Assembly: GCA_947247005.1 (NCBI GenBank)
Contig: OX365948.1
Span: 14,125,455 to 14,189,454 of the forward strand
Source: Spisula solida
Lineage: Eukaryota > Mollusca > Bivalvia > Venerida > Mactridae
DNA length: 64,000 nucleotides
Direction: 5' to 3'
Made by a program: the position numbers and the translations under genes. The notes under the pieces were generated by a model that ran no database searches, was not told the DNA's origin, and worked only from the letters and a program-made list of their open reading frames with translations. Positions 1 through 64,000 of this stretch are shown here, piece after piece; within the stretch, counting starts at the first letter, position 1; every line of letters begins with the position of its first letter.

Positions 1-3000
1 TTTTCCATCCATAATTGCAAATAACCTTGCTTACTATGACATGGGCTGGTATTTCAAATCAATATGTCTTCGCTCTGCATTCGGAATGAAGATACACTCC
101 AAATGCATGGATCAGGCATAGAAACATGGAATGCCGGCTTAATATATTTTGAAGCTCGTGTGAGAGACCGACTATGTTGACAAACTGTGATAACACCCCT
201 TGTAGACACACCATAAGCGCTGCATTGATGCAGTTATGAGTGCATGGTCATTTGTTTTGTTCAATGCAAAATTGAACATGGCATTGAATTTTGACTTTAG
301 GTAAGAGACAGTTGTATGATACAAGGAATCCAAGGAATTTGGTTGTGATTCATCATGTCTGTGCTCCACATGCGGAATGTTGATACACTCCACATGCTTG
401 GAGCAGGCGTGTAGAGATGGAATTAAGGTCTAACCCCAACTGTAAGTCCCAATGCATTTTGGTGAGACTTAATAAATACTTCTTCCTTCATTTCTATCTG
501 TCTTTCTATTGTCATATGTGTCTTCTGACAACACCCAGGATGTCTATCTCAGTGCACATGGTTCATATTACATGGTCTATTTGTCATGCTCAGTATTTTG
601 ACATATAGATTAAGTTGGGTGCTGTACATGTACTTTCTGTATTGTTTTATGCACTATAACACTAGATTCCACTTACAAAAGTATGTTCCAAACACTTTGA
701 ATGTTTATGCTTTAATATACTTTTGTGTATGTCCATGATTATATGGCATGATATAGTTTTGGCTAAGGTAGTGACTCTTAACAGGGATGGTAACTATCTT
801 GGTTTGAAATATTTGATGTAAGGGTCATGGAAGCCTAAGTTTTTAAGGCACAAACATCATGCAACATGTTTGTTACATCCCTTGTAAGTGACATCGCTTA
901 TCAACTTCTTTTCCATCCATATTTGCAAATAACCTTGCTTACTATGACATGGGCTGGTATTTCAAATCAATATGTCTTCGCTCTGCATTTGGAATGAAGA
1001 TACACTCCAAATGCAGGGATCAGGCATAGAAACATGGAATGCCGGCGTAATATATTTTGAGGCTCGTGTGAGAGACCGACTATGTTGACAAACTGTGATA
1101 ACACCCCTTGTAGACACACCATAAGCGCTGCATTGATGCAGTTATGAGTGCATGGTCATTTGTTTTGTTCAATGCCAAATTGAACATGGCAATGACTTTT
1201 GACTGTAGGTAAGAGACAGTTGTATGATACAAGGAATCTAAGGAATTTGGTTGTGATTCATCATGTCTGTGCTCCACATGCGGAATGTTGATACACTCCA
1301 CATGCTTGGAGCAGGCGTGTAGAGATGGAATTAAGGTCTAACCCCAACTATAAGTCCCAATGCATTTTGGTGAGACTTAATAAATACTTCTTCCTTCATT
1401 TCTATCTGTCTTTCCATTGTCATATGTGTCTTCTGACAACATCCAGGATGTCTATCTCAGTGCACATGGTTCATATTACATGGTCTATTTGTCATGCTCA
1501 GTATTTTGACATATAGATTAAGTTGGGTGCTGTACATGTACTTTCTGTACTGTTTTATGCACTATAACAATTGATTAGAGATTCCACTTACAAAAGTATG
1601 TTCCAAACACTTTGAATGTTTATGCTTCAATATACTTTTGTGTATGTCCATGATTATATGGCATGATATAGTTTTGGCTAAGGTAGTGACTCTTAACAGG
1701 GATGGTAACTATCTTGGTTTGAAATATTTGATGTAAGGGTCATGGAAGCCTAAGTTTTTAAGGCACAAACATCATGCAACATGTTTGTTACATCCCTTGT
1801 AAGTGACATCGCTTATCAACTTCTTTTCCATCCATATTTGCAAATAACCTTGCTTACTATGACATGGGCTGGTATTTTAAATCAATATGTCTTCGCTCTG
1901 CATGCGGAATGAAGATACACTCCAAATGCAGGGATCAGGCATAGAAACATGGAATGCCGGCGTAATATATTTTGAGGCTCGTGTGAGAGACCGACTATGT
2001 TGACAAACTGTGATAACACCCCTTGTAGACACACCTTAATCGCTGCATCGATGCAGTTATGAGTGCATGGTCATTTGTTTTGTTCAATGCCAAATTGAAC
2101 ATGGCAATGACTTTTGACTGTAGGTAAGAGACAGTTGTATGATACAAGGAATCCAAGGAATTTGGTTGTGATTCATCATGTCTGTGCTCCACATGCGGAA
2201 TGTTGATACACTCCACATGCTTGGAGCAGGCGTGTAGAGATGGAATTAAGGCCTATCCCCAACTGTAAGTCCCAATGCATTTTGGTGAGACTTAATAAAT
2301 ACTTCTTCCTTCATTTCTATCTGTCTTTCTATTGTCATATGTGTCTTCTGACAACACCCAGGATGTCTATCTCAGTGCACATGGTTCATATTACATGGTC
2401 TATTTGTCATGCTCAGTATTTTGACATATAGATTAAGTTGGGTGCTGTACATGTACTTTCTGTACTGTTTTATGCACTATAACAATAGATTAGAGATTCC
2501 ACTTACAAAAGTATGTTCCAAACACTTTGAATGTTTATGCTTTAATATACTGTTGTGTATTTTCCATGATTATATGGCATGATATAGTTTTGGCTAAGGT
2601 AGTGACTCTTAACAGGGATGGTATCTATCTTGGTTTGAAATATTTGATGTAAGAGTCATGGAAGCCTAAGTTTTTAAGGCACAAACATCATGCAACATGT
2701 TTGTTACATCCCTTGTAAGTGACATCGCTTATCAACTTTTTTTCCATCCATATTTGCAAATAACCTTGCTTACTATGACATGGGCTGGTATTTCAAATCA
2801 ATATGTCTTCGCTCTGCATTCGGAATGAAGATACACTCCAAATGCAGGGATCAGGCATAGAAACATGGAATGCCGGCGTAATATATTTTGAGGCTCGTGT
2901 GAGAGACCGACTATGTTGACAAACTGTGATAACACCCCTTGTAGACACACCTTAAGCGCTGCATTGATGCAGTTATGAGTGCATGGTCATTTGTTTTGTT

Positions 3001-6000
3001 CAATGCCAAATTGAACATGGCAATGACTTTTGACTGTAGGTAAGAGACAGTTGTATGATACAAGGAATCCAAGGAATTTGGTTGTGATTCATCATGTCTG
3101 TGCTCCACATGCGGAATGTTGATACACTCCACATGCTTGGAGCAGGCGTGTAGAGATGGAATTAAGGCCTATCCCCAACTGTAAGTCCCAATGCATTTTG
3201 GTGAGACTTAATACATACTTCTTCCTTCATTTCTATCTGTCTTTCTATTGTCATATGTGTCTTCTGACAACACCCAGGATGTCTATCCCAGTGCACATGG
3301 TTCATATTACATGGTCTATTTGTCATGCTCAGTATTTTGACATATAGATTAAGTTGGGTGCTGTACATGTACTTTCTGTACTGTTTTATGCACTATAACA
3401 ATAGATTCCACTTACAAAAGTATGTTCCAAACACTTTGAATGTTTATGCTTTAATATACTTTTGTGTATGTCCATGATTATATGGCATGATATAGTTTTG
3501 GCTAAGGTAGTGACTCTTAACAGGGATGGTAACTATCTTGGTTTGAAATATTTGATGTAAGGGTCATGGAAGCCTAAGTTTTTAAGGCACAAACATCATG
3601 CAACATGTTTGTTACATCCCTTGTAAGTGACATCGCTTATCAACTTCTTTTCCATCCATATTTGCAAATAACCTTGCTTACTATGACATGGGCTGGTATT
3701 TCAAATCAATATGTCTTCGCTCTGCATTCGGAATGAAGATACACTCCAAATGCAGGGATCAGGCATAGAAACATGGAATGCCGGCGTAATATATTTTGAG
3801 GCTCGTGTGAGAGACCGACTATGTTGACAAACTGTGATAACACCCCTTGTAGACACACCATAAGCGCTGCATTGATGCAGTTATGAGTGCATGGTCATTT
3901 TTTTTGTTCAATGCCAAATTGAACATGGCAATGACTTTTGACTGTAGGTAAGAGACAGTTGTATGATACAAGGAATCCAAGGAATTTGGTTGTGATTCAT
4001 CATGTCTGTGCTCCACATGCGGAATGTTGATACACTCCACATGCTTGGAGCAGGCGTGTAGAGATGGAATTAAGGCCTATCCCCAACTGTAAGTCCCAAT
4101 GCATTTTGGTGAGACTTAATACATACTTCTTCCTTCATTTCTATCTGTCTTTCTATTGTCATATGTGTCTTCTGACAACACCCAGGATGTCTATCCCAGT
4201 GCACATGGTTCATATTACATGGTCTATTTGTCATGCTCAGTATTTTGACATATAGATTAAGTTGGGTGCTGTACATGTACTTTCTGTACTGTTTTATGCA
4301 CTATAACAATAGATTCCACTTACAAAAGTATGTTCCAAACACTTTGAATGTTTATGCTTTAATATACTTTTGTGTATGTCCATGATTATATGGCATGATA
4401 TAGTTTTGGCTAAGGTAGCGACTCTTAACAGGGATGGTAACTATCTTGGTTTGAAATATTTGATGTAAGGGTCATGGAAGCCTAAGTTTTTAAGGCACAA
4501 ACATCATGCAACATGTTTGTTACATCCCTTGTAAGTGACATCGCTTATCAACTTCTTTTCCATCCATATTTGCAAATAACCTTGCTTACTATGACATGGG
4601 CTGGTATTTCAAATCAATATGTCTTCGCTCTGCATTCGGAATGAAGATACACTCCAAATGCAGGGATCAGGCATAGAAACATGGAATGCCGGCGTAATAT
4701 ATATTTTGAGGCTCGTGTGAGAGACCGACTATGTTGACAAACTGTGATAACACCCCTTGTAGACACACCATAAGCGCTGCATTGATGCAGTTATGAGTGC
4801 ATGGTCATTTTTTTTGTTCAATGCCAAATTGAACATGGCAATGACTTTTGACTGTAGGTAAGAGACAGTTGTATGATACAAGGAATCCAAGGAATTTGGT
4901 TGTGATTCATCATGTCTGTGCTCCACATGCGGAATGTTGATACACTCCACATGCTTGGAGCAGGCGTGTAGAGATGGAATTAAGGCCTATCCCCAACTGT
5001 AAGTCCCAATGCATTTTGGTGAGACTTAATACATACTTCTTCCTTCATTTCTATCTGTCTTTCTATTGTCATATGTGTCTTCTGACAACACCCAGGATGT
5101 CTATCTCAGTGCACATGGTTCATATTACATGGTCTATTTGTCATGCTCAGTATTTTGACATATAGATTAAGTTGGGTGCTGTACATGTACTTTCTGTACT
5201 GTTTTATGCACTATAACAATAGATTCCACTTACAAAAGTATGTTCCAAACACTTTGAATGTTTATGCTTTAATATACTTTTGTGTATGTCCATGATTATA
5301 TGGCATGATATAGTTTTGGCTAAGGTAGTGACTCTTAACAGGGATGGTAACTATCTTGGTTTGAAATATTTGATGTAAGGGTCATGGAAGCCTAAGTTTT
5401 TAAGGCACAAACATCATGCAACATGTTTGTTACATCCCTTGTAAGTGACATCGCTTATCAACTTCTTTTCCATCCATATTTGCAAATAACCTTGCTTACT
5501 ATGACATGGGCTGGTATTTCAAATCAATATGTCTTCGCTCTGCATTCGGAATGAAGATACACTCCAAATGCAGGGATCAGGCATAGAAACATGGAATGCC
5601 GGCGTAATATATTTTGAGGCTCGTGTGAGAGACCGACTATGTTGACAAACTGTGATAACACCCCTTGTAGACACACCATAAGCGCTGCATTGATGCAGTT
5701 ATGAGTGCATTGTCATTTGTTTTGTTCAATGCCAAATTGAACATGGCAATGACTTTTGACTGTAGGTAAGAGACAGTTGTATGATACAAGGAATCCAAGG
5801 AATTTGGTTGTGATTCATCATGTCTGTGCTCCACATGCGGAATGTTGATACACTTCACATGCTTGGAGCAGGCGTGTAGAGATGGAATTTAGGTCTAACC
5901 CCAACTGTAAGTCCCAATGCATTTTGGTGAGACTTAATAAATACTTCTTCCTTCATTTCTATCTGTCTTTGTATTGTCATATTTGTCTTCTGACAACACC

Positions 6001-9000
6001 CAGGATGTCTATCTCAGTGCACATGGTTCATATTACATGGTCTATTTGTCATGCTCAGTATTTTGACATATAGATTAAGTTGGGTGCTGTACATGTACTT
6101 TCTGTACTGTTTTATGCACTATAACAATAGATTAGAGATTCCACTTACAAAAGTATGTTCCAAACACTTTGAATGTTTATGCTTTAATATACTTTTGTGT
6201 ATTTTCCATGATTATATGGCATGATATAGTTTTGGCTAAGGTAGTGACTCTTAACAGGGATGGTATCTATCTTGGTTTGAAATATTTGATGTAAGGGTCA
6301 TGGAAGCCTAAGTTTTTAAGGCACAAACATCATGCAACATGTTTGTTACATCCCTTGTAAGTGACATCGCTTATCAACTTTTTTTCCATCCATATTTGCA
6401 AATAACCTTGCTTACTATGACATGGGCTGGTATTTCAAATCAATATGTCTTCGCTCTGCATTCGGAATGAAGATACACTCCAAATGCAGGGATCAGGCAT
6501 AGAAACATGGAATGCCGGCGTAATATATTTTGAGGCTCGTGTGAGAGACCGACTATGTTGACAAACTGTGATAACACCCCTTGTAGACACACCTTAAGCG
6601 CTGCATTGATGCAGTTATGAGTGCATGGTCATTTGTTTTGTTCAATGCCAAATTGAACATGGCAATGACTTTTGACTGTAGGTAAGAGACAGTTGTATGA
6701 TACAAGGAATCCAAGGAATTTGGTTGTGATTCATCATGTCTGTGCTCCACATGCGGAATGTTGATACACTCCACATGCTTGGAGCAGGCGTGTAGAGATG
6801 GAATTAAGGTCTAACCCCAACTGTAAGTCCCAATGCATTTTGGTGAGACTTAATAAATACTTCTTCCTTCATTTCTATCTGTCTTTGTATTGTCATATGT
6901 GTCTTCTGACAACACCCAGGATGTCTATCTCAGTGCACATGGTTCATATTACATGGTCTATTTGTCATGCTCAGTATTTTGACATATAGATTAAGTTGGG
7001 TGCTGTACATGTACTTTCTGTACTGTTTTATGCACTATAACAATAGATTCCACTTACAAAAGTATGTTCCAAACACTTTGAATGTTTATGCTTTAATATA
7101 CTTTTGTGTATGTCCATGATTATATGGCATGATATAGTTTTGGCTAAGGTAGTGACTCTTAACAGGGATGGTAACTATCTTGGTTTGAAATATTTGATGT
7201 AAGGGTCATGGAAGCCTAAGTTTTTAAGGCACAAACATCATGCAACATGTTTGTTACATCCCTTGTAAGTGACATCGCTTATCAACTTCTTTTCCATCCA
7301 TATTTGCAAATAACCTTGCTTACTATGACATGGGCTGGTATTTCAAATCAATATGTCTTCGCTCTGCATTCGGAATGAAGATACACTCCAAATGCAGGGA
7401 TCAGGCATAGAAACATGGAATGCCGGCGTAATATATTTTGAGGCTCGTGTGAGAGACCGACTATGTTGACAAACTGTGATAACACCCCTTGTAGACACAC
7501 CATAAGCGCTGCATTGATGCAGTTATGAGTGCATTGTCATTTGTTTTGTTCAATGCCAAATTGAACATGGCAATGACTTTTGACTGTAGGTAAGAGACAG
7601 TTGTATGATACAAGGAATCCAAGGAATTTGGTTGTGATTCATCATGTCTGTGCTCCACATGCGGAATGTTGATACACTTCACATGCTTGGAGCAGGCGTG
7701 TAGAGATGGAATTTAGGTCTAACCCCAACTGTAAGTCCCAATGCATTTTGGTGAGACTTAATAAATACTTCTTCCTTCATTTCTATCTGTCTTTGTATTG
7801 TCATATTTGTCTTCTGACAACACCCAGGATGTCTATCTCAGTGCACATGGTTCATATTACATGGTCTATTTGTCATGCTCAGTATTTTGACATATAGATT
7901 AAGTTGGGTGCTGTACATGTACTTTCTGTACTGTTTTATGCACTATAACAATAGATTAGAGATTCCACTTACAAAAGTATGTTCCAAACACTTTGAATGT
8001 TTATGCTTTAATATACTTTTGTGTATTTTCCATGATTATATGGCATGATATAGTTTTGGCTAAGGTAGTGACTCTTAACAGGGATGGTATCTATCTTGGT
8101 TTGAAATATTTGATGTAAGGGTCATGGAAGCCTAAGTTTTTAAGGCACAAACATCATGCAACATGTTTGTTACATCCCTTGTAAGTGACATCGCTTATCA
8201 ACTTTTTTTCCATCCATATTTGCAAATAACCTTGCTTACTATGACATGGGCTGGTATTTCAAATCAATATGTCTTCGCTCTGCATTCGGAATGAAGATAC
8301 ACTCCAAATGCAGGGATCAGGCATAGAAACATGGAATGCCGGCGTAATATATTTTGAGGCTCGTGTGAGAGACCGACTATGTTGACAAACTGTGATAACA
8401 CCCCTTGTAGACACACCTTAAGCGCTGCATTGATGCAGTTATGAGTGCATGGTCATTTTTTTTGTTCAATGCCAAATTGAACATGGCAATGACTTTGACT
8501 GTAGGTAAGAGACAGTTGTATGATACAAGGAATCCAAGGAATTTGGTTGTGATTCATCATGTCTGTGCTCCACATGCGGAATGTTGATACACTCCACATG
8601 CTTGGAGCAGGCGTGTAGAGATGGAATTAAGGCCTATCCCCAACTGTAAGTCCCAATGCATTTTGGTGAGACTTAATACATACTTCTTCCTTCATTTCTA
8701 TCTGTCTTTCTATTGTCATATGTGTCTTCTGACAACACCCAGGATGTCTATCCCAGTGCACATGGTTCATATTACATGGTCTATTTGTCATGCTCAGTAT
8801 TTTGACATATAGATTAAGTTGGGTGCTGTACATGTACTTTCTGTACTGTTTTATGCACTATAACAATAGATTCCACTTACAAAAGTATGTTCCAAACACT
8901 TTGAATGTTTATGCTTTAATATACTTTTGTGTATGTCCATGATTATATGGCATGATATAGTTTTGGCTAAGGTAGTGACTCTTAACAGGGATGGTAACTA

Positions 9001-12000
9001 TCTTGGTTTGAAATATTTGATGTAAGGGTCATGGAAGCCTAAGTTTTTAAGGCACAAACATCATGCAACATGTTTGTTACATCCCTTGTAAGTGACATCG
9101 CTTATCAACTTCTTTTCCATCCATATTTGCAAATAACCTTGCTTACTATGACATGGGCTGGTATTTCAAATCAATATGTCTTCGCTCTGCATTCGGAATG
9201 ATGATACACTCCAAATGCAGGGATCAGGCATAGAAACATGGAATGCCGGCGTAATATATTTTGAGGCTCGTGTGAGAGACCGACTATGTTGACAAACTGT
9301 GATAACACCCCTTGTAGACACACCATAAGCGCTGCATTGATGCAGTTATGAGTGCATGGTCATTTTTTTTGTTCAATGCCAAATTGAACATGGCAATGAC
9401 TTTTGACTGTAGGTAAGAGACAGTTGTATGATACAAGGAATCCAAGGAATTTGGTTGTGATTCATCATGTCTGTGCTCCACATGCGGAATGTTGATACAC
9501 TCCACATGCTTGGAGCAGGCGTGTAGAGATGGAATTAAGGCCTATCCCCAACTGTAAGTCCCAATGCATTTTGGTGAGACTTAATACATACTTCTTCCTT
9601 CATTTCTATCTGTCTTTCTATTGTCATATGTGTCTTCTGACAACACCCAGGATGTCTATCTCAGTGCACATGGTTCATATTACATGGTCTATTTGTCATG
9701 CTCAGTATTTTGACATATAGATTAAGTTGGGTGCTGTACATGTACTTTCTGTACTGTTTTATGCACTATAACAATAGATTAGAGATTCCACTTACAAAAG
9801 TATGTTCCAAACACTTTGAATGTTTATGCTTTAATATACTTTTGTGTATGTCCATGATTATATGGCATGATATAGTTTTGGCTAAGGTAGTGACTCTTAA
9901 CAGGGATGGTAACTATCTTGGTTTGAAATATTTGATGTAAGGGTCATGGAAGCCTAAGTTTTTAAGGCACAAACATCATGCAACATGTTTGTTACATCCC
10001 TTGTAAGTGACATCGCTTATCAACTTCTTTTCCATCCATATTTGCAAATAACCTTGCTTAGTATGACATGGGCTGGTATTTCAAATCAATATGTCTTCGC
10101 TCTGCATTCGGAATAAAGATACACTCCAAATGCAGGGATCAGGCATAGAAACAGGGAATGCCGGCTCCAAATGCAGGGATCAGGCATAGAAACAGGGAAT
10201 GCCGGCGTAATATATTTTGAGGCTCGTGTGAGAGACCGACTATGTTGACAAACTGTGATAACACCCCTTGTAGACACACCTTAAGCGCTGCATTGATGCA
10301 GTTATGAGTGCATGGTCATTTGTTTTGTTCAATGCCAAATTGAACATGGCAATGACTTTTGACTGTAGGTAAGAGACAGTTGTATGATACAAGGAATCCA
10401 AGGAATTTGGTTGTGATTCATCATGTCTGTGCTCCACATGCGGAATGTTGATACACTCCACATGCTTGGAGCAGGCGTGTAGAGATGGAATTAAGGTCTA
10501 ACCCCAACTGTAAGTCCCAATGCATTTTGGTGAGACTTAATAAATACTTCTTCCTTCATTTCTATCTGTCTTTGTATTGTCATATGTGTCTTCTGACAAC
10601 ACCCAGGATGTCTATCTCAGTGCACATGGTTCATATTACATGGTCTATTTGTCATGCTCAGTATTTTGACATATAGATTAAGTTGGGTGCTGTACATGTA
10701 CTTTCTGTACTGTTTTATGCACTATAACAATAGATTCCACTTACAAAAGTATGTTCCAAACACTTTGAATGTTTATGCTTTAATATACTTTTGTGTATGT
10801 CCATGATTATATGGCATGATATAGTTTTGGCTAAGGTAGTGACTCTTAACAGGGATGGTAACTATCTTGGTTTGAAATATTTGATGTAAGGGTCATGGAA
10901 GCCTAAGTTTTTAAGGCACAAACATCATGCAACATGTTTGTTACATCCCTTGTAAGTGACATCGCTTATCAACTTCTTTTCCATCCATATTTGCAAATAA
11001 CCTTGCTTACTATGACATGGGCTGGTATTTCAAATAAATATGTCTTCGCTCTGCATTCGGAATGAAGATACACTCCAAATGCAGGGATCAGGCATAGAAA
11101 CATGGAATGCCGGCGTAATATATTTTGAGGCTCGTGTGAGAGACCGACTATGTTGACAAACTGTGATAACACCCCTTGTAGACACACCTTAAGCGCTGCA
11201 TTGATGCAGTTATGAGTGCATGGTCATTTGTTTTGTTCAATGCCAAATTGAACATGGCAATGACTTTTGACTGTAGGTAAAAGACAGTTGTATGATACAA
11301 GGAATCCAAGGAATTTGGTTGTGATTCATCATGTCTGTGCTCCACATGCGGAATGTTGATACACTCCACATGCTTGGAGCAGGCGTGTAGAGATGGAATT
11401 AAGGCCTATCCCCAACTGTAAGTCCCAATGCATTTTGGTGAGACTTAATACATACTTCTTCCTTCATTTCTATCTGTCTTTCTATTGTCATATGTGTCTT
11501 CTGACAACACCCAGGATGTCTATCCCAGTGCACATGGTTCATATTACATGGTCTATTTGTCATGCTCAGTATTTTGACATATAGATTAAGTTGGGTGCTG
11601 TACATGTACTTTCTGTACTGTTTTATGCACTATAACAATAGATTCCACTTACAAAAGTATGTTCCAAACACTTTGAATGTTTATGCTTTAATATACTTTT
11701 GTGTATGTCCATGATTATATGGCATGATATAGTTTTGGCTAAGGTAGTGACTCTTAACAGGGATGGTAACTATCTTGGTTTGAAATATTTGATGTAAGGG
11801 TCATGGAAGCCTAAGTTTTTAAGGCACAAACATCATGCAACATGTTTGTTACATCCCTTGTAAGTGACATCGCTTATCAACTTCTTTTCCATCCATATTT
11901 GCAAATAACCTTGCTTACTATGACATGGGCTGGTATTTCAAATCAATATGTCTTCGCTCTGCATTCGGAATGAAGGTACACTCCAAATGCAGGGATCAGG

Positions 12001-15000
12001 CATAGAAACATGGAATGCCGGCGTAATATATTTTGAGGCTCGTGTGAGAGACCGACTATGTTGACAAACTGTGATAACACCCCTTGTAGACACACCATAA
12101 GCGCTGCATTGATGCAGTTATGAGTGCATTGTCATTTGTTTTGTTCAATGCCAAATTGAACATGGCAATGACTTTTGACTGTAGGTAAGAGACAGTTGTA
12201 TGATACAAGGAATCCAAGGAATTTGGTTGTGATTCATCATGTCTGTGCTCCACATGCGGAATGTTGATACACTTCACATGCTTGGAGCAGGCGTGTAGAG
12301 ATGGAATTTAGGTCTAACCCCAACTGTAAGTCCCAATGCATTTTGGTGAGACTTAATAAATACTTCTTCCTTCATTTCTATCTGTCTTTGTATTGTCATA
12401 TGTGTCTTCTGACAACACCCAGGATGTCTATCTCAGTGCACATGGTTCATATTACATGGTCTATTTGTCATGCTCAGTATTTTGACATATAGATTAAGTT
12501 GGGTGCTGTACATGTACTTTCTGTACTGTTTTATGCACTATAACAATAGATTAGAGATTCCACTTACAAAAGTATGTTCCAAACACTTTGAATGTTTATG
12601 CTTTAATATACTTTTGTGTATGTCCATGATTATATGGCATGATATAGTTTTGGCTAAGGTAGTGACTCTTAACAGGGATGGTAACTATTTTGGTTTGAAA
12701 TATTTGATGTAAGGGTCATGGAAGCCTAAGTTTTTAAGGCACAAACATCATGCAACATGTTTGTTACATCCCTTGTAAGTGACATCGCTTATCAACTTCT
12801 TTTCCATCCATATTTGCAAATAACCTTGCTTACTATGACATGGGCTGGTATTTCAAATCAATATGTCTTCGCTCTGCATTCGGAATGAAGATACACTCCA
12901 AATGCAGGGATCAGGCATAGAAACATGGAATGCCGGCGTAATATATTTTGAGGCTCGTGTGAGAGACCGACTATGTTGACAAACTGTGATAACACCCCTT
13001 GTAGACACACCATAAGCGCTGCATTGATGCAGTTATGAGTGCATTGTCATTTGTTTTGTTCAATGCCAAATTGAACATGGCAATGACTTTTGACTGTAGG
13101 TAAGAGACAGTTGTATGATACAAGGAATCCAAGGAATTTGGTTGTGATTCATCATGTCTGTGCTCCACATGCGGAATGTTGATACACTTCACATGCTTGG
13201 AGCAGGCGTGTAGAGATGGAATTTAGGTCTAACCCCAACTGTAAGTCCCAATGCATTTTGGTGAGACTTAATAAATACTTCTTCCTTCATTTCTATCTGT
13301 CTTTGTATTGTCATATGTGTCTTCTGACAACACCCAGGATGTCTATCTCAGTGCACATGGTTCATATTACATGGTCTATTTGTCATGCTCAGTATTTTGA
13401 CATATAGATTAAGTTGGGTGCTGTACATGTACTTTCTGTACTGTTTTATGCACTATAACAATAGATTAGAGATTCCACTTACAAAAGTATGTTCCAAACA
13501 CTTTGAATGTTTATGCTTTAATATACTTTTGTGTATGTCCATGATTATATGGCATGATATAGTTTTGGCTAAGGTAGTGACTCTTAACAGGGATGGTAAC
13601 TATCTTGGTTTGAAATATTTGATGTAAGAGTCATGGAAGCCTAAGTTTTTAAGGCACAAACATCATGCAACATGTTTGTTACATCCCTTGTAAGTGACAT
13701 CGCTTATCAACTTCTTTTCCATCCATATTTGCAAATAACCTTGCTTACTATGACATGGGCTGGTATTTCAAATCAATATGTCTTCGCTCTGCATTCGGAA
13801 TGAAGATACACTCCAAATGCAGGGATCAGGCATAGAAACATGGAATGCCGGCGTAATATATTTTGAGGCTCGTGTGAGAGACCGACTATGTTGACAAACT
13901 GTGATAACACCCCTTGTAGACACACCATAAGCGCTGCATTGATGCAGTTATGAGTGCATTGTCATTTGTTTTGTTCAATGCCAAATTGAACATGGCAATG
14001 ACTTTTGACTGTAGGTAAGAGACAGTTGTATGATACAAGGAATCCAAGGAATTTGGTTGTGATTCATCATGTCTGTGCTCCACATGCGGAATGTTGATAC
14101 ACTTCACATGCTTGGAGCAGGCGTGTAGAGATGGAATTTAGGTCTAACCCCAACTGTAAGTCCCAATGCATTTTGGTGAGACTTAATAAATACTTCTTCC
14201 TTCATTTCTATCTGTCTTTGTATTGTCATATGTGTCTTCTGACAACACCCAGGATGTCTATCTCAGTGCACATGGTTCATATTACATGGTCTATTTGTCA
14301 TGCTCAGTATTTTGACATATAGATTAATTTGGGTGCTGTACATGTACTTTCTGTACTGTTTTATGCACTATAACAATAGATTAGAGATTCCACTTACAAA
14401 AGTATGTTCCAAACACTTTGAATGTTTATGCTTTAATATACTTTTGTGTATGTCCATGATTATATGGCATGATATAGTTTTGGCTAAGGTAGTGACTCTT
14501 AACAGGGATGGTAACTATCTTGGTTTGAAATATTTGATGTAAGGGTCATGGAAGCCTAAGTTTTTAAGGCACAAACATCATGCAACATGTTTGTTACATC
14601 CCTTGTAAGTGACATCGCTTATCAACTTCTTTTCCATCCATATTTGCAAATAACCTTGCTTACTATGACATGGGCTGGTATTTCAAATCAATATGTCTTC
14701 GCTCTGCATTCGGAATGAAGATACACTCCAAATGCAGGGATCAGGCATAGAAACAGGGAATGCCGGCGTAATATATTTTGAGGCTCGTGTGAGAGACCGA
14801 CTATGTTGACAAACTGTGATAACACCCCTTGTAGACACACCTTAAGCGCTGCATTGATGCAGTTATGAGTGCATGGTCATTTGTTTTGTTCAATGCCAAA
14901 TTGAACATGGCAATGACTTTTGACTGTAGGTAAGAGACAGTTGTATGATACAAGGAATCCAAGGAATTTGGTTGTGATTCATCATGTCTGTGCTCCACAT

Positions 15001-15884
15001 GCGGAATGTTGATACACTCCACATGCTTGGAGCAGGCGTGTAGAGATGGAATTAAGGTCTAACCCCAACTGTAAGTCCCAATGCATTTTGGTGAGACTTA
15101 ATAAATACTTCTTCCTTCATTTCTATCTGTCTTTGTATTGTCATATGTGTCTTCTGACAACACCCAGGATGTCTATCTCAGTGCACATGGTTCATATTAC
15201 ATGGTCTATTTGTCATGCTCAGTATTTTGACATATAGATTAAGTTGGGTGCTGTACATGTACTTTCTGTACTGTTTTATGCACTATAACAATAGATTCCA
15301 CTTACAAAAGTATGTTCCAAACACTTTGAATGTTTATGCTTTAATATACTTTTGTGTATGTCCATGATTATATGGCATGATATAGTTTTGGCTAAGGTAG
15401 TGACTCTTAACAGGGATGGTAACTATCTTGGTTTGAAATATTTGATGTAAGGGTCATGGAAGCCTAAGTTTTTAAGGCACAAACATCATGCAACATGTTT
15501 GTTACATCCCTTGTAAGTGACATCGCTTATCAACTTCTTTTCCATCCATATTTGCAAATAACCTTGCTTACTATGACATGGGCTTGTATTTCAAATCAAT
15601 ATGTCTTCGCTCTGCATTCGGAATGAAGATACACTCCAAATGCAGGGATCAGGCATAGAAACATGGAATGCCGGCGTAATATATTTTGAGGCTCGTGTGA
15701 GAGACCGACTATGTTGACAAACTGTGATAACACCCCTTGTAGACACACCTTAAGCGCTGCATTGATGCAGTTATGAGTGCATGGTCATTGTTTTTGTTCA
15801 ATGCCAAATTGAACATGGCAATGACTTTTGACTGTAGGTAAGAGACAGTTGTATGATACAAGGAATCCAAGGAATTTGGTTGTG
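1..15884. repeat. Satellite array of ~908/915-bp monomers, 17 full copies plus a partial one
   Basis: Near-identical monomers start at 1, 909, 1824, 2740, 3648, 4556, 5466, 6382, 7290, 8206, 9113, 10028, 10977, 11885, 12800, 13715, 14630 and 15538 (each at TTTTCCATCC). The last copy stops after ~346 bp at 15,884, and the array runs off the left edge. Lengths are 907-910 or 915-916 bp, depending mainly on a 7-bp block (TAGAGAT) that is present or absent before TTCCACTTAC near monomer position 670. Copy 12 is 949 bp because of an extra 41 bp. Short ORFs recur on both strands at the same monomer positions, but this follows from the near-identity of the copies; I see no start context, splice sites or family match that would make them genes. 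The monomer also holds a diverged internal duplication (about positions 66-133 and 355-422). Confidence 0.97.
10124..10205. repeat. 41-bp tandem duplication inside satellite copy 12
   Basis: Bases 10,124-10,164 are repeated directly at 10,165-10,205, both beginning CTCCAAATGCAGGG. This accounts for the 949-bp length of this monomer. Both halves carry AACAGGGAATG where most monomers have AACATGGAATG, so the duplication arose after that change. Copy 17 (near 14,755) shares the single-base variant without the duplication. Confidence 0.95.
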
Positions 15885-16174
15885 TACCTCTAAGGAGTTG
15901 ATTTGCAAGGGTTGTCTCTCACAGGAATGCAGTACAGATGGTGTCTCTGTATGGTGTCCTCTTACGAGTTGGATTGCACACGAGGTGCACCCACAGGACT
16001 GTCTCATACAAGGGATGTAACGCATGTGTTGTGTCTACAGGGAGGGTCTCTGACACAGGTGTATCACACAGGGCGTTTCTTCAGAGTGTATTTCTTACAG
16101 CGGGTATATCACACAGTGTGTACAGGACATGTCTCTTACTGAGGTGTAGCATATAGGGTATACCTACAGTGTGT
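15885..16174 (+). repeat. Degenerate minisatellite flanking the satellite
   Basis: Diverged ~35-40 bp units read on the plus strand as variations of CTCACAGG..GTGT, GGGATGTA and GTGTCTACAGGG. The reverse complement of the same words (CCCCTTGTAGACACACC) occurs once in each satellite monomer, so the monomer probably incorporated part of this older minisatellite. Plus-strand ORFs here are by-products of the repeat. Confidence 0.7.
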
Positions 16175-16446
16175 GTCCCTAACAAGGGATGTAGCATACA
16201 GTATGTGTCTATAGGGTGAATCTCTCACAGGGGGTGTACAAAACATGTTAAATGGTGTTTGATCTGTTATTCTTATTGGCGCTTCTTGGACACTAATGCT
16301 TCCATGCAGGGATTGAACTTTAGGCCTGAAAGTAGCCACAAGTATAACTGTCTTACACCTAGCAACATGTTTTGTGCATCCCTGTACCCCCTGTGAAAGA
16401 TTCATTGTGTAGACATAATATGTATGTTATGTCCCTTGTTGGGGAC
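16175..16446. repeat. Palindromic module A (~272 bp)
   Basis: The module begins GTCCCTAACAAGGGATGT and ends with its near-complement ATGTCCCTTGTTGGGGAC. The minisatellite words read in plus orientation before the centre and in minus orientation after it. The unique centre (about 16,245-16,370) contains GTTTGATCTGTTATTCTTATT. A second copy lies at 16,936-17,216. Confidence 0.75.
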
Positions 16447-16790
16447 TCAGGCTGTAGGCTCATCCTGTGTGCTACACCGGAGTAAGGAATATGCTTTGTG
16501 CACACCCTGTGTGCTACATCCCCTGTAAGAGACTAACCCTGAAGACACACCCTGTGTGCTGCATCTGTGTCAAAAACACACTCAGTAGACACAGTATGTG
16601 CGTCACATCCCCTGTATGAGACAATCCTGTGAATGCATCTCATGTGCTTCCTCATAAGAGACATGCCCTGCATGGACAGGATCTGTGCAGCATTTCTGTA
16701 AGAGACCCCCCTTGTAGTCATCTCCTGAGAGCTGCACCACTTGTGAGAGGTTCACCTTGTAGACACACCCTTGTGGTACTATCTAATGTT
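16447..16790 (-). repeat. Degenerate minisatellite in reverse orientation
   Basis: Units such as CACACCCTGTGTGCTACATC and CCCCTGTAAGAGAC recur every ~35-40 bp and are the reverse complement of the 15,885-16,174 tract. The orientation switch coincides with palindromic module A. No coding signal is seen. Confidence 0.7.
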
Positions 16791-16935
16791 TATTTAATTC
16801 TTAAATAATTAGGATGAAGTTAGGTTCACAACTGTGCTAGTGTTAAGTTTCATTTATGGGTATATACAGGAAAATGCATTAGGCATGTGATTGCTGTTTA
16901 AGGACTTGCTTTAACACACTGTGCATACAGCATGG

Positions 16936-17216
16936 GTCCCTAACAAGGGATGTTGCATACATGATGCGTCTTCAGGATGAGCATCTTACACGGGTTGTAC
17001 CAAATATGTTAATGGTGTTTGATCTGTTATTCTTATTGAAGCTTCTAGGACACTAATAGTTCTATGCAGGGCTGTGCACACCCTGTACTGGAACTATTAA
17101 GTCCTGAAAGTAGTAACAATAATAACTGTCTTACACTTAGCAACATGTAAGGTACATCCCCTGTGTGATATTCATCATGTAGACATATCCTGTAAGTTAC
17201 ATCCCTTGTTAGGGAC
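16936..17216. repeat. Palindromic module B (~281 bp)
   Basis: The ends are perfect 18-bp inverted repeats: GTCCCTAACAAGGGATGT at 16,936-16,953 and its exact complement at 17,199-17,216. The centre matches module A closely (both hold GTGTTTGATCTGTTATTCTT and the AGCAACATGT right flank). The two modules start 761 bp apart. Confidence 0.8.
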
Positions 17217-17991
17217 ACATGATGTATGCACACCCTGTTGTTCATACACTTTCTTCCTTTCTTTACCTCATAACTGTCTTCTAATGTTGGCCAAGATGAA
17301 GTCTTTATGTGAGTTTGGTTCCTATAGCCTGTAATGAGACGTTGTTTGCAAAAGACCGGAATGCCAACTATTAAAATAGAGAACAGGATTCATTTGTAGA
17401 TGCTCTCCAAGCAGCAGATCTCATGGCCACCACAAACGTTAGATGCAAGGAAAGATGTAGTTACACACGTCTAGTGAGAAGGTCCTGACCCTCAATGGCC
17501 GCGTTCATCGTTAGATTGGATATGAAAGTCAGCGCTTCATATCGATGGTGTACAGTCTTACCCCTCATTTCAGACGTCAACAAGTCTCCAGTGGATTAGG
17601 GCATCTGCATATGGAAACTGCCTATTTATTTGGTAGTGTATCAACGTTCATCAGGAGTAAATACATCATAACAAACAACATGTCACTGTGTGCTATTTGC
17701 CCTGTCATTGTCGCCCCGTAGACTCGTCCTGCTTGCTTCGTTTCTGTTGAAATTATTACTGAATTATTGACAACAGTCAAGTTCAGATAGATAGTTTGCC
17801 TTTCATTTCTTATAAAAATAGGTTATGAGCACATCTGGTTATGGAACTTGTTTCATCATTAATGTTGATGTATTCATTGCTCATCTTTCTTGTTGTTAAT
17901 GTGTTAGTGAAATGTTGTGTAATGGGGCCATTAAGTAAATACAGCAATTCTAGTTCTATTTAAGCATGTTTTCATGTTATGAAGAATGTTC
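17217..17991. other. AT-rich spacer, no gene seen
   Basis: This is mostly unique-looking sequence with no ORF of useful length and no RNA gene or repeat structure that I recognise. Confidence 0.5.
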
Positions 17992-19272
17992 TTCCGTCAA
18001 CAATTGGGTTGTGTCCTCTCTAGAGGTCACAATTTTGGCCTAATCTTTATGAAACTTGGTCACAATGATCATCTCAACAAAATCTAGGTCAAGTTCGATA
18101 TTGGGTCATCTGAGGTCAAAAACTAGCTCACTAGGTCAAATTATAGAAAAACCTTGTTTTAAACCTTTCAACATGTAGTCTTCATGGTCACTAAACTCTC
18201 TGCTGTTTTGTCTTTATAGCATGTATTTGTACATTTTCCTGATGGTCGTGGGTTCAACACCAACTGGAACCATAATTTTTTTTTTTTTTTTAAATGTTTA
18301 GGTATTGTTTTGTCTTTATAACATGTATTTGTACATTTTCCTGATGGTCGTGGGTTCAACCCCCACTGGAACCATAATTTTTTTTTTTATTTTTTTTTTT
18401 TAGTGTTTAGGTATTGTTTTGTCTTTATAACATGTATTTGTACATTTTCCTGAGGGTCGTGGGTTCAACCCCCACTGGAACCATAATTTTTTTTTTATTT
18501 TTCTTTTTTAGTGTTTAGGTATTGTTTTGTCTTTATAGCAGGTATTTGTACATTTTCCTGAGGGTCGTGGGTTCAACCCCCACTGGAACCATAATTTTTA
18601 TTTTTTTAAGTGTTTAGGTATTGTTTTGTCTTTATAGCATGTATTTGTACAGTTATATGGAGGAAAAATATTCCAAAATATTTTGTTTAAAATATAGGTC
18701 CAATCATAGAAAAACCTTGTGTAGTCAGTCACCAGAGGTTACAATTTCAACTCAATCTTTATGAAACTTTGTCACAATGATCCTGTCAACAAAATCTAGG
18801 CCAAGTTCGATTTTGGGTCATCTGGTGTCAAAAACAAGGTCACAATGTCAATTGACATTTTCCTGAGGGTCGTGGGTTCAAACCCCACTGGAACCATAAT
18901 TATTTTTTTAAGTGTTTAGGTATTGTTCTGTCTTTATAGCATGTATTTGTACAGTTATATGGAGGAAATATTTTGTTTAAATTATAGGTCAGATCATAGA
19001 AAAACCCTGTGTAGCCACCAGAGGTTACAATTTCGACTTAATCTTTATGAAATTTGGTCCTAATAATCATCTCAACACAATCTAGGTTAAGTTTGATATT
19101 AATTAAGTCATCTGGGGTCAAACGCTAGGTCACATGGTCAAATCATACAAAAGCTTGCAATAGAGGCTGAATTTCCTTAAATTTTATTCAGAAAATGTGT
19201 AGGATCACCATAGGGGTGTGCATGCACTAGTACGACAGGTGAGCGACCTAGGGCCCTTTGGGCCCTCTTGTT
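17992..19272 (+). mobile_element. AGCTCACC-family bivalve repeat, left end missing
   Basis: The right terminus is complete (GACAGGTGAGCGACCTAG then GGGCCCTCTTGTT, to 19,272). The AGCTCACCTGTC left terminus found in the 24.2- and 28.4-kb copies is absent; homology starts near CCGTCAACAATT. Internal units contain GGTCACAATGATCATC and CTAGGTCAAG words. A block of tandem tRNA-T-arm-like units (18,204-18,660) sits inside. No protein is encoded, so the element is presumably non-autonomous. Confidence 0.8.
18204..18660 (+). repeat. Tandem ~102-109 bp units with a tRNA T-arm / B-box-like core
   Basis: The core GTCGTGGGTTCAACCCCCAC recurs at 18,245, 18,347, 18,456 and 18,563, with a dispersed extra copy at 18,869. 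GTGGG-TTCAACC-CCCAC is a perfect T-stem/loop shape and GGTTCAACCCC resembles a pol III B box. Each unit ends in a run of 9-20 T residues. A fragment of a tRNA-derived SINE that was then tandemly amplified is the simplest reading; no complete tRNA cloverleaf is present. Confidence 0.8.
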
Positions 19273-19645
19273 ATATATATATTTTTTTAATTCAGAATGA
19301 AGTTGTAAGGACAAAGTTTCATTTAAGGGTATTCTGGACATGAATCATATGGCAACATTTAGACCTGACCCCATCCAATCGTCTATTGCTGATATATCCC
19401 TCTCTACTAAGTCATTTCTTATCACATGCCTCTTTGATGGCCCGCTTAGAGTGTGGGAGGTTCCTAGTTAGATCCCAGGCAACGTCATACCAAAGATGAT
19501 ATGAAAATGGTACCAGAAATTCCCTTGCTAGACGCTCAGCATAAAAAGGGAAACTGGCTTCTCTTCTCTCTCTCATACACTCGTGGTGATGAATAACATC
19601 AGAAATTAGGCGTCCATAGCAATTAATAGAAGTTACTATGACTTC
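19273..19645. other. AT-rich spacer, no gene seen
   Basis: It opens with a short TA/T run next to the preceding repeat. A short stretch near 19,295-19,345 (GAATGAAGTT then GTTTCATTTAAGGGTAT) resembles 16,810-16,865. No ORF or RNA gene is recognised. Confidence 0.45.
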
Positions 19646-19744
19646 TTAGGCCGGTATTTCATGCCAACATGTCTGTGCTTCAAATGCAGAGTGATACACT
19701 CCACAGTCAGAGAGCAGACGTGTTGACATGAAATACCAGCCTAA
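19646..19744. repeat. 99-bp hairpin related to the satellite monomer
   Basis: The left arm starts TTAGGCCGGTATTTCATG and the right arm ends CATGAAATACCAGCCTAA. About 32 bp per arm pair with few mismatches around a ~34-bp loop. The loop words GTGATACACTCCAC and the arm words match both internal duplicates of the satellite monomer, so this appears to be a better-preserved stand-alone copy of the module inside the satellite. Confidence 0.85.
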
Positions 19745-20320
19745 TTTTTTCTTATTTGTTTGTTTCAGAACTTTCCAGCTGAAGATTTACATATAATTAT
19801 AATAGGGAACTTACTGATGGTGTCTGGCTTGCGTGATGGTCACACTTGGGCAATGCAGGACTGAAGCATTGTCAGATATCTACACTCTACATTCAGATAC
19901 ATTTGTAAGTGCCATAAGTGTCTTTACTTTAAATGATTGTTTTGGAACCAATTCATTTGTTCTGAGTGAATACAGTCATTGGGTAAATAGCCCCTGTGCT
20001 CCCAGGGTATCTCTTACTTTGAAAATTTCTATGTTGTTCAATATACGCCCACAAAATAAAGTTTGGGGAGATATAAAGTGAGCTTGTCTGTCAGTCTGTC
20101 TGTTTGTCAAGCTTATGTTAATACGCACAAGTATTTTCTATTTAAGTAACATTGACCCCACCATCCTAATTTCGGGTAGCTTGTGCGAATATGCCGCTCA
20201 ATTTTGAAAGTGGGGCTGGTGGGGGTAAAGGTTACTGTTACTAGAAACAGAAAATCAGTTTCCAGACAATAACTTTAGTAATGAATGAGATATGGTGATG
20301 TAAGTTGCTGTAAAGGTTAC
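19745..20320. other. Spacer with a weak terminal-exon candidate
   Basis: A splice-acceptor-like tract (TTTGTTTGTTTCAG, ending 19,768) is followed by a 31-codon open frame to a TGA at 19,862-19,864, and AATAAA lies at 20,055-20,060. No upstream exon or family match was found, so this remains a candidate. Otherwise there is nothing recognisable. Confidence 0.2.
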
Positions 20321-20550
20321 GTGTGCCTCCGTAGCTCAATATTTAGCTCCCTTGACGTCTAATCTGGTGACCTGGGTTCAAATACGGGTCAGTTCTTCGA
20401 GGGGGTTTAATTTCGCAATCTAGTTCAGCTGCGAAATTAATCCACCACAAATATTAATTGGACAGTGTCCATGCAGTTGTTCCTGATTGTTCAACTGGCA
20501 TGAAAATGTAGTTTCTGTGACCAGGATTTGATGTGGGGGTTTATTTGTGT
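20321..20550 (+). mobile_element. tRNA-derived SINE-like sequence
   Basis: An A-box-like TAGCTCAATATTTAG lies at 20,332-20,346 and a B-box-like GGTTCAAATAC at 20,375-20,385, at tRNA-like spacing. A short non-tRNA body follows; its 3' end is set only approximately. The cloverleaf is not intact, so this is not called as a tRNA gene. Confidence 0.55.
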
Positions 20551-20669
20551 TGCAATTCTCGTTATTCAAACTTTGACATTGCAGCATGATCTACCTAACA
20601 ACTCAGTTGACATTACATTCCTTGGCTCGCCAATATGAAATTTATATACAAGATGTGTCACCAACTGGT

Positions 20670-21010
20670 AAGGTTGTAACGATATACTGTTGGACGGTAT
20701 ACATGTATTGAATTTGTTAGGTCTCTGTACGGTTCACGGTACGACGCTGGTCTGGAACGGTATGGCTACGGTATGGGGAACTGATTAAATTATGGGAAAA
20801 ATCTTTTTCCTTGGAGAAGAGGTCTTATAAAGCCTCTGCTTGATTATGAGGAAAATGGCCAGTGATGTAATAAAGTATAAACTGTTAAGATACTCATTAT
20901 ACCGTCTTAATGCAAAACTATGTTATGTTGTATCGTGATACATATTGTATCGTATACTCCATACCGTGATACGAATCGTATCACAAGGTGAGCGTATCAT
21001 TACACTCCTT
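20670..21010. mobile_element. MITE-like element with hAT-type ends
   Basis: The left end AAGGTTGTAACGATATAC matches, inverted and with mismatches, the right end GCGTATCATTACACTCCTT. The body is rich in GTATCGTGATAC-type words. GTGTAACGATAC-type termini are typical of hAT-derived MITEs. No clear 8-bp target duplication could be read. Confidence 0.55.
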
Positions 21011-22221
21011 AAAAGGACCCCTGTACCAGGATTTGAACCTCAGACCTTGATTATGGGATATAATGTGATTGTACTTTTGTTATACATTTGCTTACTTTTG
21101 TTTTTTATCAACAGGTATTCACTGGTGTTGTTGGGATGGATATTTTCTTCATGTACCATAGAGGAATGTAAAACAATCCTGCACATCAAATTGGGATGTG
21201 AAAATATCCCTGAATTTCAAAAAAATGTGTAATAGACATTTTGACTGAAAGAGTCTGCAAAATACAGTGCTAAACTTTTGGAATGAGTTTGAATACTATT
21301 TATTAGTCAGAATCCAATGGATATTCTTCATGCAGATACAAGAAAATGAAAAAATAACGGTCAAGAATGAGCACAACTTCACACCAGTGCAATTGACTAG
21401 TGATGTTTGCTGCTGAACAAACAATTGTATGTAGGTCTTAAACGAACATACACAAAACATGAAGTAATAATATTTATTGCTCTTATACAAATACATGTCG
21501 TTTATAAAGTGTAAAAAAGCATGTTATAGCACAGAGAATTTGACACAACTGACCTTGATGCATGAATATATTACAAGATTCTTGCGTAGAATATATAAAT
21601 TTTCCCGTGCAATACCAGTGGTATAACACCTCGAGCCTCTTTGTGAAACTCCCCGCTTACGATGAAAACATACAACCGAGATTATAAATAAAGACAATGT
21701 ATCAGCTGTGAAATTACGCTAATAGAAGTCTGAGAGTTGCGTCAAATTCTCCGAATTATTCATACTCTGCAATTTGAATGTCCAGTACAATCTCTCAGAG
21801 CAACCCCCTGTAGAGCAACAACGTCTGTAACAACACCTTCAAATTTTCCCGAAGTTGATACTCACATTTAACCTCTAAATGACAGCCAATATTTGCAGCT
21901 ACAGTTTCTCAAAGGCTATTGAAGGTTTCCACTTACAACTCAATTAACATACATTTAGTTATTCACCATCATAAGGGGAGTCCATACTGACCTATATTAT
22001 ATGTATTATATGATATCTGCCATAATGGTATCTGATCTACTGACAAGAGCAAGCAAATCTATTGAGCATTTTATAGTCCATACTGATATCTGCCCTTGTT
22101 ACTCGTAGAATTTCACTTGAAAGTGGAGTGTCCGGCACTCATAGGCACTGTGCTGTTGTTGAACTTGTAAATGATTACATTCACAGAGCACTAAATGTTT
22201 TTGCCATTGTACTCTTTAAGT
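21011..22221. other. AT-rich spacer, no gene supported
   Basis: Near 21,020-21,045 a minus-strand GGTTCAAATCC B-box-like word suggests a SINE scrap. An acceptor-like tract before 21,115 precedes a 38-codon frame ending in a stop at 21,229-21,231, without other exon support. I see no further structure. Confidence 0.4.
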
Positions 22222-22234
22222 AATGAGTATGTAT

Positions 22235-22369
22235 CTGTGTTTTATGATAGAATAAAGCAGGGTCACGAGTTCAGATGCGTAGTAATTAAATCATGCATGC
22301 GTAGCATGAGTAATTATTAAATTTAAGCATCCGAACAAGTGACCATGCTTTATTAAAGATAAAACACAG
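22235..22369. repeat. Imperfect hairpin element (~135 bp)
   Basis: The left arm starts CTGTGTTTTATGATAG and the right arm ends AAAGATAAAACACAG. Inner words GGGTCAC..GTTC pair with GAAC..GTGACC. The downstream flank TATTTCGATTCTAA also borders the hairpin in intron 6 of the 37-49 kb gene, suggesting one family. Confidence 0.7.
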
Positions 22370-22692
22370 GTTCATGTTCATTATTTCGATTCTAACAAAG
22401 CCAAAGTATGCATTGAACACAGCAAGACATGGTAGCCATTGGACTTCTTTTTTCCTCGGAACAACACTGTGTTGTGTCCGAGGTGTGCTTTAATAGTAAT
22501 TGATATCCTCTATGTGCATATAAGTAAATCTACTGGTTGCGTTAGAATACATTCTTCAGCTAGAGACTTGTTCAAATATTATTCCTGGACTTATATTCAT
22601 TATGACGTTAATTTAAAAGCTTGTATTTATAAGTAGTTTTTCTTGTAAAAGCATTGAACAGGATATTGTATAAATTTGCATTATCATATATA

Positions 22693-22919
22693 CTCCGCGT
22701 CAATGAAAAGTTACCACCCTATTGACTCTTATATTTTATAATTTACACTACATTGGGTTAAAAGCCGAACATGACTATGTTTTGACCTTACTGTGTAGTC
22801 ACAGCTATCCTATTTAACAATAGTCAAATGCACACACTATAAAACTTTTGTACCAATAGGTCACATTGTATACAAAATACAGAGGTATATATAAGTGGTG
22901 ACTTTTCAGTGACGCGCAG
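22693..22919. mobile_element. TA-flanked MITE (227 bp)
   Basis: TIRs of ~25 bp: the left starts CTCCGCGTCAATGAAAAG at 22,693 and the right ends CTTTTCAGTGACGCGCAG at 22,919, with three mismatches. Both sides are flanked by TA, as expected for Tc1/mariner-type insertion. It has no coding capacity. Confidence 0.85.
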
Positions 22920-23740
22920 TATATATTGCATTGCAATATTTAGACCTTAAAAATTTTTACTCTTCATGTATTGACCAAATCAATGTAATCACAACTTTAA
23001 TATTTTTGTATATATCCAAGGGAGACATCTACTACAATTTTACTAACTGTCTTTGCAGGAGTTCTCTTTCTTAGATTGTTTTGTACTGTCTGCCAGAGTT
23101 CTCTCCCTTAAATTGTTTCTGTACTGTCTGCCAGAGTTCTCCCATAACAAGATTTCATTATTTTATGGGTTGTTTGTGGTATAAAATCGTATAAATTTTA
23201 AATATCTTAGATGTCAGCCAAAACTGGCAAAGCACTGTGATTATTTCCAAGTTTTATTAATTCTTGTTTGTTGTATTTTGAGATGAAATAACTTAGATCT
23301 CTTACAGCAAGTAGCTAGGTCATCTAGCTTTCTGTTGATTTATTGATATCATTTATTTACCATAATAATCTCAATGTAATGTGTGTTGATTGATATTTAT
23401 ACGTTGCACGTATTAGACAAAATGCAATTTTGACGAAACTACAATCAGATTTCTATGTTGGTACATGTATTTCATTTACTCGGGAAATATTTTATGCATC
23501 AGTCTTCAATTTATATGATTTGTTTAACCGCAAACTACCTAGTGTATTAAAATGCTTGTAAATGTGTTTGGCTAGAATACCCCATGGGAGACAGTGATAA
23601 GCCTATACTGCTTATTGGGCAATTCAATTGTTTATCTGTGTTTGCTTGTTTTTGATATTTTATATTTAGCTTAAGATGTTGATATTTATATTATTGTCGT
23701 TTACGTAATATGTTATGGTAAAGATGATATGTTGTTGTAA
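22920..23740. other. AT-rich spacer with a short tandem repeat
   Basis: Around 23,055-23,145 the word CTGCCAGAGTTCTC occurs twice and a variant once, at ~40-50 bp spacing. Otherwise there are no ORFs, RNA genes or TIR elements that I can recognise. Confidence 0.45.
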
Positions 23741-23985
23741 GACTCGGCCGTGGTTGGTGCGCTGATTTTGTGACCTGGTGATACAGATTTGATTCCTAGT
23801 CGCCGCAGTTCAGGAAAACTGGTTAGACCAAAACAAAAAGTCTGGTTCTAGTATTCTGACTCACCCGAGTCTTTGCCTCTACCCTAAAAATTTTATTTGG
23901 CATTTTGATTTTCCAGTGCATCATAAACCAATAAAATAATTTCAACAAAAAAGTTTTGTTTTGTAGTCCCAGTCTCCCTATATAT
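23741..23985 (+). mobile_element. tRNA-derived SINE-like remnant
   Basis: GGCCGTGGTTGGTGCGC (A-box region) is followed ~40 bp later by GATTTGATTCCTAGTCGCCG (B-box/T-arm region) and then a non-tRNA body. The boxes are degenerate. The right boundary meets the next small inverted-repeat element. Confidence 0.5.
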
Positions 23986-23988
23986 AAG

Positions 23989-24170
23989 CATCTCAAGTAG
24001 AAATCTCACCTCAAATTGAGATTTTGCTCAAATCAAGAGTCTGAGGTAGAGATAAATCTGAAGTTGGAGCTCTAATGGAATGTCATTGAAACAAGCTCAG
24101 AATATGAAAATTAACCCAAATGCACTTGACAATATCTGAGGTGAGATTCATCTCAGATTGAGATGCTTTG
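23989..24170. mobile_element. Small inverted-repeat element (~180 bp)
   Basis: It starts AGCATCTCAA and ends TTGAGATGCT. The inner words AATCTCACCTCA and TGAGGTGAGATT are also inverted. No ORF is present, and target duplication is unclear. Confidence 0.6.
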
Positions 24171-24204
24171 GGATGGGAGATCGGGGACTGGTTACTGTTT
24201 TATT

Positions 24205-24472
24205 AGCTCACCTGTCACAAAGTGACAGAGTGAGCTTTGTGATCACTCTTCGTCCGTCGTCCGTCCGTCAACAATTTGCTTGTGTAGACACTAGAGGTCA
24301 CAATTTTGACTTAATCTTTATGAAACTTGGTCACAATGATCATCTCAACAAAATCTAGGTCAAGTTCAATATTTTCTTAAATTTTATTCAGAAAATGTGT
24401 AGGGTCACCATAGAGGTGTGCATGCACTAGTACGACAGGTGAGCGACCTAGGGCCCTTTGGGCCCTCTTGTT
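24205..24472 (+). mobile_element. AGCTCACC-family repeat, short complete copy
   Basis: Both termini are present: AGCTCACCTGTCACAAAG at 24,205 and GGGCCCTCTTGTT ending at 24,472. GCTCACCTGTC is mirrored by GACAGGTGAGC near the right end. Only one internal GGTCACAATGATC unit is kept, so at 268 bp it is an internally deleted version of the 28.4-kb copy. Confidence 0.85.
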
Positions 24473-25173
24473 CAGTTTGTGTATATGTCACATAAATCTA
24501 CATATATACATTTCTTTTAAGCAAATTGCTTAGTGCGTTTTACTAATCGATTGCAAGTTGTTGCATACATTTAAGTAAATATATTTAATATATAAAGCGG
24601 AGGTCCGGTCACAATTTGCCAATAGAGCGGGAACCAGTATAAATAAATATAGTTGAAAAATTGAGATGTTCTGATCCAATACACAATTGATTTCATGATT
24701 AAACATGTTGTTGTTGATATGTGAGCACTGTTGTTTTAGACAGTGATTAGTAACGTTCATATTTGCTATTTATGGTTACTCTGACCTTGCCAGCAAATAA
24801 GAAAAAATATCTTAGTAAAACGCATTTGATTTGCGCAAATTTGATCGACATACGCTAGCGTAAATGCTTCGATAAAACTACCTTGGTGTCAGGATAATAT
24901 GACTGGGTAGATCCATGTGACTGAAATACTGTAGACCAGTGGGACTTTATATTTTTAAAAGAAATGTGTTATTGTTATTAAGGATGTAAAGCATGTTGTA
25001 TTTAACCATGTTGTGTTGTTATTGTTAACTAAGGTTGCAACTGATCAACACACTGCAGACTGATCATTCTTTTTATATTGCCTTCAATAGAAGTTTTTGT
25101 ATTTATAAGATTGCATTAGAAATAAAGTCATAGATGCTCCTTGTTGTTATTGTGAAAACATTATTGCAGGATA
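24473..25173. other. AT-rich spacer, no gene seen
   Basis: No convincing ORF, RNA gene or repeat boundary is seen; short ORFs here show no family resemblance. Confidence 0.45.
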
Positions 25174-25821
25174 CGAGGGATATTCAGAAATAACGTAGAC
25201 TTTACGCTACAATGTCTATCGATGTAATAACCTCAACGATAACCTCAACGATTACTTCACTAAGTAGCGAATATAACAATTGACACCCAATGCACTTCTC
25301 AAAAATGCCTTTATACTTATTGTGATCGTATTGTGCGATAATGTTGGTGGTAGCGTGCTGAATATTGTATAGATTTCTTCTATTTCTTTCTAGACTGTGC
25401 ATTACGTTTTTGTGCCTGAAACAGGCAACGTAAACGTCAACGCTGTGACTATTGGTGTTCTAATGCGACCTCCATTTCTTTCATACCATATTAATATCAT
25501 TTTAAGACCAACTTATGACCGCTAGAACTCGTCTTATGCATATTATTGATCATATTGGAAGTTTCAGAGGGAGTTTCCCCTAATTCCTTTATTAGTTATC
25601 TCTGCGCGAATTTTTGTGTTAATAAATAACGTCATGACGTACGTTATGAAAAAGTGGAAAAAATGCGTTGCCCCGGGTACTATAATATCCATAAAAATGT
25701 TTTGAAAAATATGCCATCAGACGGCCAGATAATTCCGATGTTAAAAAAGCATGTTCATATATAATCGGTCTACAACATTGATTTTGCCGCAAAAGTCTAC
25801 GTTATTTCTGAACGTCCCTCG
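25174..25821. mobile_element. Mariner-type TIR element (648 bp), non-coding
   Basis: The left end starts CGAGGGATATTCAGAAATAA at 25,174 and the right end is its near complement, TTATTTCTGAACGTCCCTCG, ending 25,821; the pairing continues inward. TA flanks both ends. The TIR pattern CGNGGGAYRTTCARAAATAA is shared with the 44.5-kb element. No transposase is recognised, so it is presumably mobilised in trans. Confidence 0.85.
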
Positions 25822-27025
25822 TATATTAACTCGACTACTCGAATTCTTTTAAGGGTCAACAAGTTCCCCTAGTTAATTATTTTGCAAATTGGATAAGATT
25901 TTTTTGACTGATCTAGTGTTGTTCATAAAACATAATTTGTTACGTTTGCAATATTGTAAGCGAATAAAGATTGCTTTATATTTGGTTGTCTAAATACTTT
26001 GATCCTTGTCTATAGGGCTTATCAGTTATCTGGAAAAAGACTACATTATGTCAATGCATACCAAATGCGTCACATAAAACTTTCGAAATTTAGCTGCAGA
26101 TTAGATGATATTTTTATATTTGCCTAACATTTTCGTAATATGTTTTGTTCAGCTAGCTTAAGCCGTACATGAATATTGATTTCTTGACCCTTATCAAAGT
26201 TTGAGCAGTATATGACACGGTGAACATATGTGATCCCTCTTTGTATCGCACCCAAATGTCAAATTTAGAGACCAGATATAGGTCTGGTACATTTATCCAG
26301 GTGAATGTGTTTTGGACTTGTCACTGGTTAAAGACCGAGCATATCTCCAGGCCCCGCACTCACAAAGCTATTTGAGACTGAGATTCAGGCGTAAGTTGAG
26401 CTTGGTCTCAACTTGAAGACTGGTCTCAATTCGCTGGCTTAGAATAAGAAGGTCGTAAGTACAAAATCAATATTTTGAGAAAACAAAAACAAACTACTCT
26501 TATGAGAAAGCAAGCTTTTTAAACTTCAGTTTGGTCAACATGACCACTTCCGAATTTCATGAAAATAGGCTCGTAAAAGCACCTTGAGATGCAGATTTCA
26601 AATTTGCACGAGTCTTTAATATAATTCTAACTACTAATTCCAAGCCAGCCAATCATTTGTGCTCACAAAATATTTGATCCTAAAGGGTCTTCTGAGGGTC
26701 GTCGCCATATGGGATTTTCCAGTTGCAAGGATAAATAAAAGCAATATGCATAAGAAGATTTTTTCATGAAAGGATGAACACAAGCATAGATGCTTTACAT
26801 CAAAATGAACATGTCACTGATAAAATGAAAGAAATATAAAATAATCTTTTTGGGCAGGGGTAAAAATATAGATGCGCAGAACATAAAATACACAACAAAA
26901 TACGATGGCTTGTTCCATTTTTATTGCTGAACAACTTGGCAAGCTTGCAACTTATTAACTAACGACCAACCAAAACGTTTGTATTATTTACAAATTACTT
27001 TTTACAGTTACATACATGTATATAT
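25822..27025. other. AT-rich spacer, no gene seen
   Basis: GAGACTGAGATTCAG and TGGTCTCAACTTG words near 26,360-26,430 suggest an old repeat. No coding region is supported. Confidence 0.4.
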
Positions 27026-27756
27026 CGGGGTTGCCAGCAACCTCAAAAGGTCGGGGGGGGGGAGGATTTTTTTCAAGGTCAGGGAATTTTGGATAGTGCT
27101 CAGTAAAAAATGCAATTTAAGAAAAGTCAGGGAAAAATAACATTCTGAGTTGATGTTTAATAAAATGTTCAGTAGCTGTGGCAGCTAGTCTTTAAAAAAA
27201 TCTGTGAAATTTTATTATGAAGTAGCTGATGAAGGAAAGCTTTGCACTTGTAACAAATATGTATTTTATTTTGGCTTCCTAGGCTAACACAGTTACTTTG
27301 ATCAGTATTTATAAGACATCTTGAGTAGCTGTTGAACATAATAAAAGAAAATTTTACAAAGGAGGCTTCTATCAGTTTTCGTGAAATCCTTTGTCATATA
27401 CAGTTTTGTGGAACAAAGTTATATACTACATTGAGTAGCAATGATAAGCGCTTGTGGAGGAGGCAAAAAATGGTGGTATAACTAAGGCGAATGCAGATAA
27501 ATTGCTGTACAAAAACAAACACAAAATTGCCTGTATTTTTGTAGGCTTTTATGGATTAAATTCAAGGACCGTAACATTTTCCTATGAAAGCAATCAAACA
27601 TTTGGCACAAGATATAAAGTTTGCATACTGCAGAAACGATAAATATAGCGGATTTTGTGTTTGTTTTTGAATTGCAATTTATACTGGTCAGTGAATAGTA
27701 GGATTTAGTCAGGGAAAATATGGGGAATTTTTGTAGTCGTATTGCTGGCAACCCTG
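27026..27756. mobile_element. TIR element with GGGTTGCCAGCAA ends (731 bp)
   Basis: Left CGGGGTTGCCAGCAA (27,026-27,040) and right TTGCTGGCAACCCTG (27,742-27,756) pair at 14 of 15 positions. TATAT flanks both sides, so the target duplication is TA or TATAT. Internal TCAGGGAA words repeat near both ends. ORFs inside show no transposase similarity. Confidence 0.8.
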
Positions 27757-28408
27757 TATATTGTCAAATAGTAAATACGAATTACTCAACATGACTTGTG
27801 TCATCAACACAATGCACTTTGACCATACAACAACATTGGTATTGGTATATATTACTCAACATTTGTAATCATAATCAGTCATATAGGTTAACTGTATAGT
27901 GATTACACTTCAATTAATACAAGCATTGTTACAACCCAATGTGTCGGTATCAGATCTATTAAAATACTATGCGAGCAAAATCATCTGTGGTTTAAGGTCA
28001 CTGTATTCCTTATTGGGAGATTAGACAAACATGTATGACTTATTGTGATAACCGGAAGTTGACTTGTTTATACACTGGTGTATGAGGGTCAATGATCCTT
28101 TACTGGCCACTTTGGTTGCAATCTCTTCATATAAATGTGAAATTAAACATTAAACAAGAAAAAGTTTAAAAGTGACCGATTTTAAGTGTTGAGCAGTGTA
28201 TGTTTCTGATGTAAGAATAAATTCCTAGATTATAATACATGTATACCTGGATTATTGACATGCAATGGTGAATCTTAGACCTTATATTAGGTCATATTGT
28301 CACGTATGCATATCTTTGTTAAGCATACATACACATTAAATGTCATAGTATTAAATAAACCCAGAATTCACTTGACACAGGTAAGGTGAGAGATTGAGCA
28401 TGTTTTTT
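27757..28408. other. Spacer ending in a foldback-element fragment
   Basis: Mostly unique AT-rich sequence. The last ~25 bases (AGATTGAGCATGTTTTTT) match the left end of the foldback element at 62,421 and mark the insertion point of the next element. Confidence 0.5.
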
Positions 28409-29205
28409 AGCTCACCTGTCACAAAGTGACAGAGTGAGCTTTTGTGATCACTCTTTGTCCGTCGTCCGTCCGTCCGTCCACAATTACTTGTGTAGACACT
28501 AGAGGTCACAGTTTTAGCTTAATCATTATGAAACTTAGTCACAATGATCATCTCAACAAAATCTAGATCAAGTTCGATATTTGGTCATCCAGGGTCAAAA
28601 ACTAGGTCACAAGGTCAAATCATAGAAAAACTTTGTGTAGTCATTAGAGGTCACAGTTTTGACCAAATCTTAATGAAACTTGGTCACAATGATCATCTTA
28701 ACAAAATCTAGGTCAAGTTCGATATTGGGTCATCCGGGGTCAAAAACTAGGTCACAAGGTCAAATCATGGAAAAACCTTGTGTAGTCATTATAGGTCACA
28801 ATTTTGGCCTAATCTTTATGAAACTTGGTCACAATGATCATCTCAACAAAATCTAGTTCAACTTGGATATTGGGTCATCCAGGGTCAAAAACTAGGTCAC
28901 AAGGTCAAATCATAGAAAAACCTTGTGTAGTCACTAGAGGTCACAATTTTGGCCTAATCTTTATGAAACTTGGTCACAATGATCATCTCAACAAAATCTA
29001 GGTCAAGTTCGATATTGGGTCATCCGGAGTCAAAAACTAGGTCACAAGGTCAAATCACTTCAATATGCCACTGGGTCTAAATGTGATGTAAATTATAAAG
29101 CATAAGACAATATGAAAACCTTGTACATGCAATAGAGGCTACCATTAGGGGTGCATGAACTACTAGGACAGGTGAGCGATCTATGGCCCTTTGGGCCCTC
29201 TTGTT
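28409..29205 (+). mobile_element. AGCTCACC-family repeat, long copy with 145-bp tandem units
   Basis: Complete termini run from AGCTCACCTGTC to GGGCCCTCTTGTT. Four internal units repeat at exactly 145 bp; their AGGTCACAAGGTCA words start at 28,604, 28,749, 28,894 and 29,039. The element interrupts a foldback-element fragment: flanking AGATTGAGCATGTTTTTT and GAAAAGCATTTTATTC are nearly contiguous at 62,447-62,477. No ORF is encoded. Confidence 0.88.
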
Positions 29206-29262
29206 TGAAAAGCATTTTATTCTTAAAATTGAAATGTGTTGGATACAATAAGTATTATGATG
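29206..29262. mobile_element. Fragment of the foldback element seen at 62,421
   Basis: AAGCATTTTATTCTTAAAATTG and ATGTGTTGGATACA match 62,465-62,505. It is the continuation of the fragment that ends at 28,408 on the other side of the inserted AGCTCACC element. Confidence 0.8.
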
Positions 29263-29324
29263 CATCTGCCTATAAACAAAATTCACATGTGTGCATTGAC
29301 ATTTTCTTAGAAAATCAGAGACTA

Positions 29325-29600
29325 CCCAGTTAGCACTACGGTACTGGCCCATTACCGTGCGCATCGCTGGCCCGGTCCGGCATTCTGGCCCGGTACCGGC
29401 CCATTGCCGTCAGATACCGGGGAATTAATGGCTCATTGCTGGCAAATAAGGCGAATCAATGGCCCGATGCTGGCCAAGTACCGACCCATTGATGGCAGAT
29501 AATGGGGAACAATAGCCCGACGCTGGCCCAGTACCGGCCCATTGCTGGCAGATAACAGAGAATCAATGGCTCATTGTCGGCAGATGTGGCAAATCAATGG
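29325..29600. mobile_element. One-ended copy of the CCCAGTTAGCACTACGG element
   Basis: It begins CCCAGTTAGCACTACGGTAC, identical to the left end of the 42,094-43,505 element. A degenerate minisatellite of GGCCCATTGCTGGCAGAT-type units follows. The opposite end (GTAGTGCTGACTGGG) is not found nearby, so the copy is truncated on the right. Confidence 0.75.
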
Positions 29601-30130
29601 CATGACACTGACTGATGCATATAACCTAGCTTCCAAATAAATTACAAATGCTTTACAAATCAGATATTATACATGTATTTTCTCTTTTTTTTTACAGAAC
29701 AATTCACATTTTCTGCCTATTGTTTGTCTCTCTGCTTCCGCTTCTCTGCATTTCTCCGATGTTTCTGTTTTCCCCCACCGTCTCTATCAGGCGCATTTCG
29801 AAACCACTATTTTCCGTTTTTCTCAATGTTGTTTCTATTATACCTTCTTTGGTTCCACCAACGACCTCTGTATATAATAAAAAATAAAACAAAGACATTA
29901 AAAATTACAAGCAATACAGAAGTCCCCTACCGGTTTGAAACAATAACCCTTTAAATAATGTACAATGTTTCTGTTGCCATGGCAACCACATTTTTTGTCC
30001 GCATAAAAATATTGAGACGTATATAATCCCCTTATCACATACCAAGTTTTATTAACCTATACATTTTAACAAATGAAATTGAATGTAGAAGTCACACACA
30101 GAACAAATGGGTAAACACCGTTCATAGGGG
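29601..30130. other. Spacer, weak coding-like stretch on the minus strand
   Basis: Bases 29,704-29,880 read on the minus strand as a hydrophilic frame preceded by an acceptor-like TTATTATATACAG. No domain is recognised and no partner exon was found, so no gene is called. Confidence 0.2.
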
Positions 30131-30250
30131 TGACTATTGAGTCTATTTTTGACTATTGCAATACTATTGCTATTGCTGAAATACCATTGCCACACTATTG
30201 TATTGCTGGAAACTATTGCGATAATATTGCAATAGTTATTGCCAAGATCT
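30131..30250. repeat. ATTGC-rich low-complexity tract
   Basis: Irregular repetition of ACTATTGC, TATTGC and AATATTGCAATAG words. Confidence 0.7.
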
Positions 30251-30940
30251 GAAAACCAGAGATTAACTTGTAAATGCAAATTTGCAGTGTATAAGATAAC
30301 ACATTGTTGTACAACATACTAAATTTCAGTATTTGTGGAAATTATTTAAAATGAATTGAACAGAAATACGAGGGGCATTCTGAAAGTTCTGATAACAGAG
30401 CGATAACTTTACATTGGTGTGTCAGATTTTTTAAAAGTAATCATTTTCTGAAAGATACAACCTTCCTCCGTCTAAAACATGTCATGATATTATTATCAGA
30501 GAATGTAATATTCACCTGCATGCCATTGTACATGTAGGTATATAACCCAATGAATTGTCAACAAAATTAATCATATTAGCCCTTGGGAGGGATAACGTTA
30601 TTGTCAATAATTTCTATAATTTTATTCCAATTTGTTTGGAAGTTACACATATCTTGTATTATATAACTGTGTATTACATGACAAATGAAAATTATTGTTC
30701 TGACAGTATAAATGACTAAGGATGTACATGGAAAAGACCACGTTCCAAATGCTCTTGAAAATAGTCATTTTACCGGTTATACACACTTTACTGTTATTTA
30801 ACGTTTGAGACCAAAGACTGCTAAAACTATGTAGTTCAGCAGTTTTACTGTTGTAACTAGGTCATATTCAGCGTAGGCATTCCGCCTTTTGTTTGCTGAA
30901 TCTTTCTGGGTCATTCAGCTAGTTATAATTTTTTATACTT
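30251..30940. other. AT-rich spacer with a solitary mariner-like end
   Basis: TACGAGGGGCATTCTGAAAG at about 30,369 resembles the TIRs at 25,174 and 44,465. No opposite end was found. Nothing else is recognised. Confidence 0.4.
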
Positions 30941-31114
30941 TTCGACAGCTTGGACTTGGGCGGACCTGGGCTTGTTTAGTTGGGCATTGTGTCTTTGTGT
31001 TTTATGTTTCCTGTGCTCGGTTGGTTCAGTTGGGCGTTGTGCTTTGTGTGTTTTTAATGTTTTCTGTGCTCGGCTGGTTAAGTTGAGTGCTGCCTTCCCA
31101 GTCTGACTTAATAT
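30941..31114. repeat. Short degenerate tandem repeat shared with 49.5 kb
   Basis: Units contain GTGCTCGGTTGGTTCAGTTG and GTGCTCGGCTGGTTAAGTTG about 60 bp apart. The last part (GCTCGGCTGGTTAAG to TCTGACTTAATATTA, ~31,066-31,114) recurs at about 49,510-49,556 downstream of the PLP-enzyme gene. Confidence 0.7.
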
Positions 31115-33354
31115 TATCATTTTACGTGTTAGTGTATTGTACTGCTGGACGTGTTACATAAGAATATAAAACGCGTGGCCGTTTTGTACAAACATATGCT
31201 ATTTTTATTCCCACTAAACACGAATTATAAAATATTCATAATTCCGAATGTACAGCAGCTTAAATGGTATGACCACGTGGCCCCAAACACGTGTTTTAGA
31301 TTTATGACGTCATATCCTCGTACTAGCATTTCGCAAAACAAAAACAATAATATATGTCCTTAATTTAAAGTTAGTACAACCAATTAAACTATAAGAACAT
31401 GGATTATTGACAGTTTTATTACATGTATAAGGGTGTCCCGTTACCCCACCCACTTTCTAAAATCATGGGTAGAGCACAATAATTTGCTCTAAAAATCAAA
31501 CTTTATGCAAAATACATTTGAGCCAGTCTCCTGGAAAACCTGCTATTTTGACAAAAATATTGACTTTAAGATTTTCCATAGTATTACAGGATAATGTTAA
31601 ATAAGCAAATTACAAAAGAAATTATGTTAATATCTTGAGTTTTAAGGAAGTTACGGCTGTTTTTGTAGAGTCCCTATTTGGAGCTTTTTGTGTGACGTCG
31701 CAAACGTCATTCAAACGTTATTCGACGTAAACAATTATATTATATTTTTACGTTTTACGCTTCATGGAACGTGACCAGTGACGGGGCTTTACAGAAATTA
31801 GAATATAACCTACATTGTGAGCCAATGAAAACGCCGCATTTTCGCGGTTAAATGAAAATTTAATCATTAAAATTTTCTCTTAACAGACTTGACGTCATGC
31901 GTTGGCGCGAATTTCTATCGGCCAATCAGAATGCAGAATGTTATATTCTAAGTTAGTTAGAACATATTAAGTAAATTTTAATGACTAAAAAGGACTCGCT
32001 TCGCTTCGCTCGCTCCGCCCTTTTTAATCATTAAAATTTACTTAATATGTTCAAACTATAACTAAGTATTTCATTATTACACCATTTGATCAATTCATTA
32101 CATAAACTGTTCAAAATAGTACCAAATTCTATAATTATGTTTCACTTTTCAAAATATACATCCAAATCGAAAATGTTTGCATTCAGAGAAAGGCTACTTC
32201 TGTTTTAAACAACTAAATCCTCGTTTTTCTCAATCGGAGTACTTTTCTGAAATTGGTCAGCATATCAACGAAGTATGTGTTTTCGAAATAACTCATAGGA
32301 AAACTTTAAGCTAAGGTATAGTACTATATGGGTCAATTACTTAAAATAGAATCAATAGATATGCATTGTTATTTTAGTAAAATCCAAAATAATAATCAAA
32401 CAAAAAGTAGGCATCAATTGAGGAAGTCATTTTGAACGACTCATCATAGTTGTCACCTTGACGACGAGATATAAAATTAATACGTGTAGTACTTTATCAT
32501 TCCAAATGGTATTCTTCAACTGGTGTTACTACTTAGTATTTTATAGTAATTATTTTTGCATGCCATTTTCATTACGCATTTTATTTATTATCATATACTA
32601 TAACACCAAAACTGATAACACATTTTGATAAATACTAGATCTACTCCAAATTTACTTAATTTAAAAACAAATTTAAAATTTCACCTCATGGGGCCCCAAT
32701 ACAGACAAGTTTTTAGGGAGGCGCGGATTTCATGATTACCAGGTACGAAACGTGCGTCACGTTTTTTTCCCTGAACGCAGGGCTGCGTGTGTTAATAGAT
32801 ACATGTAATTAGTTTACAGGACCAGGCTCAAGCTCCAATTTGCTTAATTTCAAATGCAGGAAATGTGTTTATAGTCGTGACTGTTTTACATCTCCTTTAA
32901 TTTCAGTAACAATAAATAAGTTTTTCTACATATATGCATAGAAATATTGAACTATGTTCCTTTTAATATGCCTGAAAATGAACGGGTTGAAGAGCTTCAA
33001 CCTAGAACATGTCAAATCGTTCTGCACACACTAAGGAAAATATAATGTGTAACTTTACAAAAACTTTAAAATATAGCAAAACAGAATTCTTTGTGAACAC
33101 GTACGTGGCATGGAGCCGAACTATTAATTCACGATCTACAACTGCAAACGATTCTCAAATATAATAATTAAAATTGCGTCCCTTGGTATTTCATGTTAAT
33201 GTTTTCAATGATAAAGACTTCATATTTTTCAGGCAAGTGCTGATTTTCTTTAGATTGTTTTTTTTATCTAAACGGTCTTAAAGAAACTGCAAAAACGTTA
33301 AACGCTACGTTTTGAAGAACAGTCTTACTTATACATTTTTGTACATGTACGTTA
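31115..33354. other. AT-rich repeat-derived sequence, no gene seen
   Basis: Contains GTTACCCCACCCAC near 31,440, a word that recurs inverted near 33,711 and directly near 34,280, pointing to an old repeat spanning this area. TGACGTCA palindromes occur near 31,304 and 31,891. No coding region is supported. Confidence 0.4.
31960..32052. repeat. Strong hairpin, 34-bp arms and 25-nt loop
   Basis: The left arm GAACATATTAAGTAAATTTT.. (31,960-31,993) pairs with the right arm (32,019-32,052) at 33 of 34 positions. The loop repeats CGCTTCG/CGCTCG words. The flanking bases pair partially, so the stem may be longer. Confidence 0.93.
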
Positions 33355-34614
33355 TAGTCCAGTCATTCTACAGTAAAAATAGGCTTAACCTCAAACAAAT
33401 TGCAAAAGAAATAAATTTGACTGTTTTGGCATCAGAAAACATTGACAAATAACATATCAAAAGTCTAGAAAAATCTAGGAAGGGGAAGTTGCCGAAAAAT
33501 TAACATATGTAAGGTCACTATTGGAAACTCTAAAGCTGCTTTTATGGCAGTGTTTATTTTCATTTCCATGTAACCTAAGTGCACATATCCATAAAGTACA
33601 TAGTAAAGTAATTGGAATATGAACAATATTATAAACAGATGAAAACAACGTGTCATAGATAACAAATAAAACCATTTTTGATTTAATATAGATGCTTAAA
33701 AATCAGTACAAGTGGGTGGGGTAATGGAGTGTGACAATCTCAGAAACAAATCCCGGTGTAACCTCTAGGTCAACAAATGAATTATTATAGTTTAATGTTA
33801 TATGTGAAAGTTCTGACATTGCAAGCATAAATTGCAAAAGTGATGGGGTCTGTGAAATTCAAGATGGCGTCCAAAATGACCGTCTTCTTTAGCATTACCA
33901 GTTAAAATAAAAATAGATACATGAAAATAGCAGGAATATATGACAAAATTCATTGAAATTAATGTCCTTAAATGATGTATATGTATTTAAGAAACCACAA
34001 ACATCGTTAAACAAATATTTTAGATACATTATTTATGTTGAAAATCTTCAAAAAGCAATGTCAGTCAGTGTCATTTGCAGGTAAAACATACGAAAAACAG
34101 GTACAGAGGCAATTTCACCTTTCTAATCTCTTATGTCTTTGGTTATGATTTATAATGTTGATTAATACATATCTAAAATACACTTTTATGAATAAATGAT
34201 ATAATTTGTTAAACAAAAACCACTTCTTTAATTGGAACTCAGTGCATCCATGCAATCTGAGGTGTAATATGTGGTATTATTACCCCACCCACCAATTTCA
34301 CACAATGAATTTGTAATCGAGTAATTTGAAGTTTCACAAACTAACTTCGTCTTGCATGAAGTTTATTAAATCATAAATGTAAATTGGTACACATACAAAA
34401 CTTTTATGTCTGAGATTACTTCGAGAAATCCAAGATGGCGATTAATATGGACGTCGTGGTATAGGAAAAGTGATTAATTTGGCTATATAGATGATACAGG
34501 TAAATATATATTACTTCCAACTTTGTATCCTAAATTAGTATTGGTTCTCGACAACTCGGTGTGTTCTATCAAATATTTCTGTGAATCACTGGTTGAAGAT
34601 AGTATCTCTACTTC

Positions 34615-34965
34615 ATTATACCCCCGCACAACGAGTTGTAAGGGGGTATACTGGATTCAGCTTATCTGTCTGTCGGTTGGTCTGCCCGTCCGTATACGCA
34701 TTCTTGTGGACGCATTACTCCTCCGTTTTTGCAGCATTTCCTTCAAACGTTTAACAGATGAACATCCTCAACATGTTGATGTGCATAAAGGAAAGAATTT
34801 GCGCTGCGACGATTTTTGACAGAATTATGGCCCTTTGTACTTTTATACAATATATAGTGTATATAGTGAATAGTTCTTATTTGCATAAAGAAAAGAATTA
34901 GCTGCAATGATGTTTGCCACGTGGGGGTATATTTATTTAGTCTGCCGAATGGCGACAGTTCTAGT
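34615..34965 (+). repeat. Interspersed repeat starting at a TATACCCCC hairpin
   Basis: TATACCCCCGCACAAC pairs with GTTGTAAGGGGGTATA to form a short hairpin. It is followed by TCTGTCTGTCGGTTGGTC and ends near GTGGGGGTATATTT and GCGACAGTTCTAGTTA. Codons within it do not form a gene. Confidence 0.6.
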
Positions 34966-35319
34966 TATCCTTGGATACAGTGCGACTTGAAACTACTTTA
35001 TATGAATGTATGAATCCGAGATCAAACTAGCAATCAGGTATAAATAAAAGCTGGCTGGTAATCATAGAACATATCGCACATCCATTGCATGTACAGGCCT
35101 GGGTATACCCACTGCATGTACATGACTGGGTATGTGATCAGGTCGTTACGAAACCTGTAATATGTAGGTGGTCCATTTGGCTCTGTTATGGACATTGCTG
35201 TGCGTTTTGTTGCCTTTTAGGCACAGTTTGCGAGATGTTAGATGTGCTTTCCATGTTTGGTTCAGGATTACAGAGCTCGATGTATCGCTTAATTTTCGCC
35301 AGCATAATTATACTAGTTT

Positions 35320-36080
35320 CATAAATGCAAGGCTCAATACTAGATCGCCTGTGTTTATACTAGTCGGAATACTTGCTAACATCTATGAGTTCAATGCCCG
35401 ACCTTAGACCTGCGTTCAATGCTTGTTAGAACGTGTCCATAGTAGGTACACGCTCGATCTTAGATCTAAACTCAATGCTGGCTGGTGAAGGTTCAGTTAG
35501 ACATTCTTACTAGTGTATGTCCACAATGCAACACTCGACCTTAGATCTGCATTGAATGCTGCAGGAGTAGGTCCAATTAAACATAAGTTCAGCGCTTACT
35601 AGATTATTTCCTCAGTACAATGTTCGACACTAAACCTACAGGACAAGGTTCAGTTAGACTTAAAAGAGAAGGTCAAGAGTGCAGGAACCAATCTAAGACC
35701 AAATTGGAATATTGGTTCAGTTAGACTATACATTCTATGCTTGCTGGGGTTTGTCAAGATTACCGGACTCCTAATACATACCTTAAATGCTTGCTGGAAT
35801 ACAAATGTAGGGCCAGTTCAGACCTACGTTCAAGACGTGCCAAAATGGGTCCATTTAAACCATCGTTCAATGTTATCTATAGTATGTCCTCAGTGCAACG
35901 ATCGACCTAAGACCTGCGTTCAATGCTGGCTAGAGTTGGTCTACAGTGCAAGGCTAGATCTAAAACTTAAGTTCAATGCATACTTGTAAGATTAGGTCAA
36001 GTGAGACCTACGTTTTGAGTTTGTTTGAATAGGCCCATACTATGTGCAGCCCTAAATCTAGACCTGTGTACAAAGCTAGG
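35320..36080. repeat. Degenerate minisatellite
   Basis: Words CGACCTTAGACCTGCGTTCA, GTTCAATGCTTG and GGTTCAGTTAGAC recur with variation at irregular ~70-90 bp spacing, all within the 3.3-kb TIR element. Confidence 0.65.
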
Positions 36081-36466
36081 TTAACGTAAGTAAGTATGTA
36101 GACTCTACATGTGTATAATGGCACTCATTTAATTCGTCAAAGACACAAACAATATCAATAGAAACATACACAAACTGTATTGTTATCCGTATAGAGGCCG
36201 GTTAAGACAATGTCCGTAATGCGCTTCCATAGAGAGGAAGTGTATGCATAATCTCAACGTCAAAATAACGCCGATTTATTTTCTTAAACTATCGTAAAAT
36301 ATTTGACTTTTGTATATAACAAGATTATTACAGTTCCTATTTTTAAATAATCAACTGAATTGGTTGGTGTGTACGTCTTATTTGATATTTAAATAACATA
36401 TTCACGTAAATATGACGAGATTATGCCTTCGTAATTACATAGTTCATCGCACGCGCTAAGTTCGTA

Positions 36467-36474
36467 TGACGTCA
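36467..36474. promoter_or_regulatory. TGACGTCA (CRE-like palindrome) upstream of the PLP-enzyme gene
   Basis: A perfect 8-bp CREB/ATF-type palindrome ~490 bp before the first coding ATG, inside the right end of the TIR element. Eight-base matches arise by chance and others occur at 31.3 and 31.9 kb, so this is only a candidate. Confidence 0.2.
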
Positions 36475-36965
36475 CTATGGCGAGTTATATTTGCCATGTC
36501 GTAGTTCGAAAAAATGAACAAGTTTAAGGTTAAATTTCATCGTTTTCCCCACCTTAGATTTTTCTAGACTTTTTGTATGATTATAATCATACATTTATCT
36601 ACATGATTATCGAAAAAGAAATTCTTTTGCAATTAGTTTGAGGTTAAATCGTAGAATGACTGGACTATTATTGTAGTATATCTACGTGTGCATGTAGTTT
36701 TTTGATCACCCTTCTTAACTAAGTACGCGTGTATTCAAATAAAGTTCACGATATGGTACATGCATATTACAATGTTAAACACCTGATGAAATGCAAAGTG
36801 TATTTGAGTAATAAATAATTTACAGTTTTGGTCGCCACTTATTTATAAAATTTCGGACTTTTGGGGAAACCATGTATGAAGTTTAAATACACGCAGTTTC
36901 AACACTTAAAACACACTCTTTGTAACATAGTACGCGACTGTTTTATTTCGCCTCTTCCTTTTCAG

Positions 36966-39900
36966 ATGGAAAGTGAATTTTACTCCCTGCAGCCATACCA
37001 AATCCCCAAATGGGCAAATCACTTACGGAATAAACCGAAAAGCACTGTTAAAGTATAACTAAGCTTTACATGTATCGCATATTTTCTTTTCATTTCGCTT
37101 AATCAATTGTATACACGTTTATAAAAGTTGTATAGTAGTGCCAAAAACAATTAACTTACAAGTACAATTTGAAACCGAATGTTTCATTTTTAAACATAAC
37201 TAAAAGCAATAGATATTTTAATACATGTTTTACATATATGTTTTTGATCTTCGAGAAAATGCTTTTTAGTGGCCAGTTCAATGTTTAAAATAATAGTGAG
37301 TACCACGTATAACGATACTAGTGCTCAACATCAATTTATTGTACGAGATGGTTGTTAACTAGTAGTTGTAAATGCATTCTGCATTTTACAGCTTTCAAAT
37401 CTTAATACACCTATCCACAAATGGAACCTTCCAGATTTACCAGATGGGGTCACGGTGTACATCAAACGAGACGATCTAACAGGAGCCGAACTTTCAGGAA
37501 ATAAGGCAATCAGATTGAATTTTGAAACTCCTTGATTGTATTGTTTTTTCAAAAGGTTTATATGATACCGTTTCCGTCACGTCAAAGGCTCTTCGGTTTA
37601 TAAGTGCAGGAAGAAAAACATGAAGTGCACTTATCTCCTAAATTAACATTTTCAGTGCTATGTTCTGTATTCAGTTTCCTATATTAAAGCCCCATTATGC
37701 TTTATATGGCTATTTTCAAAAAGCAATAACTTAGCAACTTATGCAAAAATATGCATTTTGAGCCCTTTAGTCGAGTCCCAAAGGTGGAAAACACCATAAG
37801 ATGGAAGAAAACGAAATACAGTCTCCTGTTTGTTTGTAAACAAAATGTAAACAATAAATGCATAATTTAAGTCTAAGGGGAGCAACTTTTGCAAAATTAG
37901 TATGTTTTCATCCATACATTTTACTAAATGTGATTTTTGGCATACTATTTCGACAGATAATCATATAGCTGACATTCTGTCGTCAATTACAGGTCATTTG
38001 TGAAACACATCCTAATTCTTTGTATTTAGTCTATTTAATGGATGACCGGAAAAAAGTTTTGGGAGAGATAATGTGATTTTAAACGATGTATTCTGGTAAA
38101 ATACATATGTAATTTGTTAATTGACAGTTTTATTTCACACGTGCTTGTAGTTTGTCAAATCATTTAGATGAGACCAAGCAGTTTATATTATTATTTAACT
38201 TCACATTCAGGTTCGGCCACTGCAAATCCTGTTTGCCGAGGCATTGGAACAAGGAGTCAAACATGTCGTGACTGGAGGTGGACCTCAATCTGGTCACTGT
38301 CGTGCTGTGTCGCTTATATGCCGATCTCTTGGTATTCAACCACATATAGTCATTGAAAGTGTATTTAAGGTGATAACATGTCAATAGTTTGTCTATTTGA
38401 AGTGATATTATGCGCTTCTGTCGTAAACGTTTTTTTGCAAAATGAAAGTCAGTTAATGTAAACTTATAGTTACCATTGTTGTCACTTTATGTTTTCTTAT
38501 AAGAAAAGGACACAATGACAAAACAATGTTCTATATATAAACGGAGGTTGCCCTTGTGGTGTGTGCATGTGTATGATAGCCCTTGTTATTTGTGTAAGTA
38601 GTTTTTTAAATGACTGATGCGGCTAGCTGTCGAAGTGTCTAGTCCGTGTTTTTGTCTCTCTTCAGTTTTGTGCTTGTGTGGGCTCTGTTGCATTTGCTTA
38701 ATGCTGACATCACTGTCTGATGCATTACTATCATTTCACTTATAGCTATGTTTTATGAGCTGACATTTCCACGAGGAAGCACTGTCTGGTTCTCGCGATA
38801 ATAATTAGGATTTTACATTTACTGTTTAAGACGATATGTATTGTACATCATAATTCATTAATTATGGTATAAAAATGTTTGTGTATCAGAGAGAACATCT
38901 AGGAACTGAGGGCAATACATTGTTGTACAGAATGGCTGGAAGTAAGATATATTTGGCATCAGCAACCACATATGAAAGTTTCACACGACAAGTCAAGAAA
39001 ATGAAACAGTATATAAGGTACATGTACACCAATGACACAAATGATTCAGTTTTAAGTTAATTACTGTGATATGTTTAATCCATTATCAGCAATTTCTTTT
39101 GACTATCCGTATTGATCAATTTATCAAAGTTTTAACTTAGCTAGTACTTTATTTTTCAAGATTTATGGGTAGAGATATAAATACAGTTTCTTTTTTCAGC
39201 GACAAATATAGTGAACCATGTTACTGTATACCTGTTGGTGGAGCTGCTGTGTCGGGATTGTTTGCTTTCATATCAGCCTTTGATGAACTTATCTCTCAGG
39301 TATGAAGGTATATACATATCTATGTTCTGAGTATATGTCCTGTAACATGCTCATATTGCCATTGTGAATTTGTTTCGGAATATGTTATGTAGTGTTATTC
39401 AGAGTTAAGCTCCTCGAAGGAGCAACAATTATAGCCATTGCATCTTCTGTTCGTTTGGACATTATTCCAGCATTGATACCCACCATATTTCCCCACTGGT
39501 ACTTTACTATATGTTTACGTCAATTATTCAATGAACCTGTTTGTAAAGTTGAACTATCAAGAGGAGATGTACTGTATGCAAATACATGATCCTCGTAATC
39601 ATTTCATAACGTGCAACGGTCGGTACACCTAATTAATTTACTTAAATCTATATCATAGGGGCTTCATGAACGTTTTGATGATATTGTTGTGACCATAGCA
39701 ACTGGTGGAACGGCTCTCGGTTTGGCTGTTGGTAATTACCTTACTGGTTCCAAACTAAGGTAAGATTTCAATATTTGTTGAGCATTAGTTTTCCCTTGTA
39801 TTCTGCATTGAAGCATTGTGCTAGATTTCTTAATACATTTAAATATTAACCATTTCACACTGTGAACAAGTTTATTTAATGTCATTTTTGTTTTAGAAAT

Positions 39901-42900
39901 AAAAATCTGTTCGCGTATTTTGTCGGTGAATAAAACACGGACAGGAGTTCGAACGAGTTCCCGTGTTCTATTCACCGACAAAATCCAAGAACATAGTTTT
40001 TATTTCGATTCTAAATACGATACTATCCTGTACTATTTAACTGCGCGCATTCCATTTTTACCCATTTGACATTGAACATAATTCCACGCTGAAATTGAGT
40101 GGCTTATTAGCTGGCACAAGTACATACCTCCCTCGTTAATGAAAACGACCGTCGTGATTTTCTGAAGGAAATAACACATTTTAAACATTAAAACAATTTT
40201 AATAACATGAGTATAGGGTATTTATTTCATGAAATGAAACATATAAATGAATTGATTATCAGAAATTTTTATGAAACTTAGTTTCGAGAGTATATTGGAG
40301 ATTTTAAAAATAGATGCGTCATAGATGTTACACTGGACACTCGTGCAACTTGCCTTTGTTGGCGAATCGTTGAAGTTTTAACTATAAAGTTTACATTCAT
40401 TCATTCGTAAATATGTCACATGATACGGGGCGTAAATAGTAACAGCCAATTAGATATGTATGTTGTATTGCGATAATAATACATACCCTGGTTTGCTCTA
40501 TGATATATGGATTAATCCGCAGATCGTGTTAGAGTTGTTTTTATGATGACTGTTATGTCTATATAAATTCGATAAACCACTGCTCTTGGTAATACTTCAT
40601 TATATGCACATGCCCATGAAATTGATCGAAGCAAACAAATGTGATTAACTTTATTTAAGAGTACATGCTGTGACGATATCATTGCCAAAAGAAGAATTGT
40701 TTGCAAATCAAGACAAGTTATTGAAAGAACTTGGTATGGACAACGTGAAAGCATCTGATATACTCGATATTATTGAAGGTTATGTCGGAGATGGATATGG
40801 CACAGCAACAGAAGCTGGTCTTGGTAATATTTTGTAATGCTGTATATATTCGTTTCTTGTTGTTGTGAGTGTCTTCTCTATATGTACCTGCTTGCGTTCA
40901 CATTTTGAAGCTGGAAAGTTTCAATTGTCTATTTTCCTTTATGATTATAATGTCAAATTAATACTAAAAAAAGTAAGTAAAAAATTTACTTGTACATAGT
41001 ATTATTTCTATACTTGTATTATATGCAAGGGTCTTACCACAGTTTATTGTTGCTTATGTAATCCTATGTGTTCAAACAATATTTTTTTTCAGAATTTATC
41101 ACAAAAGTCAGCTCGACAAGTGGTATATTGCTTGACCCCTATTACACTGGTAAAGGGACAATGGGTATGGTAAACGAATTGAGGAATACTCATGAACGCT
41201 TCAAAGGGAAACGAATACTTTTCATTCACACAGGCAAGTGCACATAACAAGCTAACATTTTGATGCATACGTGTATATATACAAATTTATATATACGCTT
41301 ATATTTTTCTTAAAATGTGTTTTTGATGCATCAATTGTTTTTGATGAACCTACCAACATCTGAGTAGACTATTCACCATTGCCCGTCATTCCGAGGTCAC
41401 ACCCTACAACTTGTGGCACACATATCTTAAGAGTTTTAATTTGACCTAGAGAAACGAAATTGCTTTGGAATATATTAGTCTTAACATGAAAATGTGATTT
41501 TGTGTTTTTCGATTGCACAGAGTAAGACCAATTCATTATGTAAACAAATAGTAAAGCAGCAGAGGGCCTAAAAGTGGCTTTTTAAGAAGTAAGGTGGACC
41601 CCAAAAGTAACAGCAAGAGTTATATACCAAAATGTTCGGGACAGTCTGGAGATTATAAGACTGGCGGCATAAATTGCAAATTTTTGGTGCGGGTCCTAAA
41701 ATCCAAGATGGCGTCCAAGATGGCCGCCATCAAATTCAATCAGATGCTATTTCAGTGTAATGTTTCTAGTTTTATTGTGCTTAAAGACTGTGTCATCAAA
41801 GTTCACATAAATATTATTCATGATCTAGACAAAAGGACAAGATGATTTCCATAATCGTTCAAGGTCATTTTCAAGGTCAAATTCAAGGTCAAATGGCAAA
41901 TACTATCTCCAAGTAGCCTTTTTTGCATGAATTTATAATTGACAATGTATAACTACTATACAAAATGTTTTCAAAAATATTTATGATTGGTTGCCATGGA
42001 GAAATAAGATGTTTTGTACACCTATATCTCAGCATTAGCTCTACAGTCAATTCACTAAAAATGCCATTTAAATTTGAATAATGAACTAGATTCCCCAGTT
42101 AGCACTACGGTACTGGCCCAGTACTGGCCCATTACCGTACATATTACTGGGCCATTGCCGGCAGCCGGTACTGGCCCAGTACCGTAATGATCACTGGCCC
42201 GGTACTGGCCCATTGCTGGCAGATGATGGGGAAGTAATGGCTTATTGTTGGCACAGTACTGGCACATTGCTGGTACGGTGCTGGCCCATTGCTGGCAGAT
42301 TTGGGGAATCAATGGCTTATTGCTGGCACAGTACTGGTACAGTACTGGCACATTGCTGACAGATGATGGGGATTCAATGGCTCACTGCTGACACAGTACT
42401 GGCAAATTGCTGGCAGATGCATCTGAGTTTAACGTGGAATCAACGGCCAAATGCTGGCCCAGCACTCTTTTCGCTGTTCTCTGAAAATATATTTAGAATC
42501 ATATTGTTAAAATCATCAAAGGCATGGTCTTGTTGCATTAATTATGAGTTAAATATTAAATTTAATAGCACACTTATTTCCACTACAGTCATTAATTAGT
42601 ATTTGTAGCATTTCTGCGGTTTATCATAAAAGTCATTTATCATTAAATTATAGTTAAATTCGAAATAATTATATACAATTTAACTTACATTTCGTTGTAT
42701 ATTCAATACATTCTCCCAGAATCTTCATGTGTACATCTCTGAACTGAAGTTTCTCACACACTTAGAGTCACTCAGCGTGCTTTCTATTTGTGTCTGGACA
42801 TAATTACTTCACGAGATGGGAAGTCAGATAACACACCCACCCCTTGATTTGAGAGAAGATAGCTGTGTATAATTTACTATGAAAAGTATTTCCAGGAGAA

Positions 42901-45900
42901 GTTATAACGTGAGTCATTGGTCAGAGTAAGTTCTTATACACACACGCGCATAAAATTAGAAAATGTAATGTACACATCATTTAATAAAATGCCTTGATTG
43001 TTTGATAGTGAGCTACATACACATACGAAATAAGCATGTTCGTATATCTTTAATTACAATGCATAACTAAAAATTCATTTTTGGAATAATTCAATATAAA
43101 TTTGGACAATTATAGACTTGAATTAATAGTATTATTTTTGTAGAAAAGTTAACACTCTATACTATAACATCATTATGTTATTACAAATTTTTTTATTTGT
43201 TAGAAATTAATTTACAGATTAACCCAATTGCATTTTCTAGTTATGTGAAATCAATTGAATATACATTGCACACATGTACAAATACATGGACAATTCAATG
43301 TAAACGTCCTGTACTGGGCCAGTACCGGCCCATTACATGATGCCAGCAGCGAGTTAGATATGATCGGCAAATAAATCTACAATGATAAGCAGCATCGGGC
43401 CAGTGCTGGCACAGTGCCGTCACGGTGCCGGAATGCCGATGCCGGTAGTTTGCCGATAGCACGATCATTTGCCAGTACCGGGCCAGTATCGTAGTGCTGA
43501 CTGGGAGATCTGTATTGGTTAAAGTCTCTTTCATCAATATTCACAGAAATATTAATCGTGCTCTAGGTAAAAATGCAAGGTGATGTCCGTATTATTCTAA
43601 GGTCATTTCTTGGTCAAATTTCAAGGTCAAATGGCAAAAATAAAAAAATGTCATTTTGACTTTATAATTTCATGTATTGTGTAGTGAAAGTGTCTTCAAA
43701 TAGTCATTTTAGCACACATATATGTTTGGCATAGTATAACTATTTTACTTAGTGTTTTCATGAAATTTATTTGTGGTTGCCATGGAGAAATAAGATGTTT
43801 TGTACAAATATATCTCAGCTCTACATACAATTCAGTAAAATGATATTCAATTTGAGTAATTGATCTAGACATATTTCGGTTAAAGTCTGAAACATAAATG
43901 CTCTCATTAGTATCAATCATGATAAGGCAAAAAAACAAGATGGTGTATGTAATATTCCAAGGTCATTTTCAAGGTCAACTTCAAGGTCATATGGCAAAGA
44001 AAACACTTAAGTTTGACTTTTGACTGGATAATTTCTTCTAATTTTTTGTTATAAACTGTAATAGTATCTGTAAATAGTAATTTTCACAGACATGAATGTT
44101 TGACATACGTGTAAGTGTTATATTTAGTTTTGTAAAATTTATATTTTGTTGTCATGGAGAAATAAAACGTTTTGTGTACTGTATATGGATCTCAGCCTCA
44201 GCTTTACATACACTTTTGTGAAGGTGCAATTCAATTATGAGTAATGGCTCTTGACTTTTAGGTTCAAGTCTAAAACATAGATGTACACAATTTAATCAAT
44301 CATGATCTAGGTAAATAAACAAAATGATGTATGTATTTCAAGGTCATTTTCAAGATCCAATCCAAGGTCAAACAGCAAAAACACTGACATTTGTCAAATT
44401 ACATGTAGCTGAATATTTTCTTCTATTGTCTCGTTATAATACATGCAAATTACCCTTTTATATACGTGGGACGTTCAAAAATAAACAGGACTGGGGCCCT
44501 CATGGGTACAGTTTTCAACATTATACAACTATTATTAAATAATATGGAATCGGAATTCAATTGCGAAAATTCGATATCTAATTTATTGAGTTACACGATC
44601 ATGTTCTCTCATAATAGTCCATTTTGAAACCATGGTAACACACACCCGGCGCAGCCCGCCAATTACCATTAATGGCGACTACGTAATGGGGTGTATCTTT
44701 AATACTATCATATCGTTTGTTTTTAAACTTCGCCTAAACATTACATGTTACATGTTGGACGATGTCAGCAAACATGACGACATTTGGACGTAAGGTACTG
44801 AAATAAACAGAAGTTGACATACAAGAGTGACAACTTCGTGACGCAAAAGAGACGTCACCAAAACGTAAGGAAATATGAGCAAACACCAAGTTATGTCAAC
44901 AGCAAGATGATTCTGTCCTCTAAATCGTACGAAATTACCGTTACTTCCTTTTTGAAACATTTCTGCGAGTCGTTTATCAGTTTTAGAATGGCACAGATGC
45001 TTCAATGAAAACTGTTCAGCTTTTAAAGACGTTTAGTAATAAGAAATCATAAAAACGTATGTGAAGTCAGTTACAGAGTCATGTTCTAAGTATCAACGTT
45101 TCATGGTACGAATTCTCGCCCTGATATTCAACATAAAATCCGGAAAAATACATGCGAATCTCACGAACGCTTTACTTGTGTGGCTCAGTGCTGTACTGGA
45201 ATGTATTCATCACCCTATATCACTATAAACGTCGTCTTTCATAGCCCAATGCGAAGCACTAACGCCATGTAAAATAGCGCGACTTCATTTTGTGCGCCGG
45301 GTAAGCGCTAGTGACATTGTTTAATCACCTGTAACTCCCGGACCGCAAATTTGCTTGAGTTTATATTTTTACAGTATGGAGAAAAAGGATTCCGATTTCT
45401 TATGGTATATAATTTGATATATTTCGTTTAACCATGCGGGTTTTGTGACAATAGTCCTGTTTATTTTTGAACGTCCCACGTAGACATGTCTATGTATGTT
45501 TCGGGCATTCTTATTAATATTTTACATACAACATAAATTGCAAATATTTGGTTAAGGCTCTGAAATCCAAGATGGCGTCTAAGATATATAAACATAAATT
45601 CAGTAAGATGCTTTTTAACCGTTTATTGTTTTATTGTTCTAGTGTCATTGATGAATATGCATCAAAATACATGTGAATTATTGATTTGATTGTGGTCTGT
45701 TAATCGGGCATTTAAAAAAAAGATACCACATTGATAACACTGCATGGAACAACCATTATTGGCTCTTTTGCGTGCCTAATACTGTCTGGAACAACCACTC
45801 TTGGCTGTTTCGGATTCTTAGCACTGCCTAAAACAACCTTTATTTGCTCTTTTGCGTGCCTAACACTGTCTGTAACAACCAGTCTTGGCTGTTTCGGGTA

Positions 45901-48900
45901 CTAGTACTTAACACTGCCTGAAACAACCATTATTGGCACTAAGGGGCACCTTACACTGTGTTGAACTACTGTTATTAGCTTTTCGGGGTACCTAACTGTC
46001 TGGAACAACTATATTTGGATCTTAGGGGTACCTAACACTGTCTGGAACAACCTTTATCATTTTTTGACGGTAATTTAAACTGTCTGGAGCAACCAATATT
46101 GACTCTTTGTGGTAGTTAACACTGCCTGTAACAACTATTATGGGCTCTTAGGGGTACCTGATACTGTCTCGAACAACCATTATTGGCTCTTTGGTGCACC
46201 TAACACTGTTTGGAATCGCTATTGTTGGCTCTTTGGTGATTTTACACTGCCTGTAACAACCATTTTTGGCTCTTATGGTTCCATTATACTGTCTGGAACA
46301 ATTATCATTTGCTCTTTGGGGTACAAAACAGGGCATAGGTCAGGCATATCTGACTCTGTAGGATACCGACCATTGCGTGGGGAACACATTACTATGTTAG
46401 TATCCAGCATGTTAGCTCTGTTAGGTGCCTAACACTGCCTTAAACAACCATTATGTACGGTTCACTATATAAAACATCCAATATAGGCTCGTTTGGGGGC
46501 CTAACACTGCAAAGGATAACCATTTCTGACTCTGCGTGGTACCTAACACCGCTTGGAACATGCATGATTACCCCCTTTGGGTACCTAACACTGCAAGGGT
46601 CATCCTTTCATGGCTTTCTTGGCTACTTAACACAGTAGTGCTCAACAAATCATGGCTCTATGAGACACACAACACAGCCTGACACTGCCATTTCTGGCTA
46701 TGTGGGTTACAAACTTTCCCTGGACCAGTCATACCTGTCACTGTGTTGTGCCTATATACTACTAGGTGTTTTAATTTCCTGCCTTGCTGGATACCTAGCT
46801 GCACTGAATACAGCAATTTCATACATAGTATGGTGCAATCAAACTATGTACAACAACTCCTGGTATTAGTGGTAACAAATAGTTCAGGGGTCACTAGTTT
46901 CCGCTTTGTAATATAAATACCACTATCATCTCTTTAGTTTGAATGGTGTCTAAAAGTTTCAATCTTATTCCCATAGAAAGCTTTTGGGTCCAACTTCAAA
47001 AGACAGTTTGATCCACCCCAGTAACTCAACATGCACCCAAAATTTGTTGATCCTGATACAAAATAGCATTCGTCAGGTGTACATAAGTAATGAGACCATG
47101 TCCCTAACAGTCCATACATCAGGTTGACGTAATTGCATAATTGTATGTGTGACTTTCGACTTTAAGAACTGTGCTGAAGTTACTTGTATGGAACATTGTT
47201 ATAACACGATCGTCATAATCACTACGTGTTCTTCACACAAAATGATCGATAAAACTATCTAATATAGTTTTTAGGTAAACCTAGTGTAAAATTATGCCAC
47301 CAAAAATATACCGGTAAGTAGAAAATCGAAGAAATTATTCCGCCAATAGTAAAATTTGAATGTTCTTTTCTGATTGACCTTTGATTTGGCCTTGAATAGG
47401 ATCTAGAAATATTACAGATAGTATCTGATTCATTTGCATGTATTATGATGAATGTTTGTATGAACTTTGATGATTCAGACTTCAACTTGAATTTTAGACA
47501 AAACTTACGGAATTTGGTGGCGGCCATCTTTTACACCATTTTAGATTTAAGGGCATGCACCAAATATTTGCAATTAATACCGACTGTGAATTATCAGTAC
47601 TTTCCTGACATAGTTATTTGTATGCCTAAAAGGGCAGTTTGTGTCCATTATACAAAGACTGAAGTATATAACAAGAAAATATAAGAAATTATCCAGTCAA
47701 AAGTCAAACTTATGTGTCTTCTTTGCCGTTTGACCTTGAAGTTGACCTAGAAGTTGACCTTGGAAATGACCTTGGATTATCACATACACCATCTTGTTTA
47801 GTTGCCATATCATGATTGATACTAATGGGAGCATTTATAATTCAGATTTTAACCAAAATATGTCTAGAGTCATTACTCAAAATTAAATATCATTTTTACT
47901 GAATTGTATCTAGAGCTGAGATATGTGTATACAAAACATCTTATTTCTCCATGGCAATCACAAGTAAATTTCACGAAAATACTAAATAACATAGTTATAC
48001 ATGTACTATGCCAAAAATATATGTGTGCTAAAATGACTATTTGAAGACACTTTCACTACACAATGCAAGACATTATACAGTCAAAATGACATTGTTGGTG
48101 TTTATTGCCATTTGACCTTCAATTTGACCTTGAAATGACCTTGGAATATTACGGACGCCATCTTGCATTTTTACCTAGAGCATAATTAATATTTTTGTGA
48201 ACATTGATGATACAGACTTTAACCAAAACATAATCTAGAGTCATTACTCAAATTTAAATGGCATTTTAGTGAATTGACTGTAAAGCTAATGCTGAAATAT
48301 AGGTGTACAAAACATCTTATTTCTCCATGGCAAACAACCATAAATGTTTTTGAAAACATTTAATATAGTACTTATACAATGTCAAATATAAATTCATGCA
48401 AAAAAGGCTATTTGCAGATAGTATTAGTAAACAATAGAAGAAGTTACCAAGTCAATATGACATATTTTGGCAATTTTTGCCATTTGACCTTGTATTTGAC
48501 CTTGAAAATGACCTTGAACAATTACGGAAATCATCTAGTCCTTTTGTCTAGTTTTAGATGTGAACTTTGATGACACAGTCTTTAAGCTGAAAACATCTAG
48601 AATCATTACACTGAAATAGCATCATACTGAAGTTGATGGCGGCCATCTTGGACGCCATAATGGATTTTAGGGCCCGCACCAAAAAATTGCAATTTATGCT
48701 GGCAATCTGATAATCTCCTGACTGACCCGAAAATTTTGGTATATAACTCTTGCTGTTACTTTTGGGGTCCACCTTCAATGTTAAAATTTTTGCTGCTCTA
48801 CTAAAAGGACAAGTTCGTCATGCCGCGGATACGGGCATTGACTTCCCTGTCGCAATTGAAATAAGGAATTTTTTCTTCTGTCCTGTGTTTGTTGTTAGTT

Positions 48901-49240
48901 AGTGCTGTGCCTTCCCCTTTTTACTCGTTGCCTTCGTAATGTGTTTCAGTGTGTTTTGCTGTTTCTGTAGATTGTTGCTTACAATGTCTGATTTATTAAA
49001 ATATTGTCATAAATATAAGGTTGTCGAGGTTCAGCATCTCTCTGCGACATTTTCATTAAAATTTGGATAACAGACATATGTTTAGATATGTCGTACTAAC
49101 CAGGATTGTCATGTATGTACATTATTGCAGGTGGAATATTTGGTCTGTTTAATGGTGAGATGGATAGAGTGTTAAACAAAGAAGATTCTGTAACAAACGA
49201 TATATCTGAATGGAATAACGAAACAATATCTCCACTCTGA
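36966..49240 (+). CDS. D-cysteine desulfhydrase / ACC deaminase-family PLP enzyme, nine exons
   Basis: Coding exons: 36,966-37,052; 37,392-37,505; 38,211-38,369; 38,890-39,017; 39,200-39,299; 39,659-39,759; 40,660-40,823; 41,093-41,233; 49,131-49,240. Joined, they give 1,104 nt: 367 residues plus TGA, with intron phases matching at every junction. The frame shows fold-type II PLP-enzyme marks: YIKRDDLTG then SGNK with the expected Schiff-base lysine (residue 67), GGGPQSGHCR (about 89-98; the more usual form has SNH, here SGH), the phosphate-binding ATGGTALG (210-217), LDPYYTGK (298-305) and a C-terminal FIHTGGIFGLF. Family members release sulfide, ammonia and pyruvate from D-cysteine or deaminate ACC; which substrate applies cannot be read here. 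The ATG directly follows an acceptor tract (CCTCTTCCTTTTCAG), so a 5'-UTR exon probably lies upstream. Introns 2 and 8 need GC donors (AAG/GCAATC and CAG/GCAAGT). Intron 8 is 7.9 kb and transposon-filled. The gene appears intact. Confidence 0.92.
39892..40015. repeat. Hairpin element in intron 6 of the PLP-enzyme gene
   Basis: Left TTTAGAAATAAAAATCTGTT.. and right ..CGATTCTAAA arms of ~50-55 bp pair, including the fully matched core TTTTGTCGGTGAATA/TATTCACCGACAAAA and CACGG/CCGTG. The loop is ~19 nt. It is likely the same family as 22,235-22,369. Confidence 0.85.
42094..43505. mobile_element. Nested 1.4-kb element with CCCAGTTAGCACTACGG ends
   Basis: The left end CCCAGTTAGCACTACG and right end CGTAGTGCTGACTGGG form the TIR, and both interiors hold GGCCCAGTACTGGC / CATTGCTGGCAGAT minisatellite units in opposite orientation. 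Flanks AGATT and AGATC suggest a ~5-bp target duplication. The other arm of the host element (near 48,230) preserves the uninterrupted sequence. Confidence 0.88.
44465..45480. mobile_element. Nested mariner-type TIR element (1,016 bp)
   Basis: Perfect 28-bp TIRs: the left starts CGTGGGACGTTCAAAAATAA (44,465-44,492) and the right is its exact complement (45,453-45,480). TA flanks both sides. Perfect ends suggest a recent insertion. Internal ORFs on either strand do not resemble a transposase, so it is probably non-autonomous. Confidence 0.92.
45739..46800. repeat. Degenerate ~41-42 bp minisatellite
   Basis: About 25 diverged units with consensus words CCTAACACTGTCTGGAACAA and ATTATTGGCTCTTTGGGGTA; the first unit starts are at 45,739, 45,780 and 45,822. 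It forms the centre of the 7.25-kb inverted-repeat element. The 107-codon ORF here is a repeat by-product. Confidence 0.85.
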
Positions 49241-49354
49241 GTAAAGCGTACATGACTATCCTTCTGCTAGTTGTATGAAACAATATACCACGCACGTGTG
49301 AGAAGTAAAAACGACTCGACTATTGTCAATGTGTTCTTTGATGTTCTGCAAATT

Positions 49355-49360
49355 AATAAA
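49355..49360 (+). terminator. Polyadenylation signal of the PLP-enzyme gene
   Basis: AATAAA 115 bases after the TGA stop, the first in the 3' flank, with TGTTGTGCTGTTGTAGTTG (a GU-rich element) ~15 bases further on. Confidence 0.7.
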
Positions 49361-49385
49361 CTGACAGTATGTTGTGCTGTTGTAG

Positions 49386-51560
49386 TTGTTATTAATTTAC
49401 AAAATGTGTAATTCGTCTTCCGGAGGAAATACATGTTCTACATATATATACACGACATACTAGTTCATTCAGCTTTTCAATAGCTTTTCAAATGTTATTT
49501 ATGTTTTTTGCTCGGCTGGTTAAGCTGAGTGCTGCCTTCCCTGTCTGACTTAATATTAGTTCTGGATACCATAACTAAATGGTCTTTTATTTACACTGAC
49601 GTGTCGGCCTTTTAGTTATGGAATTACCCTCTTCAATAATCAACTGTTTAAGCTTAACGCATAAAATGCATGTTCATTGTTCAAAAATCGCCCAAAAACT
49701 ATAATTTACGTATAAATGTAATATTTTTCAAGTGTTTTGTCTTAAAACAGTCAATGTAACACCTACTGATAATCATATATTGCTTAAAGTTTATTTACTT
49801 CCGCGTTTGATCAGCTTCCGCGGCCATTTTGAATAATTAATTTATCGCAGGTGCGTGCGAGAGCCGTTTTCGAAAAATCCGTTATTTCATGAAACATGGT
49901 CGAAAACGTCTTAAAATTAAATAAAACCTTTAGATATACCTTTACATAAGAAACAAACACGTTATTTTTGCTATAAATCATGTAACTCCCATTTACACAA
50001 ATAAATATTGCAATTTACGCAGCCGACAATCAAAACATTGATCACGTGGTTTGTTTCGGAACACTTTTGTTATAATCCCATTCAAATAAATGGCGATCGT
50101 AAACGAAAACATTGAAATTGGACAGGTTTGAAACAATCGACGGAATTGATGGTATTTCTTGCGAAACTGTTTGTTTTTTGGGATATACTTATAGAATATG
50201 GTCCAATTGATAGGGTATCAATGATTATTTTGTTGAAAACGTGCATTTTGTCATAAAACGAACGCGACTCAATCTCAGTCGTGGACCTGTTGACTTTCAA
50301 AGAACAAACGGCTTTGACGATGAAATGAAATGAATGATCATCGTCAAAGACCTTGGACTAACTTAATATTATCTTAATGAACTGGCCCGCTTCTGTTTCT
50401 TTGTGATTAACTTAAATTAAGTATGTGACCTGTTTTGCTGCTTGCGTTTGCATATAAGTTACAGCAGTGTACGTGTCAGCTTGATAGACGAAGTGGTTGA
50501 TATTACCACAATAACAACGAAAGTTCTTAAAACGACAAATAAACGAAATATTGTTTTCTTAAATATTGAACTAGCGTGATAAACAAATCGACGTACAAAT
50601 TATATTTAATGAGACTGTGCATCAAACCATTCAGGCAAGTTAATTTACATAAAGAAATACCCTCGTGATATGCATATAGTATCTGAAATTGTATGTAAGA
50701 GAAGTTTTAGGATAATTACGAATGGGCTAACGATAACGAGAGGCATGCGCTCACGATGGAATACATCGTTATAAGAAAGCGATTAACAGTGTTAAATTGG
50801 CGGTACCCATTTTAGAAACACGACATAATATCATACAAATAGTTAAAAATGACTTATGTCCACGGTCCGGCGAGAAAAACATTTTCCGTAAAATCCACCA
50901 GCTCGAAAATACGCTCTGATCCCGCCCCTCGGTCTCGCTGACGGTCGGGTATTCGAGGGTTCTGTTTGTTTCAAACCGCTTGAGCGGTGTGGTATTTGTT
51001 AAATATGATGCATTTCATATGTATGTCGATGAAATAAGGATTATTTGGGATAATTGATCCCTTTACGACGAGAAAACAACGCGACGGTAGCAAAACAGAC
51101 GAGTTTCGATGGGGTTTTCCCGAATGTTAGAAGAAACAACAAGTGCTATGAATATTTCAATGCATCACGATCAAAGGACATTTATTGTATGTCATCATAG
51201 GCCAATTCCAAATCTCATAATTTTAAAATGGTGAAGCAAAATTACCTTGCCTCTCTGAACGATCCACATTCCTTGCATTGCTCCGTCGTATTCGATCTCC
51301 ACGCTCGAAAATACGCTTAGACAGGGTGTGAACGTTGTATCGCGCTGCAGTCGTTACCGCGTGACGACGGCAGAAGTGCTATCAACCGTTGAACCGGGAC
51401 AATAGGTAACCCAAGTGACTTTGGACGATCTGTTTTAGATTTGCCACATACAGATCAAATACTTGCAAGATGAATACATGTATGCGTTGGTGTTGGTGAA
51501 CAGCCAATTTGACAGTTCTACTCCACAGATTTTCTGTGCACTCCAAAAGAATACATCAGG
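49386..51560. other. Intergenic spacer, no gene seen
   Basis: Includes a copy of the 31-kb tandem-repeat piece at ~49,510-49,556. Around 50,880-51,000 and 51,250-51,400 the sequence is less AT-rich with several CG dinucleotides. No ORF, RNA gene or transposon end is recognised. Confidence 0.4.
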
Positions 51561-51628
51561 CTGAATGCCGACTCGACTCGACTCAGCGGCTTCGTTATCT
51601 GCAGCCAGTCGCCCGCAGAGCAGTTCGA

Positions 51629-51643
51629 ACGCCCCCTGGCGCA
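51629..51643 (-). promoter_or_regulatory. CTCF-like motif
   Basis: The minus strand reads TGCGCCAGGGGGCGTT, close to the CTCF core (CCAGGGGGCG-type). It sits in a locally GC-rich patch between the PLP-enzyme gene and the retroelement. A single motif is weak evidence. Confidence 0.25.
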
Positions 51644-51780
51644 AGGTAGAGGTCGTGCATTACAGGACTTTTTCAACGAAAACTACGCTCGGACGACTCG
51701 TAATGAGGACTATAGTTATCACTCTTACACCATGTAGTGTTAAGTACTGTGACAGTGTAGTGATGAAACATCAGCTGTAA

Positions 51781-52065
51781 TTTAGCTGAACAATTTATTT
51801 TGCATCTTGATAGTGAGTTGCTTTTTTATAGTTGTGCATTGTATATATGTGTTGACACTTAAGATTTATTGTTAGCACTTGACGGAATATTATTGAATAA
51901 TTCTTGATGTTTGTATTTTGCGTGCTAGCTTAATGTTTAGTTTAGCGCAATGTGTGTGCCACGTTTGTGTAAGAATATTGATGCATGGAAGCGAATAGAC
52001 ACACCAGATTATGTTCTTAGGTGGATTAATGAAGGTGTAACACTACCATTTTTATTATTATCACA
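51781..52065. other. AT-rich spacer, nothing recognised
   Basis: No ORF or repeat boundary is seen. Confidence 0.4.
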
Positions 52066-52250
52066 TGTACCGTATAGCGGGTTATTTCTGCGGGTAGAAA
52101 AATTTGCGATTTGGGCCTAAAATGTGTAGGTTTTATTTCTGCGGTTTTTATTTCTGCGACCTACCAGAAAATCGGGATTTAATTTCTGCGGATTTTAGAA
52201 ACCGGAAGAAATTTCTGCGAATTGTAAATAGCTACCGTATCTAGCTACTA
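52066..52250. mobile_element. MITE-like repeat with ATTTCTGCG words
   Basis: ACCGTATAGCGGGTTATTTC starts the unit, ATTTCTGCG recurs six times within ~140 bp, and the right end GCTACCGTATCTAGC is near. It resembles the widespread GCGGGT(A/T)ATTT-type invertebrate MITEs; this is by memory, not by search. Confidence 0.5.
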
Positions 52251-53060
52251 CGGCATGATCAACAACATGGTAACACTGCTTGTATGATTTTGATTTAATT
52301 GTTATTTTTATACAGAATTCAGCTTTTTTCATTTTAGGAACATCAGAACATTTTCAGCAGTACATGTACCGGTAAACTTAATCATTGCATTTAACGGCAT
52401 GTTATCCTCAACCCAGTCTATTATCTATCGGGGATAGGGTCCTTTCTCTTAAAATATCTCAATATACTCATACCGGGCATTGCTATATCGTTAATACAAT
52501 TATACACACACTTCATTGTTGCAAATTGAACCAGTTGTCAAACTTACATCAACGTGTGTTGAGGGTCAATACCGATATAACACATACCATTCATTATTTG
52601 TTAAACAAACAAGCAAACAAAGACAGTCGATCACTATACGTGCGAAAAATAGGACAGTAACAAAACACTAGAAAGATATAGATCAAAGGTATAAGTCAGG
52701 TCAAGTCAAATACCTTTTATTCTCTCATTTTATGTTTACATGAAAAAAATGAGGTTAACAGAATGTAAAGACATTATCTAGGCTCATGAATATGGTTTTA
52801 CACGCATGAAAATACAAGTACACAAAAAAACCATTGAGTTAGTTACCAATAAATATAAGTATGTTATTAATATTATAACCAAGTATGGTTATTTGTGGAG
52901 AGTCACATATATAATTTGAAATTATTCACGTTTTCATATGCTTACTGAATTGTCGGGGGTGAATTTTATGGTCCAAATAGTTACGATCCAATGGTCACAG
53001 ATAATCCGTGCGATGATGTGTGAACTATAAAACTATCAACACTTTAGTCCTTATATACAC
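52251..53060. other. AT-rich spacer, no gene seen
   Basis: Short ORFs only, with no family resemblance. The right part may already belong to the retroelement's 3' LTR, whose end could not be placed. Confidence 0.35.
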
Positions 53061-53403
53061 ACCCGTTTACACACCGATCGTTAGAATCAAGAATACAATT
53101 CTTTAATTAAGTCGCTAACTAAGACGTTGAGCAAAACCCAGATTTTAACGCTTGTAAACGTGAATTTTGCCTTGAAACAGAATGTATGCTTCTGTAGTGA
53201 TTTATGCACTTTGATATTGGCCTTAGCAGGTGCGCAAGCGGTCCTCGATGCTGATTGGTTAACCAATCTGGCGCTGATTGAGGCCACGTGACCTGAGCTG
53301 GGTAGGCACTTGCTTACCGTGCCCCAAAGAGACGAGACCAGACCTCGACTAGTAGACTAAACGTACAACTACTACAAAGAACAACGGCAATAACACCAAG
53401 GTA

Positions 53404-53421
53404 CTCCACCCTCCCCCCACC
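53404..53421 (-). promoter_or_regulatory. Polypurine tract before the putative 3' LTR
   Basis: The minus strand reads GGTGGGGGGAGGGTGGAG, 26 bases after the TatD stop codon. A purine run at this place is what primes plus-strand synthesis in LTR retroelements, and it supports counting the TatD ORF as part of the element. LTR start TG could be within the next 20 bases. Confidence 0.6.
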
Positions 53422-53446
53422 AAAACAACAGGTTTATGATCGTACA

Positions 53447-55344
53447 TTATATTTTATACAATCTGCGCGCGTTTGCCGCGGACGTTAGGATTACTCTCTC
53501 CCAAGTTTCACCTCGTATCTTACAGACCGTTCTGGCGGTAGTGCCAATTATACTGGGTGTAGAGTACGAGTGTCCTTTACCCACGAAATAGGGAGCGTCT
53601 GATTCAATTAACAGCCTGTTGGATTCCAGAGACGCTAGGGCCTCTTTTTGTACCCGGTTGAATGATGATACCATTCCGCTGAACCCAAAGTGGACATTTG
53701 GAAAGGTGCTAATCCATAGGTCTCTGGTTCTCACTGTGCCATTGAAACAGTGGAGATGTATGCTCTGCTCTCTCGGGATTACTCCCTTGAGATGATACAG
53801 GAGCTCTAGCATCTCCGTTTTTACACCCCTACTATGGAGGACAAGGACTTTGTCTGGTGTCAAGTAGCTAACCGCGCGGTCAAGTACCATATGTTGTTCA
53901 TCCCAGGTTGCGGGGTCACTTGTGTGTTCAAGACCTACCTCTCCCAATGCACAGACTTCTTGGAAATTTAGACACTTATAAAAACGGTCCCAGTCTTCCT
54001 TGGAGTAATTCTTATGCTTAGGGTGGAGGCCAATGGCTACGCCCACTCCCTGAGCTACGAGGTCAGTTACTTCCTCCTGGGATGGGTACGTCTGAGGATC
54101 GCAGAAGACTGCTATACCCCCCGTGACACATACCTCATCGCCTATCACAGGGTTCACTGCCTCAATCGCTTGTTTGTAGGAAGCGGCATATCCCATTTTA
54201 GTCTATCCAGATGAAAGTGACTATCCACTCCCTGGAGCCGCATGGGCAGAGGAACATTAACAGATGGGAAACCCTCCCGTATCTCTTGTTGAGTACCAGG
54301 ATCAAGGCAACCCATAACCACTAGAAATACTCTCCAGTGTGTTAACAGAGCGGGGGAGTTGATACCATCCAGTCGGAATTGTTCCGGCACTGGCAACCCG
54401 AGTTCCTCGCACAACTGGGTCATGGCTATTTCTAGTCCGTTGCCTAGGATTATACCCTTAGGTATCATGCGCAGGTCATCTATGTAACCGGCTAACATGC
54501 CAATATCTAGGCATCCCATAATCCTTGAGGTACACTTGTAGAGAAGGTTGGCTCTAGTACGAACGAACTCGGGAGTGAGTGCGCACCTTGGGTCTAAGAT
54601 GCCAGGAAGATGTACCCCTAGGGCATGCTCCTTGGAGACATATGCCCTACACCCTGGAATTGGGCATATTCTTACATCAATTTTGGGAGACTGGGCGGCC
54701 CCTGGTCTTGGGACTTTTGGTCGGCCACCCATTTCCTGGCTTTCTTTTGCATTACGGACCACAGAGGATGTACGCTTCCTGCGTCCACCCTTGCTGCGGA
54801 CCGAACCAGTACTGTGGGTACCCGAGCCTGACGGAGTCTGCCTTTCCTGGCTGTTCATCGGTCCAGTACCCTTGTTTGCCACTTTACGGGTTGACCTCGT
54901 GACAGAGCCTGGACCCATACCAGTACTTGGAGCAGTACTTACTACAGAAGTTTCTGAGTTTACTTGATCGCCCGTCTTACTAGACCCATTGGTGTACTTC
55001 CTTTTTTGGCGTCTTTGACCTTGTTTGGCGGGAGGTGGGCCAGCTTTACCTACACTGGGTGTAAGGGTCAGCTGCCTGCGGGGTGAAGACCGAAGGGTAT
55101 ACCTTAGAGTATTCGGTTCAGTCGATTCTTGCACCACCGCACCGGGCTTATCTGGTTGTGGAACACACTGTAAAATGGTTTCACCAACCACTTGGGTACG
55201 TACCACTAGATGAGGTGCAACCTGCTCAGTGGGTTCTTCAACCACCAGACAGGAGGATTTGTCGGCATGATATACGTTGCCATCATCTGACAAGGGGATG
55301 CAGCCTCCTTCTTGCATAGTGCGCCTACAGCCACACCCTCGCAT
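53447..55344 (-). pseudogene. Finger-TatD ORF of the retroelement, split by a one-base frame offset
   Basis: Two overlapping minus-strand frames make one protein. The first (55,344-54,154; 396 codons from its first ATG) has a basic, Ser/Thr/Pro-rich, probably disordered part (residues ~80-220), a C2H2-like finger (C227, C232, H240, H245), a helical region, and near its end the TatD entry motif VDSHFHLDRL (H376, H378). The second (54,196-53,447; 249 codons) continues the TatD barrel: GEVGLE (E86), LHSRG (H121), LHCFNG (H149) and ESDAPYF (D200). So all expected metal ligands (HxH, E, H, H, D) exist but are divided between frames that differ by -1 at about 54,190. TatD enzymes are metal-dependent nucleases; animals have TATDN relatives. 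This could be a decayed copy, a programmed shift, or an overlapping start at the ATG at 54,196. The start of the first frame is uncertain: it probably connects to the upstream ORF by another frame change. Confidence 0.8.
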
Positions 55345-55841
55345 TCCCCCGGAGTATGAACACTCCCCTTAGAGGGTGCGTCCACCTCCATGGACTCCTG
55401 CGTGGGAGCGCTAGATAGGGCTTTATTTCCCTCATCAGCGGTTACCCTTCCAATATTCGGGTTTTGCTTAAGTCTTATGTCCTTTGAGGGACCCCTTGGT
55501 GATACATTTCGGGTAGTCGGACGCGACGTCGCCTTGACGAACATAATGTTCTCGTTTATCCAGGCGAGATCGTGGAATTGTAGCTGTTGGGCCTCGGTGG
55601 CCACTTGCCTAAGCCAGCTACGAGAACTCGGTCCTCGAGACTTAGCCAACCGCACCTGGCTCATTAGGGCTTCGACCTGGCTGTTCGGCGTTGCTGCCTG
55701 TAACATCAGCTGCCGGACCATGTTCCTGCTTGGCAACAGTTTCTTGGCCGCTGAATGGTCTACGATCTCTTGGATTGACAAAGACATACTGAAAAGGACA
55801 TAACAGGTAAGGTCTTGACTGGGTATTAATTCAACGCTCAC
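55206..55841 (-). pseudogene. Retroelement ORF upstream of the finger-TatD frame, function unknown
   Basis: An open frame of ~211 codons whose first codon at 55,841 is GTG; the first ATG is at about 55,787 (MSLSIQEIVDHSAAKK). An acceptor-like CCTTTTCAG directly precedes that ATG and a strong donor-like GAG/GTGAGC lies ~58 bases before it, so a very short intron or a spliced mRNA is possible. The N-terminal part is helical and charged, with no recognised domain. It overlaps the finger-TatD frame for 139 bases. There the protein-like character passes from this frame to the other, which suggests a single long ORF broken by a frameshift near 55,320. Confidence 0.55.
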
Positions 55842-55869
55842 CTCACATTATACCTTTCAAAGTTTTCAT

Positions 55870-56034
55870 TTACGGACTAAGTCCACGCTCGCGGCACCTT
55901 CTGCACCAGTATTTGTCTATTTCTAGTGCATCGGATGCGGTGATGTTAACGCAGGAACCATGGAACCATTCATCACATCCATCGCATTGGATCATGAATC
56001 GGCCCTGCCACGGTTTGCGACAAAAGCAATAGAG
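55870..56034 (-). pseudogene. PHD finger following the integrase
   Basis: The minus strand reads LYCFCRKPWQGRFMIQCDGC and continues EWFHGSC..WCRRC to a TAA at 55,870-55,872. This is a complete C4HC3 zinc ligand set: CxC, CxxC, H, C, CxxC. The frame is -1 relative to the integrase, whose stop at 56,091 lies just before an acidic Asp run that leads into the finger; a single base offset would join them. PHD fingers bind histone H3 tails. Aromatic positions before the first Cys, in KPW and in EWFHG fit the H3K4me3-reader type seen in PHF8/KDM7-like fingers (inference). Integrase-linked chromatin readers are known for other Ty3/gypsy elements, mostly chromodomains. The finger is too short to stand out as an ORF by itself. 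Confidence 0.85.
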
Positions 56035-56090
56035 CTTTCCATCGTCATCATCGTCGTCGCTGTCTTGGGTAGGAGAAGCCAGCCAGGTGG

Positions 56091-57002
56091 TTATCCACTT
56101 TGGTATAACTTCTTCATTCTATCGTGGTTTACCACGAAGATGGATTTGTGCAGCTTTACACGATACAGTGAAGCGGACAGCTTTTTGACTACGACAGCCG
56201 GACCTTTCCAAGGGGGACACAGTTTTTTGCATTTCCCTTTCTTGGCAGCAGTGTCAAGGAGGTAGACTAAGTCATTCTCCTTGTAGGTGCGTTCTACGGT
56301 CCGTACATCGTAGTCCCGCTTCATTCTCTTTAGCGACGACTTGAGGGTGCTCCTCGCTGAATTATGAGCCGCCTGAATGTTTTTCATCAGGGTGGCCACA
56401 TATTCGTCTGCTGTCACGGACTTTGTGGGGATGCCTGGGAACATGAGGTATGCAGGGGTGTTAACCTCTCTCCCCAGCATCAGTTTGTTGGCCGTAAAGC
56501 CCGTTTTTCTGTTCACAGCCCTTCTCATTGCGCCTGCTATTTGGGGAAGGTGTACATCCCATTGGTCTTGGGAATCGGCTATATAACACCTCACAGCATC
56601 CATTAGTGTGCGATTAAACCTCTCCACTTGGCCATTTGCCGATGGACGGTAGGGTGTTGTCCTAGCCTTTTGAATCTCTAGTACTTCACACATTGATGTG
56701 AAGAGCCTTGATTCAAAGTTGCGGCCAGAGGCACACATTCAACCCATTTCGTAAACTGGTCGACCATCATGAGTACGTACTCATTACCCTTAGCCGTCGT
56801 AGGAAGGGGGCCCATAAAGTCCAGATGGACTTTCCATTGGTGCTCCCGCTTGGTACTTTTGCATAGGGTTGAGCCCATACTGGCCAGCCTTTTTGTTTGA
56901 GTTGCATACGGCACATGTTGAAATATAGTTGGCTATATCGTCACCCATGCCTCGCCGGTGATTGAATACAGCCAGGTGGACCTGTGTATCCGTATCAAGC
57001 AA
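56091..57002 (-). pseudogene. Ty3/gypsy-type integrase, internally deleted and frameshifted
   Basis: Three minus-strand pieces. (1) 57,002 to ~56,835: the end of the zinc domain, with CAVC and downstream NSNKK; the His pair is replaced by unrelated sequence. (2) ~56,840-56,720, another frame: HLDFMGPLP with the first catalytic Asp, then MMVDQFTKWVECVP. (3) 56,738-56,091: GRNFESRLF, PYRPSANGQVERFN with the catalytic Glu (residue 39 of this frame), a long C-terminal part and a GPY/F-like WKGP (177-180). Pieces 2 and 3 meet directly at VP/GRNF, so the stretch that normally carries the second catalytic Asp is missing. With the frameshift between 1 and 2, this copy cannot make an active integrase. 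Antisense ORFs on the plus strand are shadows. Confidence 0.9.
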
Positions 57003-57051
57003 CCATCTGTTTTAAGCGTCCAATGTTTTTAAGTGATTGAATACAGCCAGC
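56959..57051. repeat. 75-bp spaced direct repeat at the retroelement break
   Basis: GTGATTGAATACAGCCAG occurs at 56,959-56,976, inside the integrase reading, and again at 57,034-57,051 outside it. The repeat lies exactly where integrase homology ends and marks a rearrangement or duplication at the 5' truncation point. Confidence 0.75.
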
Positions 57052-58279
57052 TTGAACCGTGATCGTGCTACACTCAATGTGTAACTTGATTTACTGATTT
57101 ACATTGCAACAATTAAAAAATATAGTTTAAACTTTTACAAAAATGCATGGATCAATTTATTACAGTGTACTTTCAAGCAAATAGCAAAAGATTATTTATT
57201 TATCACGATAATACATTATGTTTCAATGCTTGCCATTTTTCTACAATACAATTAATAGAATAGAATGTGAATTCAATTTGTGTTTTATTTAATAACAATA
57301 TGTCATTTACTTGTAATCCTAAAAGGCAGATATAGGCAATTTTCAAGAAAAGTGTAAATCTTATACTCTGACAAATGTTGGACTTCTTCATTGTTATTTC
57401 TCACCTGCGCGAATTATAATTAATTAACTACTAGAAGTGACATTCCCCAATGTAGTGTATGTTTATTTTATTATTCAATTCCACATAATTTATATTACTA
57501 CAACAGTCTGGTTTAAACTGAAAAGCCCTCGACCAGTCAAAAGAATCACAATTACATAGATATTGGCAGACAAGGTATACAAAAATGATAAATTTCATTT
57601 ACATCGACATTTATAAGTCATAATGATTTAGTTAGGTTCTTGTTAATTTACTACAAGATAACCATTGATGCAAAGCATCAAAGGGCGCCATTAAAGAAGT
57701 TCTGAAAACTTTAGACATATATGATTGATCTTTGTAAGAAACAGCAGGTGTTGTATTTTTCAAAATATAATGGCAAAAGTGAAATACAAAAAATATATTT
57801 TCATCTTGAATATTAAGGATCTTAGTTTGTACCTTAGTCCTCTTGTACAAGCATGTTTTATAAATATACGCATGCTATTCATTTAATATTATCAAATGGC
57901 AAACAATGCAGATGCACATCATTTACAACTCATTTCAGTGTGATGTGATGTGTAGTAACTTCATAATGCTAATTTCAGTTTATTGGCAATTAGTATAATG
58001 TAATAGTCAAATGGTGTATTGTGTGTAAAGTTTGTATAGCTATATATCCGATAGCAATTCAGTATGTGCAAATTCCATATTTGGTGCATACTATTTCATT
58101 GGTTGTATAAATTTAACAAACAAAGCTGAGTGTAAAGGCATTGCTATCAATTAAAAATTTTCTATGTGATAAGTTAAAAATAACAAGAATAAAATACAAC
58201 AGGTATATGAACTTTGTTTTATTTATAAACAGAAAACTATTAACAATACAAGACATATGTGTTGCATAACCATGACACA
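57052..58279. other. AT-rich spacer, no gene seen
   Basis: Very AT-rich, with short ORFs only. No TIRs, RNA genes or exon candidates are recognised. Confidence 0.45.
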
Positions 58280-58640
58280 TAGAACGTGCCAAATCTGTAT
58301 AGACAACCAAATGTATTTGTTTAGAAGCAACATTATTTAAATCTTTATAGACTCTAGAATCAATTGCTTTCTAGACACTAAATCTATACAGATGTCAAGT
58401 TTATTCATGAGTCTATACGCTTAGATGTATTCAAATACGTATAGCAAGAATCGAGAACAATTGATGTAGAAGATGAGTCTACCAAGACTCAAAAACTCTA
58501 CCGAGGACCAGTGAGTTACCAGCTAATTCAGATCTGTATAGAAACCATTTTAAGTATCTAGATACCTGTAAAAGCAAATGCGTTCAAATCTGTATAGTCA
58601 CATCTCTCCATTGGCAGAACGACTAAAATCTATATCTAAG
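58280..58640. repeat. Degenerate repeat of ATCTGTATAGAC words
   Basis: AAATCTGTATAGAC and variants (AATCTTTATAGACTC, its inverse GAGTCTATACG, ATCTGTATAGAAACC) recur at irregular 40-60 bp intervals on both strands. Confidence 0.55.
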
Positions 58641-58794
58641 ACAAGTTTTAGCTATTGCAAAAATAGTTTCCAGGGCATATCCATTTACCATGAAATGTTT
58701 TAAGATATAGCATTTCAATGTAGACTGCAGGGTCGGTCAAAGTTGTGCATTAAAAAGCTGGATAGCTATAATGTCGCTGATATGCAGTTCGTAC

Positions 58795-58834
58795 GGGTCA
58801 TTCAATTTATATCGCATTGTATATTGAATGACCC
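58795..58834. repeat. Short hairpin
   Basis: GGGTCATTCAATTTATAT pairs with ATATTGAATGACCC around a loop of about 8 nt; outer stem perfect. Confidence 0.85.
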
Positions 58835-58841
58835 TCAATTA

Positions 58842-58915
58842 AACAAATAGTCGGTATCAATTTTTCATTTGTTACTTTGTACGTGGTTTTCAAAATTGGT
58901 ACCGACTATTTTGTT
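58842..58915. repeat. Second hairpin, 7 bp after the first
   Basis: AACAAATAGTCGGTATCAAT and ATTGGTACCGACTATTTTGTT pair with two differences around a ~30-nt loop. Confidence 0.85.
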
Positions 58916-59344
58916 TCATTGAAGAATCTTTTCAGAGAAACCAGTACAATTTGGTAGATACATGTATTTATAGAAACTCTAATATTTACCTCGTCGAACG
59001 CAATTTAAGAGCCGTGCCAAGTAACGGTTTTTCCTGTTCTAAAAATAGACGGTGTACCCAGTGTATTTACTGATATGAAGCCGCTGTTCGTAAGCGATAC
59101 GCTGATTGGTTGTTTATTTGCTGTGGACACTGGGTGTAATGCAGAGCAATGAATTGTGGGGAGTAGGATATGTAAGATTACGTAAGGTCTGTTGGTCAGA
59201 CTGGTACCTTCATGTTAATGAGATATTTGGCCGGGGCGACACAATTAGCTTTATGCAAATAAGTAATTTCGCCGGCCGGATCAGCGAGGTTCGTAAGGGG
59301 AATTTATGTATGTTAATCAAATAAAGTTATATTATATAGTTAAA

Positions 59345-59452
59345 TTGAGGCTCCACGCGGGAAATTATTTATGAACTTCTTACAAATTGAGGCTCAACAC
59401 GGGGAAGTGTTCATAAACTTCATACAAGTTGAGGCTCACCATGGTGGAACTG
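59345..59452. repeat. ~50-bp tandem repeat, 2.5 copies
   Basis: TTGAGGCTCCACGCGGG, TTGAGGCTCAACACGGGG and TTGAGGCTCACCATGGTGG head successive units, with TTCATAAACTTCATACAA-type tails. Confidence 0.75.
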
Positions 59453-59489
59453 TCTTCCAGCTCATTATAACAAAGTCCTCCAATACAGA

Positions 59490-59509
59490 CGCCCCGATCC
59501 ATCGGGGCG
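59490..59509. repeat. GC-rich perfect hairpin
   Basis: CGCCCCGAT-CC-ATCGGGGCG: 9-bp arms with a 2-nt gap, unusual in this AT-rich neighbourhood. Confidence 0.85.
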
Positions 59510-59689
59510 CCAACAATATACACTGGGTAGAATAACTCAAGACTTATTCAATGCAGTTATTCAACAAATGATACATCAATACATACAAGTACATATTAGT
59601 CAATATAAACGGCAATTCAATTGTATTTAAACATATCATTAATAATATATACATGTACATGAATATTGTCCGCAGCTGTTACCATTTTT

Positions 59690-60110
59690 GTGTGGCGTAA
59701 CGCCACACAATGTAATTACCACTTTTCAGCTTACGACCAATTTAACGCATTAGGCCTCGGCAAATAAATAGTTCTATGATTTGAACAATATTACAAGCAT
59801 GCAACACAGGTTACACGTATCATTGGACCTGATTTGTTTACATTACCAACATTTACTTATATTAAGACCAACAATTATATCAGACTTATATTTTTAGAGG
59901 ATATTTATAGCAAATCATTCCGCAACGGACTATATTTTTACTACCAAAGAATGTTCTCACTGGTGGCGGGAATCTAAAATAGTTAAAATCGTATACTGTA
60001 ACGTATGTAAATCACTCCGCCGCTGCACATTGCAGACGATGACCTAATTATGTAGTATACAAACATTGATGCTATATATAGCTGGTGGGGGGAACTGAAA
60101 TAGTTCTACG
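59690..60110. repeat. Segmental duplicate, copy 1 (uninterrupted)
   Basis: It opens with the palindrome GTGTGGCGTAACGCCACAC (59,691-59,709). TACCACTTTTCAGCTTACGA, ATGATTTGAACAATAT and TTCCGCAACGGACTATATTT recur in the copy at 62,235-63,330. It contains ATATTAAGACCAAC (59,869-59,882), the pre-insertion form of the site occupied in copy 2. Confidence 0.85.
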
Positions 60111-62234
60111 TACATATCGATCGGTCGATTAACAATGTTACCGCGGTAAGCGTTAAAGGCACTAGTCAATTTCTACCCTGCTTTATATAAGACCTCATAA
60201 TTTTCGTATCTATTATCCGATTTTGAATATTAAAGCTTGTAATGAAGCAGAGATATATGTCTCTCTTTAAGACAACATTCAACACGATACCCTAAGTATT
60301 AAAGCCACGGCGACGAGTAAGAATCCGTTCCGTGTAAAGTTTAAAATATCCCGTTTTATACCAAATAAAAATTCAATCAACGGTCGAAAATCATCAATTA
60401 TTAATTTAATATTCGATCGATTTTGTTCGTTAAAGCTTGTTTTAAAAGCTAATACTTTTAGGTTTTTTAAAGTGTAAAACTTGTTTTTAAAGCATTAATC
60501 GGCCGATCGATATGTGTGAGCGACACAATGTTTACCCCTTTCACATACATTAATACAGAGTGTCATATACATTTAATTAACATGCGTGGTCATACGGAGA
60601 ATAAACAGTCACTTATCTTGACACTGGTCGAATTCTCCAAGTCGTTAAAAATGGTATTTGTAAATATCCCTTCATTAATGCTCAGCATAGTTACTTAAGT
60701 AAGTTCCAGGTAACTGCTGGTTCTCTTGGTGTCTTTAACAGCCCAACTGTTCGAGTAAGGGTTGGCTTATCAGAACTGTGACATAAAATTATGATACAAC
60801 CTGGATTCGATATTGGATTTAATGGCATCAGTACGCCACACAACAGTACTTTCAGTGCTTTGATTACTTGGGGGATTCCCCCAAGTATTGTTACATACCA
60901 ACTTCAGAAATCACTACGATTTTACCAATGTAATTTCTCCACGACCAATTCATCCGAGCAAAAAACGAGTTCCAGCTAATCTAAACCAAAATCATAATGT
61001 TCAATCATTTTTAAAATATTTGTCCATAGCAATGGAATTATTTTTTTATTTCTTTGTATTGCGAGAAATTTTGGAATGTTTCTTCTGTGAGTTAATGTGT
61101 TTGTGCGAATAAATTCCTACGCGCTGTAAAATGACTAATGGTTTTTGAGGGTTGATAAAAATGTCGCTGTTACAGTACCTGGTTAAGCAGACGAAATTTA
61201 CACTGTTTGGTTTCATAACGTTCATATTACAGTTTAGCAACAAACTCCTGCTATAATGTATTTATTTTCACTATTTACAATATTTTGCATTGATAAATAG
61301 TATTGATCGACGTTTCATCCATTAAATTTACCTCAGATCTTCGGCTTAATATTTTGCGTCTATCTTAAGAACAACCCTTTTCCAAGCGGTGTTGTTTACA
61401 CACTTCGCGCCGAGATTCGAGACCATATAGTTTCGTCCCCTTTATGAATCGTTCGCGCTATTCGCACCATATTCGGTTCGTTTGTAGCTAGAGTTATGGA
61501 ATTTTGACTAAGTGCAGTTTAAGTTGTTATTATTAATTTTTTACGACTATTCATCCCCTATCCAATTACTTATATTATTTTTGTTTGCTACCGTCAAACA
61601 TTATTTATGCATATTCATGAAATTACCATTTACTGTTATTCTTAGTCTTTTTAATATTTTTCTCAGCTAAAACTACGTATTTCAGCCCCCTTTATAGTTG
61701 AAACTAATTCATTGTGTTTTTAATGGTCGGATTGTCTAAATGGGTTCGTTAGATGAATTTGAATGAGTCAGCTGTCATCGATATTTCTGAAAAGTTTTCA
61801 CAATATTTACACTTATTATTCCAATACCATTTAACGTAATTTTTAATAGATTACCAAGATTTGCGTTATCCCCCAAGTAACAGTACTTCAGTACTTTGAC
61901 TAATTAATGCGAAATAAACCAACCCATATAATACAAAATCTTCGATCTAAAAGTCATAATCTATCAAACATGAAATATATAGCAATTTTATAACCCCTCA
62001 GGCGAATGTATATGCCGCATGCTGAGACAATCGCAGCGGGAAGGGTCATAAAACAATTAACCGGGTTATTACATAATCTGTATCGGTAAAAAACAGAAAG
62101 AAAAAATGGTATATTTTTCCAAAAACATCAAAAAGGACCAAAATCTTTTTAAAATAAATCTTTACAAATTACATCATTGGAAAGATAATTTATTTTCCTA
62201 AACGAAGCCGTTCGCATACAGATGACGTGACTTT
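60111..62234. other. AT-rich spacer, no gene seen
   Basis: A 21-bp perfect palindrome ACTTGGGGGATTCCCCCAAGT lies at 60,866-60,886, preceded by CAACAGTACTTTCAGTGC. An inverted relative, CCCCCAAGTAACAGTACTTC, lies at ~61,871, so 60.84-61.9 kb may be an inverted-repeat element of ~1 kb. No coding region is supported. Confidence 0.4.
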
Positions 62235-63330
62235 TGTATGGCGTAACCACACAATGATATTACCACTTTTCAGCTTACGACCAATTTAACGACTTTAGGC
62301 AAGATAGTCCGCCGCAAATAAATAGTTCTATGATTTGAACAATATAACAAGCATGCAACACAGGTTACACGTATCATTGGACCTGATTTGTTTATATTAC
62401 CAACATTTACTTATATTAAGGTATCGGAGGATAATTTATAGTGAGATTGAGCATGTTTTTTTAAAAAGCATTTTATTCTTAAAATTGAAATGTGTTGGGT
62501 ACAGTAAACATAGTATTATGATGCACTACATGTAATCTTGATGTTCCACCCAAAATAAATATTGATACAGTGAATTTATTGAAGCATAACAGCATTTTTA
62601 TTGCAAATCTTACTCGTTTACAAACAAAGTCAACATGGCATTAAGAGTCAGAGTTTGTTGTCGGGGACATAGCCAATAGTATAAGGAACAAACTCTTGCA
62701 AAGAAATAATTATGAAACAAATTCATGAACTTGTATCATGCAAAAAATCAATGATCATCAATGACCTTGCAAACCGAAAGTAGAAATTTGGCAATGTTTC
62801 TTGAATATCTTTCAAAGTATACATTTTTCAGTCTTAAACTAAGTAAGAGTTTGTTCCCTAGAGTTATATTGTAAGAATGATATACATTTTATCAAGTACC
62901 GCTGGGCAGTTTTTGTGTTTGCGAACGAGCAAGATTTACAATGAAAATGCTGTCATACTTCAATAAATTCACTTTATTACTATTTATTTTTTGTTTAACT
63001 TCAAGGGTATATGTAGTGCATCATAATGCTATGCTTACTGTACCCATCAAATATCAATTTTAAGAATAAAATGCATTTGAAAAAAGCATGAACCCACCCA
63101 CTATAGATCATACCCCATGTCCTTAAGACCAACAATTATATCAGACTTTTATTTTTAGAGGATATTTATAGCAAATCATTCCGCACGGACTATATTTCTA
63201 CTACCAAAAAATGTTTTCACTGGTGGCGGGAACCCACGGTTACTGTTACGTATGTAAATCACTCCGCCGCTGAACATTGCATGTTTTCACTGGTGGCGGA
63301 AACTGAAATCGTTCTACGTAAAGTAGTTCC
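62235..63330. repeat. Segmental duplicate, copy 2 (interrupted by a foldback element)
   Basis: 62,235-62,420 and 63,123-63,330 match copy 1 (59,690-60,110), with small indels and loss of the opening palindrome symmetry (GGCGTAACCACACAATG). The 702 bp between are inserted. Confidence 0.85.
62421..63122. mobile_element. 702-bp foldback element with TTAAG target duplication
   Basis: TTAAG precedes (62,416-62,420) and follows (63,123-63,127) the insert, and occurs once in the empty paralogous site at 59,873-59,877. The two halves are inverted copies over ~300 bp each: AAGCATTTTATTCTTAAAAT pairs with ATTTTAAGAATAAAATGCAT, and GTGAATTTATTGAAG with CTTCAATAAATTCAC. No ORF is present. Fragments of the same family lie at 28,385-28,408 and 29,206-29,262. 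Confidence 0.92.
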
Positions 63331-63529
63331 AAAGCGTTTGCATGTAAAAACCGCCAATAACTAAAACTATCTTTGAAATAAACTAAGTAGCTTTCTTCTT
63401 TATGAAAGGAGATTTAAATCACTCCGCCGTTGTTTGTAGACGAGGACATAATTATGCGGTGTGCTACTAAAAGCAGTTCTAGGCCGTCTATTGCGGTCGA
63501 ATGCCGTCTATTGCAGTCGATAATAAAAC

Positions 63530-64000
63530 CGAAATATCTGAAGAAAAGTATGTAATATGATGAATTTATAGTCCAAACACTGTAAGATGGCCAATCTTCG
63601 GGAGAGAACTTGGGTTGGACTAAACAAGAGTCGAAATCTAGATAAAGGCCGTCGAAGCGAAAGATAACCGTTTTAAAGCAATTAAACATTATAATATTGT
63701 CACACGTGCCCAGATATATGTATTTACAACTAATTTAAATTGAAATACATAAAACAATATGTAAAATGATGACTTTATAGCCAAAACTACTACGACGACA
63801 AATCCAAGGGAGAGAACATGGGTTGGCTTTAACAAGAGTCGAATCATGACAAAAGCTGTCGAAGCGAAAAATAAACGTTTTTAGCCAATTAAATGTTATA
63901 TCATTTTCACATATGTCTAGATATATTTATTTACAACTAATTTTAATCGAAATACCTAAATCAATATGAAATATGGTCACTTTATAACTCAAAATGCTAC
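63530..64000. repeat. ~208-bp tandem repeat running off the right edge
   Basis: GATGAATTTATAG, GATGACTTTATAG and GGTCACTTTATAA occur at ~63,559, 63,768 and 63,975. The two complete units share GGGAGAGAACTTGGGTTGG / GGGAGAGAACATGGGTTGG and AACAAGAGTCGAA. The 91-codon minus-strand ORF is a by-product. Confidence 0.8.

What the first reader, a model, noticed from the sequence alone, without database searches (positions are those of the whole stretch)
53404..57002. One retroelement reading joins an integrase, a PHD finger and a TatD-family nuclease
The minus strand carries, in order and closely spaced, a Ty3/gypsy integrase, a complete PHD finger, a C2H2-like finger and a TatD metallonuclease with all metal ligands, then a polypurine tract. 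I know of no standard Ty3/gypsy layout with a TatD domain as the 3'-most module. If intact relatives exist, the element would combine its own chromatin reader with a cellular DNA-repair or exonuclease fold, which might process cDNA ends or host DNA. The raised GC of the whole block supports common origin.
Basis: partly seen in the sequence, partly recalled or inferred. Interest (0 to 1): 0.88.

Follow-up and report, generated by a model that had tools for sequence, protein, structure and literature searches.

The report
Jumping gene with reader and nuclease
The window holds a decayed copy of an LTR retrotransposon from what is probably a clam genome; intact relatives in the same genome encode a PHD finger, predicted to read histone marks, at the end of the integrase and, as a separate last gene inside the LTRs, a TatD-family nuclease that likely processes the element's own nucleic acids, a combination for which our literature searches found no earlier description.

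Summary
The window copy (53394-56960, minus strand) is broken: truncated, with a 91-bp deletion and frame breaks, and followed by an LTR fragment in the opposite orientation. Its genome (G000, 932 Mb) holds full-length relatives: LTR, gag, protease, RT, RNase H, integrase, PHD, then a separate ORF3 (747-823 aa in four families) with a C2H2-like finger and a TatD nuclease, then LTR. LTR pairs bracket TatD in 8 of 9 copies examined (seven pairs 99.6-100% identical over 236-368 bp, one seen for 173 bp); 5 of 7 readable copies have perfect 4-bp target duplications. Of 50 integrase+PHD matches scored genome-wide, 48 have TatD 0.9-1.7 kb downstream on the same strand, against 0 of 34 PHD-less integrases in long frames. 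The PHD resembles H3K4me3 readers (CXXC1, PHF2, BPTF). TatD ligands are kept between ORF3 proteins 30-32% identical. One family also carries a captured Tpt1/KptA domain inside pol, between RNase H and integrase. Function is inferred, not tested; pairing in other species is untested. I rate it a new variant of Ty3/gypsy retrotransposon.

The parts
56091..56960 (-). Integrase remnant: end of H2C2 region, part of catalytic core, C-terminal domain; 91-bp deletion at 56726/56727 and frame breaks
   Evidence: Weak Pfam rve, rve_3, Integrase_p58_C; blastn to intact L031 5464-5699 and 5791 onward, 96-97%
55894..56034 (-). PHD finger at the integrase C-terminus, complete
   Evidence: Pfam PHD 4.8e-12; position; homologous PHD of L031 closest to CXXC1, PHF2, BPTF, PHF8
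53447..55787 (-). ORF3 from its first ATG (806 aa stop to stop in intact copies), here split over three frames (55206-55847, 54154-55368, 53447-54202)
   Evidence: intact counterpart L031:6683-9103
54610..54666 (-). C2H2-like zinc finger (C-x4-C-x7-H-x4-H) before TatD
   Evidence: the four ligands invariant in four ORF3 proteins
53447..54225 (-). TatD-family metallonuclease domain, all ligand motifs kept, one frame break at about 54154-54202
   Evidence: Pfam 9.2e-34; PDB matches YcfH, TatD; motif positions
53406..53421 (-). Purine-rich run, not the tract adjoining the 3' LTR in intact copies
53193..53415 (+). Fragment of the family-A LTR in the orientation opposite to the coding block
   Evidence: blastn 85% over 53193-53339 to the family-A LTR; 53237-53415 matches the LTR in L063 at 89%

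Best explanation
This is a dead copy of a Ty3/gypsy LTR retrotransposon lineage, intact elsewhere in the same genome, that carries a PHD finger as the tail of its integrase and a TatD-family nuclease as a separate third gene inside the LTRs, where the PHD would likely steer integration to H3K4me3-marked chromatin and the nuclease likely trims or clears the element's own RNA or cDNA ends. Shown here by sequence: domain order, LTR pairs around TatD, target duplications, co-occurrence of PHD and TatD, conserved active-site residues. Inferred from families: PHD reads H3K4me3 and acts as the chromodomain of chromoviruses is thought to do, as a targeting tail of integrase; TatD acts as a 3'-5' exonuclease, AP endonuclease or RNA:DNA-hybrid nuclease during reverse transcription or before strand transfer. 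ORF3 sits where env sits in retroviruses. In families A-D its frame opens 1-23 bases behind the pol stop and its first ATG lies 24-83 bases behind it, so it is likely made from a spliced message or by reinitiation (in family C, read-through of the pol stop is also possible). One family adds Tpt1 inside pol; that enzyme would remove 2'-phosphates or cap 5'-phosphate ends with ADP-ribose.
For: Intact copies: L031 and L032 have gag, pol (1806 aa) and ORF3 (806 aa) open; L033 has one stop in pol. Domains gag, RT, RNase H, H2C2, rve, PHD, then TatD in ORF3 in families A-D; protease in A-C, only a weak match in D. Integrase+PHD in E, F, G, and a cut-off PHD in L053. LTR pairs around TatD in 8 of 9 copies. 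Perfect 4-bp duplications in 5 of 7 readable copies. 48 of 50 integrase+PHD matches have TatD 935-1715 bp downstream, against 0 of 34 PHD-less integrases in frames of at least 1000 aa; Fisher p 1.7e-21, not corrected for relatedness. TatD ligands invariant across ORF3 proteins 30-32% identical to L031. TatD dN/dS 0.26-0.36 between the window copy and L002-L008, and 0.15-0.30 in family E, on few changes. PHD of L031 matches CXXC1 5.4e-17 and PHF2 3.3e-15. TatD/TATDN activities from passages of PMC12709183.
Against: No function was tested. The window copy itself is dead. Family B (L034) shows no LTR pair in the stretches fetched, and its pol is in two frames. C and G lack a perfect 4-bp duplication. 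16 of 62 TatD matches of at least 600 bp lack an integrase match upstream. Only the best 150 of 370 integrase-PHD candidates were scored, and the 50 include near-identical copies; independent lineages are about nine by my grouping. TatD dN/dS reaches 0.47 in one family-D pair and 0.38-0.74 where L009 or L011 is compared. Whether TatD neighbours an integrase in other species could not be tested: no such locus was found in viral or prokaryote collections, and the protein database gives no context.
Confidence: 0.72

Rival explanations
1. The TatD protein (ORF3) acts on the host rather than on the element: it would degrade host R-loops, small-RNA precursors or repair intermediates to counter silencing or ease germline expression.
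For: Two of the annotated relatives are named TATDN2 (P0016, P0017); human TATDN2 is described as an RNA 3' exonuclease/endonuclease that resolves R-loops, and medaka tatdn2 acts in germ cells (passages of PMC12709183). ORF3 is a separate protein with a long variable N-terminus, as expected of a factor acting in trans.
Against: No direct evidence. The strict pairing with PHD-tailed integrase fits a role tied to integration equally well or better.
Confidence: 0.25
2. TatD is a passenger: a captured host gene copied along without function.
For: Broken and ORF3-only copies exist (L013, L063). TatD dN/dS is 0.38-0.74 in comparisons with L009 or L011.
Against: Metal ligands and the finger are kept between ORF3 proteins 30-32% identical; open frames in at least seven families; dN/dS 0.26-0.36 between the window copy and L002-L008 and 0.15-0.30 in family E; 48 of 50 pairing.
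Confidence: 0.05
3. The junction of integrase, PHD and TatD in the window is a chance neighbourhood of a retroelement and a host TATDN gene.
For: The window copy is broken and no LTR pair was found in window 44000-64000; the family-A LTR matches the window at one place only.
Against: Same order inside LTR pairs at other places and same neighbourhood at 48 places; the element TatDs are split from the host C12 TATDN gene and bacteria (100/99).
Confidence: 0.01

Closest known systems
Ty3/gypsy (Metaviridae) LTR retrotransposons of bivalves, e.g. the C-clade with Steamer
   Same: gag-PR-RT-RH-IN order, short LTRs, PBS next to the 5' LTR; family E has the PBS TGGTGTCAGAAG that passages of PMC8905726 give for Steamer
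   Different: Steamer elements are about 4.5-4.9 kb, and intact copies have a single ORF (passages seen); these are about 9.7 to at least 13.3 kb, with a PHD tail on integrase and a TatD ORF3. Clade by RT tree was not tested.
Chromoviruses (chromodomain-tailed integrase; features recalled)
   Same: A histone-reading type of module at the integrase C-terminus, presumed to target integration
   Different: PHD of the H3K4me3-reader type instead of a chromodomain; third ORF with TatD
Ginger1 transposons (Gypsy-integrase-like transposases with extra C-terminal domains)
   Same: One member, Ginger1-9_HM, has Ulp1 and PHD added to a Gypsy-type integrase (passages of PMC2836005)
   Different: DNA transposons with terminal inverted repeats; no gag, RT or LTR; TatD does not occur in that paper's text
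TatD/TATDN nucleases
   Same: Family match and all ligand motifs
   Different: Element TatDs are split from the host C12 gene and bacteria and carry a C2H2-like finger and a long N-terminus
Tpt1/KptA/TRPT1 RNA 2'-phosphotransferase
   Same: Pfam 4.1e-57, Arg-His-Arg-Arg tetrad kept
   Different: Sits inside a retroelement pol between RNase H and integrase; none of the 37 protein hits lists an RT or integrase domain

Membership tests
Ty3/gypsy LTR retrotransposon | Identical LTR pair bracketing the coding region | tested here: met
   8 of 9 copies (three A, C, D, E, F, G; not B); for F only 173 bp of the pair was seen
Ty3/gypsy LTR retrotransposon | Short target-site duplication | tested here: met
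   4 bp perfect in 5 of 7 readable copies (CATG, AAAC, ATTC, GCGT, TGTT); not in C and G
Ty3/gypsy LTR retrotransposon | Domain order gag, PR, RT, RNase H, integrase | tested here: met
   families A-C; in D the protease match is weak (RVP 0.099), cut by my piece border
Ty3/gypsy LTR retrotransposon | Primer binding site after 5' LTR and purine tract before 3' LTR | tested here: met
   TGGTGGCAGC... and GGGAGGAG in family A, likewise C, D, E; tRNA-Leu named only by PMC8905726 for the family-E type, otherwise recalled
Ty3/gypsy LTR retrotransposon | Place in an RT tree with named Ty3/gypsy clades | not tested
   no reference set of named elements was at hand
Chromovirus | Chromodomain at integrase C-terminus | tested here: not met
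   Pfam finds PHD and lists no chromodomain in the seven families scanned
H3K4me3-reading PHD | Sequence closest to known H3K4me3 readers with aromatic/Met cage positions kept | tested here: met
   (L031); Y/F, W/Y, M, W positions kept in families A-G; reader status and cage assignment recalled
H3K4me3-reading PHD | Binding to H3K4me3 | not testable with these tools
   needs peptide binding
TatD nuclease | HxH, Glu, two His, Asp ligands | tested here: met
   invariant in A-D; which residues are ligands is recalled
TatD nuclease | Nuclease activity | not testable with these tools
   needs enzyme assay
Tpt1/KptA (family A only) | Arg-His-Arg-Arg tetrad and family match | tested here: met
   tetrad defined in passages of PMC6333775 and PMC6582358
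Ginger transposon | Terminal inverted repeats, no RT | tested here: not met
   LTRs, RT present

The most novel reading that the evidence does not exclude
A clade of LTR retrotransposons carries its own integration compass and nucleic-acid end-processing kit: an H3K4me3-reading integrase tail nearly always paired with a TatD nuclease, and in one family also a captured host Tpt1 enzyme inside pol that caps 5'-phosphate ends with ADP-ribose or removes 2'-phosphates, so that capping and trimming of cDNA or RNA ends are done by the element and not by the host.
Probability: 0.3. Interest if true: 0.92.

Novelty: new variant of a known kind. Interest (0 to 1): 0.82.

Why it matters
The best-known histone-reading tails of Ty3/gypsy integrases are chromodomains, presumed to lead to silent chromatin (recalled). 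A PHD of the H3K4me3 type would lead to active promoters, and its near-perfect pairing with a nuclease gene (48 of 50 against 0 of 34) suggests that the two evolved as one module. It would give natural tests of how a retroelement protects or trims its cDNA ends and chooses sites. As far as our searches show, it is also the first case of an RNA-repair ADP-ribosyltransferase built into pol. It may explain some mollusc genes annotated TATDN2 (two) as retroelement genes.

Tried and rejected
Tried without result: protein search with the 404-aa middle ORF of the window copy (none). IMG/VR scans with TatD and with integrase-PHD and prokaryote contigs with integrase-PHD: no relatives. The TatD scan of prokaryote contigs gave 92 relatives, 80 kept, all under records titled as bacteria or archaea, at 21-33% identity; 7 of the 80 were used as outgroup, with P0034 and P0039 (a first attempt failed on an empty row, L029, which was left out; rows P0012, P0019 and L024 were dropped). 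AlphaFold of the C2H2/middle domain gave mean pLDDT 53, so no fold search was made. LTR pair of family B: not found in the pieces fetched. Rejected: chance junction; TatD as host gene next door; the purine run as the LTR-adjoining tract. Tpt1 in families B, C, D: no Pfam match in the linker, and the Tpt1 family search of the genome rings at 11 places only. Literature: ten searches over open-licence PMC papers; judged from the titles and abstract starts of the rows listed (20 of 33, 15 of 58, 15 of 69, all rows in the others), none is about TatD, Tpt1 or an H3K4me3-type PHD in an LTR retrotransposon. Passages of six papers were seen, none read whole. Repbase and subscription papers were not searched.
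Full report
What is in the window. On the minus strand between 56960 and 53394 lie remnants of a Ty3/gypsy integrase, a complete PHD finger, a C2H2-like finger and a TatD nuclease domain. The block is GC-rich (0.476-0.530) in a 0.278-0.436 neighbourhood. The copy is dead: it starts inside the integrase, lacks 91 bp, and ORF3 is split over three frames. It is 96-97% identical to an intact copy, L031, over L031:5464-9156. No LTR pair was found in 44000-64000, and the family-A LTR matches the window only behind TatD, as a fragment in the opposite orientation, 53193-53415.

The intact relatives. The source genome (932 Mb, 36 contigs, unnamed) gave 114 places for the TatD query, with open frames of 671-922 aa in several groups, and 109 places for the Pfam family. 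That it is a clam is an inference: its own long-Tpt1 gene groups with that of Mya (92/91). I fetched 10-kb stretches of six copies: family A at C6, C8 and C13; B at C4; C at C18; D at C6, and parts of others afterwards. Families A-D carry a gag (CCHC knuckle in A, B and C; PNMA match in all four), RT, RNase H, H2C2, rve and a C-terminal PHD, then ORF3 with TatD; a retroviral-type protease matches in A-C and only weakly in D, where my piece border cuts it. In L033 one stop interrupts pol; in L034 pol is in two overlapping frames; in L036 gag and pol are one frame. Families E, F and G have integrase plus PHD by Pfam; in L053 the PHD match is partial and below cut-off because the fetched piece ends there. 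In A-D the ORF3 frame opens 1-23 bases behind the pol stop and its first ATG lies 24-83 bases behind it, in another frame in A, B and D and in the same frame in C; no overlap exists, so frameshifting is not the way it is made.

Where the LTRs are. LTR pairs were found in 8 of 9 copies: A three times (254-258 bp), C (254), D (236), E (368), F (at least 173, cut by the fetched piece) and G (242); not in B. Identity is 99.6% in one A copy and 100% in the others over what was seen. In these 8, TatD is inside. In family A, 1.4 kb of 3' sequence with a tandem repeat lies between TatD and the 3' LTR. Perfect 4-bp target duplications: CATG, AAAC, ATTC (A), GCGT (D), TGTT (E); imperfect in C (TTAG/TTAC), none in G, unreadable in F; read by me from the flanks printed. 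Identical LTRs mean recent insertion.

How strict the pairing is. The integrase C-terminus plus PHD of family B was searched in the genome: 370 candidates, the best 150 scored. Fifty matches cover both parts; 48 have TatD on the same strand 935-1715 bp downstream. The exceptions are C4:47099610, not looked into, and C11:26370611, where no ORF3 match was found in the 6 kb behind it. Nineteen partial PHD matches (9 with TatD) and 12 others were not used. Of 69 matches that end before the PHD, 4 have TatD; three of these, the window copy among them, have their PHD listed as a separate match, C2:21849818 has not. Of the 34 PHD-less matches in frames of at least 1000 aa, none has TatD (Fisher p 1.7e-21, not corrected for relatedness). 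The TatD list used there held 124 places: all 114 and 10 of those added. In reverse, 46 of 62 TatD matches of at least 600 bp have the integrase/PHD upstream; 16 have not, among them ORF3-only and solitary copies (L063, L156).

Selection and ancestry. Four ORF3 proteins, 30-32% identical to L031, keep every TatD ligand and the four finger ligands, while their integrase-PHD ends are 62-64% identical. TatD dN/dS is 0.26-0.36 between the window copy and L002-L008 and 0.15-0.30 in family E, on 1-10 nonsynonymous changes; in family D it is 0-0.47, and comparisons with L009 or L011 give 0.38-0.74. A midpoint-rooted tree of 31 rows splits (100/99) a group of 21 from the host C12 TATDN gene with bacteria. 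The 21 hold families A-E, L009, the exon-like C16 match of this genome, and proteins of Dreissena (P0011), Mytilus (P0017, P0023) and unnamed sources; P0011 with P0009 is next to family B (96/89) and P0001 next to family A (93/79). The element-type TatD is therefore likely older than this species, though whether it neighbours an integrase in other species is untested. A figure legend of the giant-squid genome paper lists a TATDN2 gene and a pogo-derived gene among the non-Hox genes in the Hox cluster (passage of PMC6962438); whether that TATDN2 is of the element type was not tested.

Tpt1. In family A, pol carries a Tpt1/KptA domain (4.1e-57) between RNase H and integrase. It keeps the Arg-His-Arg-Arg tetrad (alignment; tetrad from passages of PMC6333775 and PMC6582358). 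The genome rings at 11 places: 5 in pol frames of 1529-1806 aa at family-A loci, one in a 1433-aa frame, 3 in short frames of 192-285 aa (two with a stop), 2 short matches that look like exons of two host genes. Of the 7 family-A integrase+PHD matches, 6 have Tpt1; the copy at C13:11888497 has none. Linkers B, C and D share the flanks but not the domain. In a tree the element Tpt1 sits with the host's own long-Tpt1 gene (93/34, weak; that row is 48% filled) and with that of Mya (92/91), on a branch of 0.78: likely a capture from a clam host, not very recent. dN/dS between L031 and the short-frame C14 copy is about 0.3. None of the 37 protein hits of this domain (687-1516 aa) lists an RT or integrase domain.

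Mechanism. Shown: architecture and co-inheritance. Inferred: the PHD is of the H3K4me3-reading type. Best solved relatives of the L031 PHD are CXXC1 (5.4e-17), PHF2 (3.3e-15), BPTF and PHF8, and the Y/F, W/Y, M, W cage positions (recalled) are kept in families A-G. As a tail of integrase it would bring the complex to active chromatin. E. coli TatD is a 3'-5' exonuclease on ssDNA and RNA, TATDN1 and TATDN3 are AP endonucleases, and TATDN2 acts on R-loops (passages of PMC12709183). In the element this would serve to remove primer or hybrid remnants, trim non-templated 3' ends, or act on host RNA:DNA hybrids at the target. TRPT1 can ADP-ribosylate 5'-phosphorylated ssRNA and ssDNA (passages of PMC6582358), so the Tpt1 of family A may protect ends. 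The pairing of PHD and TatD suggests that both serve the same step, most simply integration at open chromatin.

Place among known things. It is a Ty3/gypsy element by order, LTRs, duplications and primer site; its place in an RT tree was not tested. It is not a chromovirus (no chromodomain found) and not a Ginger transposon (LTRs, RT). Ten literature searches over open-licence PMC papers listed no paper on TatD or Tpt1 in an LTR retrotransposon; the nearest is a Ginger transposase with PHD. Verdict: real, recent, intact elsewhere in this genome, a new variant of a known kind.

Noticed in passing
L031:4309-4822 (G000:C6:50859352-50859865): Tpt1/KptA RNA 2'-phosphotransferase domain inside a retrotransposon pol between RNase H and integrase, tetrad intact, found only in family A.
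   Followed up: yes
P0061, P0071, P0072, P0074 (Mytilus proteins): Host-like Tpt1 proteins of Mytilus carry a retroviral-type aspartic protease domain upstream of Tpt1: a possible retroelement-host gene fusion or a gene-model artefact.
   Followed up: no
L063:6624-9792 (G000:C14): A compact derivative: ORF3 (aa 150-806) between two family-A LTRs that both point against it; L013 is a similar ORF3-only copy with LTR pieces in sense orientation. The window copy, with its opposite LTR fragment, resembles L063.
   Followed up: partly
G000:C5:54663745-54665124 and 54678373-54679752 (L006, L007): Two copies 14.6 kb apart in which ORF3 runs into the TatD start and then folds back: TatD and its 3' sequence follow inverted.
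   Followed up: partly
L156:1352-4117 (G000:C1): A solitary 922-aa frame with ORF3-like middle and TatD end and a repetitive stretch, no integrase or RT match within about 4.9 kb upstream: possibly a domesticated ORF3.
   Followed up: partly
G000:C16:2467583-2805350: Five exon-like matches to the N-terminal half of TatD spread over 340 kb; one (L154) falls on a long branch among the element-type TatDs: possibly a host gene family derived from the element.
   Followed up: partly
window 56958-57050: An 18-bp direct repeat CTGGCTGTATTCAATCAC at 57033-57050 and 56958-56975 at the truncated 5' border of the block.
   Followed up: no
window 45730-46664: Array of a 42-bp unit, 14 overlapping copies of an 84-bp reference listed.
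   Followed up: no
window 59703-60034 and 62247-63281: Several short direct repeats (41-116 bp, 94-98% identical) spaced 2.5 and 3.3 kb apart and an inverted pair at 62416-63126, possibly another mobile element.
   Followed up: no
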